From Suillus spraguei (Eukaryota > Basidiomycota > Agaricomycetes > Boletales > Suillaceae): a stretch of 64,000 bases of DNA. Location of the stretch: positions 1 to 64,000 of the forward strand of contig JABCPU010000027.1 of assembly GCA_016800925.1 (NCBI GenBank). Direction: 5' to 3'. Positions within the stretch are counted from its first letter, which is position 1. Each line of letters starts with the position of its first letter. The translations under genes and the position numbers were made by a program. The notes under the pieces are model-generated. The model did not search any database. It was not told where the DNA came from and worked only from the letters and a program-made list of their open reading frames with translations. Below, in pieces: positions 1-64,000 of this stretch.

Positions 1-184
1 CCTGTCCCCATTGAATGTGGGTGGGTGCAAGATTTGAGTTCAGTTTTTTTCAGTGTAGTCATAGACATTTTGTCGATTTACTATGTGCCTCTAGTCCAAG
101 CTGTCTTGCTACACAAGGGCTTGGTTCAGGGATCAGGTGATCAACGCACACAGAGAGTGGCATTCAGAAGGGGACTTTATCTTT

Positions 185-2098
185 TGTTACAAACTGGGGT
201 GGTAGCACCAACAGCTACTTGACAGAGTAATCAGCTTCGCTGGGCAATTGTATAATGCTCAGATAAGAGCAAGTCAGGTCAATGAAGAGGGTTTTGATGA
301 TAATTCAAGAGTTCAGTCTAAAGGCATACCTCAAAGACAATCAAGAATAGAGACTAAGACTAATGAGTGCTGTCATATACTGTACATTCAGGTCTAGATC
401 AAATCCAATCCATGGACATCCAGACACCCAACCTACACATATCTGATCCACCCATCCACTCCAGTTCACATATCCAATCCACCCATCCACTCCAATCCAT
501 ATCCATTCCATCCAGTGTCCATATCCGATCCATGTCCATATCCGATCCGAGTTCATATCCAAACTATTCCGCGCACCTGCGCATTACCTCTTTTAGAATA
601 TACCTGTGTCTCCGGCTTCTGGGTATCTCTGTGCTTCCGGTTCTCGGTGATCTCTGCCTCCGTCTTGATAAGTATTTCGTACAAGCTTCATCTCCGAGTT
701 CATAGCCTTATGTCCCGCTGTACTTACTAATGTGTTTCCGACATAACCTCGGACTATCTGTACTTACCCTCCGGCATGCTCCTACAGTATATAAACTTGT
801 AGTACAACTCCTGCAGACCTTAGTCTGATTCATTGTTCCTACTTCTGTATATTCCTTTGATTACTCTGTATCCTGTTATCATGTCTATATAACTCCATCT
901 CCGTTCTTGCACTTGGGCTCCGGCCCTTGTAAGCTTCTGACTCAGGCCTATGGGATCACTCCCTAGGCCGGAGCTTTGATCCTATGTCATATAAATCTTT
1001 TCGGACTTCATCCATCTCCATCTATCATCTGTTTCACCTCCGACTCTACCGTTGGTAGTCTTATACTGTCTGTTTCTATTCCGGACCTTGTCCAGAGTAG
1101 TCTATACCATCTCTACACCATATCTGGACCTACTCCTCTCTAGTAGCCAACACTTCCTCTAAGATCCAGAGCTATGCTCATCCGATCATCTGATCATCTG
1201 CTCCTCCGCTCCTCCGCTCCTCCACTCCTCCGCTCCTCCGCTCCTCTCGCTCTCCGCTCATCCGCTCCCGCTCCTCCGCTCTCCGCTCCTCCGCTCCTCT
1301 GCTCTCCACTCATCCGAGCTCCGGACCTTCGGACCCCTAGTCCTCCGGATCCATCCTATCCTATCCTCTGACATCTATGAATCATCTTTCCCTCCGGAGC
1401 TCTGCTCCTATCCTGCCCTGGACTTTGTCCAGCGGACCATCCTTCATCTGTTTGACTTGGAACCTGTTCCAGTAGTGTTACCATTACTCCCTACCTTCCA
1501 GAAATAGTTCCGGCGCATTCCCGCGCTCATCCGGAAGTCCATCGGAGCTCTGTCGAGCTATCCTGCCTTAGAGTTCGTCCGGACCCTCCATCCGGACTCC
1601 ACCAGAACTCTCCCTTGGACTTCATCCGAAATTAAGGGCACATACTCGGGTAAGGGGCACAGCATACGAGCTGAGGCCAAGCCCCTTTGACTTACAACCC
1701 TCTGGTACAACCCCATGTAAGACCAGGACTTCTTACTAATCTCTGGTTTTGCATGGTCGTAACAAGTGCTTAGACTTAGAGACGATTTAGATGACTAAGG
1801 ATTGAAGATTCTTAGTGAAGGAGATTCCAGGTAAAACCCAGTAAGATTAAAGTAAAGAATACAAGCATATTACATGGTGCTTATATAGAGTGATATATGT
1901 GCACAGACCAAGCAGTCATGAGAATCTAAGTGCATATCCTAAAGAGGAAGACAAGTATAGTACAAACATGTTGAGATGTATGAGTCATGTGGTTAGCATA
2001 CACATATGCTAGACCAACAGAGTTCAAGAAACAAGTCAAAGTATCATGTAATGTAATAGTATGAAGGAAAATGAATAGGGACACATACAATTATAACA
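185..2098 (-). repeat. Z-family (gypsy) LTR, diverged, split by a Y solo LTR
   Basis: Positions 185-370 and 1765-2098 together match, in reverse orientation, the gypsy LTR at 47362-47836. The first piece begins TGTTACAAACTGGGG, and the second holds the shared GTAAAACCCAGTAAGATTAA stretch and ends in TATAACA. It is clearly more diverged than the other copies. The Y-family LTR at 371-1764 is inserted in it. No matching 5 bp target duplication is visible outside the two ends (TCTTT against AGACT), so the flanks have decayed or recombined. Confidence 0.75.
371..1764 (+). mobile_element. Y-family solo LTR (1394 bp)
   Basis: The repeat begins TGTCATATAC, ends GTCGTAACA, and is flanked by a perfect 5 bp duplication AGTGC (366-370 and 1765-1769). 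A shorter relative lies at 11373-12142. A TATA-like GTATATAAAC near 788 sets the orientation. The closing part carries the shared AAGGGGCACAG motif also seen near 12070. A CTCCGCTCCTC-type microsatellite at about 1195-1310 explains part of the length difference. No internal element sequence follows, so this is a solo LTR. The host class (copia or gypsy) is not known. Confidence 0.85.
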
Positions 2099-3224
2099 AG
2101 ACTTGTATTGTATACATCTGACCTTAGGTTCATCACAGCATTGCTGAGCCCCCAAACTGAACCTATTTCATGTGACAGTCACACCAAATTGAGGGCAGTG
2201 AACCTAAATGTGTGACATTTTGTTCATGGGTGGTGGCACAAATTATAATTTTACTACTTACGTTCTACCTCTTTTACCTTGAATATTGAAACAATCACCT
2301 CTTTGCATTACATTTCCTTCTATGTGTATGTATTATGTAGGAAAAACATGTAAATGTGAACCTATCAGTACTTCTGTCACACCATCCTCAGTCAGATGAA
2401 CATCCGAACCTACCATTATGTAATGTCACACTGGGACCCCCATGAACCTAAATGTGTGCTCAATTCTCAAGTTGTCACAGTCAAGAGTTATCAACTCTTT
2501 ATTTGTACCATTACACAATCTTAATTTCAGTTCCCAGAAAGGGTTAGAACCCAGTATACATCTGGGATGACTGGCAACAGACATCCGGTGACAGACTTCA
2601 ATGTTTGAAGTTTGAAGTCTTGAATGTAGACACTTTGCTATACCAGTGATGAACTATCTGGCACAAAACTTACTATACAACACTGTTGATTCTTCACATG
2701 GTGTCTATAATGTTTTACAAGACATTGATGGTGCTCAGCAGAGGACTTACAACAATCCTCTAAGTCATATTCCACAAGAGTACAACATGTCATACATGAG
2801 TATCACTCGTGACCACCAACACATGACTACTGCTGCATATGACAGACAAGCACAAGTACAAACACTTTCTCTATTGATTATATGGGCCACATGAGCCAGG
2901 GCCAGATAGCATACTGGCAATACTTGAAGTCCAGCACTTGTTCTTGTGAGAAATGCAGCAGTGTGATGACAGTGGTCATCATTGTCACCATTGGCAAAAA
3001 TGAAGTGCTCAAGTTTGAGGCAAGTGCATTGTGAGATGCCCAACATAGCAAATGAGGCAGAAAGGATAGTTAAGAGCTCATGAAGCTCCCATTTTCGCTG
3101 CATAGCGAGCATGCTGTTGTGACCTCAATTGTTTGATAAGTAAGCATGGTAGCTGCAGTGCCCAAATGGAGCCTCACCCGGTTGGCTAAATTGTTTGGCT
3201 CTAAGGCACAGTGAACAGCCGGAA
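2099..3224. other. AT-rich spacer without recognised gene
   Basis: No protein family was recognised in either strand. A 16 bp word (TGAACCTAAATGTGTG) occurs at about 2199 and again at about 2443. Short ORFs such as 2646-2894 look like chance or relic sequence. Confidence 0.5.
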
Positions 3225-3562
3225 TACATAGCGAGAATGGTAGCGAGATAGAGATATTTAGCTAAGAGGCACGCAGCGAGCAAGCAGTGTCACGGAAGGT
3301 AAGGTAAGTCTTGCCATAGCTTTAGTAACAGCAGAAATGAATATGCTATGCACCAATGGATCTTAGACGGAAATGGAATGGACAGGAGGACATCGGTAGC
3401 AAGATTCGGTAAGGAGCAAGGATCCACGGAGTGAAAATGGTACCGGCAAAGCAAAAAGGGGTAATGCTCGCTATAGGGGATTTCTCGGTAGCCACTGTAG
3501 ACAGTCACGAGACACTTGTGTAAAACAGCACTTTCATGGTCAGTGTGACTTTGTTCGCTACA
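3225..3562 (-). repeat. X-family LTR-like repeat, partial copy X1
   Basis: This matches the right-hand third of the X copies at 5071-6045 and 53696-54676. Shared stretches include the 'ctatgcaccaatgga', 'gtgactttgttcgctaca' and 'gggatttct..gtagccactg' regions. It ends at GCTACA (3562), where the copia 5' LTR remnant begins. The left two thirds are missing or unrecognisable. Confidence 0.65.
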
Positions 3563-3681
3563 CCAACTCTTACCTTAGATCCTTCTAGCGTGTTTGTCTG
3601 CTAGGTAATAATAATAATCAGTTGTTGTCTCCAACCACTGAGCATGTTTGTCCGCTAGCTCCTAACAGGTTATGAGCCACC
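3563..3681 (+). repeat. Ty1/copia 5' LTR remnant with primer-binding site
   Basis: Bases 3563-3667 match the end of the copia 3' LTR (12570-12670), including the TAATAATAATAATCAGTTG stretch and the terminal GCTCCTAACA. The upstream part of this LTR is gone, replaced by X1. The LTR end is followed directly by GGTTATGAGCCAC, in the place and with the general look of a tRNA primer-binding site (inference). Confidence 0.75.
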
Positions 3682-3780
3682 ATGATTTCTAATCTTTGGA
3701 TTGAAATCATTTTGAGCAGGCAACATACACATGTCTTTCATTTGCAACTCACTGTCTTATTCATAGTCACATCCTTCGAC

Positions 3781-5072
3781 ATGGGGAAGTTAGACCATAT
3801 TCCTGATTTGATGGGACCAGACACATATTTCGCTTGGAAGCAAGAAGTCACCTATGCACTTGGCATCGAGGACCAATGGTGCCATGTTACAGACACCATA
3901 GATCCACATGACGTCTTGGGCAATACCTCTCGCAAGCCAGTCCCAGCCAATCCTCTTCTTCCTACTGCTGATGAGACTAGGTTGATACGCGAATGGCTTA
4001 TCAACGATCTTCAAGCAAAATCAATCATCACACGTAGACTTTCTCCGTCTGTTCAGCAGCTCATCTCCACAAGTCATAAAGTTACAGCATGGGACACGTG
4101 GAAGACACTTGAGGATCACTTCGGATGGACAGATATGGGCTTGCAACATGTGGTGCAGCAGAATCTTTACAATCTGCAGATGAAGGATGCATCAGATGCC
4201 CCAAACTATGTTGGGCAACATTCTGTCCTGCATGAGCAATTGCTTTGCATGGGAGCAGTCTACACAGATGCTGAAGGTGTTTTTCAACTCCTGTGGGGTC
4301 TTCCATGCTCTGGGACCTGGCCTCAATTTAAGGCTCTGATGACTATCACTCTCCCCACTGCATCCACTGCAGTTACAGCCACCACTGCCCAAGCACCAGC
4401 ACCCGTCGCTACATCTTCTGCCTTTGATATCTGCATAGCGCGCATCTCAGCGGAAGCTGCTCATCTTCTTGATGAATGGGCACTGACTGGAGGAGCTCCT
4501 GGGTCAGAATATGTGAATGCTGCCACAACATCAGTGTCCAACTCTACCGGTGGTGTAAACTTGATCACTGTATTATGGAAGCATTGCCATAACCCAGACG
4601 GGGTATTCTGTACAACCGTTGGCTGCAATAAGGGTGATCATGACCACGTGCACTGCTACTCGAAAGGCAGTGGCATGGAGGGCCAAGCTCTGTGGATGAA
4701 GGGTAGGAAAAGGGATAAGGAGAAGGAGTCTACTGCTGCTGCTATTACTCCCACTCCTCCTCCTCCTCCTGCACCCACCATCACAGCCTTTGCAGGAACA
4801 CAGGCTGCAGCAGTCTCCTTCTTTGCAGACCTCTCATGTGCATCAATCATCAAGATGCCTGACAACGGCTCTACCATGGAGACAGCAGTTCTGTCAAACC
4901 TAATCACATTGGGTTTCAATACCATTCTGGACTCAGGGACAACCACAACTCTCATACAGGATCAGTCATATTTCTGGTCTTACTCAACCGCAGATGCAGT
5001 CACCATAAAAACGGCCAATCATGGCAGTCTGACGACCTCCAGAAGGGGAGATTGTGTGGCCATACTGACAAT
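3781..5072 (+). pseudogene. Ty1/copia gag and start of protease (broken)
   Basis: The open frame runs from an upstream ATG at 3682. The likely gag start is MGKLDHIPDLMGPDTYF at 3781, the copia gag layout in which an 'L.GPN/DTY..WK' segment opens the capsid domain. A long Pro/Ala/Thr-rich linker follows. A poor Cys/His cluster (HCHNPDGVFCTTVGCNKGDH, about 4585-4645) stands where the zinc knuckle should be. The aspartic protease site reads ILDSGTTTTLI at about 4924-4955, so the D-S-G core is present. The frame is cut at about 5072 by the X2 repeat and picks up beyond it at about 6046. It would encode the structural and maturation part of a retrotransposon polyprotein. Confidence 0.85.
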
Positions 5073-6045
5073 TGGCAGTGAAACAAAGAAACTACCACTG
5101 GCCTAAGTATAAGCACAACAATAATCCTACTGAAGGTGCAAGTGATATGTTCAACCCAAGAGGACTGCAATAGAAGCAATTCCTTCTAAGTTAGTGTGAA
5201 GGAATCAAGAAAGTACTAATGAGGAAACGAAGATTCTGACTTCCAAGGTTAGCGGCAGCAACGGTATATCAGCGGTACTAGCACGATGTCAGCGGTACTT
5301 GCGTGGTAAGAATAGCTGTAGCAGTTAGCTAGTGAGAGCAAGAACAAAAGTGACTTCTGCGAAATGAATATAGTACTTCTACCCGCAGTGCGGCAGTGGT
5401 AGTTCTGTACGAGCAAGGAAGTTGAAGAAAGAGGCGGTGAAAGAAGTAGCAACCCAGCGAGGTCACTGGCCACAGTCTGGTTATGAGTAGCAAAGTCGAA
5501 GGTTGTGTGGTACTTCAAGCAGTTAAGTTACCGGTGGTTAAACCAATGAGTGGGATTCGAATGGAGAAAGGTTCAAAGGCAAATAGATTTAACTAGCAAG
5601 CGTTCAGATACTAAGTCCAAGTGAAGGGATGTAATGGGAAGTAACGGTAATGGTATGTATGTATGATGAGTCCTTTTAACATATTCGAGCACATACGAGA
5701 TTATTAGACAAGTCCAGTAGTGAGAAAGAAAATAAATAGGGTATTAGTTAAGAGGCACACAGTGTGTAGCGGCCCCTTGAGACATAAGGTAAATCCTGCC
5801 ATAGATTTAGTAATGGCGGAAGCAAAGTAACTATGCACCAATGGATTCTAGATGGAATTGGATGGGACATGAGGGCATTGGTGCGAGGATCCGGTAAGGG
5901 TCCACGGAAGGAGTACAGTTCTGCCTTAGCGGAGCAAAAAGGCTATATACTCACTATAAGGGAATTCTTTGGTTGCCACTGCAGACGGTAACGAGACGCT
6001 TGTCAAAAATGGGGTTTGATGCTCAGTGTGACTTTGCTTGCTACA
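5071..6045 (-). mobile_element. X-family LTR-like repeat X2 inside copia protease
   Basis: A 975 bp block with full-length relatives at 53696-54676 (same strand) and 8337-9304 (opposite strand). Read on the minus strand it starts TGTAGCAAGC and ends CACTGCCA, so TG..CA-like ends are recognisable although the last bases have drifted. It interrupts the copia frame between the protease site and the 'LSNCLHAPSAMLNLLSVG' segment. No 5 bp target duplication is evident. It is read as an LTR because of its length, termini and lack of coding capacity. Confidence 0.7.
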
Positions 6046-7206
6046 GCGGTCATAAGCATCATGTGCGGTTATCCAACTGCTTACATGCGCCTTCAGCCAT
6101 GTTGAACCTACTGTCAGTAGGCTGGATGTTGAGTAAGGGGTGGGACTGTGACTGTGTATTCCGAGCCTCTCCCCCATGTTGTGAACTCATATACAGGGGG
6201 ACCGAACTGGGAGCAATCCCCCTGGCAAACAACCTATGTTATGTCAACCTCGAGTTCCTCGCAGCTCCGCAGTCTTCCACCATACCTCCTACTCCTCATG
6301 AGATGTCAGCCTTCATGCACATCACACCATCACTCGACTTGTGGCATGCTTACCTTGGTCATATCAGTGGAGAATCTGTCCGTAGACTCCCTCTGTTCAT
6401 GAATGGTGCAACCCTGTCCACTGGATCTTCTCTATCCAAATGCGAATCATGCATTATGGGCAAACATCCACGTCGCCCTCACCCATCCTCTGAGACTCCC
6501 CATGCATCTTGATTTCTCGAGTTGATTCACTCTGACCTATGTGGTCTGATCCCTGTCCTCACACCCCATAATAAATGCTATGTCATTAGTTTCCTCAATG
6601 ATCACACAAACATCCTGAACTTACAATTTCTCATGACAAAAAATCAGGCACTTGAAGCATGGCGTCTAGTTCGAGCACGTTGGGAAAATCAATCTGAACT
6701 ACGGGTGAAAGTGTTTTGGTCAGACAATGGGGGTGAGTTCTTGAATGCTGCATTCAATGCAGAACTTGAGACGGCTGGAATTGTGTGTCAACTGTCAGCT
6801 CCATACACATCAACAGAATGGTAAAGCCGGATGAGTGATACGCATGATCGAAGGCAGGATGTATGCCATGCTCGACCACACTCATTTACCTCGCTCTCTC
6901 TGGGGAGAAGCAGCTCTGTGTGCTTCATATCTCTTTAACTGCATAGAATCCCATTCCCTTCCCCCAGGGATGACGCCATATGAAATGCTTCATGGCAGCA
7001 AACCCAATGTATCACATCTTCAGGTCTTTGGTTTGCATTGCTTTGTTCAGATTCTGACAGAGCTGCAAGAGAAGTTAGGTCCACATTCGCGTGAAGCGGA
7101 GTTTATGGGTTACCCACTGGGAGTAAAGGCCTGGCGCTGCCATGATTCCGTCTCTGGAGCATTCTTTAACTCCCACAATGTCATCTTCGATGAGTCGTTT
7201 TCCTAA
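6046..7206 (+). pseudogene. Ty1/copia GAG-pre-integrase and integrase (broken)
   Basis: The frame resumes with HVRLSNCLHAPSAMLNLLSV. The HHCC zinc-binding region shows WHAYLGHI and CESCIMGK (about 6340-6460). The catalytic core has the two Asp motifs (HSDLCG at about 6528 and WSDNGGEF at about 6718). The expected QNG-x-AER motif is ruined: a short indel at about 6815, then Gly in place of the catalytic Glu and a TGA at 6832-6834. Another in-frame TGA lies at 6510-6512. After 6835 the frame is good again (MIRMIEGRMYAMLDH...DESFS). Integration activity is therefore lost. Confidence 0.88.
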
Positions 7207-8336
7207 CAACTCATCCGTCGACCTCTTCCCCTCTTGTTGCACCTCCTGCTGTTGCACCTCCTGCAATGCCAATACCTGTGTCAGCCAACTCCACTCCTGC
7301 TCCACACCATTCCAATCGGACTGTCAATGAAACCAATCGAGGATGTCTCTATCGGGAGAAGATGGCCACAAACTCAGCATGTTTGGCACGTCAAAGAGAC
7401 TTAAGACAGGCACACATCCAAGGTGTACCACCTGCAGATGGCCCCTCACTCACAATTTTCCTCCCATTCCCATCGTCCCATGACCTGGCCTTCTCCCTGC
7501 ACCAACCCATCCTCTTGAAATGGTTGAAGAAACTGATGAGGACGCCATTCGTGCCAATACTGAGACTGTAGGTTTTCCTCATGTCCTAGCCAACCTCATT
7601 GTAGCAGAGCAGGCGTGTATCTCCATATGCAGTGATTCTTGTCACAATCCGCAAGCTCCTGGTTACAATATGAAAACCCCCCCGAATACATACAATGAGG
7701 CCATGTGTCATTTGGATAGGGACTCCTGGCTGGCGGCTATGAAGCATGAGATGAACCTGATGTCAGAAATAGATGTCTATGAGCTGGTTGCCCTTCTGAC
7801 TAATCGTAAGGCCATCGGATGCCAATGGGTACTAGAATTCCAAGAGGATCAGAAGGGTGGATTGGTATTCAAGGCCAGACTCATTGCACAGGGGTTCTCA
7901 CAAGTTCTGGGTGTCAATTTTTGTAAGACCTTTGCTCCTGTAGCCAAGGCAGCTTCCATCCACATCATCTCCACCCTCGCTGCTCAGAGAAACTGGGAGC
8001 TCGATGCCTTTGATGCAAAACGTGCATTTTTGTGGGGAAATCTTACTGAGGATGTGTACATGTGCCAACCACCAGGGTTCGAGCGCTATATACCTGATGC
8101 CGGGACTCTCGTATGTCATCTGTTATCCTCACTATATGGCCTGAAACAGGCAGCTTACAACTGGTATGAACTCTGAATCACTGACCTGGGTCCAGTGTTG
8201 AAACACCTAGGTATCCAATTCAAACATAACAGGACAACCTGTGAGTTGTGGATGCACCAGATGGACTACATCACGTACCTGCTTGAAGAACATGGCATGC
8301 TCAAATGCAACTCCATCACTCTTCCCATGGACCCGC
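7207..8336 (+). pseudogene. Ty1/copia linker and reverse transcriptase, YVDD segment deleted
   Basis: The linker after integrase is frameshifted (7207-7520). From 7520 the RT is clear: YNEAMCHLDRDSWLAAMKHEMN, then GCQWVLEFQEDQKGGLVFKARLIAQG, FAPVAKAASIHII, DAKRAFLWGNLTEDVYM and SLYGLKQAAYNWYEL. Directly after NWYEL there is a stop (8174-8176) and the sequence jumps to ITDLGPVLKHLG. The roughly 60-80 residues that normally hold the YVDD catalytic motif are missing. The frame continues to about 8336 and is then cut by X3. The enzyme cannot be active. Confidence 0.9.
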
Positions 8337-9304
8337 TGTAACGAACATATTGGCACTGGGCTTAAAACCCCATATTTTGACACTCGTCTCACGTCTACAG
8401 GAGTTACCACTTGTCCATGGCTATCTTACCCCTTTAGCAGTACCGGCGGCATCCCATGCTTACTGCACACCGTACCAACTGCCACACCATGTTCCATGAA
8501 CCGATGTCCTTCCATGTCCTTGCCGCATCCGCATAGCTCCATTTGGTGCGTAGTTTGTTTCCTGTTCGTTATCACTGATTCCACGGCAAGCATTATTACA
8601 TGTTGCCTCGTGCCGCAGTGCCTCGCGCTATGTTTACTTACGGCGGTTACTACACTCCAGTGCTACTGATCTTGCCTAGAGTATTCCGAGTACATACAAA
8701 TTAGGATATAAGCACCACGTACCCCACACGATACAGTACCTGATTTTACCCCATTGCACGTACTATAGGTCAGGATTATTGTCTAGCTCTGGATCTACCC
8801 AGTAGTGGACTTAGTCTTTAAAGTTTCCTTATCGCTTGTTAATACATCACGCTCATTCTCTGTTACCGCTGGCATACTGCTGGACTTTTGATTGTGACTT
8901 TGACTGAACTTCTCATGCTCCGCTACTTTACCGCTGAAAGTACCGTGGACTTCATTACTGTTTCATTGCACCACTCACAACCTTACTGCTACCGCAGAGA
9001 CCACCGCTCGACACCGCTCGCTCGACGCAACTGTTACTGACTTTATCTCAATGACGGTAGCACTGCTACGAATGACGCTAGTTCCAGCGGTATCATCGCT
9101 GACCGTGGCAACTTACCGCTGACCACGACGCTTGTTTCGCACATAAGTTAGGCTCGAACTTGACCATACTAATAGGCATCCCCCTTTAGGGTCGAACACT
9201 CTTGTTCTTACAAGTGAAGCAGACTAGATGGAGTGCAAGACTCACATACTAGTTTAGGCAGTGGTTTATCTACAGCCCAAGCTAGGTTGTATCTTTACAC
9301 CACA
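8337..9304 (+). mobile_element. X-family LTR-like repeat X3 inside copia
   Basis: It starts TGTAACGAAC and ends ACACCACA. Its first 350 bp align, with gaps, to the reverse complements of X2 and X4 (shared 'aaaccccat', 'cgtctc', 'ggtgc.tagtt' runs). The middle and right parts are more diverged. It separates copia 'LPMDP' from 'SRDNDVHPHVKNL'. Flanking 5-mers (CCCGC, CTTCC) do not match. Confidence 0.7.
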
Positions 9305-9563
9305 CTTCCCCTTCAGTCGTGACAATGATGTACATCCACATGTCAAGAACCTCACCTCAGTGTATTGAAAACTCGTGGGTGAACTACTTTATCTGGCCAT
9401 GTACAACTGCCTGGACATTGCTGTTGCCATCATGAAACTGGCCCAACACAACGCATCCCCAGCCCCATATCACTACGCCACTGCCAAACATGTCCTTCAG
9501 TTCCTCGCAGGCACCATTGGCCTTCGCACGCACTATGGGGGGGCTACCGCACATGCAGAGCTA

Positions 9564-11143
9564 CAGTGGCTCAAAAAACTGTCCGCATGTTTTGGCATTT
9601 TTCACTATCTATAATATTGTGTGAGAACAAACAAATGCCTCAAAAACATGCTTATACCACATTGTAGTATGGCTTCAGGGCTTTCATTTGAGCCCTACAC
9701 CGTGGGAATCGGTGGAGATATGGTGGAGATACAAGGCTCACAAAATGGTGACTCATGCGGACAGTTTTTTGACTCAAGTATTTTACAGTAATAACCAGGT
9801 ATTCTAGTATTTTGTATGACCTCCCTTGGCTTTAATTACTGCCTCTATCCTTCTAGGCATACTCTCAATTAATTTCTGGCAATCCTCAGCTGTGATCTTC
9901 CCCCATTCCACTGCTACTCTCTCCCAAAGCTCCCATACTCCTTTAGGGGGGTTTTCATAGGCTTGAAGCTTTTTCTTGAGTGTTTCCCAGAGATGTTCAA
10001 TGACATTGACATCAGGAGACTGTGCTGGCCAGTCAAGAACATTGATGTTATGTTCTTCAAACCATTCCCTAGCTCTTCTGGATGTGTGCTTGGGATCATT
10101 ATCCTGTTGGAAAATGATATCTTCTTCATCAATCCCTGATTCTGCCAAGCTAGGCAGCAAGTGGTCATTTAAAATGTCCACATACTGCTCAGCATTCATC
10201 TTCCCCTCAACCTCAGCAAGCATTCCCACACCATTCCATCCCATACAGTCCCATTAACCTCTCTGTCTGTTAGGCCATCTCCCTTCTTTTTCCATACATA
10301 CACCTTCCCATCTGACCCAATCCTATTGATTTTGGTCTCATCTGACCATATAACACGCTTCCAGTCCTCTACAGTCCAGTGTTGATGAGCTAAGGCAAAG
10401 GCTAGTCTTCTCTGCCTATGTTTGATGGAGAGAAGAGGCTTTTTCTTCTTTGTTACTACCTTGAGATGAGCTGCCTTGAGAACATTCCTCACAGTTTGTG
10501 AAGAGACAGGGGTAGTAATGGTGGAATTGATATAATGGGTGGCTTGGGCAGCATTATCAGCCTTTCCTGTAGTGATATGTTGGATAATAGCCCTTTTGTC
10601 AGTAGAGGTAAGCTTGGATGGACATCCTCCACAAGAGTTTTCCTTGTCTGGGTGGCTTTCTTTGATGAACTTGGCCACAGTGGACTTGCATACTCCAGTT
10701 CTAGAGGAAATTTGGCGAGCAGAGAGGCCAGCATAAGACAGAGAGAGGATATTATCTCTTTGAGCAGAGGAGATGGCTTTCATGGTGATTATGACTATGA
10801 TACATGAGATATTCTGGTTTATATAGTTAGATATAGTCATAAAATAACATAATGACACCACTTTATAATTTATATAATAGTGGCATGATTTTTATGGTGT
10901 CATAAATAATGATTTATATAGTTTTAATATACACTCAAAAAACTGTCCACATGAGTCATCATTTCATAAGCCTTATATCTCCACCATATCTCCGCCGATT
11001 CCCACGGTGTAGGGCTCAAATAAAAGCCCTGAAGCCATACTACAATGTGGTATAAGTATGTCCTTGAGGAATTTGTTCATTCTCACACAATATCATAGAT
11101 AGTGAAAAATGTCAAAACATGCGGACAGTTTTTTGAGCCACTG
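9564..11143 (-). mobile_element. Tc1/mariner element, copy A (1580 bp)
   Basis: Flanked by TA on both sides (9562-9563, 11144-11145). The ends are inverted repeats of about 210 bp that open CAGTGGCTCAAAAAACTGTC. Inside each terminal repeat a second copy of the same 20 bp word lies at the inner edge in inverted orientation (about 9755-9775 and 10930-10950). The copy encodes one transposase on the minus strand. It is inserted in the copia RNase H domain, and the empty site can be read by joining the flanks at the TA. Confidence 0.95.
9804..10783 (-). pseudogene. Tc1 transposase, DD34E, frameshifted
   Basis: The start is taken at MKAISSAQRDNILSL (10783); the upstream in-frame ATG at 10861 is less likely. 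The N-terminal half has paired helix-turn-helix DNA-binding features (LSARQISSRTGVCKSTVAKF). The catalytic domain shows WSDETKINRIGSDGK, FQQDNDPKHTS and SPDVNVIEHLWE; the second Asp and the Glu are 34 residues apart, the classic Tc1 DD34E signature. Against copy C a 37 bp deletion at about 10247 removes the KFGGGSLMVWGC block and shifts the frame. The intact protein would be about 338 aa. Both frames are otherwise open, so the break seems recent. Confidence 0.93.
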
Positions 11144-11372
11144 TACAAGGCTTTAGCGATTCTGACTGGGCCAGCTGCTCAGAAGACCGAATTTCCATCT
11201 TGGGCTATGTGTGGTTCTTCAATGGAGGACCTGTCTCTCACTCATCCAAAAAGCAGGTTACACACGCACTTTTCTCCACAGAAGCCAAGTACATGGCTCT
11301 CACAGCAGCTATTCAAGACGGTCTTTGGTTGAAGTCATTCTTCGAATGCCTGAAAATCCCACTCACTCTTCC

Positions 11373-12142
11373 TGTCATATACCATACTTTTGATCCCAGA
11401 TCCGATCATATCCGATCAGATCTGATCAATTCTATTTCCGTCTGGTCCACAGATCCTGTCCAGATTGCCCATCCAAATGTGCCCACTTCTCACACTCTAA
11501 CTCCCTTGTGGATATCTGTGTCTATCTCCTTTCGTCATTCCTCCTGTTTCCGGTATCCCGGCTGTGTATTTTTCTGTCCTGTGTCACTGATCCATTACCT
11601 GTGTTTCATTTCCAATTCATGCTTACTGATCCACTGTGCATTAACTAATAGACTTCCATTATACTTCATACATAGCCCTCAGTCCCAGACTCGTTGATTA
11701 TCCATACTAGATACTTACAGTATATAAACCACTTGTAGATCTCCATAGAACCTTAGTTCAAATATCATCTTAGATTCTGCTCATTCTGCTTCCTCCAGAC
11801 TTGAGTCACTTTCCACTCTAAGTCATCTTCCGAGACTTGGGATTAATGCCTTTAGTCTATATCTCCGACTCTATCTTCAGATAGTCTACCTCTGTTAGTT
11901 TCTAGTTAGGAACTCATTCTGAAGCTAGCCTTAATCCTTGTTCCATCCCTACACTCCGGATAACCTTCGGATGTATGATATCCGATACCTTTGGACGTCC
12001 GGATCCATCACGCAACTCCTTCCAGATCTTTGGACATATACCTACTCTCTGAGATAAGGGGCAACACTCGGGAAAGGGGCACAGTGCACGAACTGAGGCC
12101 AAAGCCCTTCAGATCTTTCACTCTTTGAGTACGGTCTTAACA
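11373..12142 (+). mobile_element. Y-family solo LTR inside copia RNase H (770 bp)
   Basis: It begins TGTCATATAC, as does the copy at 371, and ends GTCTTAACA. It is flanked by a perfect 5 bp duplication CTTCC (11368-11372 and 12143-12147). A TATA-like GTATATAAACC near 11720 gives the orientation. It lacks the CTCCG microsatellite expansion of the other copy. Confidence 0.9.
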
Positions 12143-12400
12143 CTTCCCATTCATCTATTCACCGATAACACTGGTGCCATCGCATTGTTTGAAGAAGCCA
12201 TGAATCATATTTGCACAAAACACATTGATTTATGGTTTCACTTCATCTGTGCGCATATTGAAGAAGGGACGTTCAAACCAGAGTGGCTATCAACTCATAA
12301 GAATGTAGCCGACATATTCACCAAATGCCTACCATGTCGACTGTTCATTCATCAGCAATCTGGCCTTTCTCTTGTCTCTCATTAGTTGCAACAACGTCTT

Positions 12401-12670
12401 GTTGTGGGGGTGTGTTGAATCATAGACGACGTCATTGCATGATACTTTTCCTTTCTTATCATCATCACGTGTCCCAGTATATATAACGCGCGTCTCTTCT
12501 TTCTCGTATACCTCAGTTGTTGTCTCCAACCACTGAGGTATGTTGATATAGTTATTTGTCTTCTCGCCGACTCTTACCTTAGATCTTCTAGCGTGTTTGT
12601 CCGGTAGGTAATAATAATAATCAGTTGTTGTCTCCAACCACTGAGCGTGTTTGTCCGCTAGCTCCTAACA
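12401..12670 (+). repeat. Ty1/copia polypurine tract and 3' LTR
   Basis: The polypurine-like GTTGTGGGGGTG (12401-12412) precedes an LTR running from TGTTGAATC (12413) to GCTCCTAACA (12670), about 258 bp. A TATA box TATATATAACG lies at about 12477. The last 105 bp match the 5' remnant at 3563-3667. A GTTGTCTCCAACCACTGAG unit is repeated within the LTR. Confidence 0.85.
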
Positions 12671-13840
12671 CCTGATAATCCAACAAGGGCACGTGTAAGT
12701 AATTTACGAGAGGACAGCCGTAAGGTCAGGTCAACATTGACAATGACATTTTAGAATTGAGCAGCACTAAAGCTTCAGCTTCGCAATCCGCAGGTCATAA
12801 ATGTTGCAGTGTGGTGATTCTTTCAAATCAGGACATCACCAGTTTGCTTTTTGTCCACTTATGTACAACTTTTCGCACGACTGGGTCGGAAAGTTGCATC
12901 AATGGCGATGCTACGGCCATGTCCCGCTCTCAGTTGGTATGTGATCTTCATCTGCTGGTACGAGGCGTTGTGAGTTTGTTCCTGTCTACGATATGGGCAC
13001 TTGTGGTCACATTCTCTATATATATGCGCTCGTTTCATGGCTCCGCTTACAATGTCATCTCCCAAGGGTCGCATGCAACACGCTGCTTACTATTCTCAAA
13101 TTCTTCTTCTTCTCCATTTCGCCTAACATCGACACACCCTTTGTTACACTGGTCTATCCTTCCTTCGCGAAGTTTTTTGCTCCAGGATGCGCACCAAATC
13201 ACAGGATATCTGCTCAAGTTGTCACATAGATCTTTTCCTCACTGCCTGCAGAAACCAGCACATCATGAAGATACCAGTACTAGCTGAATATCCTTGTCTT
13301 CCTCTCCCCATTCAAGTTTGAGTCATTTGTTGGCTGACGGTCTTGACTTGGGAAAGTACTATGAGTACCGCTAGGGCGGTGATGCGGCGTTGTGGCCCAT
13401 ACATCGTTGGACGATGAAAGGGGACGAGGGGGATGGGGATAAACCAATGCGAAGCGGCCAGTCGCTGACGGGTACCCAGAAGCATAGGGATCCTCGCATC
13501 TGTAACCAGACACTATTCAGACACAAATCGGACACTCGAATCATAGAATCCTGATGACATAGGTATAGGTCCTGGTGTTTCTGTGCACCTCCGCAATTGT
13601 GAGTTTTCCCGGATAACAGTCCGAAATGAGGATCTCTCACAGGTCTCACACCTCGGAATCTGGGTTATTTGCTACATTCATTTGTTTACACACTGTTTAT
13701 CGTACCCTTTCCAGATCTGATCAGTTTCTCACTTCCACAATGAGTATTAATCACTGAAAATTCTCCGCCTATTAGCACGTCTACCTTCCCCCCCTCGATA
13801 GAAGGAATAGTCCGTGCGATACTCCTAGCCTTGAATGCCA
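12671..13840. other. Spacer without recognised gene
   Basis: No domain or repeat was recognised. Open frames at 12757-13287 (+) and 13280-13649 (-) have no convincing protein features. Confidence 0.45.
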
Positions 13841-15002
13841 CTACACATTGTCGTGATATGCCCGTGTAATCTGACTTTTCTCGGTAGATTGTGTACTGGC
13901 ATCCGTAGTGTCTATAGGGTGGGTATGGGTCTCCTTGGTGACTGTGACCTGAATTGGTGAAGCGAAAGCAGGCCCCACAGATGTTGATGCCTCGGGATGT
14001 ACACTTTCTTTGTGCATCATGTTAAGAGTAACACTGGCAGTGAGAAAAAGGGGAGTCAAAGTCTAGAAGAATATGAGACTAGGAAGAAGAAAAAAAGCAT
14101 AGAGTACATACAACAATCTGTGTATCAACATTGATTGCCGCGCCGAAAGCTGGGCTGCCAGCCTGATACATAGCGCACACTACCACGATACTACTGGTAT
14201 AGATCGCACCGGACTCGATGATAGTATATATGGCAGCTTTGTAGGCATGGTGACCAGTCAAACCGACTACTTCTCGGCCCGCCCGCCAAAGACGATAGGC
14301 GATTCCGGACGTGATACTGATAGTGAGAACAAGATCCAATGAGCAACTAGTTCTCGCCAAAGCTAGGGAATATTTGGAGAAGGTGTGACCAGCTATCAGC
14401 ATAACCCAGTTTGCAATACCAGTTGCTAATGGGGGAGACGGTCTATGTGAGGCCTTGATCTACTAACCAACTTAAGTCGAGAAGCTTACCGATCCATCCA
14501 GTTACCAAAAATAACTGGCCGTATCGCTACTCGTGAAAAGCGCGACGAGTAAAAAGAAATTAAATATCTTACCATGACAAAGGCAAGGATCCGCCTATGA
14601 TTCCAGACTACATAAAGCCTCCAGGTCTGTTGTTACAGGTGTTATGTTCAACGGCTCCGCAAGCCAGTAGTTACCCACCAACAGTAAATTTAGAGCGAGC
14701 GACTAAAAGAATCAACAATCAGGAGCGGATCGTGAAGAAATAATAATAGTATCCACATTGAGAAGAAACAAGCCTCCCATGGCCTTCGTCAAGGCTGTGT
14801 TACTGAGCAAGAATATGATACTTCCGTCGGGGACGGATATTATAGCAGGATCTGTGAAAGCCTGCAGAAAGTGAACAAGGGAGATGATATTGTGTGCTGT
14901 CGCGATTGTAAAGTGGAAAATGCATGCAAGTGCATTGAGCCTGATCCAAAAATGAATATTAATGAATGCCGGCGAATGATTTACAAGTAACATGCGAACC
15001 AA
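13841..15002 (-). CDS. 7TM membrane protein, agaricomycete orphan-type
   Basis: A multi-exon gene. The clearest parts are 15002-14712 (hydrophobic segments with FHFTIATAHNIISLVHFLQA), a small exon at about 14632-14573 (WRLYVVWNHRRILAFVM, then GTAAGA), 14425-14112 (helices ending DTQIV) and 14062-13841 (TLTPLFLTASVTLNMM, then a polar tail with IQVTVTKETHTHP). The splice GTATGT..TTCTAG between the last two (14111-14063) is well supported. The order of helices, the YRLW motif in a cytoplasmic loop, the IIESGAIYT helix and the Thr-rich tail are typical of a large family of seven-helix proteins of unknown function in mushroom genomes. The N terminus and exons between 14573 and 14425 are uncertain. 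No ligand or role can be assigned. Confidence 0.65.
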
Positions 15003-15401
15003 TACAACGGTTTGTGCCGACTAAACAGGGCATACATGCATAAGCCAAAAAGCACGCAGCTATTGACGGAAATAAGCATCGTGTGAGCCAAGTTTCCACT
15101 TTCTAAGCTTACTTGACTCCTGTCAGGCGGATTATCAGCGCTAAATGCCCACGTTGCCTAGCAAGAAGATGCGTACCATAGAGTAAAGACTCTAACCAAG
15201 CTCCTGTTAGGTACATGCGATTGACGTTTGGAAGTGCCATTTTCGCCAGAGGTGAGCAGAACAGAGTTATGAGTCGAAGCTTTGGCGATAGGAGGTTATG
15301 TCAGGATCTAGCCGGGCCCAGGGAGGACAATCGCGGTTCTATTCAAATCTCCGCTCTGGTCACAACAGTTATACACCTCCATCGACGCAACGTAGCAACT
15401 A

Positions 15402-16967
15402 ATGCATCGTGCTTTATTTGTCTCTGAAATTCTCGTGGAGATATTCATCAATTTGAATCAACTCCAAAATTCAGATTTACTAGGCCGGACTCAATCAGTG
15501 ACACGACGATCCCTTGCATCGCTCGCCCGGACATGCAAAACCTTCCACGAGCTTGCGATGGATTTGCTTTGGGCTAACTTGTCTGGCTTAAGACCACTAT
15601 TAGGTTGTGTGACGAGGTTACATTCAGTCATATATGATCCAGAGTCCAAGGTCAGTGCAGAGTATTGAAAACAAGCTTATCATTCTGTGTTCGTTTTGTT
15701 TGTTCGTTCGCTGATTTAAACACAGTACTCTTGGTCCCAGCACGCTCAACCATTAGACGAGCACGAGTTCCATCAATTTCTGCGTCATGCCGCCCGTGTG
15801 CGCCATATTGACATACCAGCCAACAATTATTTTCACCTTCTTACGGCCCTCCCCGTCGAGCCATGCGTGTTCCCCAGACTACTGTCGTTAAGCTGGATAG
15901 TTCAACGCGCGAATACGGGAGACTTTCGCTTTTTCCTGTCCCCTACCCTACGCCGTTTTTATACATCAGAACTTCATCCAGATTTGAAATGCATTGGGAC
16001 ACACTGTGCTGCTCTGGAGGAGTTGACAGTCCTGGAGGATAGTGACATGGCACTGCTGTCCGAAACAGTCCATTCATGCACAGGGCTTCGACGTCTGCAA
16101 TGTCCACCGCTAGACTCAGGGGCATGGATGCACCTCTCCACCATCCCCACCCTTCTTGAGGTGAAGATTTCCGCATCACACATTATTCGTCATCCCTTCC
16201 ACAATCTCAAATTTGCAACTTTCCACAACCTCACGACTCTTTCTTTCTGTGAAACAGTAGTGCTAGTCGTTATCACGATCCTACAGCATTTCGAATTTCC
16301 CTCGCTAAATGAGTTCGAGATGCATGTCCGGTTTTTACCTTGTGCGGAGGCTGAGCTGCTTTTTCGTGCACTGTCACTGTGCAAAGCATCCAAGACCCTT
16401 CAACATATCGCCATTTCTTCCCGCAATAGAGTTGAGGAACAGTCAAGCATCTCTTTGACGGCAGTTAGACAGTTTCTCTGCTTCGAACAACTGCGAACGC
16501 TGAAACTATCTGCTAATTGCTCCATCTTCCTTGACAACGACCTTCTTTTTGAGGCCATGACAAGTTGGCCACACATTCGCTCCCTATCATTAGTGGATTG
16601 GCATCTTTGGCCAACTGCCGTTACATTTCGCGGGTTGTTCGCGGCGCTTCGTCTATGTCCGCGCCTGCAAGATCTGGAAATATCGGTCGACGCTCGGAAT
16701 ATCGACATCGAGCCTGAAGCCGAGGCATTTCAACATACCTCCCTGAAGAAATTGATCGTGGGCTTGCGAGAAACCGAGGAAGTGAATGGTGAAGCCGTTG
16801 CTCGTATCGTTTCCTCTATGCTTCCTGCCATCGATCGAGTCATGTGGGCAAACGGCGGCGTCCCACGATTGTGGTATGACGTCAATATACATCTCGGAAT
16901 CCTCAGGAACAAACCATTTTCGGTGCCTGGTTGCTGTATCATAGAAGCAGCGTTGGATCTGGTTTAG
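15402..16967 (+). CDS. F-box domain protein (F-box 1)
   Basis: Two exons, 15402-15650 and 15726-16967, joined in phase 0 across a GTCAGT..CACAG intron, giving 495-496 aa. The N terminus carries a degenerate F-box (ILVEIFINL..RRSLASLARTCKTFHELAMDLLWANL), the module that binds Skp1 in SCF ubiquitin ligases. The rest is a leucine-rich, LRR-like region with repeated 'L..L.L' blocks (for example LRTLKLSANC, IRSLSLVDWH, LQDLEISVDA), the presumed substrate-binding part. Such genes form large variable families in Agaricomycetes. Decayed fragments of a close paralogue lie at 23640 and 26163. The reading frame is intact. The substrate is unknown. Confidence 0.88.
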
Positions 16968-18794
16968 GTACATTCGCATTCAAGAATTGTTAGTGTCAGA
17001 TATTTCCATGGTTAGAATGAGGAAGTCGGTGCTTGGAATCATCAAGGTAGATTATCAAGACATGTCATCTGGAGTTGTCGAGCTGTACTCAAGTTTTCGA
17101 GGTTCTTAGAATGAAACATTTGTACTTTTATGTAGTCATGTTTGACATCTGTATGACAATTACTTCGACTGAGCAATCTCAAGCCAGCACTCAAAAGGAT
17201 TAACAGAATGGTATTGAACTAGGAATAATAACATGTATATTCCCGTATGCGAATCGACAAAACCTTAACATCCTTGGTCGGGGGCGATCCCCGTGCGAAC
17301 CATGGCTATGTGTTGATTCACCATTGTGCCCGTGCCATGCTAACAGAAGATCCATCGCCTGGAAGTCTCGGAAGGGGGGCAATGGTTGAGATGGCGTTGA
17401 TAAGGAATGTGGAGGGACTAAAGCTACTCCGCCCAAGTTGAATTGAACGCTGAATATGGAAGCAAAAGATTTAAAAGTGCAAATCGTGATACTCCCGGTA
17501 CTGGATACTCACCTGTTATTCTGGTTATTCCCCTGCTGTCCTATCTACGCATCAAGCTCACGCGACAGCTGGATCAGCGGTACGGCTCTCTTTCGTCGAA
17601 GCCCGACCTACCTATTGTCCCTGCCACGGGCGAAGAAGACATCCGGAGGAGCGGCGCGAGTCTGTGTGTATGTTGTTCCATTTAGATGCAAACGTAGGTA
17701 CAGGTCACTCGTCTGCGGTCAGGTGCTTTGGAGGGTGAATGTGGAGAGGAGAAACGAGAAAATAAATTGGAGCTAGAAGTTGGTGAATACTTCGGGTGAT
17801 TGGTCGGTTGGTGAGTACATGGTACAAAGTCGCTTGCGCTTACGCTGGTGTTGTTAGTTGCGTTTGATGAGGAAATGTTATGGGACTAGAACGTTGTCAC
17901 GTCGACGCAACGCTATGTCGCTAAGTTACAGACGAGCAAGAGCGTGATTTGAATGATGCATGCGGTAGCAAGTAAGATGAATACGTGAACAATGAAAGGA
18001 CGATAAGGATGATTAAGTACTAGAACCAGTCACGTACTAGTAGTATTACTGAATTTCATGAAACCAAATACCGGACAAATAACATGCAGCAGAGCAACAG
18101 CACAACACGTCCGTCACGTGGTAAGCTTAGAGGATGGCTGTATCGATCGATTCAAGTTGGCAGGAGTATAGTCACGGCCAATCACCGTTAAAGCAACGTC
18201 AAAGTACTTTGGAGGCAAGCGCATGCCTGCCCAGTACTAGCCTAGTACTAGTACTAGTGCCGCTTGAGAAGTCCCGAAGAGTATATCGGCTCCCAATTGC
18301 GGAAATACGAGTCCCAAACTTCCAATCAATCGATTGCCCGGATAAGTGGCAAAGAGTCAAGACAACCACCACTCGGTAGGCATATTTCCTCTTGATTAAC
18401 TTGAGTCGAAGTACACTGGCATCACGAGTCGTACTAGGTGCTCTGTTACTTTTCCGAAGTACTTCGGCTCCCAAATCTTGACATAAACAATATACCATGT
18501 ATGTGCCAGGTAACGTCACTTACACACCTTAGCATGACCCTCCAGTCCTCGGCCAGTATTCCTAAGCCGAGTAAATTCTTACTAATTATAAGGTACCATC
18601 GTCTTACAAAATCATTTAGAAATTCTCTACTCTTAACCGGCACTAATACACGCTAGCCCGGAATTCTTCAAGTTTAGGGCTTGTCATTCTCATCAGTCAC
18701 TCGTTAGACAAATTTACTATCAACAGTGGTGAGCCCCACTCCCCACTAGTTTGCTCAAATAGCACTCATTTGAATTTCCAGCAGGCTAATCGAT
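16968..18794. other. Intergenic, no recognised gene
   Basis: Nothing beyond chance ORFs was recognised. A short ACTAGT-rich microsatellite lies at about 18225-18260. Confidence 0.5.
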
Positions 18795-19208
18795 ATGTTC
18801 ATTCCTGCTTTCATGGGTTTTTCCCTCTTGCTTCTCGTTTCGCAAGCCAGTAGTGTAAAGGCAGGGACCCAACCCAGTTGTGGTCAAGGTGTGGCTTACT
18901 GTTGCGAGCAAATGGTGCGTAGCATCAATGAACGGCGAAATCCATTTGTGCTTAAACGTGCTATCCAGAGTTCATCTACCACTTTACCCGACCAAGTTAA
19001 CGATGAAGGTTGTCAAAGGTACTCAGACCCTTGTGCAAGTGGTTATGTGCCTTCTTGCTGCACCGATTCCCCCTTGGTGAGTGGCATGATTTCATTCAGC
19101 GATATAGGGCCTGAATTAGCAACAGTTAGAGGACTATTACTACTGCTACGAGGCTACTTCGTTAATTTGACCGGGTTGTTAGCTTTTTGTAAAGCAAGCT
19201 TCCTCTGA
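18795..19208 (+). CDS. Candidate small secreted Cys-rich protein
   Basis: The frame starts MFIPAFMGFSLLLLVSQASSVKA, a good signal peptide, and goes on to a Cys pattern C-x6-CC ... C-x6-C-x7-CC. This recalls the first seven cysteines of class I hydrophobins, but the spacing between the fourth and fifth is too short and the eighth is absent. Possible introns are GTGCGT..ATCCAG (about 18915-18968) and GTGAGT.. from about 19076; using them would change the spacing and the C terminus. Without splicing the ORF gives 137 aa whose last 35 residues look noncoding. It could be an effector-like or hydrophobin-related protein, or a relic. Confidence 0.45.
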   Translation: MFIPAFMGFSLLLLVSQASSVKAGTQPSCGQGVAYCCEQMVRSINERRNPFVLKRAIQSSSTTLPDQVNDEGCQRYSDPCASGYVPSCCTDSPLVSGMISFSDIGPELATVRGLLLLLRGYFVNLTGLLAFCKASFL

Positions 19209-21012
19209 AGTTGACAGACATTCGTTGCCCGAATTTTATACCCCCATGTCATTATTTACGGCCTCAACGTATGTGCCACAGGACCACCTGTGATACCATG
19301 AGATGAAATGGTATCGAGTAATGGAGTGTGTAGTGTCCTGTCACCATTTCGAAGTGGATCAACTTCCCAACAGCCTGAGGGTGTCCTGAAAACCCAAAAT
19401 TCCTGAACGCACCAATTAGTGATATCAGCCGCCATGCATTGCGCAGCCACCGCTTGGCAAGTATATTTCCTGGTTGAAGTTCACTGCCTATTCTGCGCTG
19501 TCCTGCTGTGTTCGTGCCATCTCCTTCAAACGCCCATCGCCGAGCAACTCGGCCGATCAATCAACATCCCCGACTTTGACTCCCACAGTGCTGCCAACTC
19601 ACCAGCCTATCTGCAAAACACCCAACTTCTCCTTACGCGCATTACGGACACTTACGAACGCTTACAACTTCAGTAGTTACACTCATCCTAGAGTGTATGA
19701 TGCTCTCGTTTTTTCGAAGAATGATTTAGTCGAACGAATTAGATCTATTGGTACTGCTAGTATGTCTGATGCCTTTGTAGAAATATTTATGATGCATATT
19801 AAAGCCCGAACTTGAGGACACTAAGCGGTCGCCTAAAATCAAACACCGCTCGTCGAGCACTCATCGAGCACATCCAACTTGTAGATTGGCACCAACAAAA
19901 ACCGCTGCCGCTGCTTCAAGTTCTGCGTTGAACGAATCCAGCCTTTCCATGTACTAATTCGACTTCCTCATCCTCGTGTCCCACCCTCCCGCACTGTACA
20001 GAACTTGGGCGCGTAGCTTCTCGACGCTTTTTTGTTCTTCACATATCATGAAATTTCAATAACGAACCTGTAGCTTAAATTTTCGTGTCTTTGGTTTATC
20101 GAGCAGGCACTGAGATCTGAGGATGCGATATATAAATTATGACTATTAATATATGCATGGTAAGCAGCAGGGTAGTATGCACGAGGTGGGACTGGATAGG
20201 AGAAGAAAAAAAACCAGGATACAGCGGAGATCACTGAAGAAAAAATACGAAAACGCCAGGTGGTAACTGGTAGGGAGAGACGATGACGGAAGAAATACTG
20301 GAATTGGTTATAGGCGGGATGCAGAGAGATGGATGGCGGTGTTCATGGGCACCAGCCTATCAGCAAAAGACCCATAGTTTTCGCTTGTTTGATGCTTACG
20401 GTGAGCTTACGACGCTGCTAAGATTGGTGGAAAAAGCAGTATAATATGGATTACGAACACCTACCCTGACTATGCCATATCTCAGACATGTTCATGTTTT
20501 AAACTCGGTTCGAACACGGACCCTCTTTTAGATGAGGTTTGGAAAAAAAAAAAAGCAGAGACGGCGAACGCGACGAGTAAGACATTGCTGTATGAATGAT
20601 GTAATGGTGATAAGGGACAATTGAAAGACAAAAATATATTCGTACCCTTCTCCGACACAGTCTGCGGAGTCCGAATACATCCAACCTTGACTAAATAACG
20701 TCAGTCAATGAAAGATACAGAGCCGATCTTTTTCAACGCGTTAGCAGCATCTAGCTTGTTTTATAACAAACCGAACTACATACTTCGGAACGGTAACAGC
20801 CCGAGGGCACCTACGACTCATCGACTTAGAACTGATGAGGCATCGCGCTCTACTAAGCGTGCACAGTGACGCTCCTTCCAAGGTGATTATTACCCCATGC
20901 TGTCCCTCAGATTTTGCGCCTGCAGAAAGTTATCTAATAAGCAGAACATTAAGGGGGTAGAGCTATCATGGAAGTACATTCAACGTGTTTGTTTTTGAAC
21001 TTCTCGTGTTTA
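19209..21012. other. Intergenic, no recognised gene
   Basis: No coding family or known repeat was recognised. A tRNA-like but decayed stretch at 20800-20880 was considered and rejected. Confidence 0.5.
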
Positions 21013-22633
21013 TCATACTAGATGCCGTATTGCATCTTCGCACCCAAGAGACTCCAACCACGTCCCTATGTGGTACTCGATCCTCCAAAATGGCCACCGC
21101 TCGATCTCTATCGACCCATCAACCAAGCGGATCACACTCCAGACACTCTCGTCGATGCGCACAAGCCGCACGTTGGAAAAGCCATCATCGATCAAGCTGA
21201 TGGCAGAACGTATCGGAAAGTTTGTCATACCAATAAACGTAAGAAGGGGAGGTACTCCAGGGCGCAATTGCTATAATACAACGCATCAATGCTGCTGGCT
21301 CCTCTTGTCAATACGGGCATACTCGACTCACGTTCATGAATAGAAAAAGGTCTTCTGCAGGGGGTACCATAATCTCCATGGTGAGCGCACGAACGCTCCG
21401 TGGAACAAGCCACCCCGCTAGCGAAGGAGAAAGATCTCTAGGATAGCTGATACAAAGGCTACGGAGGTTTATTAGAGAAGGTAGCACACCCCAAGCAGAC
21501 GCGTCAAAACCAATGCGACGATGGTCCGCGCCAGGCATGATAAGGTGGAGGGAACGAAGATTTTTGCGATCTCTCAAGAATTCCGAGATAGCAGGCACGA
21601 GGTCCCTGTCCACGACATGCCGATGCAGACCCACAATCTTGAGAGCAAAGTGTGTCAGAGATGGAAGCGAGGACCTATACAGGCGGAACGTCTCTGATAG
21701 AGTGCATTCCAGCATACTTGATAATGTCAGTGACTCCAGCTGGTGGCCGGTGGACAAGATATCTGAGAAGACCTGGCTGTCTGCGGAAAAACAACCTTGG
21801 AACTCGATGGCCGTCAAGTGACGGACGGAGATGATATCCGTCGGGAATCTCCAGTTTGTGTTCTTGATGACCAGCGAGCGCAGGTTGGCGTCACTTTGTG
21901 ATATAAAGTCGTAGATAGATGTACTATTTGTTCCCTCGGTTGTGATCGAGAAATGTGTGATATGCTTGAATGGTGGGATGTTAATATCCCCCGAACGATG
22001 AACAAGACTTGCGGAGCGTGAACATGCAGGCCGTTTTTGGGAAAGAAAGTATAAAATGACTCACTCAATGGACAGGCTGTAAATACGATGGTTTGACGCA
22101 AACAATGTTTCGAGCATAGGATTGATTAGCTCCTTGTTGCCTGAACAATGCACACTGCGAAGGTTGCCGAGCTTAGGTAAAGAGTTTATTAACATTCCTA
22201 GGATGAATTGAGATATATTAGTATTGAAAAGTGAACACGAACCAGTTTGAAAGGCCAATATATGCGATGGGTCTGAAATAACAGCATATACGCTTAAGTT
22301 TCTGACCTGCGAGGCAAAGGCAGGATCTACGAGAATGCGGGTAAGAATATCTGCACTTCGCTGGTAGTGCCAGGTATCAAGCTCCTGCTCGTCGTGGTCG
22401 CCATAGATATACCTGTATCTGTTATCAGCTCTGGGGGGTTCCGGTAACGCCGTAAAATGTAGATCGATCTCGCGAAAAATAAGCTGACTTGCGATGCGAG
22501 AGAGTGCATGTGGAACCAACAAAAGAGACTTTAGATCGCGTTTGGGAAGATAGAGAGCAATATCTCTCCAGATTTCGACAGAAAAACGAGGCGAACCATC
22601 AGGTTTCTTAATAAGCTTTGAAGTATTTGTCAA
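21013..22633 (-). CDS. F-box domain protein (F-box 2)
   Basis: Four exons on the minus strand: 22633-22243, 22197-22065, 22007-21332 and 21270-21013, total 1458 nt (485 aa). All junctions are GT..AG and keep frame. The first intron is only 45 bp with a TACTAAT branch site and no stop, so it may be retained in some transcripts. The F-box is PRFSVEIWRDIALYLPKRDL followed by KSLLLVPHALSRIASQLIF (about residues 14-50). The remainder is leucine-rich (LRSLVIKNTN, LRSLHLIMPG, LRSLCISYPR), consistent with an LRR-like substrate domain. An upstream ATG at about 22696 followed by GTAAGT could add a short first exon. It is not closely similar to F-box 1. Confidence 0.87.
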
Positions 22634-23639
22634 AGGGCCACATAAACTTTGGGGTTGCTCAACTTACCATTTCTTGTCGAAGATGTTCAGATTGCATTAC
22701 GGCTTTAGCGTCTTGATTTGTGGGATTTGAAGATAGAATGGACAGCAAATCTGAAAGATAATGATGTCATCACATTGCACGGAACCTAATGGCGTGCATG
22801 AATCTAACCTTGTTGCGCGGAGGTTCGGTACCCAGCTGCTATACGGGTTTTGGCACGTAAGAGAAGAGCTCTTGTAACATCTGCTGATGGAAGGCCCGAA
22901 ACGTGGAGAAACGACTGAATGGCATTCTCCATGACAATTCGGGACCTTTATGATGCACATCAAATCTAGAATTTATCAGTAGTGGCAGAATACGTACCCT
23001 TCTAACGGCAGATGCTGCAAGGCGTGGAGTAGAACGTCAGCCTTTTGAGTGTCAGATAGGCAGCCTGTCACATCGCGGATACTGGCGTCAAGAATGCGAG
23101 GATTGAAAATATTCATAAGGAGAATTTAGCGCAAATATGCACACCGTTATACGAGGTAGCGTTCGAGTACGACCCAAAGGACTTGTGTGGTAACCATATT
23201 ATACGCACATTTTTGTTCCAGAACTATGATCGCACGAGTTTCAATCAGACGATTTGGGAAGTCGTTGGCATTACGTACGTGGATCTTGACCTAGATTACC
23301 GTGGGCTCGTACTGCTCCGTCAGCCGCCGCTGCGCCTGGACCCAACTTTGAATTTCAACTTGATGTATCTCCACTGCCTTCATTGTCATCCTAGCACCGA
23401 GTCAGCGCATCTAGGTCCACTCAACCTCACATTAGTACCTGTCTAATAAACTTTATCTCACCCGCAGGCGACTAATACCTGTCACTGCCCAGTCCCAGAC
23501 TCCCAATCTGGTTCCCGTCTCGTAAGGCAGTCCCTCCACGTCCGGTTTATGAAGGTAATCATAGGATATTTCAATGTGGCGCGACTGCAGAACGACACTG
23601 CAGGATGACCGACCCATGGACGCAAAAATCGTTGCTACT
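22634..23639. other. Spacer upstream of F-box 2
   Basis: No recognisable gene, apart from the possible short upstream exon of F-box 2 near 22666-22696. Confidence 0.4.
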
Positions 23640-23760
23640 AGGACATGCAGACCTTCTAATCGATTTGCAATGGATTTACTTTGGGCTGAGTTGGACGGGA
23701 TAGAACAACTGCTAGGTTGCGTAACAAGACCACATCCAATTGGCATGTATCGTAGTGACG
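23640..23760 (+). pseudogene. F-box 1 paralogue fragment (5' part)
   Basis: The translation AMDLLWAELDGIEQLLGCV matches F-box 1 (AMDLLWANLSGLRPLLGCV) and the DNA matches 15525-15620. Sequence on both sides is not coding. With the fragment at 26163 it marks a second, decayed F-box locus. Confidence 0.75.
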
Positions 23761-24013
23761 GTTCAGGGGCCCGCGCGCATTATGTTCATTTTATCTCGTT
23801 CATTCGCTCACAAGTTATTGGGCACCCAGACGCAGCGTTTTCGCTTTGAAGTTGTCTGAGCATGAAGCAATGTCGCATCCTATTTCAACTTTATTGTACT
23901 GACGAGCCCATAATCGAGGCTATGTCTGTCCTGCTTTGTGAACACGACCAGTATCCTAGAGGAAAGATCCATCCTACCTAAATTTGACGTCGTACTCGAG
24001 ACTGAGATCTAGT

Positions 24014-25534
24014 TCAATCACGGGGTCTCAAAAATGCAGCATCCATGCCCATCTGTGCGACTCTAGCTACATCGTCCCTGCTTAAGCCCAGGCCTAGAGG
24101 AGGCTGCGCTAGAAGCAAAGAGTACTCTCCAAGACAGGATGTTCTGAAAGGGAGTGCGTCGTCGGTCTATGATAATGTAATATATCAAACGAAAGAGCCT
24201 ATGACGCGCGAAATAGGGTGCTTACACAGATAACGATAGGGTGGTCATTCTTCAGATAATAGCGAATATGATGCTCGTCGAGGGATGTGACAGTTTTGCA
24301 TCTAAAAAAAAGATCGGATTCTATAGCTCGCAAAGTCAATGCATGGTCCTACAGAAGATTGGAGCTCAGGCATATTTCGATGCATGGCTTGTACTGTTCG
24401 TTCCTGCGCGTGTTATCGGGCAATTCCGCTTGTTTGATGATATCTTCGATATCCTTGATCGCGGCTCGCTCGGAAAATTTCTCCGCGTCGGCCCAGAAGG
24501 ACATCTGAGCTTTCGCTTCCTCGGACTCAGTGCTATCTGAAACAAAGCGCGAAACATAACCCTCTTTGAGATTTTGAAATTTGGAGTGAAGAGGGTGAGA
24601 GGGATCTTTGAGTCCGGCTGGTGTGTGAGGGTCTGTTGTACCCGTTGCACATTCGGACAATGAGCCGCATTCCGTCCCAGGCTGCGGGATATCCGCAAAG
24701 AACAACGTCTTGAGTTCATCTGAAAGGAATGTTGCGTGTCCGAGTCGATCCGGACGGCAACTGAGAAGCGCCAGAGAATCCTCAGTTGTATTTTTTGTGG
24801 ACTGCAAATCCGAACATCGTCGTTGAGTCGCATACACCAGAGTGATCATCACAAACCTCCGCGATGTGCACGGTCAACCCAAGCCCGGCACCTTTGGCTC
24901 TTGATAGGTGCTGAGTGAAAGATTGCATGTCGCCACTGCGTGGATCCCCACACACATCAATGCCTACAACCCTTCTGCCCCTGTTCTTCATCTCGATGGC
25001 AAGACTGATACATTCTTCAACGACCGAGTCACTCATGCGGCGATCGACGGATACGATCAAGGCGGCCTGAGTAGCAGGATACATCTCTACTTCATCGAGC
25101 ACAATTGTGAGGTACCTCTCTCGTGTCATGTGTGTCGTCGTGCGAGGTGTAGTCCGTAGTTCAAGGTACGCACACTGAGGGCTCTCCGTGCCATCACCTG
25201 TGGGGTCTAGGAACGATTGGAGAACTGCACGAGTAACGGTTGCAGCTGCTTCCGGAGTCGATGTCAGAGCGTAGATGGCGGGCATCAGAAGGAAAAAGTC
25301 AAATATTTCATTCAGGATGACTCCAGACTTGAGTTTCTCGATAGTGTCTGCGATCTCAGTTGTCTGTGGACCAGAAGGCGAGTATTGCTGCGCAAGATCC
25401 AGTATTGTTTTGATAGGTATAGATCCGTTAAGATGGGCATGAAGTTCTGCCTTAGGGAGTGACTGGAGGAAAATTACGTCGTCAGGGCATAGCGATCCCA
25501 GAGCAGCAGCAGCAGGGCCTATGATCTCTGACAT
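24014..25534 (-). CDS. ADAL-like adenosine / N6-methyl-AMP deaminase, possible frameshift
   Basis: Four exons: 25534-24857, 24801-24353, 24301-24225 and 24166-24014. The start is MSEIIGPAAAALGS (25534); an upstream ATG at 25648 is in frame. Metal-dependent deaminase motifs occur in order: LPKAELHAHLNGSI near the N terminus, LTVHIAE at the end of exon 1, RLGHATF in exon 2, EICLSSNLL across intron 2, LDEHHIRYYLKNDHP in exon 3 and TDD at the start of exon 4. HAHLNGS rather than HxHLDG points to the ADAL (MAPDA) branch, which removes the N6 group from modified AMP. An acidic insert after RLGHATFL (about 95 residues) is unusual. Exon 3 has one extra base at about 24237, between HP and the expected IVIC, that breaks the frame before TDD; it could be a sequence error or a real null allele. 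Confidence 0.85.
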
Positions 25535-26162
25535 TTTCAAGAGACGAGAGATGGCTGCTGAAGTACTGATGGACCATGCTTCGCCCGGTATATTAACGAA
25601 ATCCAGTGGCAGCCAAGAGAGAGCCTTCTTGATCGGGACTTTCCGCAATCCACGAGTCTACGAGCGGTACTTACTTAGTAAGGGTTTCAAAACACAGCTG
25701 AAGACTAATCAAACCGCGTGACATGCTCGATTATGGCAACCCCCGGACCTGGACTGGGCCGTTAACGTTTCAACGCGCGTCCGACTGACTCCGACGTGTA
25801 TCTTGTTTATGTCTCTTTGTGGTATTCATTCAAGCTGGCTGCGGTGACCTATCTACTCCATCGGTATCAAGGTCTTTATAGCGCCACGGCCCACGGGTTT
25901 GTTTTTGGTTCAGTTGACTGGGATAGAACCGCTGTATACTAGGATCTCCAATAATAAGCGCTTAAGCGGTCAGTGCGGACTACTACTAGTCACAACTATT
26001 CTTCTCTCGGCCGAGTGACTTGGCCCCATTCCTTCCGGTGTCAGATACTGACAAAGCATCTGGACAGATCTTTTGCTTTCAGATGATTATCCGAGAACAA
26101 GGCCCTTTACGCTTCAGCTCTTGTGTCATGCTACCTGTACACCCTGATTGGTCATTTCAGAA

Positions 26163-26255
26163 TTTCCAACCCTCGACCATTTTCATCTTCTTATCCTATA
26201 TATCGAGCCATGCGCATTCTTGCTGTCGTTAAGCTGGACAGCTCAACTTAAGGTA
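26163..26255 (+). pseudogene. F-box 1 paralogue fragment (3' piece)
   Basis: The DNA matches F-box 1 at about 15818-15908 (shared 'attttca.cttctta', 'tcgagccatgcg', 'ctgtcgttaagctgga'). It is collinear with the fragment at 23640 and in the same orientation, with the ADAL gene between them. Confidence 0.7.
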
Positions 26256-26280
26256 CGACGGTTAAACATTGTGTCCCTCA

Positions 26281-27250
26281 CATATGCTATTGGCCCTTCA
26301 CCCGGATCAATTGGAATCCGTGCCACATTGAGATGATTGGACAACTTAATGATCTCAGTCATGGAAGACACAGTGCATTTACCACCCGGCTTGAACTCAT
26401 CTGCATTGTACACAGCCTGATTCGGGAGAATGGCAACACCCCACCCTGCACACAGTAACAAACTATATCAAATACCCTTACCCGCTCAACTCGCGTAATT
26501 TAGATTTTCAACCCGTCTCTTTAATATCACAGATTTTTTTCAGTGTAGAGACAGCTGCAAACACATTCCCATCGTGTTTTCTAAATTCATATTTATTGTC
26601 CTTTGGGGTCGAAGACCGTATGTCGGACATTGCCCTTTTCGCGGGGGGCTTACTCCCGCTTATCTATCGTATATCCCCATCGTTACAAGGCATGTCCACA
26701 TTTTGCCTCGTGCAGAAACCGACCAGCTCATTCTTCTGTTCACTGGTGCAGTTACAAAGTATGTTGTTCTCCTCAATTGCATCGAAAAGATCTCTCATGC
26801 AGCTCCACAGCGATCACGCACCTTATTTACCTTGAGAACTTGAACGATCTTCTCGCGGAAGCTTTTTTTCGAGTTAGACGCACATCCACGTGCTGGAATC
26901 TGACGGGCCCGCATATTTGTCCTCCCATTGTAATATTCCAAGAGAAATTTACCGCACCTCGTCCACGCTTTCCCCTGCGTACCCTGCCAAGATGGGCTCC
27001 AAGATGGGCTGAGGCTATGTATCGGTGTTACTCCCAAAGGTGATTCATTCTAACACACCTTCCTACACATGCTGAAACTGCCGCTCGCAGGTGGGCTTCC
27101 CTGTTCCCACGTAGTTACCTAAAAGCATGACAATGCCACTGAAAGCTGCCTCCCGACGGCCTGGTACGATTCGGATCTTCTGCGACTCCTGGTTGCCAGA
27201 TCACAGCAGCAGCCCCTGGGCCCAGATTTATATTCTGATCGGGAGTCCCC
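26281..27250. repeat. P1 block of the tandem array
   Basis: This aligns along its length with 31607-33740 (P2): shared 'ttggcccttca', 'cgtgccacatt', 'cagatttttttc', 'gaaacc.gtcagctca', 'ctcccaaaggtgat', 'gctgcctccc'. A short LINE tail at about 26570-26680 is present here but not in P2, and the larger LINE tail of P2 is absent here. One frame (RHVHILPRAETDQLILLFTG) is partly shared with P2 and may be an old coding relic. Confidence 0.7.
26570..26680. mobile_element. Short LINE 3' tail in P1
   Basis: About 100 bp interrupt the P1/P2 alignment. They contain TTTATTGTCCTTTGGGG, closely like TTTATTGTCCGTTGGGG near the 3' end of the LINE fragment at 32873. The flanks CCCATCG are repeated on both sides. 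Confidence 0.55.
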
Positions 27251-28649
27251 ATTAAATCTCGCCATGTGTAGATGGAGCGAGCAGGGGAGGCCATATCTAG
27301 GCCTGTGGCCTGTACCTGTGTTTATGCAGAATGTCGCCTTGACAAAATTGCGCAAGTCATTCAACATATGCAAGTCTCATTTTTTAAATCTGCGGTTCCC
27401 CAACAAATCACTTGAGATCGACGAGGTATTAGATTCCAGTTTTTATTTGCTGCTTGAACGACCACGTTTTGTCAGTCACACATTCGCGTAAAAATCGGGT
27501 CTCACCACTAAGCACTGAGTTTTATAGGTCAGTTGATTCTGTCCAGAAGGGTGAAAAAGGAATGAGGTGGTGCCCACTACCGGCATGAATTGCAATTGTT
27601 ACCCCGTTCTGCCGTGACATTGATGGCACGTTTATTTTTGTACGCACCACAGTGGTTCTCCGAGTCGGATGTTGACCTCGAGTGCACATAGGCTAAAACT
27701 ATCGAACAGAACTATACCATAGAAGGAATTCATCTAGCCGTATGGCGCAATCAACGTTCAACGTTCCATATTGATCGATATAATCCCCGGCTTCAGGCTG
27801 TACGGGTGTGCTCGTTGAACTTTCGAAGCCAGGTCCGGCCCTGTGTGATGTATTATCACAGCAACGTTCCATTTTGCTCCACCCGAAGTTATTTGCACGC
27901 TGCACCTCGGCTGATAGGTTGATGTCGAGTATTGGACCCTGTACGTTTACCCCGGCTCCCGGGTCATCACTGGTCACTGACACCAAAAACGCTCAACCCA
28001 CGCAATCAACGCTATTATGACGCTCTGATGTGATGACTGCCTCTCCACAGTGCCTAGCTATTTGGTTTGGCCTCTTATATGCAATGATGCAATCGAACGT
28101 TGATGCTATCATGACATGGCCTCCTTACTCAGTGGGACCGGGGGAAAGAAGTTAGCCGACCCGGATCCGTGTCTACATTTCAAAGTTCTTCGATTCTCAA
28201 TTCCCTATCTGGCCGTACAGTTGATGTACCATCATAAAACTATTGGACAGTTCTATTCAGGTGGTGAGTCTCCTATTTAAACAAGTACTCGTGCTTGACG
28301 AGTGCATTTACAACATTGGCGCTTATTTGTAGGGATCACAAATGCATTTCTCCGCAGTGACCGGAAAACCTTCATTTCATCCGTCAAGCGCGCACATATT
28401 CGAAGCAGCTGTTGATTCCAATGGAATCATTTTTCAGCTGTTCAATTCTCTCCGACGATGCGCAGGTTCCGAGCGATTGCATTACCTGGTTCCGTGATCG
28501 AAAATGGAGGACTTTGAGCGGCCGCCGAATCATCTGTGAAAGGAATGCGGTAGAGTGTCTTGTAGATAGCAAACAACTTACACATGCTACCCAGCCATTG
28601 GCGTCAAGCGTTAACGTGCAAGTACGTTCGAGAAAAACCGGAAATAGGC
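27251..28649. other. Array spacer, partly P-like
   Basis: 27220-27430 and 27560-27660 match parts of 39860-40135 (shared 'cctgtgg.ctgtacctgtg' and 'caccacagtggttctc' runs). The rest, 27690-28649, has no recognised gene. Confidence 0.45.
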
Positions 28650-29960
28650 GTACGTGTTATTTGTAAATATATTAACTATGGAGCTTCTTCTCCGATCACG
28701 CAGTCTCAGTGTCCGGGTAGCATGCTCATCCACAATGATGGCGTTGTTGCATTTCAAATTCAAGGCTACCGTCTCCTCACCCGTCATTCTTTTCCATTGT
28801 CCACCGGCAGCGATGATTACAGTCCATTATTATTCTTGGTTTTGGACGGGGCTTTATGGGCACACTATGGTATTTCCGGTGCATAACCCTCCCAGATCGG
28901 GCAGTCCGATTAATTCTCGAATACTCAATAACCTTGGCTTTGATATTTTCTCTCATCTCCACCGCATCATCCGTGATCACGACGAGGCCAGTTGCACAAG
29001 TCCACACGGATGATGTTTTCTAGTATGGTTACATTCTTGATCAAGGAGGCTCTGAGGCATGACATAGTAGCCCAGAGTATATCGCTATTCAAACTCCCTT
29101 GCCAATGCTAATCGAGTGATCAGTTAGTCTATCAGGAACTGAACTGGATATCATTTAACGATAAGGATACCAAGTGTGCTTCTGTCAGATAGTAGTTCGG
29201 CTCAATATAACGCGTGCGATTTGTACTTCGTCTTTGATCTCACGACTCATTTTACATAGCATATGTACCAAGGCAAACTTTAGATATTATTGCCCTGCAT
29301 CAGTGATGCTTTTGCCGCAAGTTATGATGCGGGGTGCGCACAAACAGTAGGAGTCCCACACAGCAAGTTGACAAGTCACAAGTGTGAGACTTTTTCTTTT
29401 TTCCTAAGTTTGCTGACGTTATTGCTGAAAGCTCATGACAGCGTATTCGACAAGATGGGTCCCCTTCCTGCGATGAATGATTTTGAATATAGCGGTGCTC
29501 CTGCTGTCCAGACTACAGTTGAACTTGCTTTCATCAGTGGTTTCGTGCCTCTTAATGTGACAATTGGCCTAGATCGCCAGTGGCCGCTACCGCCGAGTTG
29601 GCTACCAAGAGCGGAACGGCTTGACGATGTAGAGTGGTAGCAGAGCGTCTAAACGGCAAGCAAACTATTCCTGCAATTCTAAGCAAAACATCACATCACA
29701 TGTCGCATTAGAGGAAAAAGCTCCATGTTATACACCACCTTTACAAATGCGATCAATCTCGAAATGAACTCTGATATCAAGGACTTTCTTCCAGCAGTGG
29801 TATGTTTGCAGGTTCTCCAGGTTTCAGCCCGTACAAGTTCGGTAAGCGAAAGACCAAAAAGTTTGACCCACGAAATGGTGACGAATGGACCGTAGCCTAC
29901 CGTATCGGATATAGTAGCAAGAATACGACTTACTATAGCGTCGCCCCGACTCATTGACCT
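28650..29960 (+). pseudogene. U1: decayed membrane protein, paralogue of T
   Basis: It aligns with U2 (33928-35450) and U3 (40160-41580). Pieces that can be read include the start MALLHFKFK, WFWTGLYGHTMVFPV, an ectodomain piece with AFISGFVPLNVTIGLDRQW (29530-29590) and the tail 'CCAAGAGCGGAACGGCTTGAC' homologous to the T motif QQGLTANVSC region. Multiple frameshifts and a missing C terminus rule out function. Confidence 0.65.
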
Positions 29961-30436
29961 ATAGTCTTGTAGTCACAAGGCTGTTTTCAGTTACTAAGTA
30001 TACTGTAATGCGATCTTCGTGTTCCTACCTGAAGGGTAATTGATTAGGCTTTGAAACGCCTGGAACGAGGCTGGAAATAGTTTGGCGATAGTGTTCTGCG
30101 CCGACTCATCGAACTGTTATGTCATTCATACTGAGTTATGCTGCGATCTTCGCGTTCTAACCTGAACGGTGATGAAAAGGCTGCCAGGTGCACTTAGCGC
30201 TTACTAATAACTTTCATAGTCTTTTCAACCCCTCAATCGTCAGCGCGTGCTGAGGGTGCGATTTGCTGCAAGTATTGGAAATCAACCCTATGGTCCTTAT
30301 ATTTAATTTCTCAAGCAAAAGCAAACTGGGCAGGCAAGTCTTTGTATGCGTATGCCGTAGTACCATATCTATGAATCTGAACCTTTAACAGGGTCACAGG
30401 TATAGATGCATGCAGCAAAGTTCATACATCGTCAAG

Positions 30437-30443
30437 TATATAA
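30437..30443 (+). promoter_or_regulatory. TATA box of T1 (conserved in the three T units)
   Basis: TATATAA lies about 55 bp before the T1 ATG region. Matching boxes lie at 36409-36415 (T2) and 42532-42538 (T3), each after a shared GCATGCAGCAA.GTTC block. The spacing between boxes is 5972 and 6123 bp. Confidence 0.6.
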
Positions 30444-30495
30444 TGTTCCTATCCGAATGACAGTATCAATTCTGTACCTACCCCTTCTCCCGCGA

Positions 30496-31594
30496 TATGT
30501 ACATGTATCTCGTGCCGCTGTCTCCCAAAGGTTCCCGACAAATTTTGGTGCTTCACAACTATCATCACTCTCCAGGTTCTGATCCTGGCATTTGGATACG
30601 GATTCCTTATCGCAGTTGCCTACTTTCAGTACCTTGCTCCATGCGATCCAGTCTGCGAATTGATGAAGAATTATCCTGGAGAATTGACAATGATTGTCAC
30701 ATTGATAGCGACTGTGTTGTCAGTCACTGCTTCTATGTATGTCTACCTTTTACTCTCTCCGACCGATCATTGAGCGAGACGTGATTTTTTTCATCAGTCT
30801 TTTCACGCTTTCGGTCAAAGAGGCACTAAGACATCAAATGCGGAAGCCATTTCTCTTTATTCACCTGAGCACTGGTGTCGCTTTGGCATAGGGCTCTCAT
30901 ATTCTGAAACATCGATTTATAGGATTGTTCATCTTGACGCTGTTCATCTTTGCGATGCGGAGGCTCTTAACGGCCGGGTACGTCTTATCTGGAAATATTG
31001 TCGAGATACTCTTAACTGAATGGGGTCTTAGGTGGACAACTCTCTTGACACTGACCTACTTCATGTGGCCAGTACAGTCGAACGGATCCGAACTTGACAT
31101 AACTGGAAGCGCATTTGCCACCATGCTCCAGGAAGAATTCCTAGCAAATGGTCTCAGTATGTATATCTACTCGAGCGAGTTGACGAGTTACTTTTTGAAT
31201 GGAATAACTACATCCAGGACAGTTCTTTCGAAATTCTCGACGTCGGTGCAATGCTCAGCGGAGTTGTTGCTGCAGGGTATACCTTTGGTCTTCCCGGAAC
31301 ATTCAATTTCAATGGCGCAAAATACAACACGTCTCCAGCCCCTCGATTCACTCTAATTTATTTTTCGATACTGTACAACTAGAGGGGATCGTGCCCACCA
31401 TTGAATCATTTTCTGGCTCAGATGGAGTCCCGGATGCCAATGGTACTCGTCTCGGGTTTTCCGAGGGAAATGTCACGGTCAACACACGAGTCGTACCCAG
31501 ATCACACGCCAGCGCGCATATTCCTCGAGGCTTCAGCACGAACTATTCCATATCGCAACAAGGGTTAACAGCCAATGTTAGCTGCCGGACCATT
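30496..31594 (+). pseudogene. T1: truncated membrane protein pseudogene
   Basis: Homologous to T2/T3 from the first helix (LILAFGYGFLIAVAYFQYLAP) through VTLIATVLSVTAS, a GTATGT..CATCAG intron, the third helix region and the ectodomain to STNYSISQQGLTANVSC. It has a frameshift near the start codon, a TAG in the segment after GVALA (about 30890), and ends abruptly at 31594 where block P2 begins, so the C-terminal half is missing. Confidence 0.8.
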
Positions 31595-31606
31595 GACTCG
31601 AATCAT

Positions 31607-33740
31607 GCTGTTGGCCCTTCATTCAAGTTCAGATCAATTTTAAACCGTGCCACATTGGATGATTGGAGAACTTAATGGTGCTAGCAATGGAATTTCTGCA
31701 CGGTTTGAAGTCACATCTGCATTGTGCACAGCCTGGTTCGACATCATCGTAGCACTCTCCCCAAACTTGACAGCTTCCTTTACCTAGTACTAGGGCAGAA
31801 TTTTCAAAGTGCTAACAGGCTGTATATATGCCGACAGAATTCTGTCATCTGTCAGGCAGAGCCAGTTCTACCAAACCGGCTAGCAGAATGGCGGACTTCT
31901 GCCCACAACACTACCTTTACCCCATTTCTCTAAGGGTCACCAATCGTTTACCGCCGGAATGTGCCGAAGTAATGCGTTAAACCTCAGTCAGTGCAAGTTC
32001 ATTTCTCGTCACCGCCACCTACTCGCAATCTTGGCGTCTGGAATCTGTCGAAACAACTATGGACTCTCGTTACTCTGTCAATGCCATTCATACCGCCACT
32101 CACGCAAATTTTCGTATCCTCTTTTCTCTCCATTCTACTCTTCCTTGTTAAGCGCGACGCCACTCCCTCTTGCCTCTGTTCTCACCTAATCATTCGGCCT
32201 AGCCATACCCGAGGACCCTTACCGTTCGAGTAGAAGTAGCTCATGTACAGTCCTTATTCCTCAATGAAAGCCACTCATATCAGAAGTCTCATCATTGTAT
32301 TCGTTATTCAGCACTATATTCTCGTTGTTTAACGTATCTGCCACGTATCATTTCTTATTGTCTCGCACTCGTCTACGAATCTCTCTCTCTCTTTCTCTGA
32401 CACTTACCCAACCTACTAGCGGTCTCTAGACTCTCCGCACCCCTTTCGCACCCGCAACGCTCAGATCCTTAAACTTCAATCTTATATGTTTCCTTGGTAT
32501 CAGATTTTTTTGATATAGAGACAGTTGCAAATACATCCCTATCGCTACAAGGTATGTCCACTTTTTACCTCATGCAGAAACTGGTCAGCTCATTTTTTTA
32601 TTCACCGGCGCAGTGCAACACGTACTGTTCTCCTTGATTGTGTTGGAAAGATCTCAGGTGGTTTCACAGGGACCATACATTTTATTTGTTTCCCCATTTA
32701 CCTTGACAAATTGAACGACCTTCTCGCAGAAGTTTTTTCCAGGTTGGGCGCACATCCGCGACGCGTGTGCTGGATTTCAAGTTGACAGGCCCAGATCTTC
32801 GTCCTCCCACTGTCATATTCCAAGGAGCATTTACCGCACCCCATCTATGCTCTCCCTACATACTCTGCTGATTTTTTTTTTTTTTTTTTTGATCCTTGTT
32901 TATTGTCCGTTGGGGCTATGCCCTATGATGGACACTACCTACTGTACATCTAATCTATTCGTATATGCTTTGGTCCGTTTTTTGGTTGTCTATGCTATAC
33001 AGTGGTCCTGGCTTGCGCGCGGACGTTAGGGCCTTCTTCAGGCTCTTGATATGATTTGTGCGACTTGTTGTCGCGTTTCCTCTATTCCTTCTCCTTTTCC
33101 GCTGGGGGGTTACATCTCCGAAGGTTTGTTCCAATCTTCTCGTGCGCGCGATGTACGTCAACGTTGCTCTCATTCCCTTGCTTTCGTTCAGCAGGTACTC
33201 GATTTTGCATTGTCTTGCTCCGACTTCTTTCCTCATTTGTTCTCTCTGGTTCACGTATGCTGGGCAGACTAGGATGAAGTGGTGTACCGTTTCGTCATGG
33301 TTTTCGCATGCTGGGCAACGCGCCGTTGGGGATTTCGCTATTCGTTTGAGGTGTTTGTTGAGCGCTATATGTCCCGTGCGGAGTTGAAACATCAGTGAGC
33401 TGTGACGTCTCGGTAGCTTCTCTATCTTACTCTGCTGATGGTAGTGGATGCCGAGGCTATGTATTGATATTGCTCCCAAAGGTGATGGATTCCATAACAA
33501 CATTCTACACATGCTAAAGCTGCCGCCCGCCCGTTTTCTCGACATTTCCATGTTCCCATGTAGTTACCTAAGAGCATGATAATGCCACTGGAAGCTGCCT
33601 CCCAATGTCCTGGTGCAATTTGGATCTTCTGTGATTCCTGGTTGCTTGATCACAGGAGCAGTTCCTGGACACAGATTTATATACCGACCAGGATGTTCGA
33701 TGATTATCCCGGAGTTCCTATCAAGTCGGCTACAGGACTG
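31607..33740. repeat. P2 block of the tandem array
   Basis: Collinear with P1 (26281-27250). Two extra segments are present: about 0.75 kb at roughly 31740-32490 of unknown nature, and the LINE tail at 32873-33427. The match continues through 'gctgcctccca' to about 33740. Confidence 0.7.
32873..33427 (-). mobile_element. 5'-truncated LINE (non-LTR) insertion
   Basis: A poly-T run at 32872-32890 marks the poly-A tail of a minus-strand insertion. A perfect 12 bp duplication TACTCTGCTGAT flanks it (32861-32872 and 33428-33439). The minus strand encodes the C-terminal end of a LINE ORF2: QLRTGHIALNKHLKRI, then CPACENHDETVHHFILVCPAY, the CCHC motif typical of Tad/Jockey-like fungal LINEs, and a basic tail ending at 32955. 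P1 preserves the empty site. Confidence 0.92.
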
Positions 33741-33927
33741 CTACAGTCATTCACCATAATTTGCTTTTGCCTCGCATCACACTCGAGTCTGATACTATCT
33801 CATGTAACTTTGTAGATCACTACCACGAACCAGGACTCCTGCCACTGCGCAAGGACCCGAGCGCGATACCTAAAGGAATGCCGCGGTGGTAGAACGTTCT
33901 GGTAAACTCAAACTGTTATCCGTAAAC

Positions 33928-35450
33928 ATGCCAACTAGTAATATAGCTTCTTTTCTGATCACGCAGTCTCAGCGACCGGTAGCGTGCTCGCCCGCAATGT
34001 TGTCCGCGATGGCCTCGTTGCCTTTCAAATTCAAGTATATCCGCTTGGTTATTTGCGCCCCTTACACGGTAATCAGAACAGCGAGAAGCGCTCTTCACCG
34101 GCACCCGTCATACTTTTCCATCAGTGACAGCCGTGATTACAAAATATTATCCTTGGTTTTGGATGTGACTCTTTTGGCGCACTCTGGTATTTCCGGTACA
34201 TGGCCCTCCCGGATTGGGTTATCAGATTAATTCTCAAGTACCAATGACCTTGGCTTTGTTATCTTCTCTAATCTCCACAGTATTGTTCGTGAATCACGAT
34301 GAGGTGAGTATTGCACAAGACCACAGCGATATGTTCTAACTTCACATTTTCACATTCTCGATGACGGAGGACTTGAAGAAGAGCATCTCGCTATTCGAGC
34401 TCCGCGCTACCATCATACTGACAATTCCAACTTGGGTTACATGTAAAGATAAGAGGCACTGCAAGTAGGTGTTGCTCACAGGTACTATCTTTGGGATGAT
34501 TACTTCTCTGAATTCCTGGTGAAGAATACTCATTCGAGCTTTCCCTGCAGTTGGAACACACTGCTCTTGCCAACGCTGATCGAGTGGTCAGTCAGCTTTC
34601 TTCCGATAGTTGTATGTCCGCAGCCAGGCTTTCCAGGTTTCAGCCTGTATGAGTTCGGTAAGCGGACGAGTCTGCCAATTTACGATATGCTCACCAACTC
34701 AACTTTTCTCGAGTATATTCTAGTGGCAGGCTATGCTACATATGTGCTCCTGCCTACAACCGTCTGCGGGTGCTGTATGTAACAACACTGGACGTCACAT
34801 ATGATCAAGGAATAATTTCGGCAGCAATAGTTGATCGTCGTCCTTCGAAGACTCGAACATGGCCCCCACTGAGTGCGACTAATTATCAAGCAGGGAACAA
34901 TCAAGGTTTCCAGACCGATGTCACCGGGGACTGCTTAACGGTTTATGTTAATAGCAATTCAACGAATGTCATTTCCCGTAGGAAATCTGCCACCGCTATG
35001 TTCAGATGCAAATAATTGGTTAACTGTAGGAAGGCCATTGTTGTGGGTGATAGAATCCCGTGGCACAATAAGTTGTGAACACCTCTTCTGACGAAGATGT
35101 TGATAAATTTATCTCTGGTAGTCTCTGAGATCTGGTTTATCTGCCACCGGTGGTCTCCCCTGGAGAGAAGTACCTTCCGAGATGTCTGTTGCTACGTGGT
35201 ATCATGTTCGTCAGCATGTGTGACTGGGAAGAAGGACGTATCATCTACCTGCTTTTATTTTTCATCTTTATGATGATCCAGCTGGTTACTGTTACTGTTA
35301 TTGACGCGTGATTCAGTTTGGAGTTTGAACTGTAATATCCACAGGGAGACAATGTTGTGTTTGATCACTGCGACCTCATCTTATCACGGCCGCTTGGCTA
35401 AAATGGGTTGTACTACTAGTCTTGAGCACCACTGTGATGGCTTGAAGAGG
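33928..35450 (+). pseudogene. U2: decayed membrane protein, paralogue of T
   Basis: Readable pieces run in the same order as in T: MASLPFKFK, WFW..LFWRTLVFPVHGPP, a helix TLALLSSLISTVLFV matching TLIATVLSV of T, KSISLFELRATII, an ectodomain piece, and a C-terminal MFVS..DWEEGRIIYLLLFF helix (about 35208-35290). The pieces are in different frames with stops between them. Confidence 0.65.
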
Positions 35451-36490
35451 AATGAAGAGATTGAGATTTGGTACGTGGAAGAGGGAATCAACGAGCCGGG
35501 AAGGAGGGCAAAAATCGGCTAGAGGTGGTATTTTGTCCCGAACTGCAGCCTACCATGCAGATACCGGTGCCGAAACTGCACTTCGATAGCACAGCAATTT
35601 CATATAGCAAGAATGCGCCTGATAACCGCGGAGACAAGTGTCTGCGCCGACTCATCAAGTTCTTATACTATTTATACTCATTGGGCCCTAATTTTCAGTT
35701 AATGCAATCTTTATGTTGCAACCTGACGGTAATGAAGTATATAATGCAAACCGTTCGGCGCACACACTGTGGGAAAGTGGCCTAACTTACATCAAACCTT
35801 CAGTCGTCGGAACAAGACACGCGGCGGCAGCCTTCTACTACCCTTCAGCGTGAGCTTCCATACTCCCTCATTCCCATCGAAGCTCGAAGGAATGACCTAA
35901 TGTCACTGCGCGCTGAAGGTGCTATTTGTTGCCGGTTTAGGTTTTCATTGTATGTATGTTCATTGTTGCTACCATCTATGAATCTGAATCTTTAGGAGGG
36001 ATCTCATACAATTTCAGTACGTCTTTATCTCCAAGTTCGCCTTCAAGTTCTCGCGGACTTGTCCGGGCGAATCAAAAACATGAACTACGCAGTGTGGCAT
36101 GTATAGTACGTATGTGGGTACCATCCATGAATCTAAAAGTTGGATCTCATACATTCACAGTATATCATCGACACCCTGAATCAGGTCCGCCTTCAAGTTC
36201 CTGAGGACTCGTCTTGGGCGCATCAAAAATTTACACGACACGATTTACTTGCCATGTTGATATAGAGAAAAGCTGCGTTGCTGATCATCTTCATTGCGTG
36301 CATCTCGTGCATACGCAGTATCAATTCGGGTCACGGTTACGCTCGGATGCCTATCTAGTCCAAGTTGTGTCATTGGCGTGCATGCAGCAAGGTTCCTGGA
36401 CCCTCAAGTATATAACATCTCTATCCGAGTGACAGCATCGATTCTGCACCCATCCTTCCTCCCGCTGTGTTTGCATCCACCCCTCCCGCT

Positions 36491-38819
36491 ATGTCTGCAC
36501 CTCACGTGAAGCTTCCCGAAAAATTCTTGCGTTTCACAATTATCATCACTATCCAGATTCTCATTCTAGTATTTGGATACGGATTCCTGGGTGCAGTTGC
36601 TTACCTTGAGTACCTTGCTCCATCCGACTCAGTCTGCAATTTAATGGTGAACCATCCTGGGGAGTTAACAATGGTTGTCACATTGATAGCAACTGTGCTC
36701 TCAGTCACCGCTGCCACGTCTGTCTATCTTTTGTTCTCTCCAACCGATCATTCAATGAAATCTGATTTTTCCATCAGTCTTTTCACGCTTTCGGTCAAAG
36801 AGGCACTAAGACGTCGAATGTGGAAGCCCATTTCTCTGATTCACCTAAGCACTGGTGTCGCTTTGGCGCAAGGTTCTCATATTTTGAAACATCAATTTGT
36901 GGGATTGACCACCTTGACGCTGTTCATCTTTGCGATGCTGAGGCTCTTAACGGCCGGGTACGTCTTTTTCTGGAAGCATTGTCGAGATCCTCTTGTTTAA
37001 ATGGAGTCATAGATGGACGACTCTCTTGACACCGACCTACTTCATGTGGCCAGTACAGTTGAATGGATCCGAACTTGACATAACTGGAAGTGCGTTTGCC
37101 ACCATGCTCCAGGAAGAATTCCTAGCAAATGGTCTCAGTATGTATCTCTAATCGAGTTGACAGGTTGCTTGTTAAACGGAACGACTAAGTCCAGGACAGT
37201 ACTTTCGAAATTCTCGACGTCGGTGCAATGCTCAGCGGAGTTATTGCTGCAGGGTATACGTTTGGTCTTCCCGGAACATTCAATTTTAATGGCGCAAAAT
37301 ACAACACATCCACACGTACGTCCAGCCCCTCGATTCTCTCTAAATTATTTTTCGATACTGTGCAACTAGAGGGGGTCGTGCCTACCATTGAATCATTTTC
37401 CGGCTCGGATGGAGTTCCGAATGCCAGTGGTACTCGTCTCGGGTTTTCCGGTGGAAATGTCACGGTCAACACAGGAATTGTACCCGGATCACGGGCCAGC
37501 GCTCATGTTCCTCAAGGCTTCAGCACGAACTATTCCATGTCGCAACAGGGGTTAACAGCCAATGTCAGCTGCCGGGCCATTGACTCGAGTCAAACGCAGT
37601 ACCTCTGGGACACGAACAACTCTTACGTCATCTATACCAACGCAGCGGCTGCTTCGAACAACTCTATCACGGGTCTCCGCTTGTGGAATATCAGTGCCAA
37701 TTGTGTAACAGTAAGTTTGGAGCTGGAATATCTTTTTTTTTTTTTTCAATTTCACTGATAGTTTCTAGATGCGCTGACCTCGTATGAATACGTGACTATG
37801 GTAGATGCAAACGGAAATACGAGCTCATCAGGAAGTGGCTTTCTTCCATCTGTTGTGTGTTTGGGACCAATGGATGTGAGCCAAAGTTATGAAAATTTCA
37901 GTGAGTCTTTGAAATATGAATATGTACGTCTAAAATCATCGACCGAATCTGATCCTGCAGGTATTTTTACACAAGGGTTTTTCAAGTATGGGTTCCTTCA
38001 AGCAAGCGTGTGCGATGTGGTTCCTCTGTTAACCAGAGTCATCGCCGATTATTCCAATGAACAAATCTCTTCTGTGGTCACCTCATTCACTCCTTTCGGA
38101 CCAGAGAACGTCCAGCTGCTTTCATTTATCGCTGCGGTCGCCAGGTTTCAGTCGATTAACTCGCAGGGACTTACGAGCAGCACTATTGGGGATACCTTAT
38201 ACTCCATCTATTCCTCGACCACTACCGGATACGTTAATAACAATCTCAATGACACACAGGTTTACTCTGAGCTCGTCAGTTCATGTCCTCTTTGTCTTGA
38301 TCCACCTCTTATGACTTTCTTAGGAAGATTACTGGCGTGGTGTTGTTGAATTTTCCGCCACGGTGAGGTTACTGGTGTGTTCAATATAGTCCCAAATAAC
38401 CTGGCATCATTTCATAGTTCCTTCGCTCCGGATTTATGGCCACGGGTAGCTTCCCGGATAATATCATCCCAAACAATCTCTCTTCTCCAGTCACTGGGAC
38501 CATGTTCGTATCGACTATTGGCTGGACTCGCTGGGCTAAGGGGTCGCCGACATACGCGCTCGCTACAGTCCCGCTTACCATTGTCAGCATGCTCACTTTC
38601 GCCTGTGCATCGTACTGTATGCTAGAAGCTTGGAAAGAACATCAAGATCGCCTGGAAAAGCTGAAAGAGGATAAAAGGGATAAAGAACATGCCCAGCCCC
38701 ACAGAATTCACCACAGGGCCCACTTCGACGTGTCAAACACTCTTCATCTCATCATGGCATGCGCTGCTGGGAGTCTTGCACTCGAAGATTTCAGCAAAGA
38801 AAGGGATCATGACAAATGA
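36491..38819 (+). CDS. T2: multi-pass membrane protein with large ectodomain
   Basis: Exons follow T3: 36491-36957 (containing a 60 bp GTCTGT..CATCAG intron), 37013-37137, 37190-37702 or -37710, 37769-37900, 37961-38274, 38324-38362 and 38418-38819. An N-terminal helix (FTIIITIQILILVFGYGFLG), further helices to LLTAG, then an ectodomain with many N-glycosylation sites (NTS, NVT, NYS, NVS, NNS, NIS), a C-terminal helix (ALATVPLTIVSMLTFACASY) and a charged tail with a conserved FDVSNTLHLIMA. One base is missing at about 37703 against T3, so the T3-type donor would shift frame; a donor one codon earlier restores it. A second indel at about 38800 shortens the tail. No known family name; role unknown. 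Confidence 0.7.
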
Positions 38820-39500
38820 GCTTGCGACGGTGAGCCTCGTTGAGTCCGAACCCGGCATAAAACCTTCTATAAAGAAGTTTATCCCTGGGCATGTTTCTGG
38901 TTCTGTTTGACACTTGTAGGACACGATATCGAACTATGATGAGCGGTATCTGTATTTTGGTTTTGGTGATAAAATATAAATGTCATGTAAGTTGACGAAG
39001 TCTTTAGCCAAACTGGAGATGGTTATCTTGCTAAACACTTGTCCATGCATTCCGCACGGAAGGCTACCTTAGATGAATTTCTGGCGATGACTTTCTCTTG
39101 TAAGCAAAGTTATATGAATGGCGCAGGATATCTTCAGGCCGGAATTGCCAAGTCCAGGGTCAAGTCTATGATAGACTTTGGCGTCATGTCTGCGCCCCGT
39201 CTCGAACCAGACCTCAGCCAGGCATTGAACGAAACCTTTTCAATTGTGGTATACCTGTGACAAATTGTAGCGACACTGAGGCTGTCAGTCAGACCCTCAC
39301 AACTTCTAGCCGTGTACTCACTGGCCAGCCAGTCGATAATTGATACGTAATCCTGAACTTCACTCACTGTGCATACAGTAGCATCACTTAGTACGTACAA
39401 GAAACGGTCCGTGTCAGTTTAACCAATTTCGAGATTAAAACCACAGTTTGTCATCGGCAATGACCCAGTTATATCTCTTCGCAAATCTGTACTTTACATG
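38820..39500. other. Spacer with orphan ORF
   Basis: A frame open from about 38990 to 39260 (DEVFSQTGDGYLAKHLS, then MIDFGVMSAPRLEPDL) has plausible amino-acid use but no recognised family. It ends at a TGA and has no clear start. Confidence 0.3.
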
Positions 39501-39782
39501 TCAGCACGCCAAACTTGATTGATATAGAGCCGTGCTATGCCCCCCTGTTGTGGAAACAGAACCGAGTTCTCCTTTAGTGTCCTCCAAGATGTTCGTGACA
39601 TACGCGCGTTTCACAGATACATGTTTTCCAACCTGTAACCTGACAGAACCATGCTCACCAAATGCTTCGAACATGCGCAAGATGACCGTTGTGCCGGAAG
39701 CATTTGATTCGAAGTCGTCTTCTCCTATCTTGATGGTGTCCAAAAAGATGATTGGTGCGTCCTCAAGGGAGAGGCGGGACAA
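39501..39782 (-). pseudogene. GH38 alpha-mannosidase C-terminal fragment
   Basis: The minus-strand translation contains APIIFLDTIKIGEDD, TTVILRMFEAFGEHGSVRLQ and AYVTNILED, the order and wording of the C-terminal beta-domain of class II (GH38) vacuolar alpha-mannosidases. The catalytic domain is not in the window and the expected final strand is lost, so this is a gene scrap carried into the array between T2 and U3. Confidence 0.75.
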
Positions 39783-39859
39783 CGTGGTCTGCGTTCTGCT
39801 CAGGGACAGTTTTCACTGGGGGACTTATCAGCGCAGACACATCAAATAAGCTTATTAAC

Positions 39860-40159
39860 TGACGGTTTGGTGATTATCCCAGAGTCCCCATCAAATCTCA
39901 CCATACGTAGACGGGACAAGCAAGGATTGTCATATCTAAGCCTGTGGTCTGTACCTGTGCTTGTACAAAATGTTTTCTGTATCACCGTCACAAACTTGCG
40001 CAATATCCTTCGGTTGGTGAAGGTGCCCCGGCCACTACCGGCATTCAATGCTCCCGCTCTGCCGTGGCGTTGCTGCATGATAGGCTCCAATCGTTTATTC
40101 TTGTATGCACCACAGTGGTTCTCTGAATCGTTATTGCAACGTTTTCTCGATATGTTATG
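39860..40159. repeat. P3: partial P-like block
   Basis: It matches 27220-27430 and 27560-27660 (shared 'gattatccc', 'ctgtggtctgtacctgtg', 'accggcat', 'caccacagtggttctc'). It carries only the right part of the P block. Confidence 0.6.
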
Positions 40160-41580
40160 ATTGATTGATTCCCAGCCTGAACTCATCGAACTTACTTTAA
40201 TCTCCACCGCATTGTCCGTGGTCACGATAAGGTGAATTGAGTTTTACACAAGACTACACCGGTATCGATGTTCTAACTTCATGTTGTCACATTCTCAATG
40301 TAGGAGGCTCTGAGACAAGACCTAGCCAAGAGCATCTCGCTGTGCCATTGCACTGACAATGCCAACTTGGGTTACATACAAAGATAGGATCCACCGCAAG
40401 TGATGCCCAGACTGTAGTTGGACCTGCTGTCACCAGTGGTTTCGTACCTCTCAATGTAACAATCGACCTAGATCGCCAGTGGCTGCCACCGTTTTGGTTA
40501 CTCTCCCAGGGTGTTGGAAAGTTTATACCATGACCCAGCAAGGCCTCACCGCAGAGATCAGCTGCCAAGAGCGGAACGGCTTGACGATGTAGGAAATGGT
40601 AGCAGAGTGTCCAAAATACCAATGGTGAGTAAATTATTCCTGTAATTTTAAGCAAAATATCACATATTGTATTACAGGAAACAGCTCCATGTGATACACC
40701 ACTTTTACAAAATGCAACCAATCTCGACATGGACTCAGATACTGAGGGCTTTCTTCCGACGATTGCGTGTGATGTCCGCAGTCAGGTTCTCCACGTTGCA
40801 GCCCGTTAAGTTCGGTAAGCGAACGAGGCTGCCCGTTTACTACATGCTCACCGATTCAACTTTCTTGAAATGGAAGATTGCGCTACATATGTCCACGACT
40901 GTCTGCACGTGTTGTATGTGACGACAGTGAACGTCACATATGATCCAGGGATAGTTTCGGCAGCGGTAGTTGATCGTCGTCCTTTCGAAGACTCGAACAT
41001 GGCCCTCACCGTGTGCAATCAATCGATTATCAAACAGAGAACAAACAAGGCTTCCAGACCGATGTTATGGGGGACTACTTAACGGCTTATGTTGATAGCG
41101 ATTCAACAGGTCATTTGCCATCAACTAGTAGGAAATTTACTACCCTCAGACGTAAATGATTGGTCAATTATAGGAAGGCTGTTGGCGTGGGGTGATGGAA
41201 CCCAATGACACAATAAGTTGTGATTACCTCTTCCTGACGAAGACGGGTAGTCTCTGAGATCTGGTTTCTCTGCCACCGGCGGTCGAGATGTCTGTTGCCA
41301 CGTGGTATCATGTTCGTCAGCACGTATGGCTGGGAAGAAGGGCGTGCCATTTACCTACTTTTGTTTTTCATCATTACGATGATCCGGCTGGTCATCGTTG
41401 TTGCCGCCGGATTCGGTCCAACATCCGGAGACAATGTTGTGTTTGACCACTGCGACCGCTTTCACCTCATCACGGCTGGTTGGCGAAAACGGGAAGTTAT
41501 ATGATCTTGAGCACCACTGCGATGGCTCGAAGAGGAATGAAGGGACTGGGATTCGGAAATTGACGAGCAGGGGAGGGCTA
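40160..41580 (+). pseudogene. U3: decayed membrane protein, paralogue of T
   Basis: Readable in order: KSISL-like segment (40325), VTSGFVPLNVTIDLDRQW (40430-40490), YTMTQQGLTAEISCQERN (about 40530-40590; T has YSMSQQGLTANVSC), DSDTEGFLPTIACDV (T: SGFLPSVVCLG) and a C-terminal MFVSTYGWEEGRAIYLLLFF helix followed by FDHCDRFHLITA (T: FDVSNTLHLIMA). The frames are broken and parts are deleted. This shows U is an old paralogue of T rather than an unrelated gene. Confidence 0.72.
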
Positions 41581-42637
41581 AAAACGGCCAGTGAATGTGG
41601 TATCGCATCCTGAAATGCAGTCTACCATGCGTACCGGTGCCGGAACTGCACCTTAATACAATTATGATGGCACAGCAACTTCATATAGCAAGTCTGGTGC
41701 ACCTGAGATGTAACCGGCGGAGACAATGTTAATTAGCATCTGCGCCAACTCGGAGCTGTTATACCATTTATACTCAGATCTATAGGGTGCTTTCTATCGG
41801 CAGGCCCTAAATTTTAGTTAATACAATATTCGTGTTCGAACCTGAACGGTAATGAATCTGCTTGGTGCATAAATTCAGTGTGGGAAAGTGGCCTAACATC
41901 AAACCGCCCGAATCCCGATAGAGCAGCATGACATGCAGCGGCAGCCTGCCCTCTATTACTATATAGTACATACCCTTCAACTCGCATACCCTCTCCTTCC
42001 TTTCAAAGACAAAAGGACTGATCTAGAGTCGCTGCGCGCTGAGGGTGTGATTTTTTATCAGTTTGGAAATTAAGCGTATTTCTCCCAGTGAAGGCAAGGT
42101 ATATTCCTACCATCTATGAACCTGAATCTTTGATAAATTACTCTAAGGGGGAAGGATCGCATACATTTTCAATTTCCTTGTCCCCCGAGTTCGCGCTCGA
42201 GTTTTCGGGGACTTGTCTAGGCAGGTCAATGTGTCATTGTATACGTACATATATTGATACCGTCCATGAAAGTGACAGAGGGAAAGGTTGGATCTCATAC
42301 ATTCCCAGTATGTCCTTGAATCCCTGCACCAAGTTCGCCTTCGAGTTCCTGAAGACATGTTTAGGGCACGTCAGAAATTTAAACGAGGTGATCAACATTG
42401 CGTTGCTGATCATCGTCATCTCCTGCATCTCCCGCATGCACAATATCAATTCGAGTCGCAGGTTCTGTACGGATACTCATAAGCTGTGTCACCGGCATGC
42501 ATGCATGCAGCAAGGTTCGTGCTCCGCTAAGTATATATTTCTATCTGAGTGACCACATTGATTCTGCACTGACCCCTCCTCCTGCTGTGTCTGCATTCAG
42601 CCCTCCTCTCGCAATATCTGCATATTCCCCTCCTCCT

Positions 42638-45095
42638 ATGATGCTTGCATCTATCCCTTCTACCCCTTCTCATCCGAAGTTTCCCGAAAAATTTGGGCGT
42701 TTCACAGCTATCGTCATTGTCCAGATGGTTATCCTGACATTTGGATTCGGGTTCCTTGGTGCAGTCGCCTACTTTGAATACCTTGCTCCATCCAATTCAG
42801 TCTGCGAGTTAATGGTGAACCATCCTGGGGAATTAACAATGGTTGTCACATTGATAGCAACTGTGCTCTCAGTCACCGCTGCCACGTCTGTCTACCTTTT
42901 GTTCTCTCCGATTAATCATTCAGTGAAAGGCGATTTGTTCCATCAGCCTTTTCACGTTTTCGGTCAAAGAGACACTAAGACGTCGAATGTGGAAGCCCAT
43001 TTCTCTGATTCACCTGAGCACTGGTGTTGCTTTGGCAGAGGGCTCTCATATTTTGAAACGCCAATTTAAGGGATTGACCCTCTTGACACTGTTCATCTTC
43101 GCGATGCTGAGGCTCTTAACGGCTGGGTACGTCTTCTCTGGATGCATCGTCGAGATCGTTCCATTCAAATAGCGTCATAGGTGGACAACTCTCTTGACAC
43201 CGACCTACTTCATGTGGCCAGTACAGTTGAATGGATCCGAACTTGATATAACTGGAAGCGCGTTTGCCATCATACTCCAGGAAGAATTCCTAGCAAATGG
43301 TCTCAGTATGTATTTCTACTCGAGTTGACAGGTTGCTTGTTAAATAGAATAACTAAGTCCAGGACAATTCTTTCGAAATTCTCGACATCGGTGCAATGCT
43401 CAGCGGAGTTGTCGCTGCAGGGTATACGTTTGGTCTTCCCGGAACATTCAATTTCAATGGTGCAAAATACAACACGTCCACACGTACGTCCAGCCCCTCG
43501 ATTCACTCTAAATTATTTTTCGATACTGTACAACTAGAGGGGATCGTTCCCACCATTGAATCATTTTCCGGCTCGGATGGAGTTCCGAATGCTAACGGTA
43601 CTCGTCTTGGGTTTTCCGGTGGAAATATCACGGTCAACACAGGAATTAGACCTGGATCACGGGCCAGCACTCATATTCCTCAAGGCTTCAGCACGAACTA
43701 CTCCATGTCGCAACAAGGGTTAACAGCTAATGTCAGCTGCCAAGCCATGGACTCGAGTCAAACGCAGTACCTCTGGGACACGAACAACTCTTACGTGATC
43801 TATACCAACGCAGCGGCTGCTTCGAACAACTTCATCACCGGTCTCCGCTTGTGGAATATCAGTGCCAACTGTGGTAACAGTAAGTTTGGATCTTGAATAT
43901 CTTTTTTTTTTCAATCTCACTGATAGTTTCTAGATGCGCTGGCCTCGTATGAATACGTGACTATGGTAGATGCAAACGGAAATACGAGCTCATCAGGGAG
44001 TGGCTTTCTTCCATCTGTTGTGTGCTTAGGACCGATGAATGAGAACCAAACTTATAAAAATTTCAGTGAGCCTTTGAAATATGCACGTCTGGCATCATTA
44101 ACTGATTCTGTTCTTGTAGCCATTTTTACACAAGGGTTTTACAAGTATGGGTTCCTTAAAGCAAGCGTGTGCGATGTGGTTCCTCTTTTGACCACAGTCC
44201 GCGCTGATTATTCCAATGAACAAATTTCTTCTGAGGTCACCTCATCCACTCCTTTCAGGCCAGAGAATGCCGAGCTACTGTTATTTATCGCTGCAGTTGC
44301 CAGATTTCAGTCGATCAACTCGCAGGGACTTACGAGCAGCACGATTGGGGATACCTTATACTCCATTTATTCCTCGACTACTACCGGATATGTCAACAAC
44401 AATCTCAATGATACACAGGTTTACCTTGAGCTCGTCAGTTTTATGTCATGTAATCTTGATCCAACTCTTATAAATTCCTTAGGAAGATTACTGGCGTGGT
44501 GTTGTCGAGTTTTCCGCCACGGTGAGGTTGCCGGCCCATTCAGTGTAGTCTAAATTGACGCAGAATTATTTCACAGTTCCTTCGCTCCGGATTTATGGCC
44601 ACGGGTAGTTTCCCGGATAATATCATTCCGAATAACCTCTCTTCCCCAGTCACTGGGACCATGTTCATATCGACGATTGGCTGGACTCGCTGGGCTAGGG
44701 ATTCACCGACATATCTACTCGCTACAATCCCGCTCACCATTATCAGCATCCTCACTTTCGCCTGCGCGTCGTACTGTATGTTAGAGGCTTGGAAAGAGCA
44801 TCAAGATCGTAAGAAAGAGCATGAAGCACATGCCAAGCATCAAGAATATAACGAGCACCACGGCAGAGTTCACCACAGGGCCCACTTCGATGTGTCAAAC
44901 ACTCTTCATCTCATTATGGCATGCGCTGCTGGGAGTCTTGCACTCAAAGATTTCAGCAAGAATGGGATCATGGAAAATGAGGTTGCGATGGTGAGCCTGG
45001 ATGAGTCCGAACCCGGCGTAGAACCCATCATAAAGAGGTTTGTACCTGTACCTGATCCGGCAGTGAGTAGTATTAGTAAAGAAGTGGATATCTGA
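42638..45095 (+). CDS. T3: intact multi-pass membrane protein with large ectodomain
   Basis: Exons 42638-42885, 42947-43126, 43181-43305, 43358-43879, 43934-44065, 44120-44433, 44483-44521 and 44577-45095. All are GT..AG and in phase, giving about 692 aa. Helix 1 (VIVQMVILTFGFGFLGAVAYF), helix 2 (LTMVVTLIATVLSVTAAT), one or two helices to LLTAG, then a roughly 400-residue ectodomain with repeated Asn-X-Ser/Thr sites, a C-terminal helix (LLATIPLTIISILTFACASY) and a charged cytoplasmic tail. A 54-nt in-frame segment at about 43481-43534 has splice-like ends and may be an optional intron. The gene is flanked by its own TATA box and sits at the end of a P-U-T array. Family unnamed; a surface or receptor-like role is only a guess. 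Confidence 0.82.
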
Positions 45096-45951
45096 ACCAG
45101 TGGTACCTTCGGATTTTGTGCTTAGATTAAAATTTTGATAGAAAACATAAACTTCGCGTGATTACATAATTGTTCACTGAGACTGAATAGTGGTTCTCCA
45201 CCTGAGTGGCACCATTAATTTTTCTAATTAGTAATAACATCGGGCCCCCCATTCCGTTACTACTTAGTAAGGGCTGCCTATCTGCCCCCCTACCAGGAAT
45301 AAAACTAGGTGAATTTGAGCTCGCTATGTACTACTATTTCAGGCCTGTGCTATAATAAGCTTTCCCACCGTAAATAGATTCGAGCGGATTCGAGCGGATA
45401 ACTCTGGATGTCATTGTCATTGCATACGGTCTATTTGCAATACTTCCCACGCTGTCGTCGACAGTGAGCTTGTCTCCTCCCTCATTCTAGGCCCATGTAA
45501 GAAGCACTAAGGCTCCAGCTGCGAGTTTTCGTAGGGTGTGGGACCTGCTAAGATAAGAGCGTGCTATATAGTTAGACGAGTCGTTAGCAAATAGTTATGT
45601 GATGATGAGAGCTATAATTCTGAGATGAAAGATGATAGACTGATACTGATAATAACGAGTGTGATATGAGATGAGACTGGACTGTGATACTGGACAGTGA
45701 GACTGATCTGATTGCCTCTAGATTGTCTGTAGAAACAAGTGTACATGAACTATTTTATAGTGTGAATGCTAAGGGTCCTCAGGTATGGAAAGGCTGAATG
45801 ATTAGGTGAAACAGAGGCTAAAGGGAGTGGCATTGGACCTGGCAGGGTAGAGTAGAGAAGTGGTAGACAGAGAGTACAAGAATTTGAATGAGTGGCACAG
45901 GTAGGGGTATGGTATTTGACAGAGTTAACCAGAGTTTTGCTTGTTTTTGAC
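45096..45951. other. Spacer without recognised gene
   Basis: No coding feature. About 45490-45520 shares a 'CTCCTCCCTCATTCTAGGCCCAT'-like word with about 46530-46555. Confidence 0.45.
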
Positions 45952-46224
45952 CATCAGGAAATTCACACATTCCTTGACGTGCCCTTATGCGGACTTATTT
46001 ACACTTAACTGCCTTGGTGAAATTGAATCTACTTGTCCAAAATTTCAATGTGAATGAATTCAGAAAAAAAAAGTTGAGATATATTAATATACATGTTTTA
46101 TTGTATTTCACACTCAAAAAATATAAGATATGCCAGGTGAATGATGTGAGAGAGAGCAAACAAGTTTTGAGATAAGTGAGTTAAGCTGATTAAGCATGTT
46201 AAGGAATGTGTGAATTTCCTGATG
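45952..46224. mobile_element. MITE-like element (273 bp)
   Basis: The ends form a 27 bp inverted repeat with one mismatch, opening CATCAGGAAATTCACACATT on each strand. The interior is AT-rich and noncoding. No clear target duplication was found, so the superfamily is open. Confidence 0.7.
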
Positions 46225-46396
46225 ACAGAATCCAGACAATTAAGTGACAAGAGGGTGACAGAGATGAACTAAGGGCCAATATGCGATGAAGGGATGACAG
46301 TGAATGATGATGGACATGAGCTGAGGCGGTGGTCAATGATGGTGGTCAAGGTAAAGGTATTTCGGCTATTTCTGGCTGCAAACACTTGGTAATCAC

Positions 46397-46620
46397 TACA
46401 CCCATTTCCCTTACTTTTTTTACAGTATTTTACTTGTCTTACACCCACTGGATGATGGTATGCCCTCAAAGCCTTCTAGTACCTCCTATGCCTGTCAGAA
46501 GCTCGCACTCACTGTCACCAACAGTGGGCTCATCTCCTCCCTTGTTTTAGGCCCATTTCCCTTACTTTTTTTTTACAGGATTTTACTTGTCTTACACCCA
46601 CTGGATGATGGTATTCAGAT
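46397..46620. repeat. Direct repeat pair of about 70 bp
   Basis: CCCATTTCCCTTAC..TTTTACTTGTCTTACACCC..CTGGATGATGGTAT occurs at about 46399-46461 and again at about 46549-46613, with few differences. The function is unknown. Confidence 0.7.
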
Positions 46621-47361
46621 GTCCTCTATGCCTGGACCATGCTTCAAATCAAGAACATTTGAGACTGACCATATGCTATACAACTCTCATTATGTTAATG
46701 CAACACATGCTGACATGATGAGTGGAGTTAGATGGTTGGAATATGAACCAACCCATATAGGTCATGTTACACTATCTTCTCCCCTCAGTCTGTTCCATCA
46801 CAATGTCTTCTTAGAATACGAAAAACAGAAAAGTTCACTGGATTTCAATAATCTCCACGGTCAACGGTTCAGACAAAATCCCAACGGTTGATAATGTGGT
46901 CGTTCATGGGGAAAAAGGGAAAACAACTCTTTCTTGTCTTTGTTTGATCAAAGGACAGGGGGATAAAATCAGTAACTGGTGCGATGCAGTGCTTGTGATT
47001 TTATGAAATGAAGTACAGACTTGTGATGATGATGTGTGATGCTAATGTATGTTGATATGCGATGATGCTACTCCTAACTCTCACTAATTAATGGAGTCAA
47101 CTAAGCTGTCTAGCACTGATCAGACTATCCAATATGTCACTTCGAAACCAACTCTCTGCTGCTCAGGCACTTCATGATGAGTATGACACAGGTCAGAACA
47201 GAGTACACCCTCTTGATGTAGTCTCAAGTGGCCAAGCTATTGATATTGTTGAATGACTGCTAGTCTTATTGTCCTCCCAAATTAACTAATGAAATATATG
47301 AATACAATATTCTCCCCACAGAAATGTGTTCTGTGTCATAAGGAGAACTAGATGTCATCGA
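46621..47361. other. Spacer without recognised gene
   Basis: An open frame to 46891 (SHYVNATHADMMSGVRWLEY) may be a transposon relic, but no family was recognised. Confidence 0.4.
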
Positions 47362-47836
47362 TGTTACAGTTGTACGTGCCCCTATTCATTTTCCCTTTGT
47401 TTCCTTACTTGTATATCATATCACATGACTCTGACTCACATGCTCAACGCATCTGTACAACACATGCCTTCCTTATTAGGATACGCAGTTACGTTCTCAC
47501 GCTTACTTGGTCTGTGCGCACATATTGGCCTATTTAAGCACAGTGTACTTGTAGTAGATTCCCTACTTTAATCTTACTGGGTTTTACCTGGAATCTCCTT
47601 CGCTTAGGTCCCCAACCTAAGTCGTCTTGAATCGTCTCTAAGTCTAAGCACTCCTTAGCCTTAGTCTCTATTCTCGCGGATACCTCTTAGACTTGTCTTT
47701 GAGGCTGAACCCTTGATCGTACTCGGAATGTGTTCCTTGTACTTTCACCTTGTCCTCTTCTGGACATTGTAAGAACTCCCAGCAGACCGTCTGTGTCTTT
47801 TCACTGTCGCTGGTGATGCCACCCCAGTTCGTAACA
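47362..47836 (+). repeat. Ty3/gypsy 5' LTR (Z family, 475 bp)
   Basis: It runs from TGTTACAGTTG to GTTCGTAACA. A TATA-like CCTATTTAAGCACAG lies at about 47520. It is about 95% identical by eye to the inverted 3' LTR at 56449-56932. It is preceded by ATCGA. Confidence 0.92.
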
Positions 47837-48018
47837 AAAGATTAAAGTCCTACTTGATGTTGACTATCCAGTCTTTAACCCTGAACCCTGAACTAGCGTA
47901 CTCATACGCTGAGCAGATCGTCAAGAGAAGCCCTCTGACAGAAGACAAGCCCTAACGGACAGCAAGACAGCGCGTGTAGGCACCGAGAAAGTATAACTCA
48001 TCAGACGAATCATCAACC

Positions 48019-48852
48019 ATGGCGACCAAAGAATTTGAATACAAGATCGGTCAACCAAAAGGTTTTGATGGAGATCGCGATAACTCTCGCGAGTTTATCC
48101 AGTTGTGCAACTTGCACTTTGACATCAATGAAAAGCTTATGCCACCGACAAGCAGAAGATTATCTTCATAACATCCTTCATGACCGAGAAGAATGCCAAA
48201 TCTTGGAAGGAACAGTTCCTTGACCATGCCCAATCAACCGACACCTCTGGACAAAAAGTTGGTTATGGAACCATGGTGGATTTTATGAAAAGTTTTAAAG
48301 AAGCCTTCGAGCCAGTGGATACCAAAGGAACCACACTCACGAAACTCAGGGATCTCAAACAAGGAACTGGGATCTTCACACTTATATCGCTGATTTCGAG
48401 GCACTTGCAGCCAAGGCTCATATCACCGATAATGCAACAAAGATCCAATTCTTCCAAGATGGCCTGAGTTGGGGTATCCTTACAAAGCTTTTCGCACTAG
48501 GAGATGTCTCCGAAGTATTTCGAGACGTTGTGCTGCAATGCGTTTCCATTGACAATTCCTATCATCGCCTTCAAGCCATGAGGACGCGTCATGCCCCACA
48601 ATAGAAGAAGAAGAACTATGGAAATGCACGGTACATTCCGAACCGTGATTCCAACGCAATGATCGTAGATCGAATCTCCGATATGGAGAGATCCGAATGC
48701 ATGAAGAAGGGACAATGCTTCGGATGCAAGAAGACAGGACATCGCATTCATAACTGTCCTGATAGAAAGAAGAAGACCCTGCTCCGACAAACCGAAGTCA
48801 AAGAAGAAGATGAAGACGAAGAAACCGTAAGGCGGATTGTCGAGGATTTTTA
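48019..48852 (+). pseudogene. Ty3/gypsy gag (frameshifted)
   Basis: It starts MATKEFEYKIGQPKGFDGD. The capsid region continues in other frames (IIFITSFMTEKNAKSWKEQF; GTMVDFMKSFKEAFEP; FFQDGLSWGILTKLF). Single-base losses lie at about 48135 and 48373, and a TAG at 48602-48604. The nucleocapsid zinc knuckle CFGCKKTGHRIHNC (CX2CX4HX4C) is intact at about 48718-48760, followed by an acidic end and a stop at 48850. Confidence 0.88.
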
Positions 48853-48879
48853 ACTTGGAGAAACAAAGATTCGACGTAT

Positions 48880-49876
48880 GTTTCTCCCAATATATTACTA
48901 AGACTTGTACGTGCTGTAGGTGAAAGAAAAGAACTTCGTATCCCCATCACCCTCCACTCACGTACTTGCTTAAAAACCATCGACACCACCGCTGTCATTG
49001 ATTTCAGGAGCGGCAGGAACATTCATTTCCGAGGAGTTTGTGAAACTCCATCAAATCACATGACGAAAACTTAAGACACCATTTCAAGTTACAACAGCGG
49101 ATGGAACTCTTATCAAAGGAGGACCGATCACGCACTATTGTCTCCTGGTGGTCAAAATTGATGAACGAACAATGTATGGAAAATTCAATATTACCAAACT
49201 AGGAAGAAGAGATCAAATCCTTCTGGGAATTCCATGGTTACGCGCAATGAACCCAAGTATCGATTGGGCTGCTGAAACACTTATCCTCCCTCGCACGGCA
49301 AAATCGGATGAAATCGAAATTGACATAGATACGGATCGGAAGAAGAATGGATTGCCTCAAATCTTCAATCATCATCCCAAATGGCAACATTCCAGACTTC
49401 CGAAATCCCACGTAATCCCTTTCATTCCCGAAGACCCGAAACCGGAAGTACAAATGCCAAGTACTACAGACCCCACTCCTCGCGTACAACTGCCACGAGC
49501 AGTATCACCGATTCCTCGCGCAGAGAAGCGCAAGAATGAATCCGAACCCGAGCATCGGGTTTGGACAAGAACCTATTGAGCAACGGCCAATAGAAGAACA
49601 GAAGCATGGAAAAAGAAAAGCCGAAGAAGAGATCCCCGGATGAGATACCAACGTACCGAAATTATCCAAATTCTATGTTCCCCCGAAAACTCTGTCAGCT
49701 TCAATCGAGGAAATCCCCGATAATGAAGAACCTGTGCCCTCGTTAATCCCAACAGAGGATGATGACAAATTCAACACCATGCAAGATGTCTGGCACGCAC
49801 CAGAAGTACGAGAAATTTCCTCTTACGAACTAGGTGATGGAGAATTTCTAGTGGAATATGACACGATGGAGTCAGA
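48880..49876 (+). pseudogene. Ty3/gypsy protease and linker (broken)
   Basis: The aspartic protease active site at about 48995-49025 reads D-S-G-A only if one extra T is ignored. Downstream VTTADGTLIKGGPI, DQILLGIPWLRAMNPSIDW and AAETLILP are typical for the gypsy protease C-terminal half. A proline-rich linker to RT follows with stops at 49577 and beyond. Confidence 0.8.
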
Positions 49877-51891
49877 ATGAGAATCATCGAAGAAGTATCC
49901 ATGGATACACCTCTTACACATGATGGAACTTCTCGACTTGAACAGCTCTCCAACTATTCCGCAATTCCCCTCCCTCCTCCAAAGTACAGTAATAAGGCTC
50001 AGGAATTCGCCACGGATGAAAAGGAAAAGAAAAAGAAATCCTTCGAAGAATTGGTCCCAGACTATCTACACGACTTCACAGACGTCTTTGCTAAAGACGG
50101 ATTGAACAAACTACCCCCCAAACGCCCTGGTATTGATCATCGGATTGATACTAAAACCGGTTTCATTCCCCATACGTCTAAGGTCTACCCGCTATCAGAA
50201 AAAGAACGCGCTGCCGAGAAAACGTTTATCGATGAAAACGTTGCAAAAGGTTTCATCTCAGAATCAAAGTCACCCCAAGCCAGTGGCTTCTTCTTTGTGG
50301 GAAAGAAGAGTGGAGAATTGCGTCCCTGTCAAGATTATCGCTACATCAATGATTGGACAGTCAAAAACGCCTATCCGCTCCCACTCCCTATCTCCTTGGT
50401 CGCACGTCTTCACGGAGCACAGTTCTTTACGAAAAATGGATATCCGGTCTGGCTATAACAACATTCGCATTCACCCCGACGATCGCTGGAAAGCTGCCTT
50501 TACTACGGAGTTTGGCCTCTTTGAACCGAATGTCATGTTTTTCGGCCTCTGCAACTCCCCAGCAACTTCCAAGCATACATGAATCGCACTTTCCAGCAGG
50601 AAATCAATGAAGGATGGATGGTTATCTACATGGACAATATCTTGATCTTCTCTACGACTATGGAAGAACATCGTGAACGGACAAGACGGGTTTTGATGAA
50701 AATATGAAAAGAACATCTATTCTTGAAACCGGAGAAATGCACCTTCGATGCAGAAGAAGTAGAATACCTCGGAATGATAATTTGCCCCGGACAAGTTGCT
50801 ATGGATACCGCCAAGACCAAGGAATCTCCGAATGGCCAGTCCCGAAATCTGTAAAAGACGTTCGGTCATTCCTCAGCTTTTGCAACTTCTACCACACGTT
50901 CATTTCCCACTATTCTGACATCGCCCGACCCCTTATCGATTTAACGAAGAAAGATAAGGCCTTTGATTGGTCAACCAAATGTATGGACACCTTCGAAGAA
51001 TTGAAACGACGCTTCACATCTCAACCGGTACTCCGTAACCCTGATCCTTCCCGACAATTTGCCATTGCTACCGACGCTTCGCTCGTAGCAACTGGAGGAG
51101 TTCTCTTACAGACTGATGAGAATGGTGTTTATCACCCATGTGCATATCTTTCACAGTCTTTGAACCCTGCAGAACGCAATTATCAGATCTTTGACCGGGA
51201 ACTCCTTGCCGTAATCCAGGCATTAAACGAATGGCGCCACTATCTTGAAGGAAACCCACACCCTGTCTTGGTATTCACCGACCACAAGAACCTTCTGTAC
51301 TTTAGAAGTGCACAGAAGCTTACCCGCCGACAAGCACGTTGGCAACTGATTTTGTCTATTTATGACATTGAACTGCATCACGTTGCAGGTACTAAATTAG
51401 CAGTACCTGATGCACTATCTCGCCGGCCCGACTACAATTCCGGTAAAGACGATAACGAAGACCAGACTCTCCTCCCCGACGCTCTATTCGTTCGTCTTAT
51501 TGACACCGACTTGAAGGATGTGCTGTCATCCTCTGACCCCCTCGACGACCCTGTCTTCAAAACGGTGTATGATGCCCTCGATGGCGTGTGCCTTCCCCCT
51601 ATGAAATCGGCACTCTCTGACTGGAAGATTGAGGAGAACGTCCTCTATTTTAAGAATCGCGCCTATATTCCACTGGCGCATCGCTCCAATATCCTGAAAA
51701 GGTATCATGATCATCCTACCGCGGGTCACCCCGGTAGATTCAAAACAGAAGAGCTTGTTAAACGAGAGGCTTGGTGGCCCGCTATGGGCTCCTACATTCG
51801 GAAATATGTGGAAGGGTGCGCCCTTTGCCAGCAGATGAAAGCAGATACACATCCTATTCGCCCACCGCTTGCTCCAATCCCCTCATCTGCA
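49877..51891 (+). pseudogene. Ty3/gypsy RT, RNase H and integrase zinc domain (5' half of pol)
   Basis: The RT is clear: DYLHDFTDVFAKDGLNKLPP, KKSGELRPCQDYRYIND, then, after a one-base insertion at about 50440, DIRSGYNNIRIHPDDRWK and FGLCNSPAT. The catalytic box reads YMDN (about 50628) instead of YMDD. RNase H follows in the open frame 50704-51954 (ATDASLVATGGVLLQTD, DRELLAVIQALNEWRHYLEG, VFTDHKNLLYF). Then comes the integrase HHCC domain (HDHPTAGHPGRFKTEELV, CALCQQMK). The frame stops being gypsy at 51891, after PPLAPIPSSAS, where Tc1 copy B begins. The rest of the integrase lies inverted at 58482-59508. Confidence 0.92.
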
Positions 51892-52994
51892 TCTGGATGT
51901 GTGCTTGGGATCATTATCCTGTTGGAAAATGATATCTTCTTCATCAATCCCTGATTCTGCCAAGCTAGGCAGCAAGTGGTCATTTAAAATGTCCACATAC
52001 TGCTCAGCATTCATCTTCCCCTCAACCTCAGCAAGCATTCCCACACCATTCCATCCCATACAGCCCCATACCATTAAAGAACCTCCTCCAAACTTGACAG
52101 TCCCATTAACCTCTCTGTCTGTTAGGCCATCTCCCTTCTTTTTCCATACATACACCTTCCCATCTGACCCAATCCTATTGATTTTGGTCTCATCTGACCA
52201 TATAACACGCTTCCAGTCCTCTACAGTCCAGTGTTGATGAGCTAAGGCAAAGGCTAGTCTTCTCTGCCTATGTTTGATGGAGAGAAGAGGCCTTTTCTTC
52301 TTTGTTACTGCCTTGAGATGAGCTGCCTTGAGAACATTCCTCACAGTTTGTGAAGAGACAGGGGTAGTGATGGTGGAATTGATATAATGGGTGGCTTGGA
52401 CAGCATTATCAGCCTTTCCTGTAGTGATATGTTGGATAATAGCCCTTTTGTCAGTAGAGTAAGCTTGGATGGACATCCTCCACAAGAGTTTTCCTTGTCT
52501 GGGTGGCTTTCTTTGATGAACTTGGCCACAGTGGACTTGCATACTCCAGTTCTAGAGGAAATTTGGCGAGCAGAGAGGCCAGCATAAGACAGAGAGAGGA
52601 TATTATCTCTTTGAGCAGAGGAGATGGCTTTCATGGTGATTATGACTATGATACATGAGATATTCTGGTTTATATAGTTAGATATAGTCATAAAATAACA
52701 TAATGACACCACTTTATAATTTATATAATAGTGGCATGATTTTTATGGTGTCATAAATAATGATTTATATAGTTTTAATATACACTCAAAAAACTGTCCA
52801 CATGAGTCATCATTTTATAAGCCTTATATCTCCACCATATCTCCGCCGATTCCCACGGTGTAGGGCTCAAATAAAAGCCCTGAAGCCATACTACAATGTG
52901 GTATAAGTATGTCCTTGAGGAATTTGTTCATTCTCACACAATATCATAGATAGTGAAAAATGTCAAAACATGCGGACAGTTTTTTGAGCCACTG
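51892..52994 (-). mobile_element. Tc1 element copy B, left end deleted
   Basis: It matches copy A from within the transposase gene to the right terminal repeat; the right end is CCACTG followed by TA (52995-52996). The left terminal repeat and the transposase C terminus, including the catalytic Glu, are missing; the sequence passes straight from gypsy integrase to TCTGGATGTG of Tc1. The transposase (start 52634) also lost one base at about 52459, shifting its frame. Confidence 0.93.
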
Positions 52995-52996
52995 TA

Positions 52997-53278
52997 CTTA
53001 GAGTCAATTCAAGACGACTTAGGTTGGAGACCTAAGCGAAGGAAGTTCCAGGTAAAACCCAGTAAGATTAAAGTAAAGAATCTACTACAAGTACAATGTG
53101 CTTAAATAGACCAATATGTGCGCACGGACCAAGAGAGGCGTGGGAAAGTAAGTGCATATCCAAATAAGGAAGGCAACTATAGTACAGATGCATTGAGCAT
53201 ATGAGTCAGAGTCATGTGACATGATATACAAGTAAGGAGGCAAAGAGAGAATGAATAGGGGCACGTACAACTGTAACA
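52997..53278 (-). repeat. Z solo LTR, first half, displaced
   Basis: Read on the minus strand this is the first 282 bp of a Z LTR, from TGTTACAG to GACTCTAAG, where Tc1 copy B adjoins at TA. It is followed (outside the LTR) by GCAAG on the plus strand (53279-53283). The second half of the same LTR lies at 60798-60987, with the complementary CTTGC beyond it. Confidence 0.92.
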
Positions 53279-53280
53279 GC

Positions 53281-53475
53281 AAGCGCAGATGAATGCAGGC
53301 AACATGCAAGTCTAGGTAGGTCCAAATGAGTGCAGGCAAGCACAAATGAATGCAGGCAAGTCCAGGTAAGTCCAAATGAGTGCAGGTAAGCACAGACAAA
53401 TGCAGGCAAATCCAAATGAACACAAGGAAGCATAAATGAATGCAGGTGAGTTCAGACAAGTCCAAAAGAGTGCAG
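53281..53475. repeat. Minisatellite, roughly 20 bp unit
   Basis: Repeats of AATGAGTGCAGGCAAGTCCA and AATGAATGCAGGCAAGCACA type, imperfect. The opposite-strand version continues at 60988-61160. The Z solo LTR was inserted inside this array. Confidence 0.8.
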
Positions 53476-53695
53476 AAAGGTTCTGAGAAGTGGAAGCCTT
53501 GGAAGTAGAGCATGGTGGTCTGGCTTTTCATACTAGTAGTGAGTGTAGTTTGATGTGCACTTACTGTTTGGAAGCCACAGCAGTGGTGCACATTGCCCCA
53601 AATATTTGTAAGCACATTCTGCAGTACCTGCATAGGTCATGGGTACCCAGCACTCTAACCTGCACCCATACCTGTTGGTACCCCTATCCATGACC

Positions 53696-54676
53696 TGTGG
53701 CAGTGAAACGAAGAAACTATGACTGGCCTAAGTATAAGCGCAACAATAATCCTACTGAAGGTGCTAGTGAAATGTTCAACCCAAGAGGACTGCAATAGAA
53801 GCAATTCCTTCTAAGTTAGTGTGAAGGAAATACAAAAGAATTAATAAAAACAAAGACTTCAGTTGCCAGAGTTAGTGGCGGCTGTGGTATGTCAGCATCA
53901 CTAGTGTGATATCAGCGGTACTCGTGTGGTATTGGTAGCTATAGTGGTTAGCTAGTGGCAACAACAATGAAAGAAACTTCTGCGGAATGAATATACTGCA
54001 ACTACCAGTGGTGTGGTAGTGGTAGCAGTTACAACGGCTCTGTACAAGCAAAGGAGGTGATGAAAGAGGCAATAAAAGAAGGAGCGACCCAGCAAGATTA
54101 CTGGCTGCAGTCCGGTTATGAGTAGAGAAGTCAAGAGTAGTGTGGTACTTCGAGTGGTTAAGTTACTGGTGGTTAAATCAATGAGCATGTTCGAATGGAG
54201 TGAAGTTCAAAGACAGATAGATTTCTACTAGTGAGCATTCTGATACTAAGTCAAAGAGACAGGATGTAACAGGAAGTAACAGTAACGGTATGTACGGTGA
54301 GTCCTTTTAACATATTTCATGTGCATATGGGATAAATAGGTGAGTCCAGTAGTGAGATAGAAAATAAACGAGGTATTAGCAAAGAGGTGCACAGCATGTA
54401 GCGGCCCCTTGAGACATAAGGTAAATCCTGCCATAGGTTTAGTAACGGCGGAAGCAAATTAACTATGAACCAATGGATCTAGACGGATTTGGACAGGACA
54501 TGAGGGCATTGGCGCAAGGATCCAGTAAGGGTCCATGGAATAAGAACAGTTCCACCTTAGCAGAGCGAAAGGCTATATGCTCGCTATAAGGGAATTATTC
54601 AGTTGCCGCTGCAGACGGTAACAAGATGCTTGTCGAAAACAGGGATTTGATGGTCAGCATGACTTTGTTCGCTACA
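53696..54676 (-). mobile_element. X-family LTR-like repeat X4 (981 bp)
   Basis: This is the best-preserved X copy: TGTGGCAGTG to TTCGCTACA on the plus strand, so TG..CA ends. It is nearly collinear with X2 over its whole length. It lies at the edge of an imperfect palindrome (53635-53695, GGTCATGGGTACCC .. TATCCATGACC). There are no matching flank 5-mers and no coding potential. Confidence 0.75.
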
Positions 54677-54950
54677 GTGGGTTACCATACCCATGCCAAT
54701 GCCTAGGGATAGTATCATATTGGACTAGGTACTTATACTACTGACTTGTGTTGTTACCTACATAGGAATTGCATTGCAGGTATGAGTATACCCACTTGAC
54801 CCTCAACCTGTGGGATACCTGTGTAGAGACCCATACCCTTTGGTACCCATAGGTGTATTGGTATAAGTAGCTGAGGGATATGGGTATGGGTTACCCTCTG
54901 GACACCTGTAGGTTTACCCCTGTGGAGCCCTACTAATGATGGAGAATTAG
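54677..54950. repeat. GGTACCC/ACCCATACC-rich dispersed repeat
   Basis: The block is rich in GGGTATGGGTTACC, GGTACCCAT and AGGTTTACCC words, with imperfect inverted ends (GGTTACCATACCCAT .. ATGGGTATGGGTTACC). Related blocks lie at 61375-61545 and 61980-62060. Confidence 0.55.
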
Positions 54951-55680
54951 AATTATCTCAGTTTTTGTCCCTTGTTGGGGCAATTTTATTGTCTCATACA
55001 TGTCTGGACTCAAACTTTATTGTCCATCTTTTTTGGAGGCTCCATAAATTTTCAACTTAGAAAGTCTTGTGATTCATTAAGTGGAAGAGTTAAAGACTTT
55101 GGCCTGGCCAGTGTGGTTACCACAACATAATTGAAATTTGGTTGTTTTGGACTATGCATGTTTGAAACCTGCTGAACTACAGTTTTTTTCTCTTGGAACA
55201 CACATTGGCATTTAGTGCTGCTGCAGTCTGGTCCAGAACCATGGTTCAAACCAGACTTTTGGTCTGGTTCTCTGAGTCCATGGTTCTCTCACCAGCCAGA
55301 ACCAGACCGGAGATCATTTCTCAGTTCTTGGTCATCCCAAATAGTTCTGTTCTGGTTTGGGAAACCTGAATTGTTCCGAACTGTTGACTTCACCATCATT
55401 TGCATCAATGTTGTCATTGTCTGATTGATTGATCTTCGGGATTTGCACTACCTTCAACTTCAGCCAGGATTTGTATTATCAGGCTGCCTTTAGCCTTTTT
55501 CAATGTGAGTACTAACTAATTCAACTGACATATGTTTAACTACATCTTCCTAGGCAGCTATGATCCTCCATAGGCTTCTTGCTGTGACTGATCTCCTAGG
55601 AGACCAGTATTCTGTGGTGCACAGATGTCTTCTCCCTGCCCTGTGTACAAAACAAGGTCATGACGATAAAACTGTGAGTT
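54951..55680. other. Spacer without recognised gene
   Basis: No coding family recognised. It contains runs of CCAGAACCAGACC-type low-complexity sequence at about 55225-55320. A 'CTACAGTTTTTTTCTCTTGGAA' word near 55177 recurs near 62170. Confidence 0.4.
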
Positions 55681-55686
55681 ATCTCT

Positions 55687-56069
55687 CTGAAAATGTCAGA
55701 CTCCTGCACTCTCAATGCTGATGGCACCCTCAAGGACACTTCCAAAATCACATTCCACAATGATCCTGACAACAATGTGCCATGGCATGGTGGGGGGTAA
55801 GTTGTTTGTTTATTCATACATTCTCAACTGACATTATTTATTAGCTACACTTGCTACAGTATCTGACACTCACTTGTATTGCCCGCAATTATCTACCAAT
55901 TCAAGGTAGTGCAGTTCCCTCTGAATGTGCTTTCTCTAATGGGGGAATCACATCAACCTTGCACCACAATGCACTTGCATCATCCACCTTCTCTGCACTA
56001 CAGTTAATGAAGGCCACTTACCGTAATGGACATCTTTCGGCAGCTACAGAGGCAGAGGGGTATTGTTAG
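55687..56069 (+). pseudogene. hAT transposase C-terminal fragment
   Basis: After a possible intron (GTAAGTTG .. TTATTAG, 55798-55845) the translation reads LTCIARNYLPIQGSAVPSE, CAFSNGGITSTLHHNALASS, ALQLMKATYRNGHLSA. This is the hAT-family dimerisation domain (pattern 'ARDYLAIPASSVPSERAFSSGG..T'). The catalytic part is absent. A preceding short exon (MSDSCTLNADGTLKD) may belong to it. Confidence 0.75.
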
Positions 56070-56448
56070 CGACCTAGCCAGGCACTCAGGAATCTGAGTG
56101 GTGTCTGTGATGGGCGCTCTATAAAGAGCAGCGGCCCGTGCATATTGGTTGCCTAGCGCAGAGTGCGCTAGTTGGGTTGGGTTGGAGGTGGGCGTGATGC
56201 GCTGTCTCACAACCATGTCTCAGCGACGGGTTCTATGATGACAAATAGACTTAGAAGCGATGAGCTTCTAAGAAGTCGAAGTATAGACAATAAGCTTATC
56301 AAAGCTTATTGAAAGAAAGTTCAGGGTCGAAGATCAAGTAGATTCAAGTTAAAGAAGTACAAAGGCTATCTGCACATATTTATACGTAAGATTGAAGTGG
56401 AGCGCAAATACGTAAGTATCACTAGATTAAGTATGAAGTCAGATAGCC
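56065..56448. repeat. Possible fragment of another LTR (family W)
   Basis: It begins TGTTAGCGACC, contains a minus-strand CGTATAAATATG TATA-like box (about 56380), and is cut at 56448 by the gypsy LTR. GGCTATCTG (56371) and CAGATAGCC (56440) form an inverted pair. No second copy is in the window. Confidence 0.4.
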
Positions 56449-56932
56449 TGTTACGAACTGGGGTGGCGTCACCAGCGACAGTGAAAAGACACAGCCGGTC
56501 TGCTGGGAGTTCTTACAATGTCCAGAAGAGGACAAGGTGAAAGTACGAGGAACGCGTTCCAAGTACTGTCAGAGATTCGGCCTCAAAGACGAGTCTTAGA
56601 GGTTCTGTGAGAATAGAGACTAAGGCTAAGGAGTGCTTAGACTTAGAGACGATTCAAGACGACTTAGGTTGGAGACCTAAGCGAAGGAGATTCCAGGTAA
56701 AACCCAGTAAGATTAAAGTAAGGAATCTGCTACAAGTACACTGTGCTTAAATAGGCCAATATGTGCGCACAGACCAAGTAACCGTGAGAACGTAACTGCG
56801 TATCCTAATAAGGAAGGCATGTGTTGTACAGATGCGTTGAGCATATGAGTCAAAGTCATATGACATGATATACAAGTAAGGAAACAGAGGGAAAATGAAT
56901 AGGGGCACGTACAACTGTAACATTACCCCCAT
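56449..56932 (-). repeat. Ty3/gypsy 3' LTR, inverted (484 bp)
   Basis: TGTTACGAAC .. CTGTAACA on the plus strand, that is, a Z LTR in minus orientation. A G-rich tract (minus strand ATGGGGGTAATG) adjoins it at 56933-56942, as expected of a polypurine tract. Its outer flank (TAGCC) does not match the ATCGA before the 5' LTR at 47362. Confidence 0.9.
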
Positions 56933-56955
56933 ATTACGGTGAAAGTCACCGGCTT

Positions 56956-58427
56956 TCAAACATCTCTATTGTCGTCATAGACGGGATCATAGTCATCATA
57001 GTTGGCGACGTCTTCATCAGCGGCAGATCCTCCTAGCATGTAAGCCACTTCTTCTTCTGCTACAGTTCTAGCCCGTCGACCTTCCTTTCGTCGTCGACGG
57101 TTAATAAGATACTGTTCCCACCTATGCAGTGCATCATAAAATCCATCGTCCTTCCAGGTAAGCGTAAATGGAGGTTCCTCACGACGCTGGGGGCAGTAGA
57201 TGGACAGATGAGTGGGAGCATGTCGCAGACAGATTTGACACTGATAATTGGGACAATTCTTTTGTCGATGTCCGATAATACCACAGATTCGGCATTTCAT
57301 GTTTTCGTCAGTGTTGGAAATGGACATGCGTAGTGGTGATGGTGAGATAATGGGTGTAGGGCTGGTGGATCTAGCACGCTTCTTTCCTTTCTTTCGTGTC
57401 ATGCGTTTTAAGGCAAGGGCGTTGTTTCGTCGAAGCTGTGCCTGCTGCTTGGTAGTCAAGGTATATGCAGATGCGGGAAGGTCGGGAGTGGTTCCACGTT
57501 CAGCGTCCGCAAGGAGTTCGTTAGAGGAAGAGGGGGAAGTGATGCCTAAGTCTTTTACTAAGACTGGTGAGACGGGGTCCATTGGACCAAGCGATGATGG
57601 GATAGACATAGGGGGATGAATGTGAAGGTCACGAAGACGAGGACCTAGTGCTATTAATTCGGCTACAGGAATTCCTAACCTTTTTGCAGCTTCACACTGT
57701 TCCTCTGTACAGGGCTCATATAACCATGCGGGATGGTCATGGGAGACTACGATGCAAGACGATGAAGTCTGTTGTTCGATTGGAGATGGGGTTCGGGGAG
57801 AAGAGAGGTCGACTTGTGTTTGTTGCAAATCAGTGATAGCTTCTTCGACTAAGTTTCTGGCTGCTCTGGTTTCAGCGACTGATTGCTGGATGGTTTCGAC
57901 GACTGCATTGGTGAGCTGCCTGATCTCCTGGACAGCAGTGCATAAGCCAGCAAGGGCGTCAACACTAGAATACATGCGCGAAGCAGGGGTGCTGGAATAG
58001 GAAGTGGCAAATCTTCCTGCGGAGAGGGAGGTTGAGCAACGCCGAGCAGGCGTTGCTCGACCACGATGTGAATAGCTTCTTCAACATCGCTTTTAAAAGA
58101 ATTGGGAAGAAGCAACATAGCATAAGAATGAATGCGTTTTTGAAGATGTAGGAAGCATTGATGATATGTAGTATCTGTAGCTTCGTTGGCTGTAGCTTCG
58201 ATGAGGGTGGCAGTACGGATAATGTTGACGAGGAGGAGGGCTGGAAAGGCACCTCTTTCTGTGAGGATTCTTTCAATTTCAAGGGCGTGTCCTTCGCATA
58301 GAAGGGCAGCTTCAATGTAGGAAGTGTTGTCGATTTCGGTGGTAAGGGATTCATAGTGTTCAGCATCAGAGTCGGAGTCATTGTTGGCAATGGTGACAGG
58401 GGTGATGTAGGCAGTGGGGAAAGACAT
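56956..58427 (-). CDS. Gypsy ORF3: double zinc-knuckle protein after pol
   Basis: Two overlapping minus-strand frames, 58427-57849 (starting MSFPTAYITPVTIANND) and 57975-56956 (339 aa), almost surely one protein of about 480-490 aa broken by a one-base shift at about 57995. The first half is helical. The second has a coiled-coil-like start (VVETIQQSVAETRAARNLVE), a basic RRNNALALKRMTRKKGKKRA stretch, then CRICGIIGHRQKNC directly followed by CQICLRHAPTHLSIYC, and an acidic Tyr/Asp-rich end. It lies between pol and the 3' LTR, the place env holds in errantiviruses, but it has no signal or membrane segment and looks gag-like. Function unknown. Confidence 0.8.
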
Positions 58428-58481
58428 TTCGATGATGGTAGTTGATCAAGTGCTAGTGCGAGTTGATTGACTGAAGGATAA

Positions 58482-59508
58482 TTAGAGGGCGTGTTGCTTC
58501 TTATAAGTATTCAAGATTCGAGCGGAGTTTTTTAAGTTCTTTTCTGGGAGCCATTCATTATCTCCTGATGAATATCCTTTCCAGGAAACAAGATAACGTC
58601 GGCGAGTGCCGGTTTCTTTGTGAGAAAGGATTGCTTCTACTTCATATTCTTCTTCTTCTTCGATGATGTCAGGTGGTGGTTCGGGGAAGTTCGGGCCATG
58701 TACGTCCGTTTTGCTATAGGACGATAAGACAGAAGCGTGGAACGTGGGATGAATTTTCCACTGTGGAGGGAGTTTGAGTGTGAACGTGATGGGAGATAAG
58801 ACATCAATGATCGGGAAAGGTCCGTATCGCTTTGGGGCAAGTTTCCTTGATGGGAGTTTGAGTCTAAGATTAGCGGCAGATAGCCAAACCTTATCTCCGA
58901 TCTTCCATGGGGTGTACTTATCTCCTCGGGATCGTTCGGCCATTGTCTGCATTGCAATGTTATGACAGGCGATTGCTTCTTCTCTTATCTTCTGCAGAGA
59001 TCGTACTCGATCTTCTGCTGCAGGGACGGATGAGTCAGGGATAAGGTGAGGGATAGCGCGTGGTTCGTATCCCATCATTAGATAGAAAGGTGATGCATTC
59101 CTTGCATCATGTTTTCGGTGGTTGTGGACGAATTCAGCGATTGGTAGGTGTTCTACCCAGTCTTCAGGGTTGTTGCGGCAATAGATGCGTAGATATGTTT
59201 CGAGTTCTTGATTTAGCCTTTCAGTTTGACCATCAGTCTGCGGGTGATAAGCCGTGGATGGAGCGATGACGTAATCGAGAAGTTGGGCAAGTTTCTTAGA
59301 GAAGCGAGATAGGAACTGTGGGCCTCGATCTGATATAACTTTGTCATGGAGTCCAAATCGACGGTAGACGTGTTTCAAAAATAGTTTAGCAACGCCTTCA
59401 GAAGTGATGGTTTTCAAACAAGGGATAATAATTACCCCCTTCGTAAGGCCATGGTCTACCACGACCATGATACTGTCAAAGCCACCAGAGACAGGGAGGT
59501 CAGAGATA
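58482..59508 (-). pseudogene. Ty3/gypsy integrase C-terminal half with chromodomain
   Basis: Read on the minus strand from 59508: SDLPVSGGFDSIMVVVDH, VISDRGPQFLSRF and HPQTDGQTERLNQ. The second Asp and the Glu are 35 residues apart (DD35E). The GPY/F-like module follows (PKRYGPFPIIDVL). A chromodomain closes it (YEVEAILSHKETGTRRRYLV..WKGYSSGDNEWLPE), which in chromoviruses guides insertion to modified histones. The frame is open to 58482. The first catalytic Asp and the N-terminal part are missing here; their upstream continuation is at 49877-51891 on the other strand. The piece ends exactly at the TA of Tc1 copy C. Confidence 0.93.
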
Positions 59509-60795
59509 CAGTGGCTCAAAAAACTGTCCGCATGTTTTGACATTTTTCACTATCTATGATATTGTGTGAGAATGAACAAATTCCTCAAGGACATACTTAT
59601 ACCACATTGTAGTATGGCTTCAGGGCTTTTATTTGAGCCCTACACCGTGGGAATCGGCGGAGATATGGTGGAGATATAAGGCTTATAAAATGATGACTCA
59701 TGTGGACAGTTTTTTGAGTGTATATTAAAACTATATAAATCATTATTTATGACACCATAAAAATCATGCCACTATTATATAAATTATAAAGTGGTGTCAT
59801 TATGTTATTTTATGACTATATCTAACTATATAAACCAGAATATCTCATGTATCATAGTCATAATCACCATGAAAGCCATCTCCTCTGCTCAAAGAGATAA
59901 TATCCTCTCTCTGTCTTATGCTGGCCTCTCTGCTCGCCAAATTTCCTCTAGAACTGGAGTATGCAAGTCCACTGTGGCCAAGTTCATCAAAGAAAGCCAC
60001 CCAGACAAGGAAAACTCTTGTGGAGGATGTCCATCCAAGCTTACCTCTACTGACAAAAGGGCTATTATCCAACATATCACTACAGGAAAGGCTGATAATG
60101 CTGTCCAAGCCACCCATTATATCAATTCCACCATCACTACCCCTGTCTCTTCACAAACTGTGAGGAATGTTCTCAAGGCAGCTCATCTCAAGGCAGTAAC
60201 AAAGAAGAAAAGGCCTCTTCTCTCCATCAAACATAGGCAGAGAAGACTAGCCTTTGCCTTAGCTCATCAACACTGGACTGTAGAGGACTGGAAGCGTGTT
60301 ATATGGTCAGATGAGACCAAAATCAATAGGATTGGGTCAGATGGGAAGGTGTATGTATGGAAAAAGAAGGGAGATGGCCTAACAGACAGAGAGGTTAATG
60401 GGACTGTCAAGTTTGGAGGAGGTTCTTTAATGGTATGGGGCTGTATGGGATGGAATGGTGTGGGAATGCTTGCTGAGGTTGAGGGGAAGATGAATGCTGA
60501 GCAGTATGTGGACATTTTAAATGACCACTTGCTGCCTAGCTTGGCAAAATACTAGAATACCTGGTTATTACTGTAAAATACTTGAGTCAAAAAACTGTCC
60601 GCATGAGTCACCATTTTGTGAGCCTTGTATCTCCACCATATCTCCACCGATTCCCACGGTGTAGGGCTCAAATGAAAGCCCTGAAGCCATACTACAATGT
60701 GGTATAAGCATGCTTTTGAGGCATTTGTTTGTTCTCACACAATATTATAGATAGTGAAAAATGCCAAAACATGCGGACAGTTTTTTGAGCCACTG
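59509..60795 (+). mobile_element. Tc1 element copy C, internally deleted (1287 bp)
   Basis: Both terminal repeats are present and TA-flanked (59507-59508, 60796-60797). Compared with copy A about 325 bp are missing near the 3' end of the transposase gene. The left flank is gypsy integrase and the right flank is the second half of a Z LTR, so the two sides come from different places. Confidence 0.94.
59869..60555 (+). pseudogene. Tc1 transposase, C-terminal deletion
   Basis: The frame is open from MKAISSAQRDN through the helix-turn-helix region, WSDETKINR and KFGGGSLMVWGCMGWNGVGM to NDHLLPSLA, then KY and stop at 60555. The second Asp and the Glu of DD34E are lost, so it is catalytically dead but keeps a whole DNA-binding half. 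It is the only copy here with an unbroken N-terminal frame including the GGGSLMVWG block. Confidence 0.93.
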
Positions 60796-60797
60796 TA

Positions 60798-60987
60798 TAA
60801 GCACTCCTTAGCCTTAGTCTATTCTCGTAGAACCTCTTAGACTTGTCTTTGAGGCCGAACCCTTGATCGTACTCGGAACACGTTCCTTGTACTTTCACCT
60901 TGTCCTCTTCTGGACATTGTAAGAACTTCCCAGCAGACCAGCTGTGTCATTTCACTGTCGCTGGTGACGCCACCCCAGTTCGTAACA
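60798..60987 (+). repeat. Z solo LTR, second half, displaced
   Basis: TAAGCACTCC .. GTTCGTAACA matches positions 300-475 of the Z LTR. CTTGC follows (60988-60992). Together with 52997-53278 it makes one full LTR interrupted at a TA. Confidence 0.92.
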
Positions 60988-61160
60988 CTTGCCTGCACTT
61001 TCGCACTTGCCTGCATTTGTTTGTACTTGCCTGCACTCATTTGGACCTGCCTGGACTTGCATGCATTTATCTGTGCTTGCCTATGCTCATTTGGACTCAC
61101 ATGGACGGGCCCACCTGCACTCATTTTCACTTGCCTGAGCTTATCTGCTTGTGTCTGCTC
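60988..61160. repeat. Minisatellite, roughly 20 bp unit (opposite strand to 53281)
   Basis: CTTGCCTGCACTCATTTGGA-type units, imperfect; the reverse complement of the array at 53281-53475. Confidence 0.8.
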
Positions 61161-61374
61161 TCACCTGTACCTCCACTCCTCTCATTCTAGTGCCTTCAGG
61201 TGTCATTCGCATATGTTCAAGCCATGTCAGCATTTGCTGAGGTGCGCTGGGCATATGCATCAAGCACTGCCAAAAGGCTTGTACCTTGAGGGAGAAGAGG
61301 CTGATCTTGAGGATGGTTGGGATGATATTATATCAACTTGACCTATGTATCTATAGCATATTCTATTGTCACAC

Positions 61375-61545
61375 CTGTCAAGTACCCACATACCCACTGC
61401 ATACCCACCACTACCCACCACTACCTGCCACTACCCATCATGAGACCTGTACCCATTGGTACCCTTGGGTGTACAGGTACAGGTGCAGGTCTGACCTTCA
61501 ATACCTGCAGGTTTACCCATGCTGATCCCTAACACCCCCACCCAT
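61375..61545. repeat. ACCCAC/GGTACCC-rich repeat
   Basis: Runs of TACCCACCACTACC, then GTACAGGTACAGGTGCAGGT and CAGGTTTACCCATGC, related to the block at 54677-54950. Confidence 0.55.
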
Positions 61546-61689
61546 CAAGTGCCTCGTCATTGAGGTTTATACACAAATAGTGGAGACAAAATGATCAATA
61601 AGAGCAAGAGAGAGCAGCAAGTTGAGATCAGAGAGTGAGGGGGAGTAACCAGTGAAAGCAGCAAGCAAGGCCAGACTGAGGGCAGCTGA

Positions 61690-61825
61690 ACAATGAGTGT
61701 GAATATGCATGAATAAATGGGTGCAAACAAGCACAAATGAACAAGTATAGACAAATCCAGGAAAAATGAGTATAGAGTCTCAGACAAGTACAGACAAGCC
61801 CAAATGAGTGCAGGCAAGTCCAGAC
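61690..61825. repeat. Minisatellite, third block, orientation as 53281
   Basis: CAAGCCCAAATGAGTGCAGGCAAGTCCAG-like units, inverted relative to the block at 60988-61160, so the two could pair as a long hairpin. Confidence 0.65.
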
Positions 61826-62728
61826 AAATGAACCTGAAAGCAAGTGAAAGAAAAATTAAAGACAAGCAGTACAAATATATAAATCAAAACATACCTGTAT
61901 TATACAAACCTCAAACTCAGTGTTGTGTTGAAGAATCGCAAGAGTACTACATCAAAGTAATTACCATATATGGAAGTGACGGGCATGGTCTCAAAACCCA
62001 CCCACCAGTACCCTTACCCGTGACCCACGCGGGTTACTCATACCTGCAGAACCCTAGCGCCTTCTCCTTCACCCCAAATAAATTGGTTTGGACTCGGCCA
62101 TTTGCTGTACAGCCTGTACTAACGCCTCGTTAATCAATAATTGATGCAATAGGTACCGGTAGAACTTACTGCAGTTTTTTTCTCTTGGAATATGTGAACC
62201 CACTGTCCTGCTATGAGACGATAAGGTAGGGAGCGGGCGCGCTAGATAACAAGGTAAATCTCAGTCTATTGAAAAGAACTGAGATGTTTTTGCGCTTGAG
62301 CGCCTACTGTAAGGTGAGTGGAATAGCAACGAAAAATAAAACTAATCAAACGGCATATTTCGTAGCGAAACGAAATCAAACGGCATATTGCACAGCGTAA
62401 CGACGTCGTCACGCTGGCACACGCTATTGGCCATTCTGGCCTTGCACTCGGACCACTCTTATCTCTTCTCGCTCGTACCTATCTCGGATCCTTCGGATTC
62501 CAACACCCACTTGTCAACACAACGCGCCAAGTACATAAATGCAAACAAGTCATGAAAATTTTCTAAAAAAGTAGCGCCAACAAATGTGTGAATTTACTGA
62601 TAGGCTGAAGGGTATTACTCGGGTTACTAGGGGTTGCCTCCTTGAGTTCAGCCCTTCAGGCCTCAGGGTTCAATTTACTGGCCGCCATAAGTGCTTCATG
62701 ACGCCGCAGGTACAGGGTGTACTAGTAC
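61826..62728. other. Spacer upstream of the MFS gene
   Basis: It contains a GGTACCC-type stretch (61980-62060) and a tandem pair of about 30 bp, AATCAAACGGCATATT(T/G), at about 62345-62405. No gene recognised. Confidence 0.5.
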
Positions 62729-64000
62729 ATGCCAAATCCCCCATTTCTGTCGTCCATGTCCACACCCCTCCCAAGTGATGAAACTAAAATACAAGTTTCC
62801 GACAGTGCTTTGCAACCCGTCAAAAGCACTGGCGATCCCAATCATGCCAACAGCTTAGACTCGTCTGATTTTCCCGAGGGTGGTGCAACAGCTTGGGGTA
62901 CAGTGCTAGGAGCGTAAGTGTTTTTAAATTCTTATTGTTGCATATTCGTAATCAAACATCGTCAAGTTTTTTAATACAATTCTGTGGTGCCGGGTAAATT
63001 GACTCAGTATTTACGGACCAAATTCCGCTAATCACTTTCTAGATATTCCACCTCCTATGGCGTCTTCCAGGGTAAGGTCCGGTGAATTGTTTTACAGAAC
63101 AAGTTGAACATCACGGCGATACACAGACTTTTATGCCCAAACTTATCTGACCAATTGTACACCATCTGCAATCGCGTCAGTGAGCTCTAGACTTGAGCTG
63201 TTTCGTTACTACCAATGCTTACAATGGTACAGCTGGATAGGAAGTGTTAATGCATTATTGCTAACGTCAGTCGGTCTCGTGTCAGGAAGGTTGCTTGACC
63301 GAGGTGCATTGTATGTGTACAGGCAGTTCACGCAGTATCAGTGTTCCTGATCGTACATTCAGCTATCATGTGATGAAAATTGGCTGTCTCCTCCAGTGTC
63401 TCTTCCTCTTTATGCTGTCACTAGCGAAACCGAATGGATATTATCAAGTAGATCTGGTTTTGTCCGCTGCATATCCCAATTGACAACAATATCAGATCTT
63501 CCTTTCTCAAGGTATAGGTTCCGGGGTTGCAATAGGCCTTACACATGTTCCCTCTATTGCCGTGGTATCTCATCACTTCCAGCGACGTAGACCTCTCGCG
63601 ATGGGATTCGTCGTTGCAGGAGCGTCGATGGGTTCAATCTTGCAGCCGATCATGCTCAACCACCTCATCAATGGAAGTCTTGGATTTGCAAATGGTGTCC
63701 GTGCTAGCGCTGGCATGATCAGCGGCTTACTTCTCATAGCATATCCTCTGATGCGCACAAAGGCTTCCACCGAAACCCCAGGCCGTTAGCTACACTCGTA
63801 TTTTACAAAACTCGTTGAGAGACTGTGCTTATGTTTGTGCGTGTTTATGGTGAGTGAGCAACACTTGGTGGCGTGAACTTTCAAACGGTATCCACTGCCT
63901 AGGGGGATTACTTTCGAAGTCGGATTTCTTTTCATATCATTTTATCTCCAATTAGACTCCCGCATGCACGGCCTTAGCAAGGGATTTTCGTTTTATTCGG
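62729..64000 (+). CDS. MFS carrier, monocarboxylate-transporter type, partial, frameshifted
   Basis: Exons 62729-62913, 63043-63071, 63127-63175, 63233-63310, 63363-63447, 63496-about 63784, about 63785-63849 and 63900 onward, past the window end. The start may be 62729 or MSTPLPSDETK (62756). Helix 1 with AWGTVLGAYSTSYGVFQ, then FYAQTYLTN, WIGSVNALLLTSVGLVSGRL, CLLQCLFLFMLSLAKP, FLSQGIGSGVAIGLTHVPSI and RRRPLAMGFVVAGASMGSIL give helices 1-6 of the fungal MCT-like family (plasma-membrane monocarboxylate or related carriers). A TAG at 63787 ends that frame, but SLRDCAYVCACL and ITFEVGFLFISFYLQLD continue the family pattern one frame over, so there is a one-base shift near 63784. The substrate is unknown. 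Confidence 0.85.

What the first reader, a model, noticed from the sequence alone, without database searches (positions are those of the whole stretch)
51892..60987. A 7-8 kb inversion between two Tc1 copies, proven by re-pairing a split LTR and a split gypsy element
Tc1 copy B has gypsy integrase on its left and the inverted first half of a Z LTR on its right. Copy C has inverted gypsy integrase C-terminus on its left and the second half of a Z LTR on its right. Flipping the segment between them rejoins both at once: the LTR halves meet at a duplicated TA and are then flanked by a perfect CTTGC / CTTGC duplication inside the same minisatellite, and the gypsy pol becomes collinear with both LTRs in one orientation. 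The Tc1 copies lie in opposite orientation, as recombination between inverted repeats needs. Seen directly: junctions, TA sites, the 5 bp duplication. Inferred: the mechanism and order of events.
Basis: partly seen in the sequence, partly recalled or inferred. Interest (0 to 1): 0.88.

Follow-up and report, generated by a model that had tools for sequence, protein, structure and literature searches.

The report
Small inversion between two Tc1 transposons
In one of two versions of this chromosome region found in the same genome assembly, a stretch of about 6.5 thousand letters lies backwards between two mirror-image jumping genes, while the other version keeps the original order: a clean natural example of a well-known way in which mobile DNA rearranges chromosomes.

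Summary
Tc1 copies B (51892-52994) and C (59509-60795) lie in opposite orientation; their shared arms (about 1.04 kb) differ by one base. The 6,510 bp between them are inverted. Decisive evidence: contig C359 of the same assembly carries the right flank (8 substitutions in 3007 bases), the inner segment in the opposite orientation, and an intact 474-bp solo Z LTR with CTTGC on both sides and no Tc1. C359 has the ancestral order; the window is derived. The gypsy integrase halves complement each other, with about 34 nt missing at copy B.

The rejoined gypsy is not one insertion: its LTRs have different 5-bp flanks (ATCGA, GGCTA), differ at 25 of 474 positions (four control pairs: 2-9), and lead to two contigs, C836 and C359, each with an unoccupied site.

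Mechanism: homologous recombination between inverted Tc1 copies fits best. B and C share a variant seen in 1 of 40 other typed copies, so hybrid-element insertion by transposase, which yields identical copies, stays a real rival. Misassembly is unlikely but untested. Known kind, unusually well documented.

The parts
46246..47361 (+). left flank (locus X); allele on C836:183386-184500 (-), where the gypsy site is unoccupied
   Evidence: 4 substitutions and 1 indel, 1115 aligned bases
47357..47361 (+). ATCGA, expected target duplication of the left gypsy LTR; not matched at the other LTR
47362..47836 (+). left Z-family gypsy LTR
47837..51891 (+). gypsy internal left part; ends inside integrase
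   Evidence: RNase H-like and Integrase_H2C2 in 50704-51891; gag and RT regions recognised by eye only (49877-50455 had no Pfam match); relatives
51892..52994 (-). Tc1 copy B, lacking its outer 513 bp; private 1-bp deletion near 52459; inner terminal repeat intact
52995..52996 (.). TA at the inner end of copy B
52997..53278 (-). first part of the split solo Z LTR, inverted
   Evidence: 5 mismatches in 282 to C359:86208-86489
53279..53283 (-). GCAAG = CTTGC on the other strand, target duplication of the solo LTR
53284..56448 (-). rest of the inverted locus-Y segment (minisatellite and TE-derived DNA); opposite orientation on C359
56444..56448 (-). TAGCC = GGCTA on the other strand, flank of the right gypsy LTR; part of the unoccupied site on C359
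56449..56922 (-). right gypsy LTR, inverted
56923..59506 (-). gypsy internal right part, inverted: integrase C-terminal region with Tf2-type SH3 and chromodomain, then an extra zinc-knuckle ORF before the LTR
59507..59508 (.). TA at the inner end of copy C; TA stands there in 8 of 9 gypsy relatives read across both edges
59509..60795 (+). Tc1 copy C, both terminal repeats present, 330-bp internal deletion
60796..60797 (.). TA at the outer end of copy C
60798..60987 (+). second part of the split solo Z LTR
   Evidence: 3 mismatches in 190 to C359:86492-86681
60988..60992 (+). CTTGC, second target duplication of the solo LTR
60993..64000 (+). right flank (locus Y), collinear with C359 up to position 89691
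   Evidence: 8 substitutions and 8 indels, 3007 aligned bases, counted from 60988
9564..11143 (-). Tc1 copy A, used for comparison only

Best explanation
The C447 haplotype carries a recent inversion of the DNA between two Tc1 copies in opposite orientation. One Tc1 sat in the integrase gene of a gypsy element, the other in a solo LTR of the same retroelement family, 6.5 kb away. A reciprocal exchange inside the shared arms of about 1.04 kb (non-allelic homologous recombination) flipped the stretch between them, so each Tc1 now separates halves of two different hosts. Shown: the derived structure, the uninverted allele, the polarity. Inferred: the exchange by homologous recombination, and that both insertions preceded it. 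Gene conversion, or origin of one copy from the other, made the arms alike. Separately, recombination between two gypsy copies at different loci (X, allele C836; Y, allele C359) built the chimeric gypsy.
For: C359 has the segment in the opposite orientation and an intact solo LTR with both CTTGC copies, and neither Tc1 nor gypsy at these sites. Its gypsy target lies in a repeat that reads through unbroken in 39 of 39 other rows of a capped list, so C359 is ancestral there. Both Tc1 inner ends are intact, each is flanked by TA, and no base of the LTR is lost. Gypsy integrase pieces complement each other to within about 34 nt; their identities to relatives are correlated (rho 0.70 over 28 or all 30 loci, 0.71 over 27 without one short match), which is weak evidence, as relatives resemble each other throughout. 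The arms differ by one 1-bp indel. No new target site is seen, as expected for homologous exchange (criterion from PMC8225341, section 15 read).
Against: Arms are too alike to map an exchange point or show chimeric copies, the feature that settled the Galileo case (PMC2775673, section 10 part 1 read). TA flanked all seven Tc1 copies from elsewhere that I checked, so exchanged duplications cannot be seen. B and C share 914C, found in 1 of 40 other typed copies, and that copy differs at 1098: independent insertions would share this rarely unless converted. Copy B lacks its outer 513 bp and the gypsy lacks about 34 nt, unexplained by a simple flip. The uninverted allele carries neither Tc1 nor gypsy, so the immediate parent chromosome is unseen. 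No reads were available.
Confidence: 0.58

Rival explanations
1. Hybrid-element insertion: the Tc1 transposase paired one end of a Tc1 copy with the opposite end of its sister-chromatid copy and inserted that pair into the nearby second site. This inverts the DNA in between and leaves two identical Tc1 copies in opposite orientation.
For: The product is almost the same as for homologous exchange, except that the two copies are identical (PMC2775673, section 10). B and C share the pair 914C+1098A; of 40 other copies typed at 914 only one has C, and it has 1098G. Six of six copies tested (L003-L008) have a 357-residue open frame starting with M, and 29 of 31 other copies matching about 1 kb are 99-100% identical to B, so the family was recently active.
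Against: Identical arms are not rare in this family: 4 of 28 pairs among 8 other copies are identical there. Gene conversion during homologous exchange, or a local hop before it, also explains the shared variant. No excision scar was looked for.
Confidence: 0.25
2. Misassembly: the order is uninverted in the organism, and the assembler flipped the segment between the 1.04-kb inverted repeats.
For: Inverted near-identical repeats are a classic cause; C359 shows the other order.
Against: The window has no N, and six nearly identical Tc1 copies of 1617 bp are read through with different flanks, so reads longer than the arms were probably used. Even then C447 would carry two Tc1 insertions in inverted order.
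Confidence: 0.1
3. Two independent breaks rejoined by end joining, with Tc1 at the junctions by coincidence.
For: Copy B's outer junction with gypsy has no overlap of bases and looks like end joining (read by eye).
Against: Both inversion junctions keep exact Tc1 ends with TA, and the LTR loses no base.
Confidence: 0.03
4. The X-Y join in the gypsy is a contig chimera, so gypsy-left does not belong to locus Y at all.
For: Left and right flanks lie on C836 and C359; mismatched target duplications and LTRs; no reciprocal junction found with two patterns.
Against: The integrase pieces meet within about 34 nt at the Tc1 target, unlikely by chance in an element of over 7 kb. The inversion itself, shown by the LTR, does not depend on it.
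Confidence: 0.15

Closest known systems
Galileo-generated inversions of Drosophila buzzatii (2j, 2q7, 2z3; Delprat et al. 2009, PMC2775673; passages and section 10 part 1 of 2 read)
   Same: Two copies of one DNA transposon in opposite orientation at the breakpoints; the non-inverted chromosome examined lacks the insertions; polymorphic.
   Different: Here Tc1 with TA duplications, only 6.5 kb, breakpoints nested in other mobile elements, and chimeric copies cannot be shown because the arms are nearly identical.
Alternative (reversed-ends) transposition inversions of maize Ac (PMC8225341; passages and section 15 read, which also names impala of Fusarium and Sleeping Beauty as examples of such rearrangements)
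   Same: Inversion with DNA transposons at both breakpoints.
   Different: There the two copies start in direct orientation, the segment between them is lost and a new target duplication forms; here the copies are inverted and the segment between them is kept.
Recombination between LTR-retrotransposon copies (Ty-type ectopic recombination; recalled, not looked up)
   Same: Chimeric element whose LTRs come from two insertions with different target duplications.
   Different: Here the reciprocal product was not found, and deletion cannot be told from translocation.

Membership tests
Inversion by homologous recombination between inverted transposon copies | two homologous copies in opposite orientation at the breakpoints | tested here: met
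Inversion by homologous recombination between inverted transposon copies | uninverted chromosome with single, unbroken target sites | tested here: met
   C359: intact solo LTR, unoccupied gypsy site
Inversion by homologous recombination between inverted transposon copies | target duplications exchanged between the two copies | tested here: inconclusive
   TA at the three remaining ends; the outer TA of copy B is deleted. The flanking LTR and gypsy halves are exchanged.
Inversion by homologous recombination between inverted transposon copies | both copies chimeric | tested here: inconclusive
   arms differ by one 1-bp indel only
Hybrid-element insertion by transposase | the two copies are identical | tested here: inconclusive
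   identical in the shared arm bar one base, sharing a rare variant; outer parts deleted differently
Reversed-ends transposition | copies in direct orientation before the event and loss of the DNA between them | tested here: not met
   inverted copies now, segment retained
Tc1-type transposon | Tc1 transposase domains, terminal inverted repeats, TA duplication | tested here: met
   HTH_Tnp_Tc3_2 in copy C; homologues carry PF01498 and mostly PF13358; terminal repeats of about 211 bp, 92% complementary; TA on both sides in 6 of 6 copies and in C481
Single-insertion Ty3/gypsy element of the Z family | matching 5-bp target duplications and near-identical LTRs | tested here: not met
   ATCGA vs GGCTA; 25/474 differences; controls 4 of 4 matched, with 6, 4, 2 and 9 differences

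The most novel reading that the evidence does not exclude
A natural inversion made by a Tc1-family transposase through hybrid-element insertion: a single Tc1 inverted its neighbourhood while duplicating itself 6.5 kb away, leaving twin copies that share a variant rare among the genome's other copies.
Probability: 0.24. Interest if true: 0.6.

Novelty: new member of a known kind. Interest (0 to 1): 0.4.

Why it matters
Transposon-made inversions are often argued from breakpoints alone. Here nested elements act as internal rulers, and both the inverted and the uninverted allele sit in one assembly, so polarity is clear and the LTR breakpoint is exact to the base. It also shows that one contig can hold two stacked rearrangements made by two element classes, which matters for reading structural differences between haplotypes.

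Tried and rejected
Higher divergence inside the inverted segment (3.58% and 2.44%) than in the flanks (0.27% and 0.36%) at first looked like recombination suppressed by an old inversion. Rejected: 57 of 60 and 32 of 36 differences are transitions, 31 and 18 of them at CpG, clustered in TE-derived stretches, and the Tc1 copies are nearly unchanged, so the inversion is young.

A match of window 45952-46224 on C359 looked like a second inversion; its ends are inverted repeats of each other, so it is probably a small transposon copy (by eye only).

Reciprocal products of the gypsy-gypsy join: two junction patterns, up to 2 mismatches, 0 hits each. Second alleles of the sequences beyond the join: for C359:73500-77573 the best other row is 88%; for C836:182704-183389 no other row covers the whole query, its repeat part reaching 98%; for C836:164000-172000 the best other row is 94% and covers the second half only. 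Only the best candidates are scored, so deletion, translocation and collapsed assembly remain open.

Locating the gypsy-gypsy exchange by identity profiles against nine relatives failed: the family is a mosaic, and for several relatives only part was held. A paper search for an extra ORF behind pol gave 0 papers with 3 of 5 terms.
Full report
What was checked. The window is bases 1-64000 of contig C447 of an unnamed 86.2-Mb assembly with 1256 contigs. From its size and elements I take it for a fungus; no call names it. To the right of B is the inverted first part of a Z LTR (52997-53278), to the right of C its second part (60798-60987). CTTGC flanks both outer edges when the segment is read in reverse.

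Independent proof of the inversion. Searching the assembly with the right flank and with the inner segment found one other contig with near-complete matches to both, C359. There the right flank is in the same orientation (8 substitutions and 8 indels, 3007 aligned bases) and the inner segment in the opposite one (C359:84530-86490 and 79066-80545, the two parts separated by about 4 kb that is absent from C447). Between inner segment and flank stands an intact 474-bp solo LTR at 86208-86681, with CTTGC on both sides and no Tc1. The two LTR parts of the window match it end to end with 5 of 282 and 3 of 190 mismatches and no base lost; at the two target bases the window has TA and C359 has TC. One repeat with equal scores at C447:100.5 kb and C359:124.1 kb suggests that the contigs stay collinear that far. 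So C359 is the other allele with the ancestral order, and the inversion is on C447.

The gypsy side. Thirty related loci from the assembly were compared piecewise, without joining the halves. In 29 of them both pieces lie on one strand. In the nine whose alignments reach both edges, 33-34 nt separate the pieces, in eight of nine ending in the TA that borders the right piece. So Tc1 probably inserted at that TA, and later about 32 nt of gypsy, the outer TA and 513 bp of Tc1 were lost at copy B, with no shared bases at the junction (the last by eye). Identities of left and right pieces to these loci correlate (rho 0.70 over 28 or all 30, 0.71 over 27). That is what one element split by Tc1 would give, but weak evidence in a family of relatives.

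A second rearrangement. The LTRs at the two ends of this gypsy do not belong together. Their outer flanks are ATCGA and GGCTA. Four LTR pairs of the same family, each about 7.1 kb apart, that I picked from the list, all have matching 5-bp duplications, and differ at 6, 4, 2 and 9 positions, against 25 of 474 here. The left flank is allelic to C836 (4 substitutions in 1115), the right side to C359. Each contig has an unoccupied site inside a repeat that other copies carry unbroken: several at X (adjoining matches), 39 of 39 other listed rows at Y. C447 thus joins two loci through a chimeric gypsy. C836 carries another gypsy copy 0.7 kb away, at a different site. Two patterns for the reciprocal product gave no hit, and no second allele of the sequences beyond the sites was seen (capped lists). 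Deletion, translocation and contig chimera are not told apart.

Mechanism. Keeping the segment between inverted copies, exact Tc1 ends and no new target site fit homologous exchange and not reversed-ends transposition (PMC8225341, section 15). The other candidate is hybrid-element insertion, which differs only in leaving identical copies (PMC2775673, section 10). B and C share 914C; of 40 other copies typed, 39 have T and one has C, and that one differs from them at 1098. This favours a common recent origin of the two arms, by gene conversion, local hop or hybrid insertion. Because 4 of 28 pairs among eight other copies are identical in the arm, it is a hint and no more. I put homologous recombination first, hybrid insertion at about one quarter.

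Age. The Tc1 family is young: 29 of the 31 other copies listed over about 1 kb are 99-100% identical to B, the other two 97-98%, and six of six copies tested have a 357-residue frame. The inversion must be at least as young as the insertions. The greater divergence inside the segment is mostly transitions, about half at CpG, in TE-derived DNA and says nothing about the age of the inversion.

Assembly. The window has no N and near-identical 1.6-kb Tc1 copies are resolved, so long reads were probably used. No reads could be examined, so misassembly is held at about 0.1.

Verdict. Real and well supported, of a known kind. Paper searches (listings seen, two papers read in part) showed transposon-made inversions in flies and maize. 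I saw nothing in the listings that I could tie to this locus, but as I do not know the organism I cannot say whether this inversion is in print.

Noticed in passing
window 56959-58427 (-); similar DNA in C836:175285-178189: The gypsy carries an extra zinc-knuckle ORF between the chromodomain and the 3' LTR, besides a gag-like CCHC motif near 48720 (seen by eye). Query 56959-57975 had no homologue at E <= 0.001 in the protein collection; Pfam gives only zf-CCHC.
   Followed up: partly
G000 C803:16445-18056, C297:86620-88230, C403:158426-160034, C928:19485-21097, C458:333860-335472, C813:197546-199181: Fold-back Tc1 derivatives: two inverted arms of the same Tc1 end abutting each other, five of the six with the same junction positions, so apparently an amplified palindromic form.
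   Followed up: no
C359:80546-84529 versus window 54952-54955: About 4 kb present on C359 only, at a point where four window bases are repeated on both sides; probably another polymorphic insertion.
   Followed up: partly
window 53710-54627 and 56023-56398 versus C359: Allelic differences in TE-derived stretches are nearly all transitions, about half at CpG, which suggests cytosine methylation of repeats.
   Followed up: partly
window 30525-44959: Large direct repeats spaced about 6.0-6.2 kb, pieces 66-96% alike.
   Followed up: no
window 45950-46224: Short element with inverted terminal sequences (by eye), 94% identical copy on C359:78402-78665; MITE-like.
   Followed up: no
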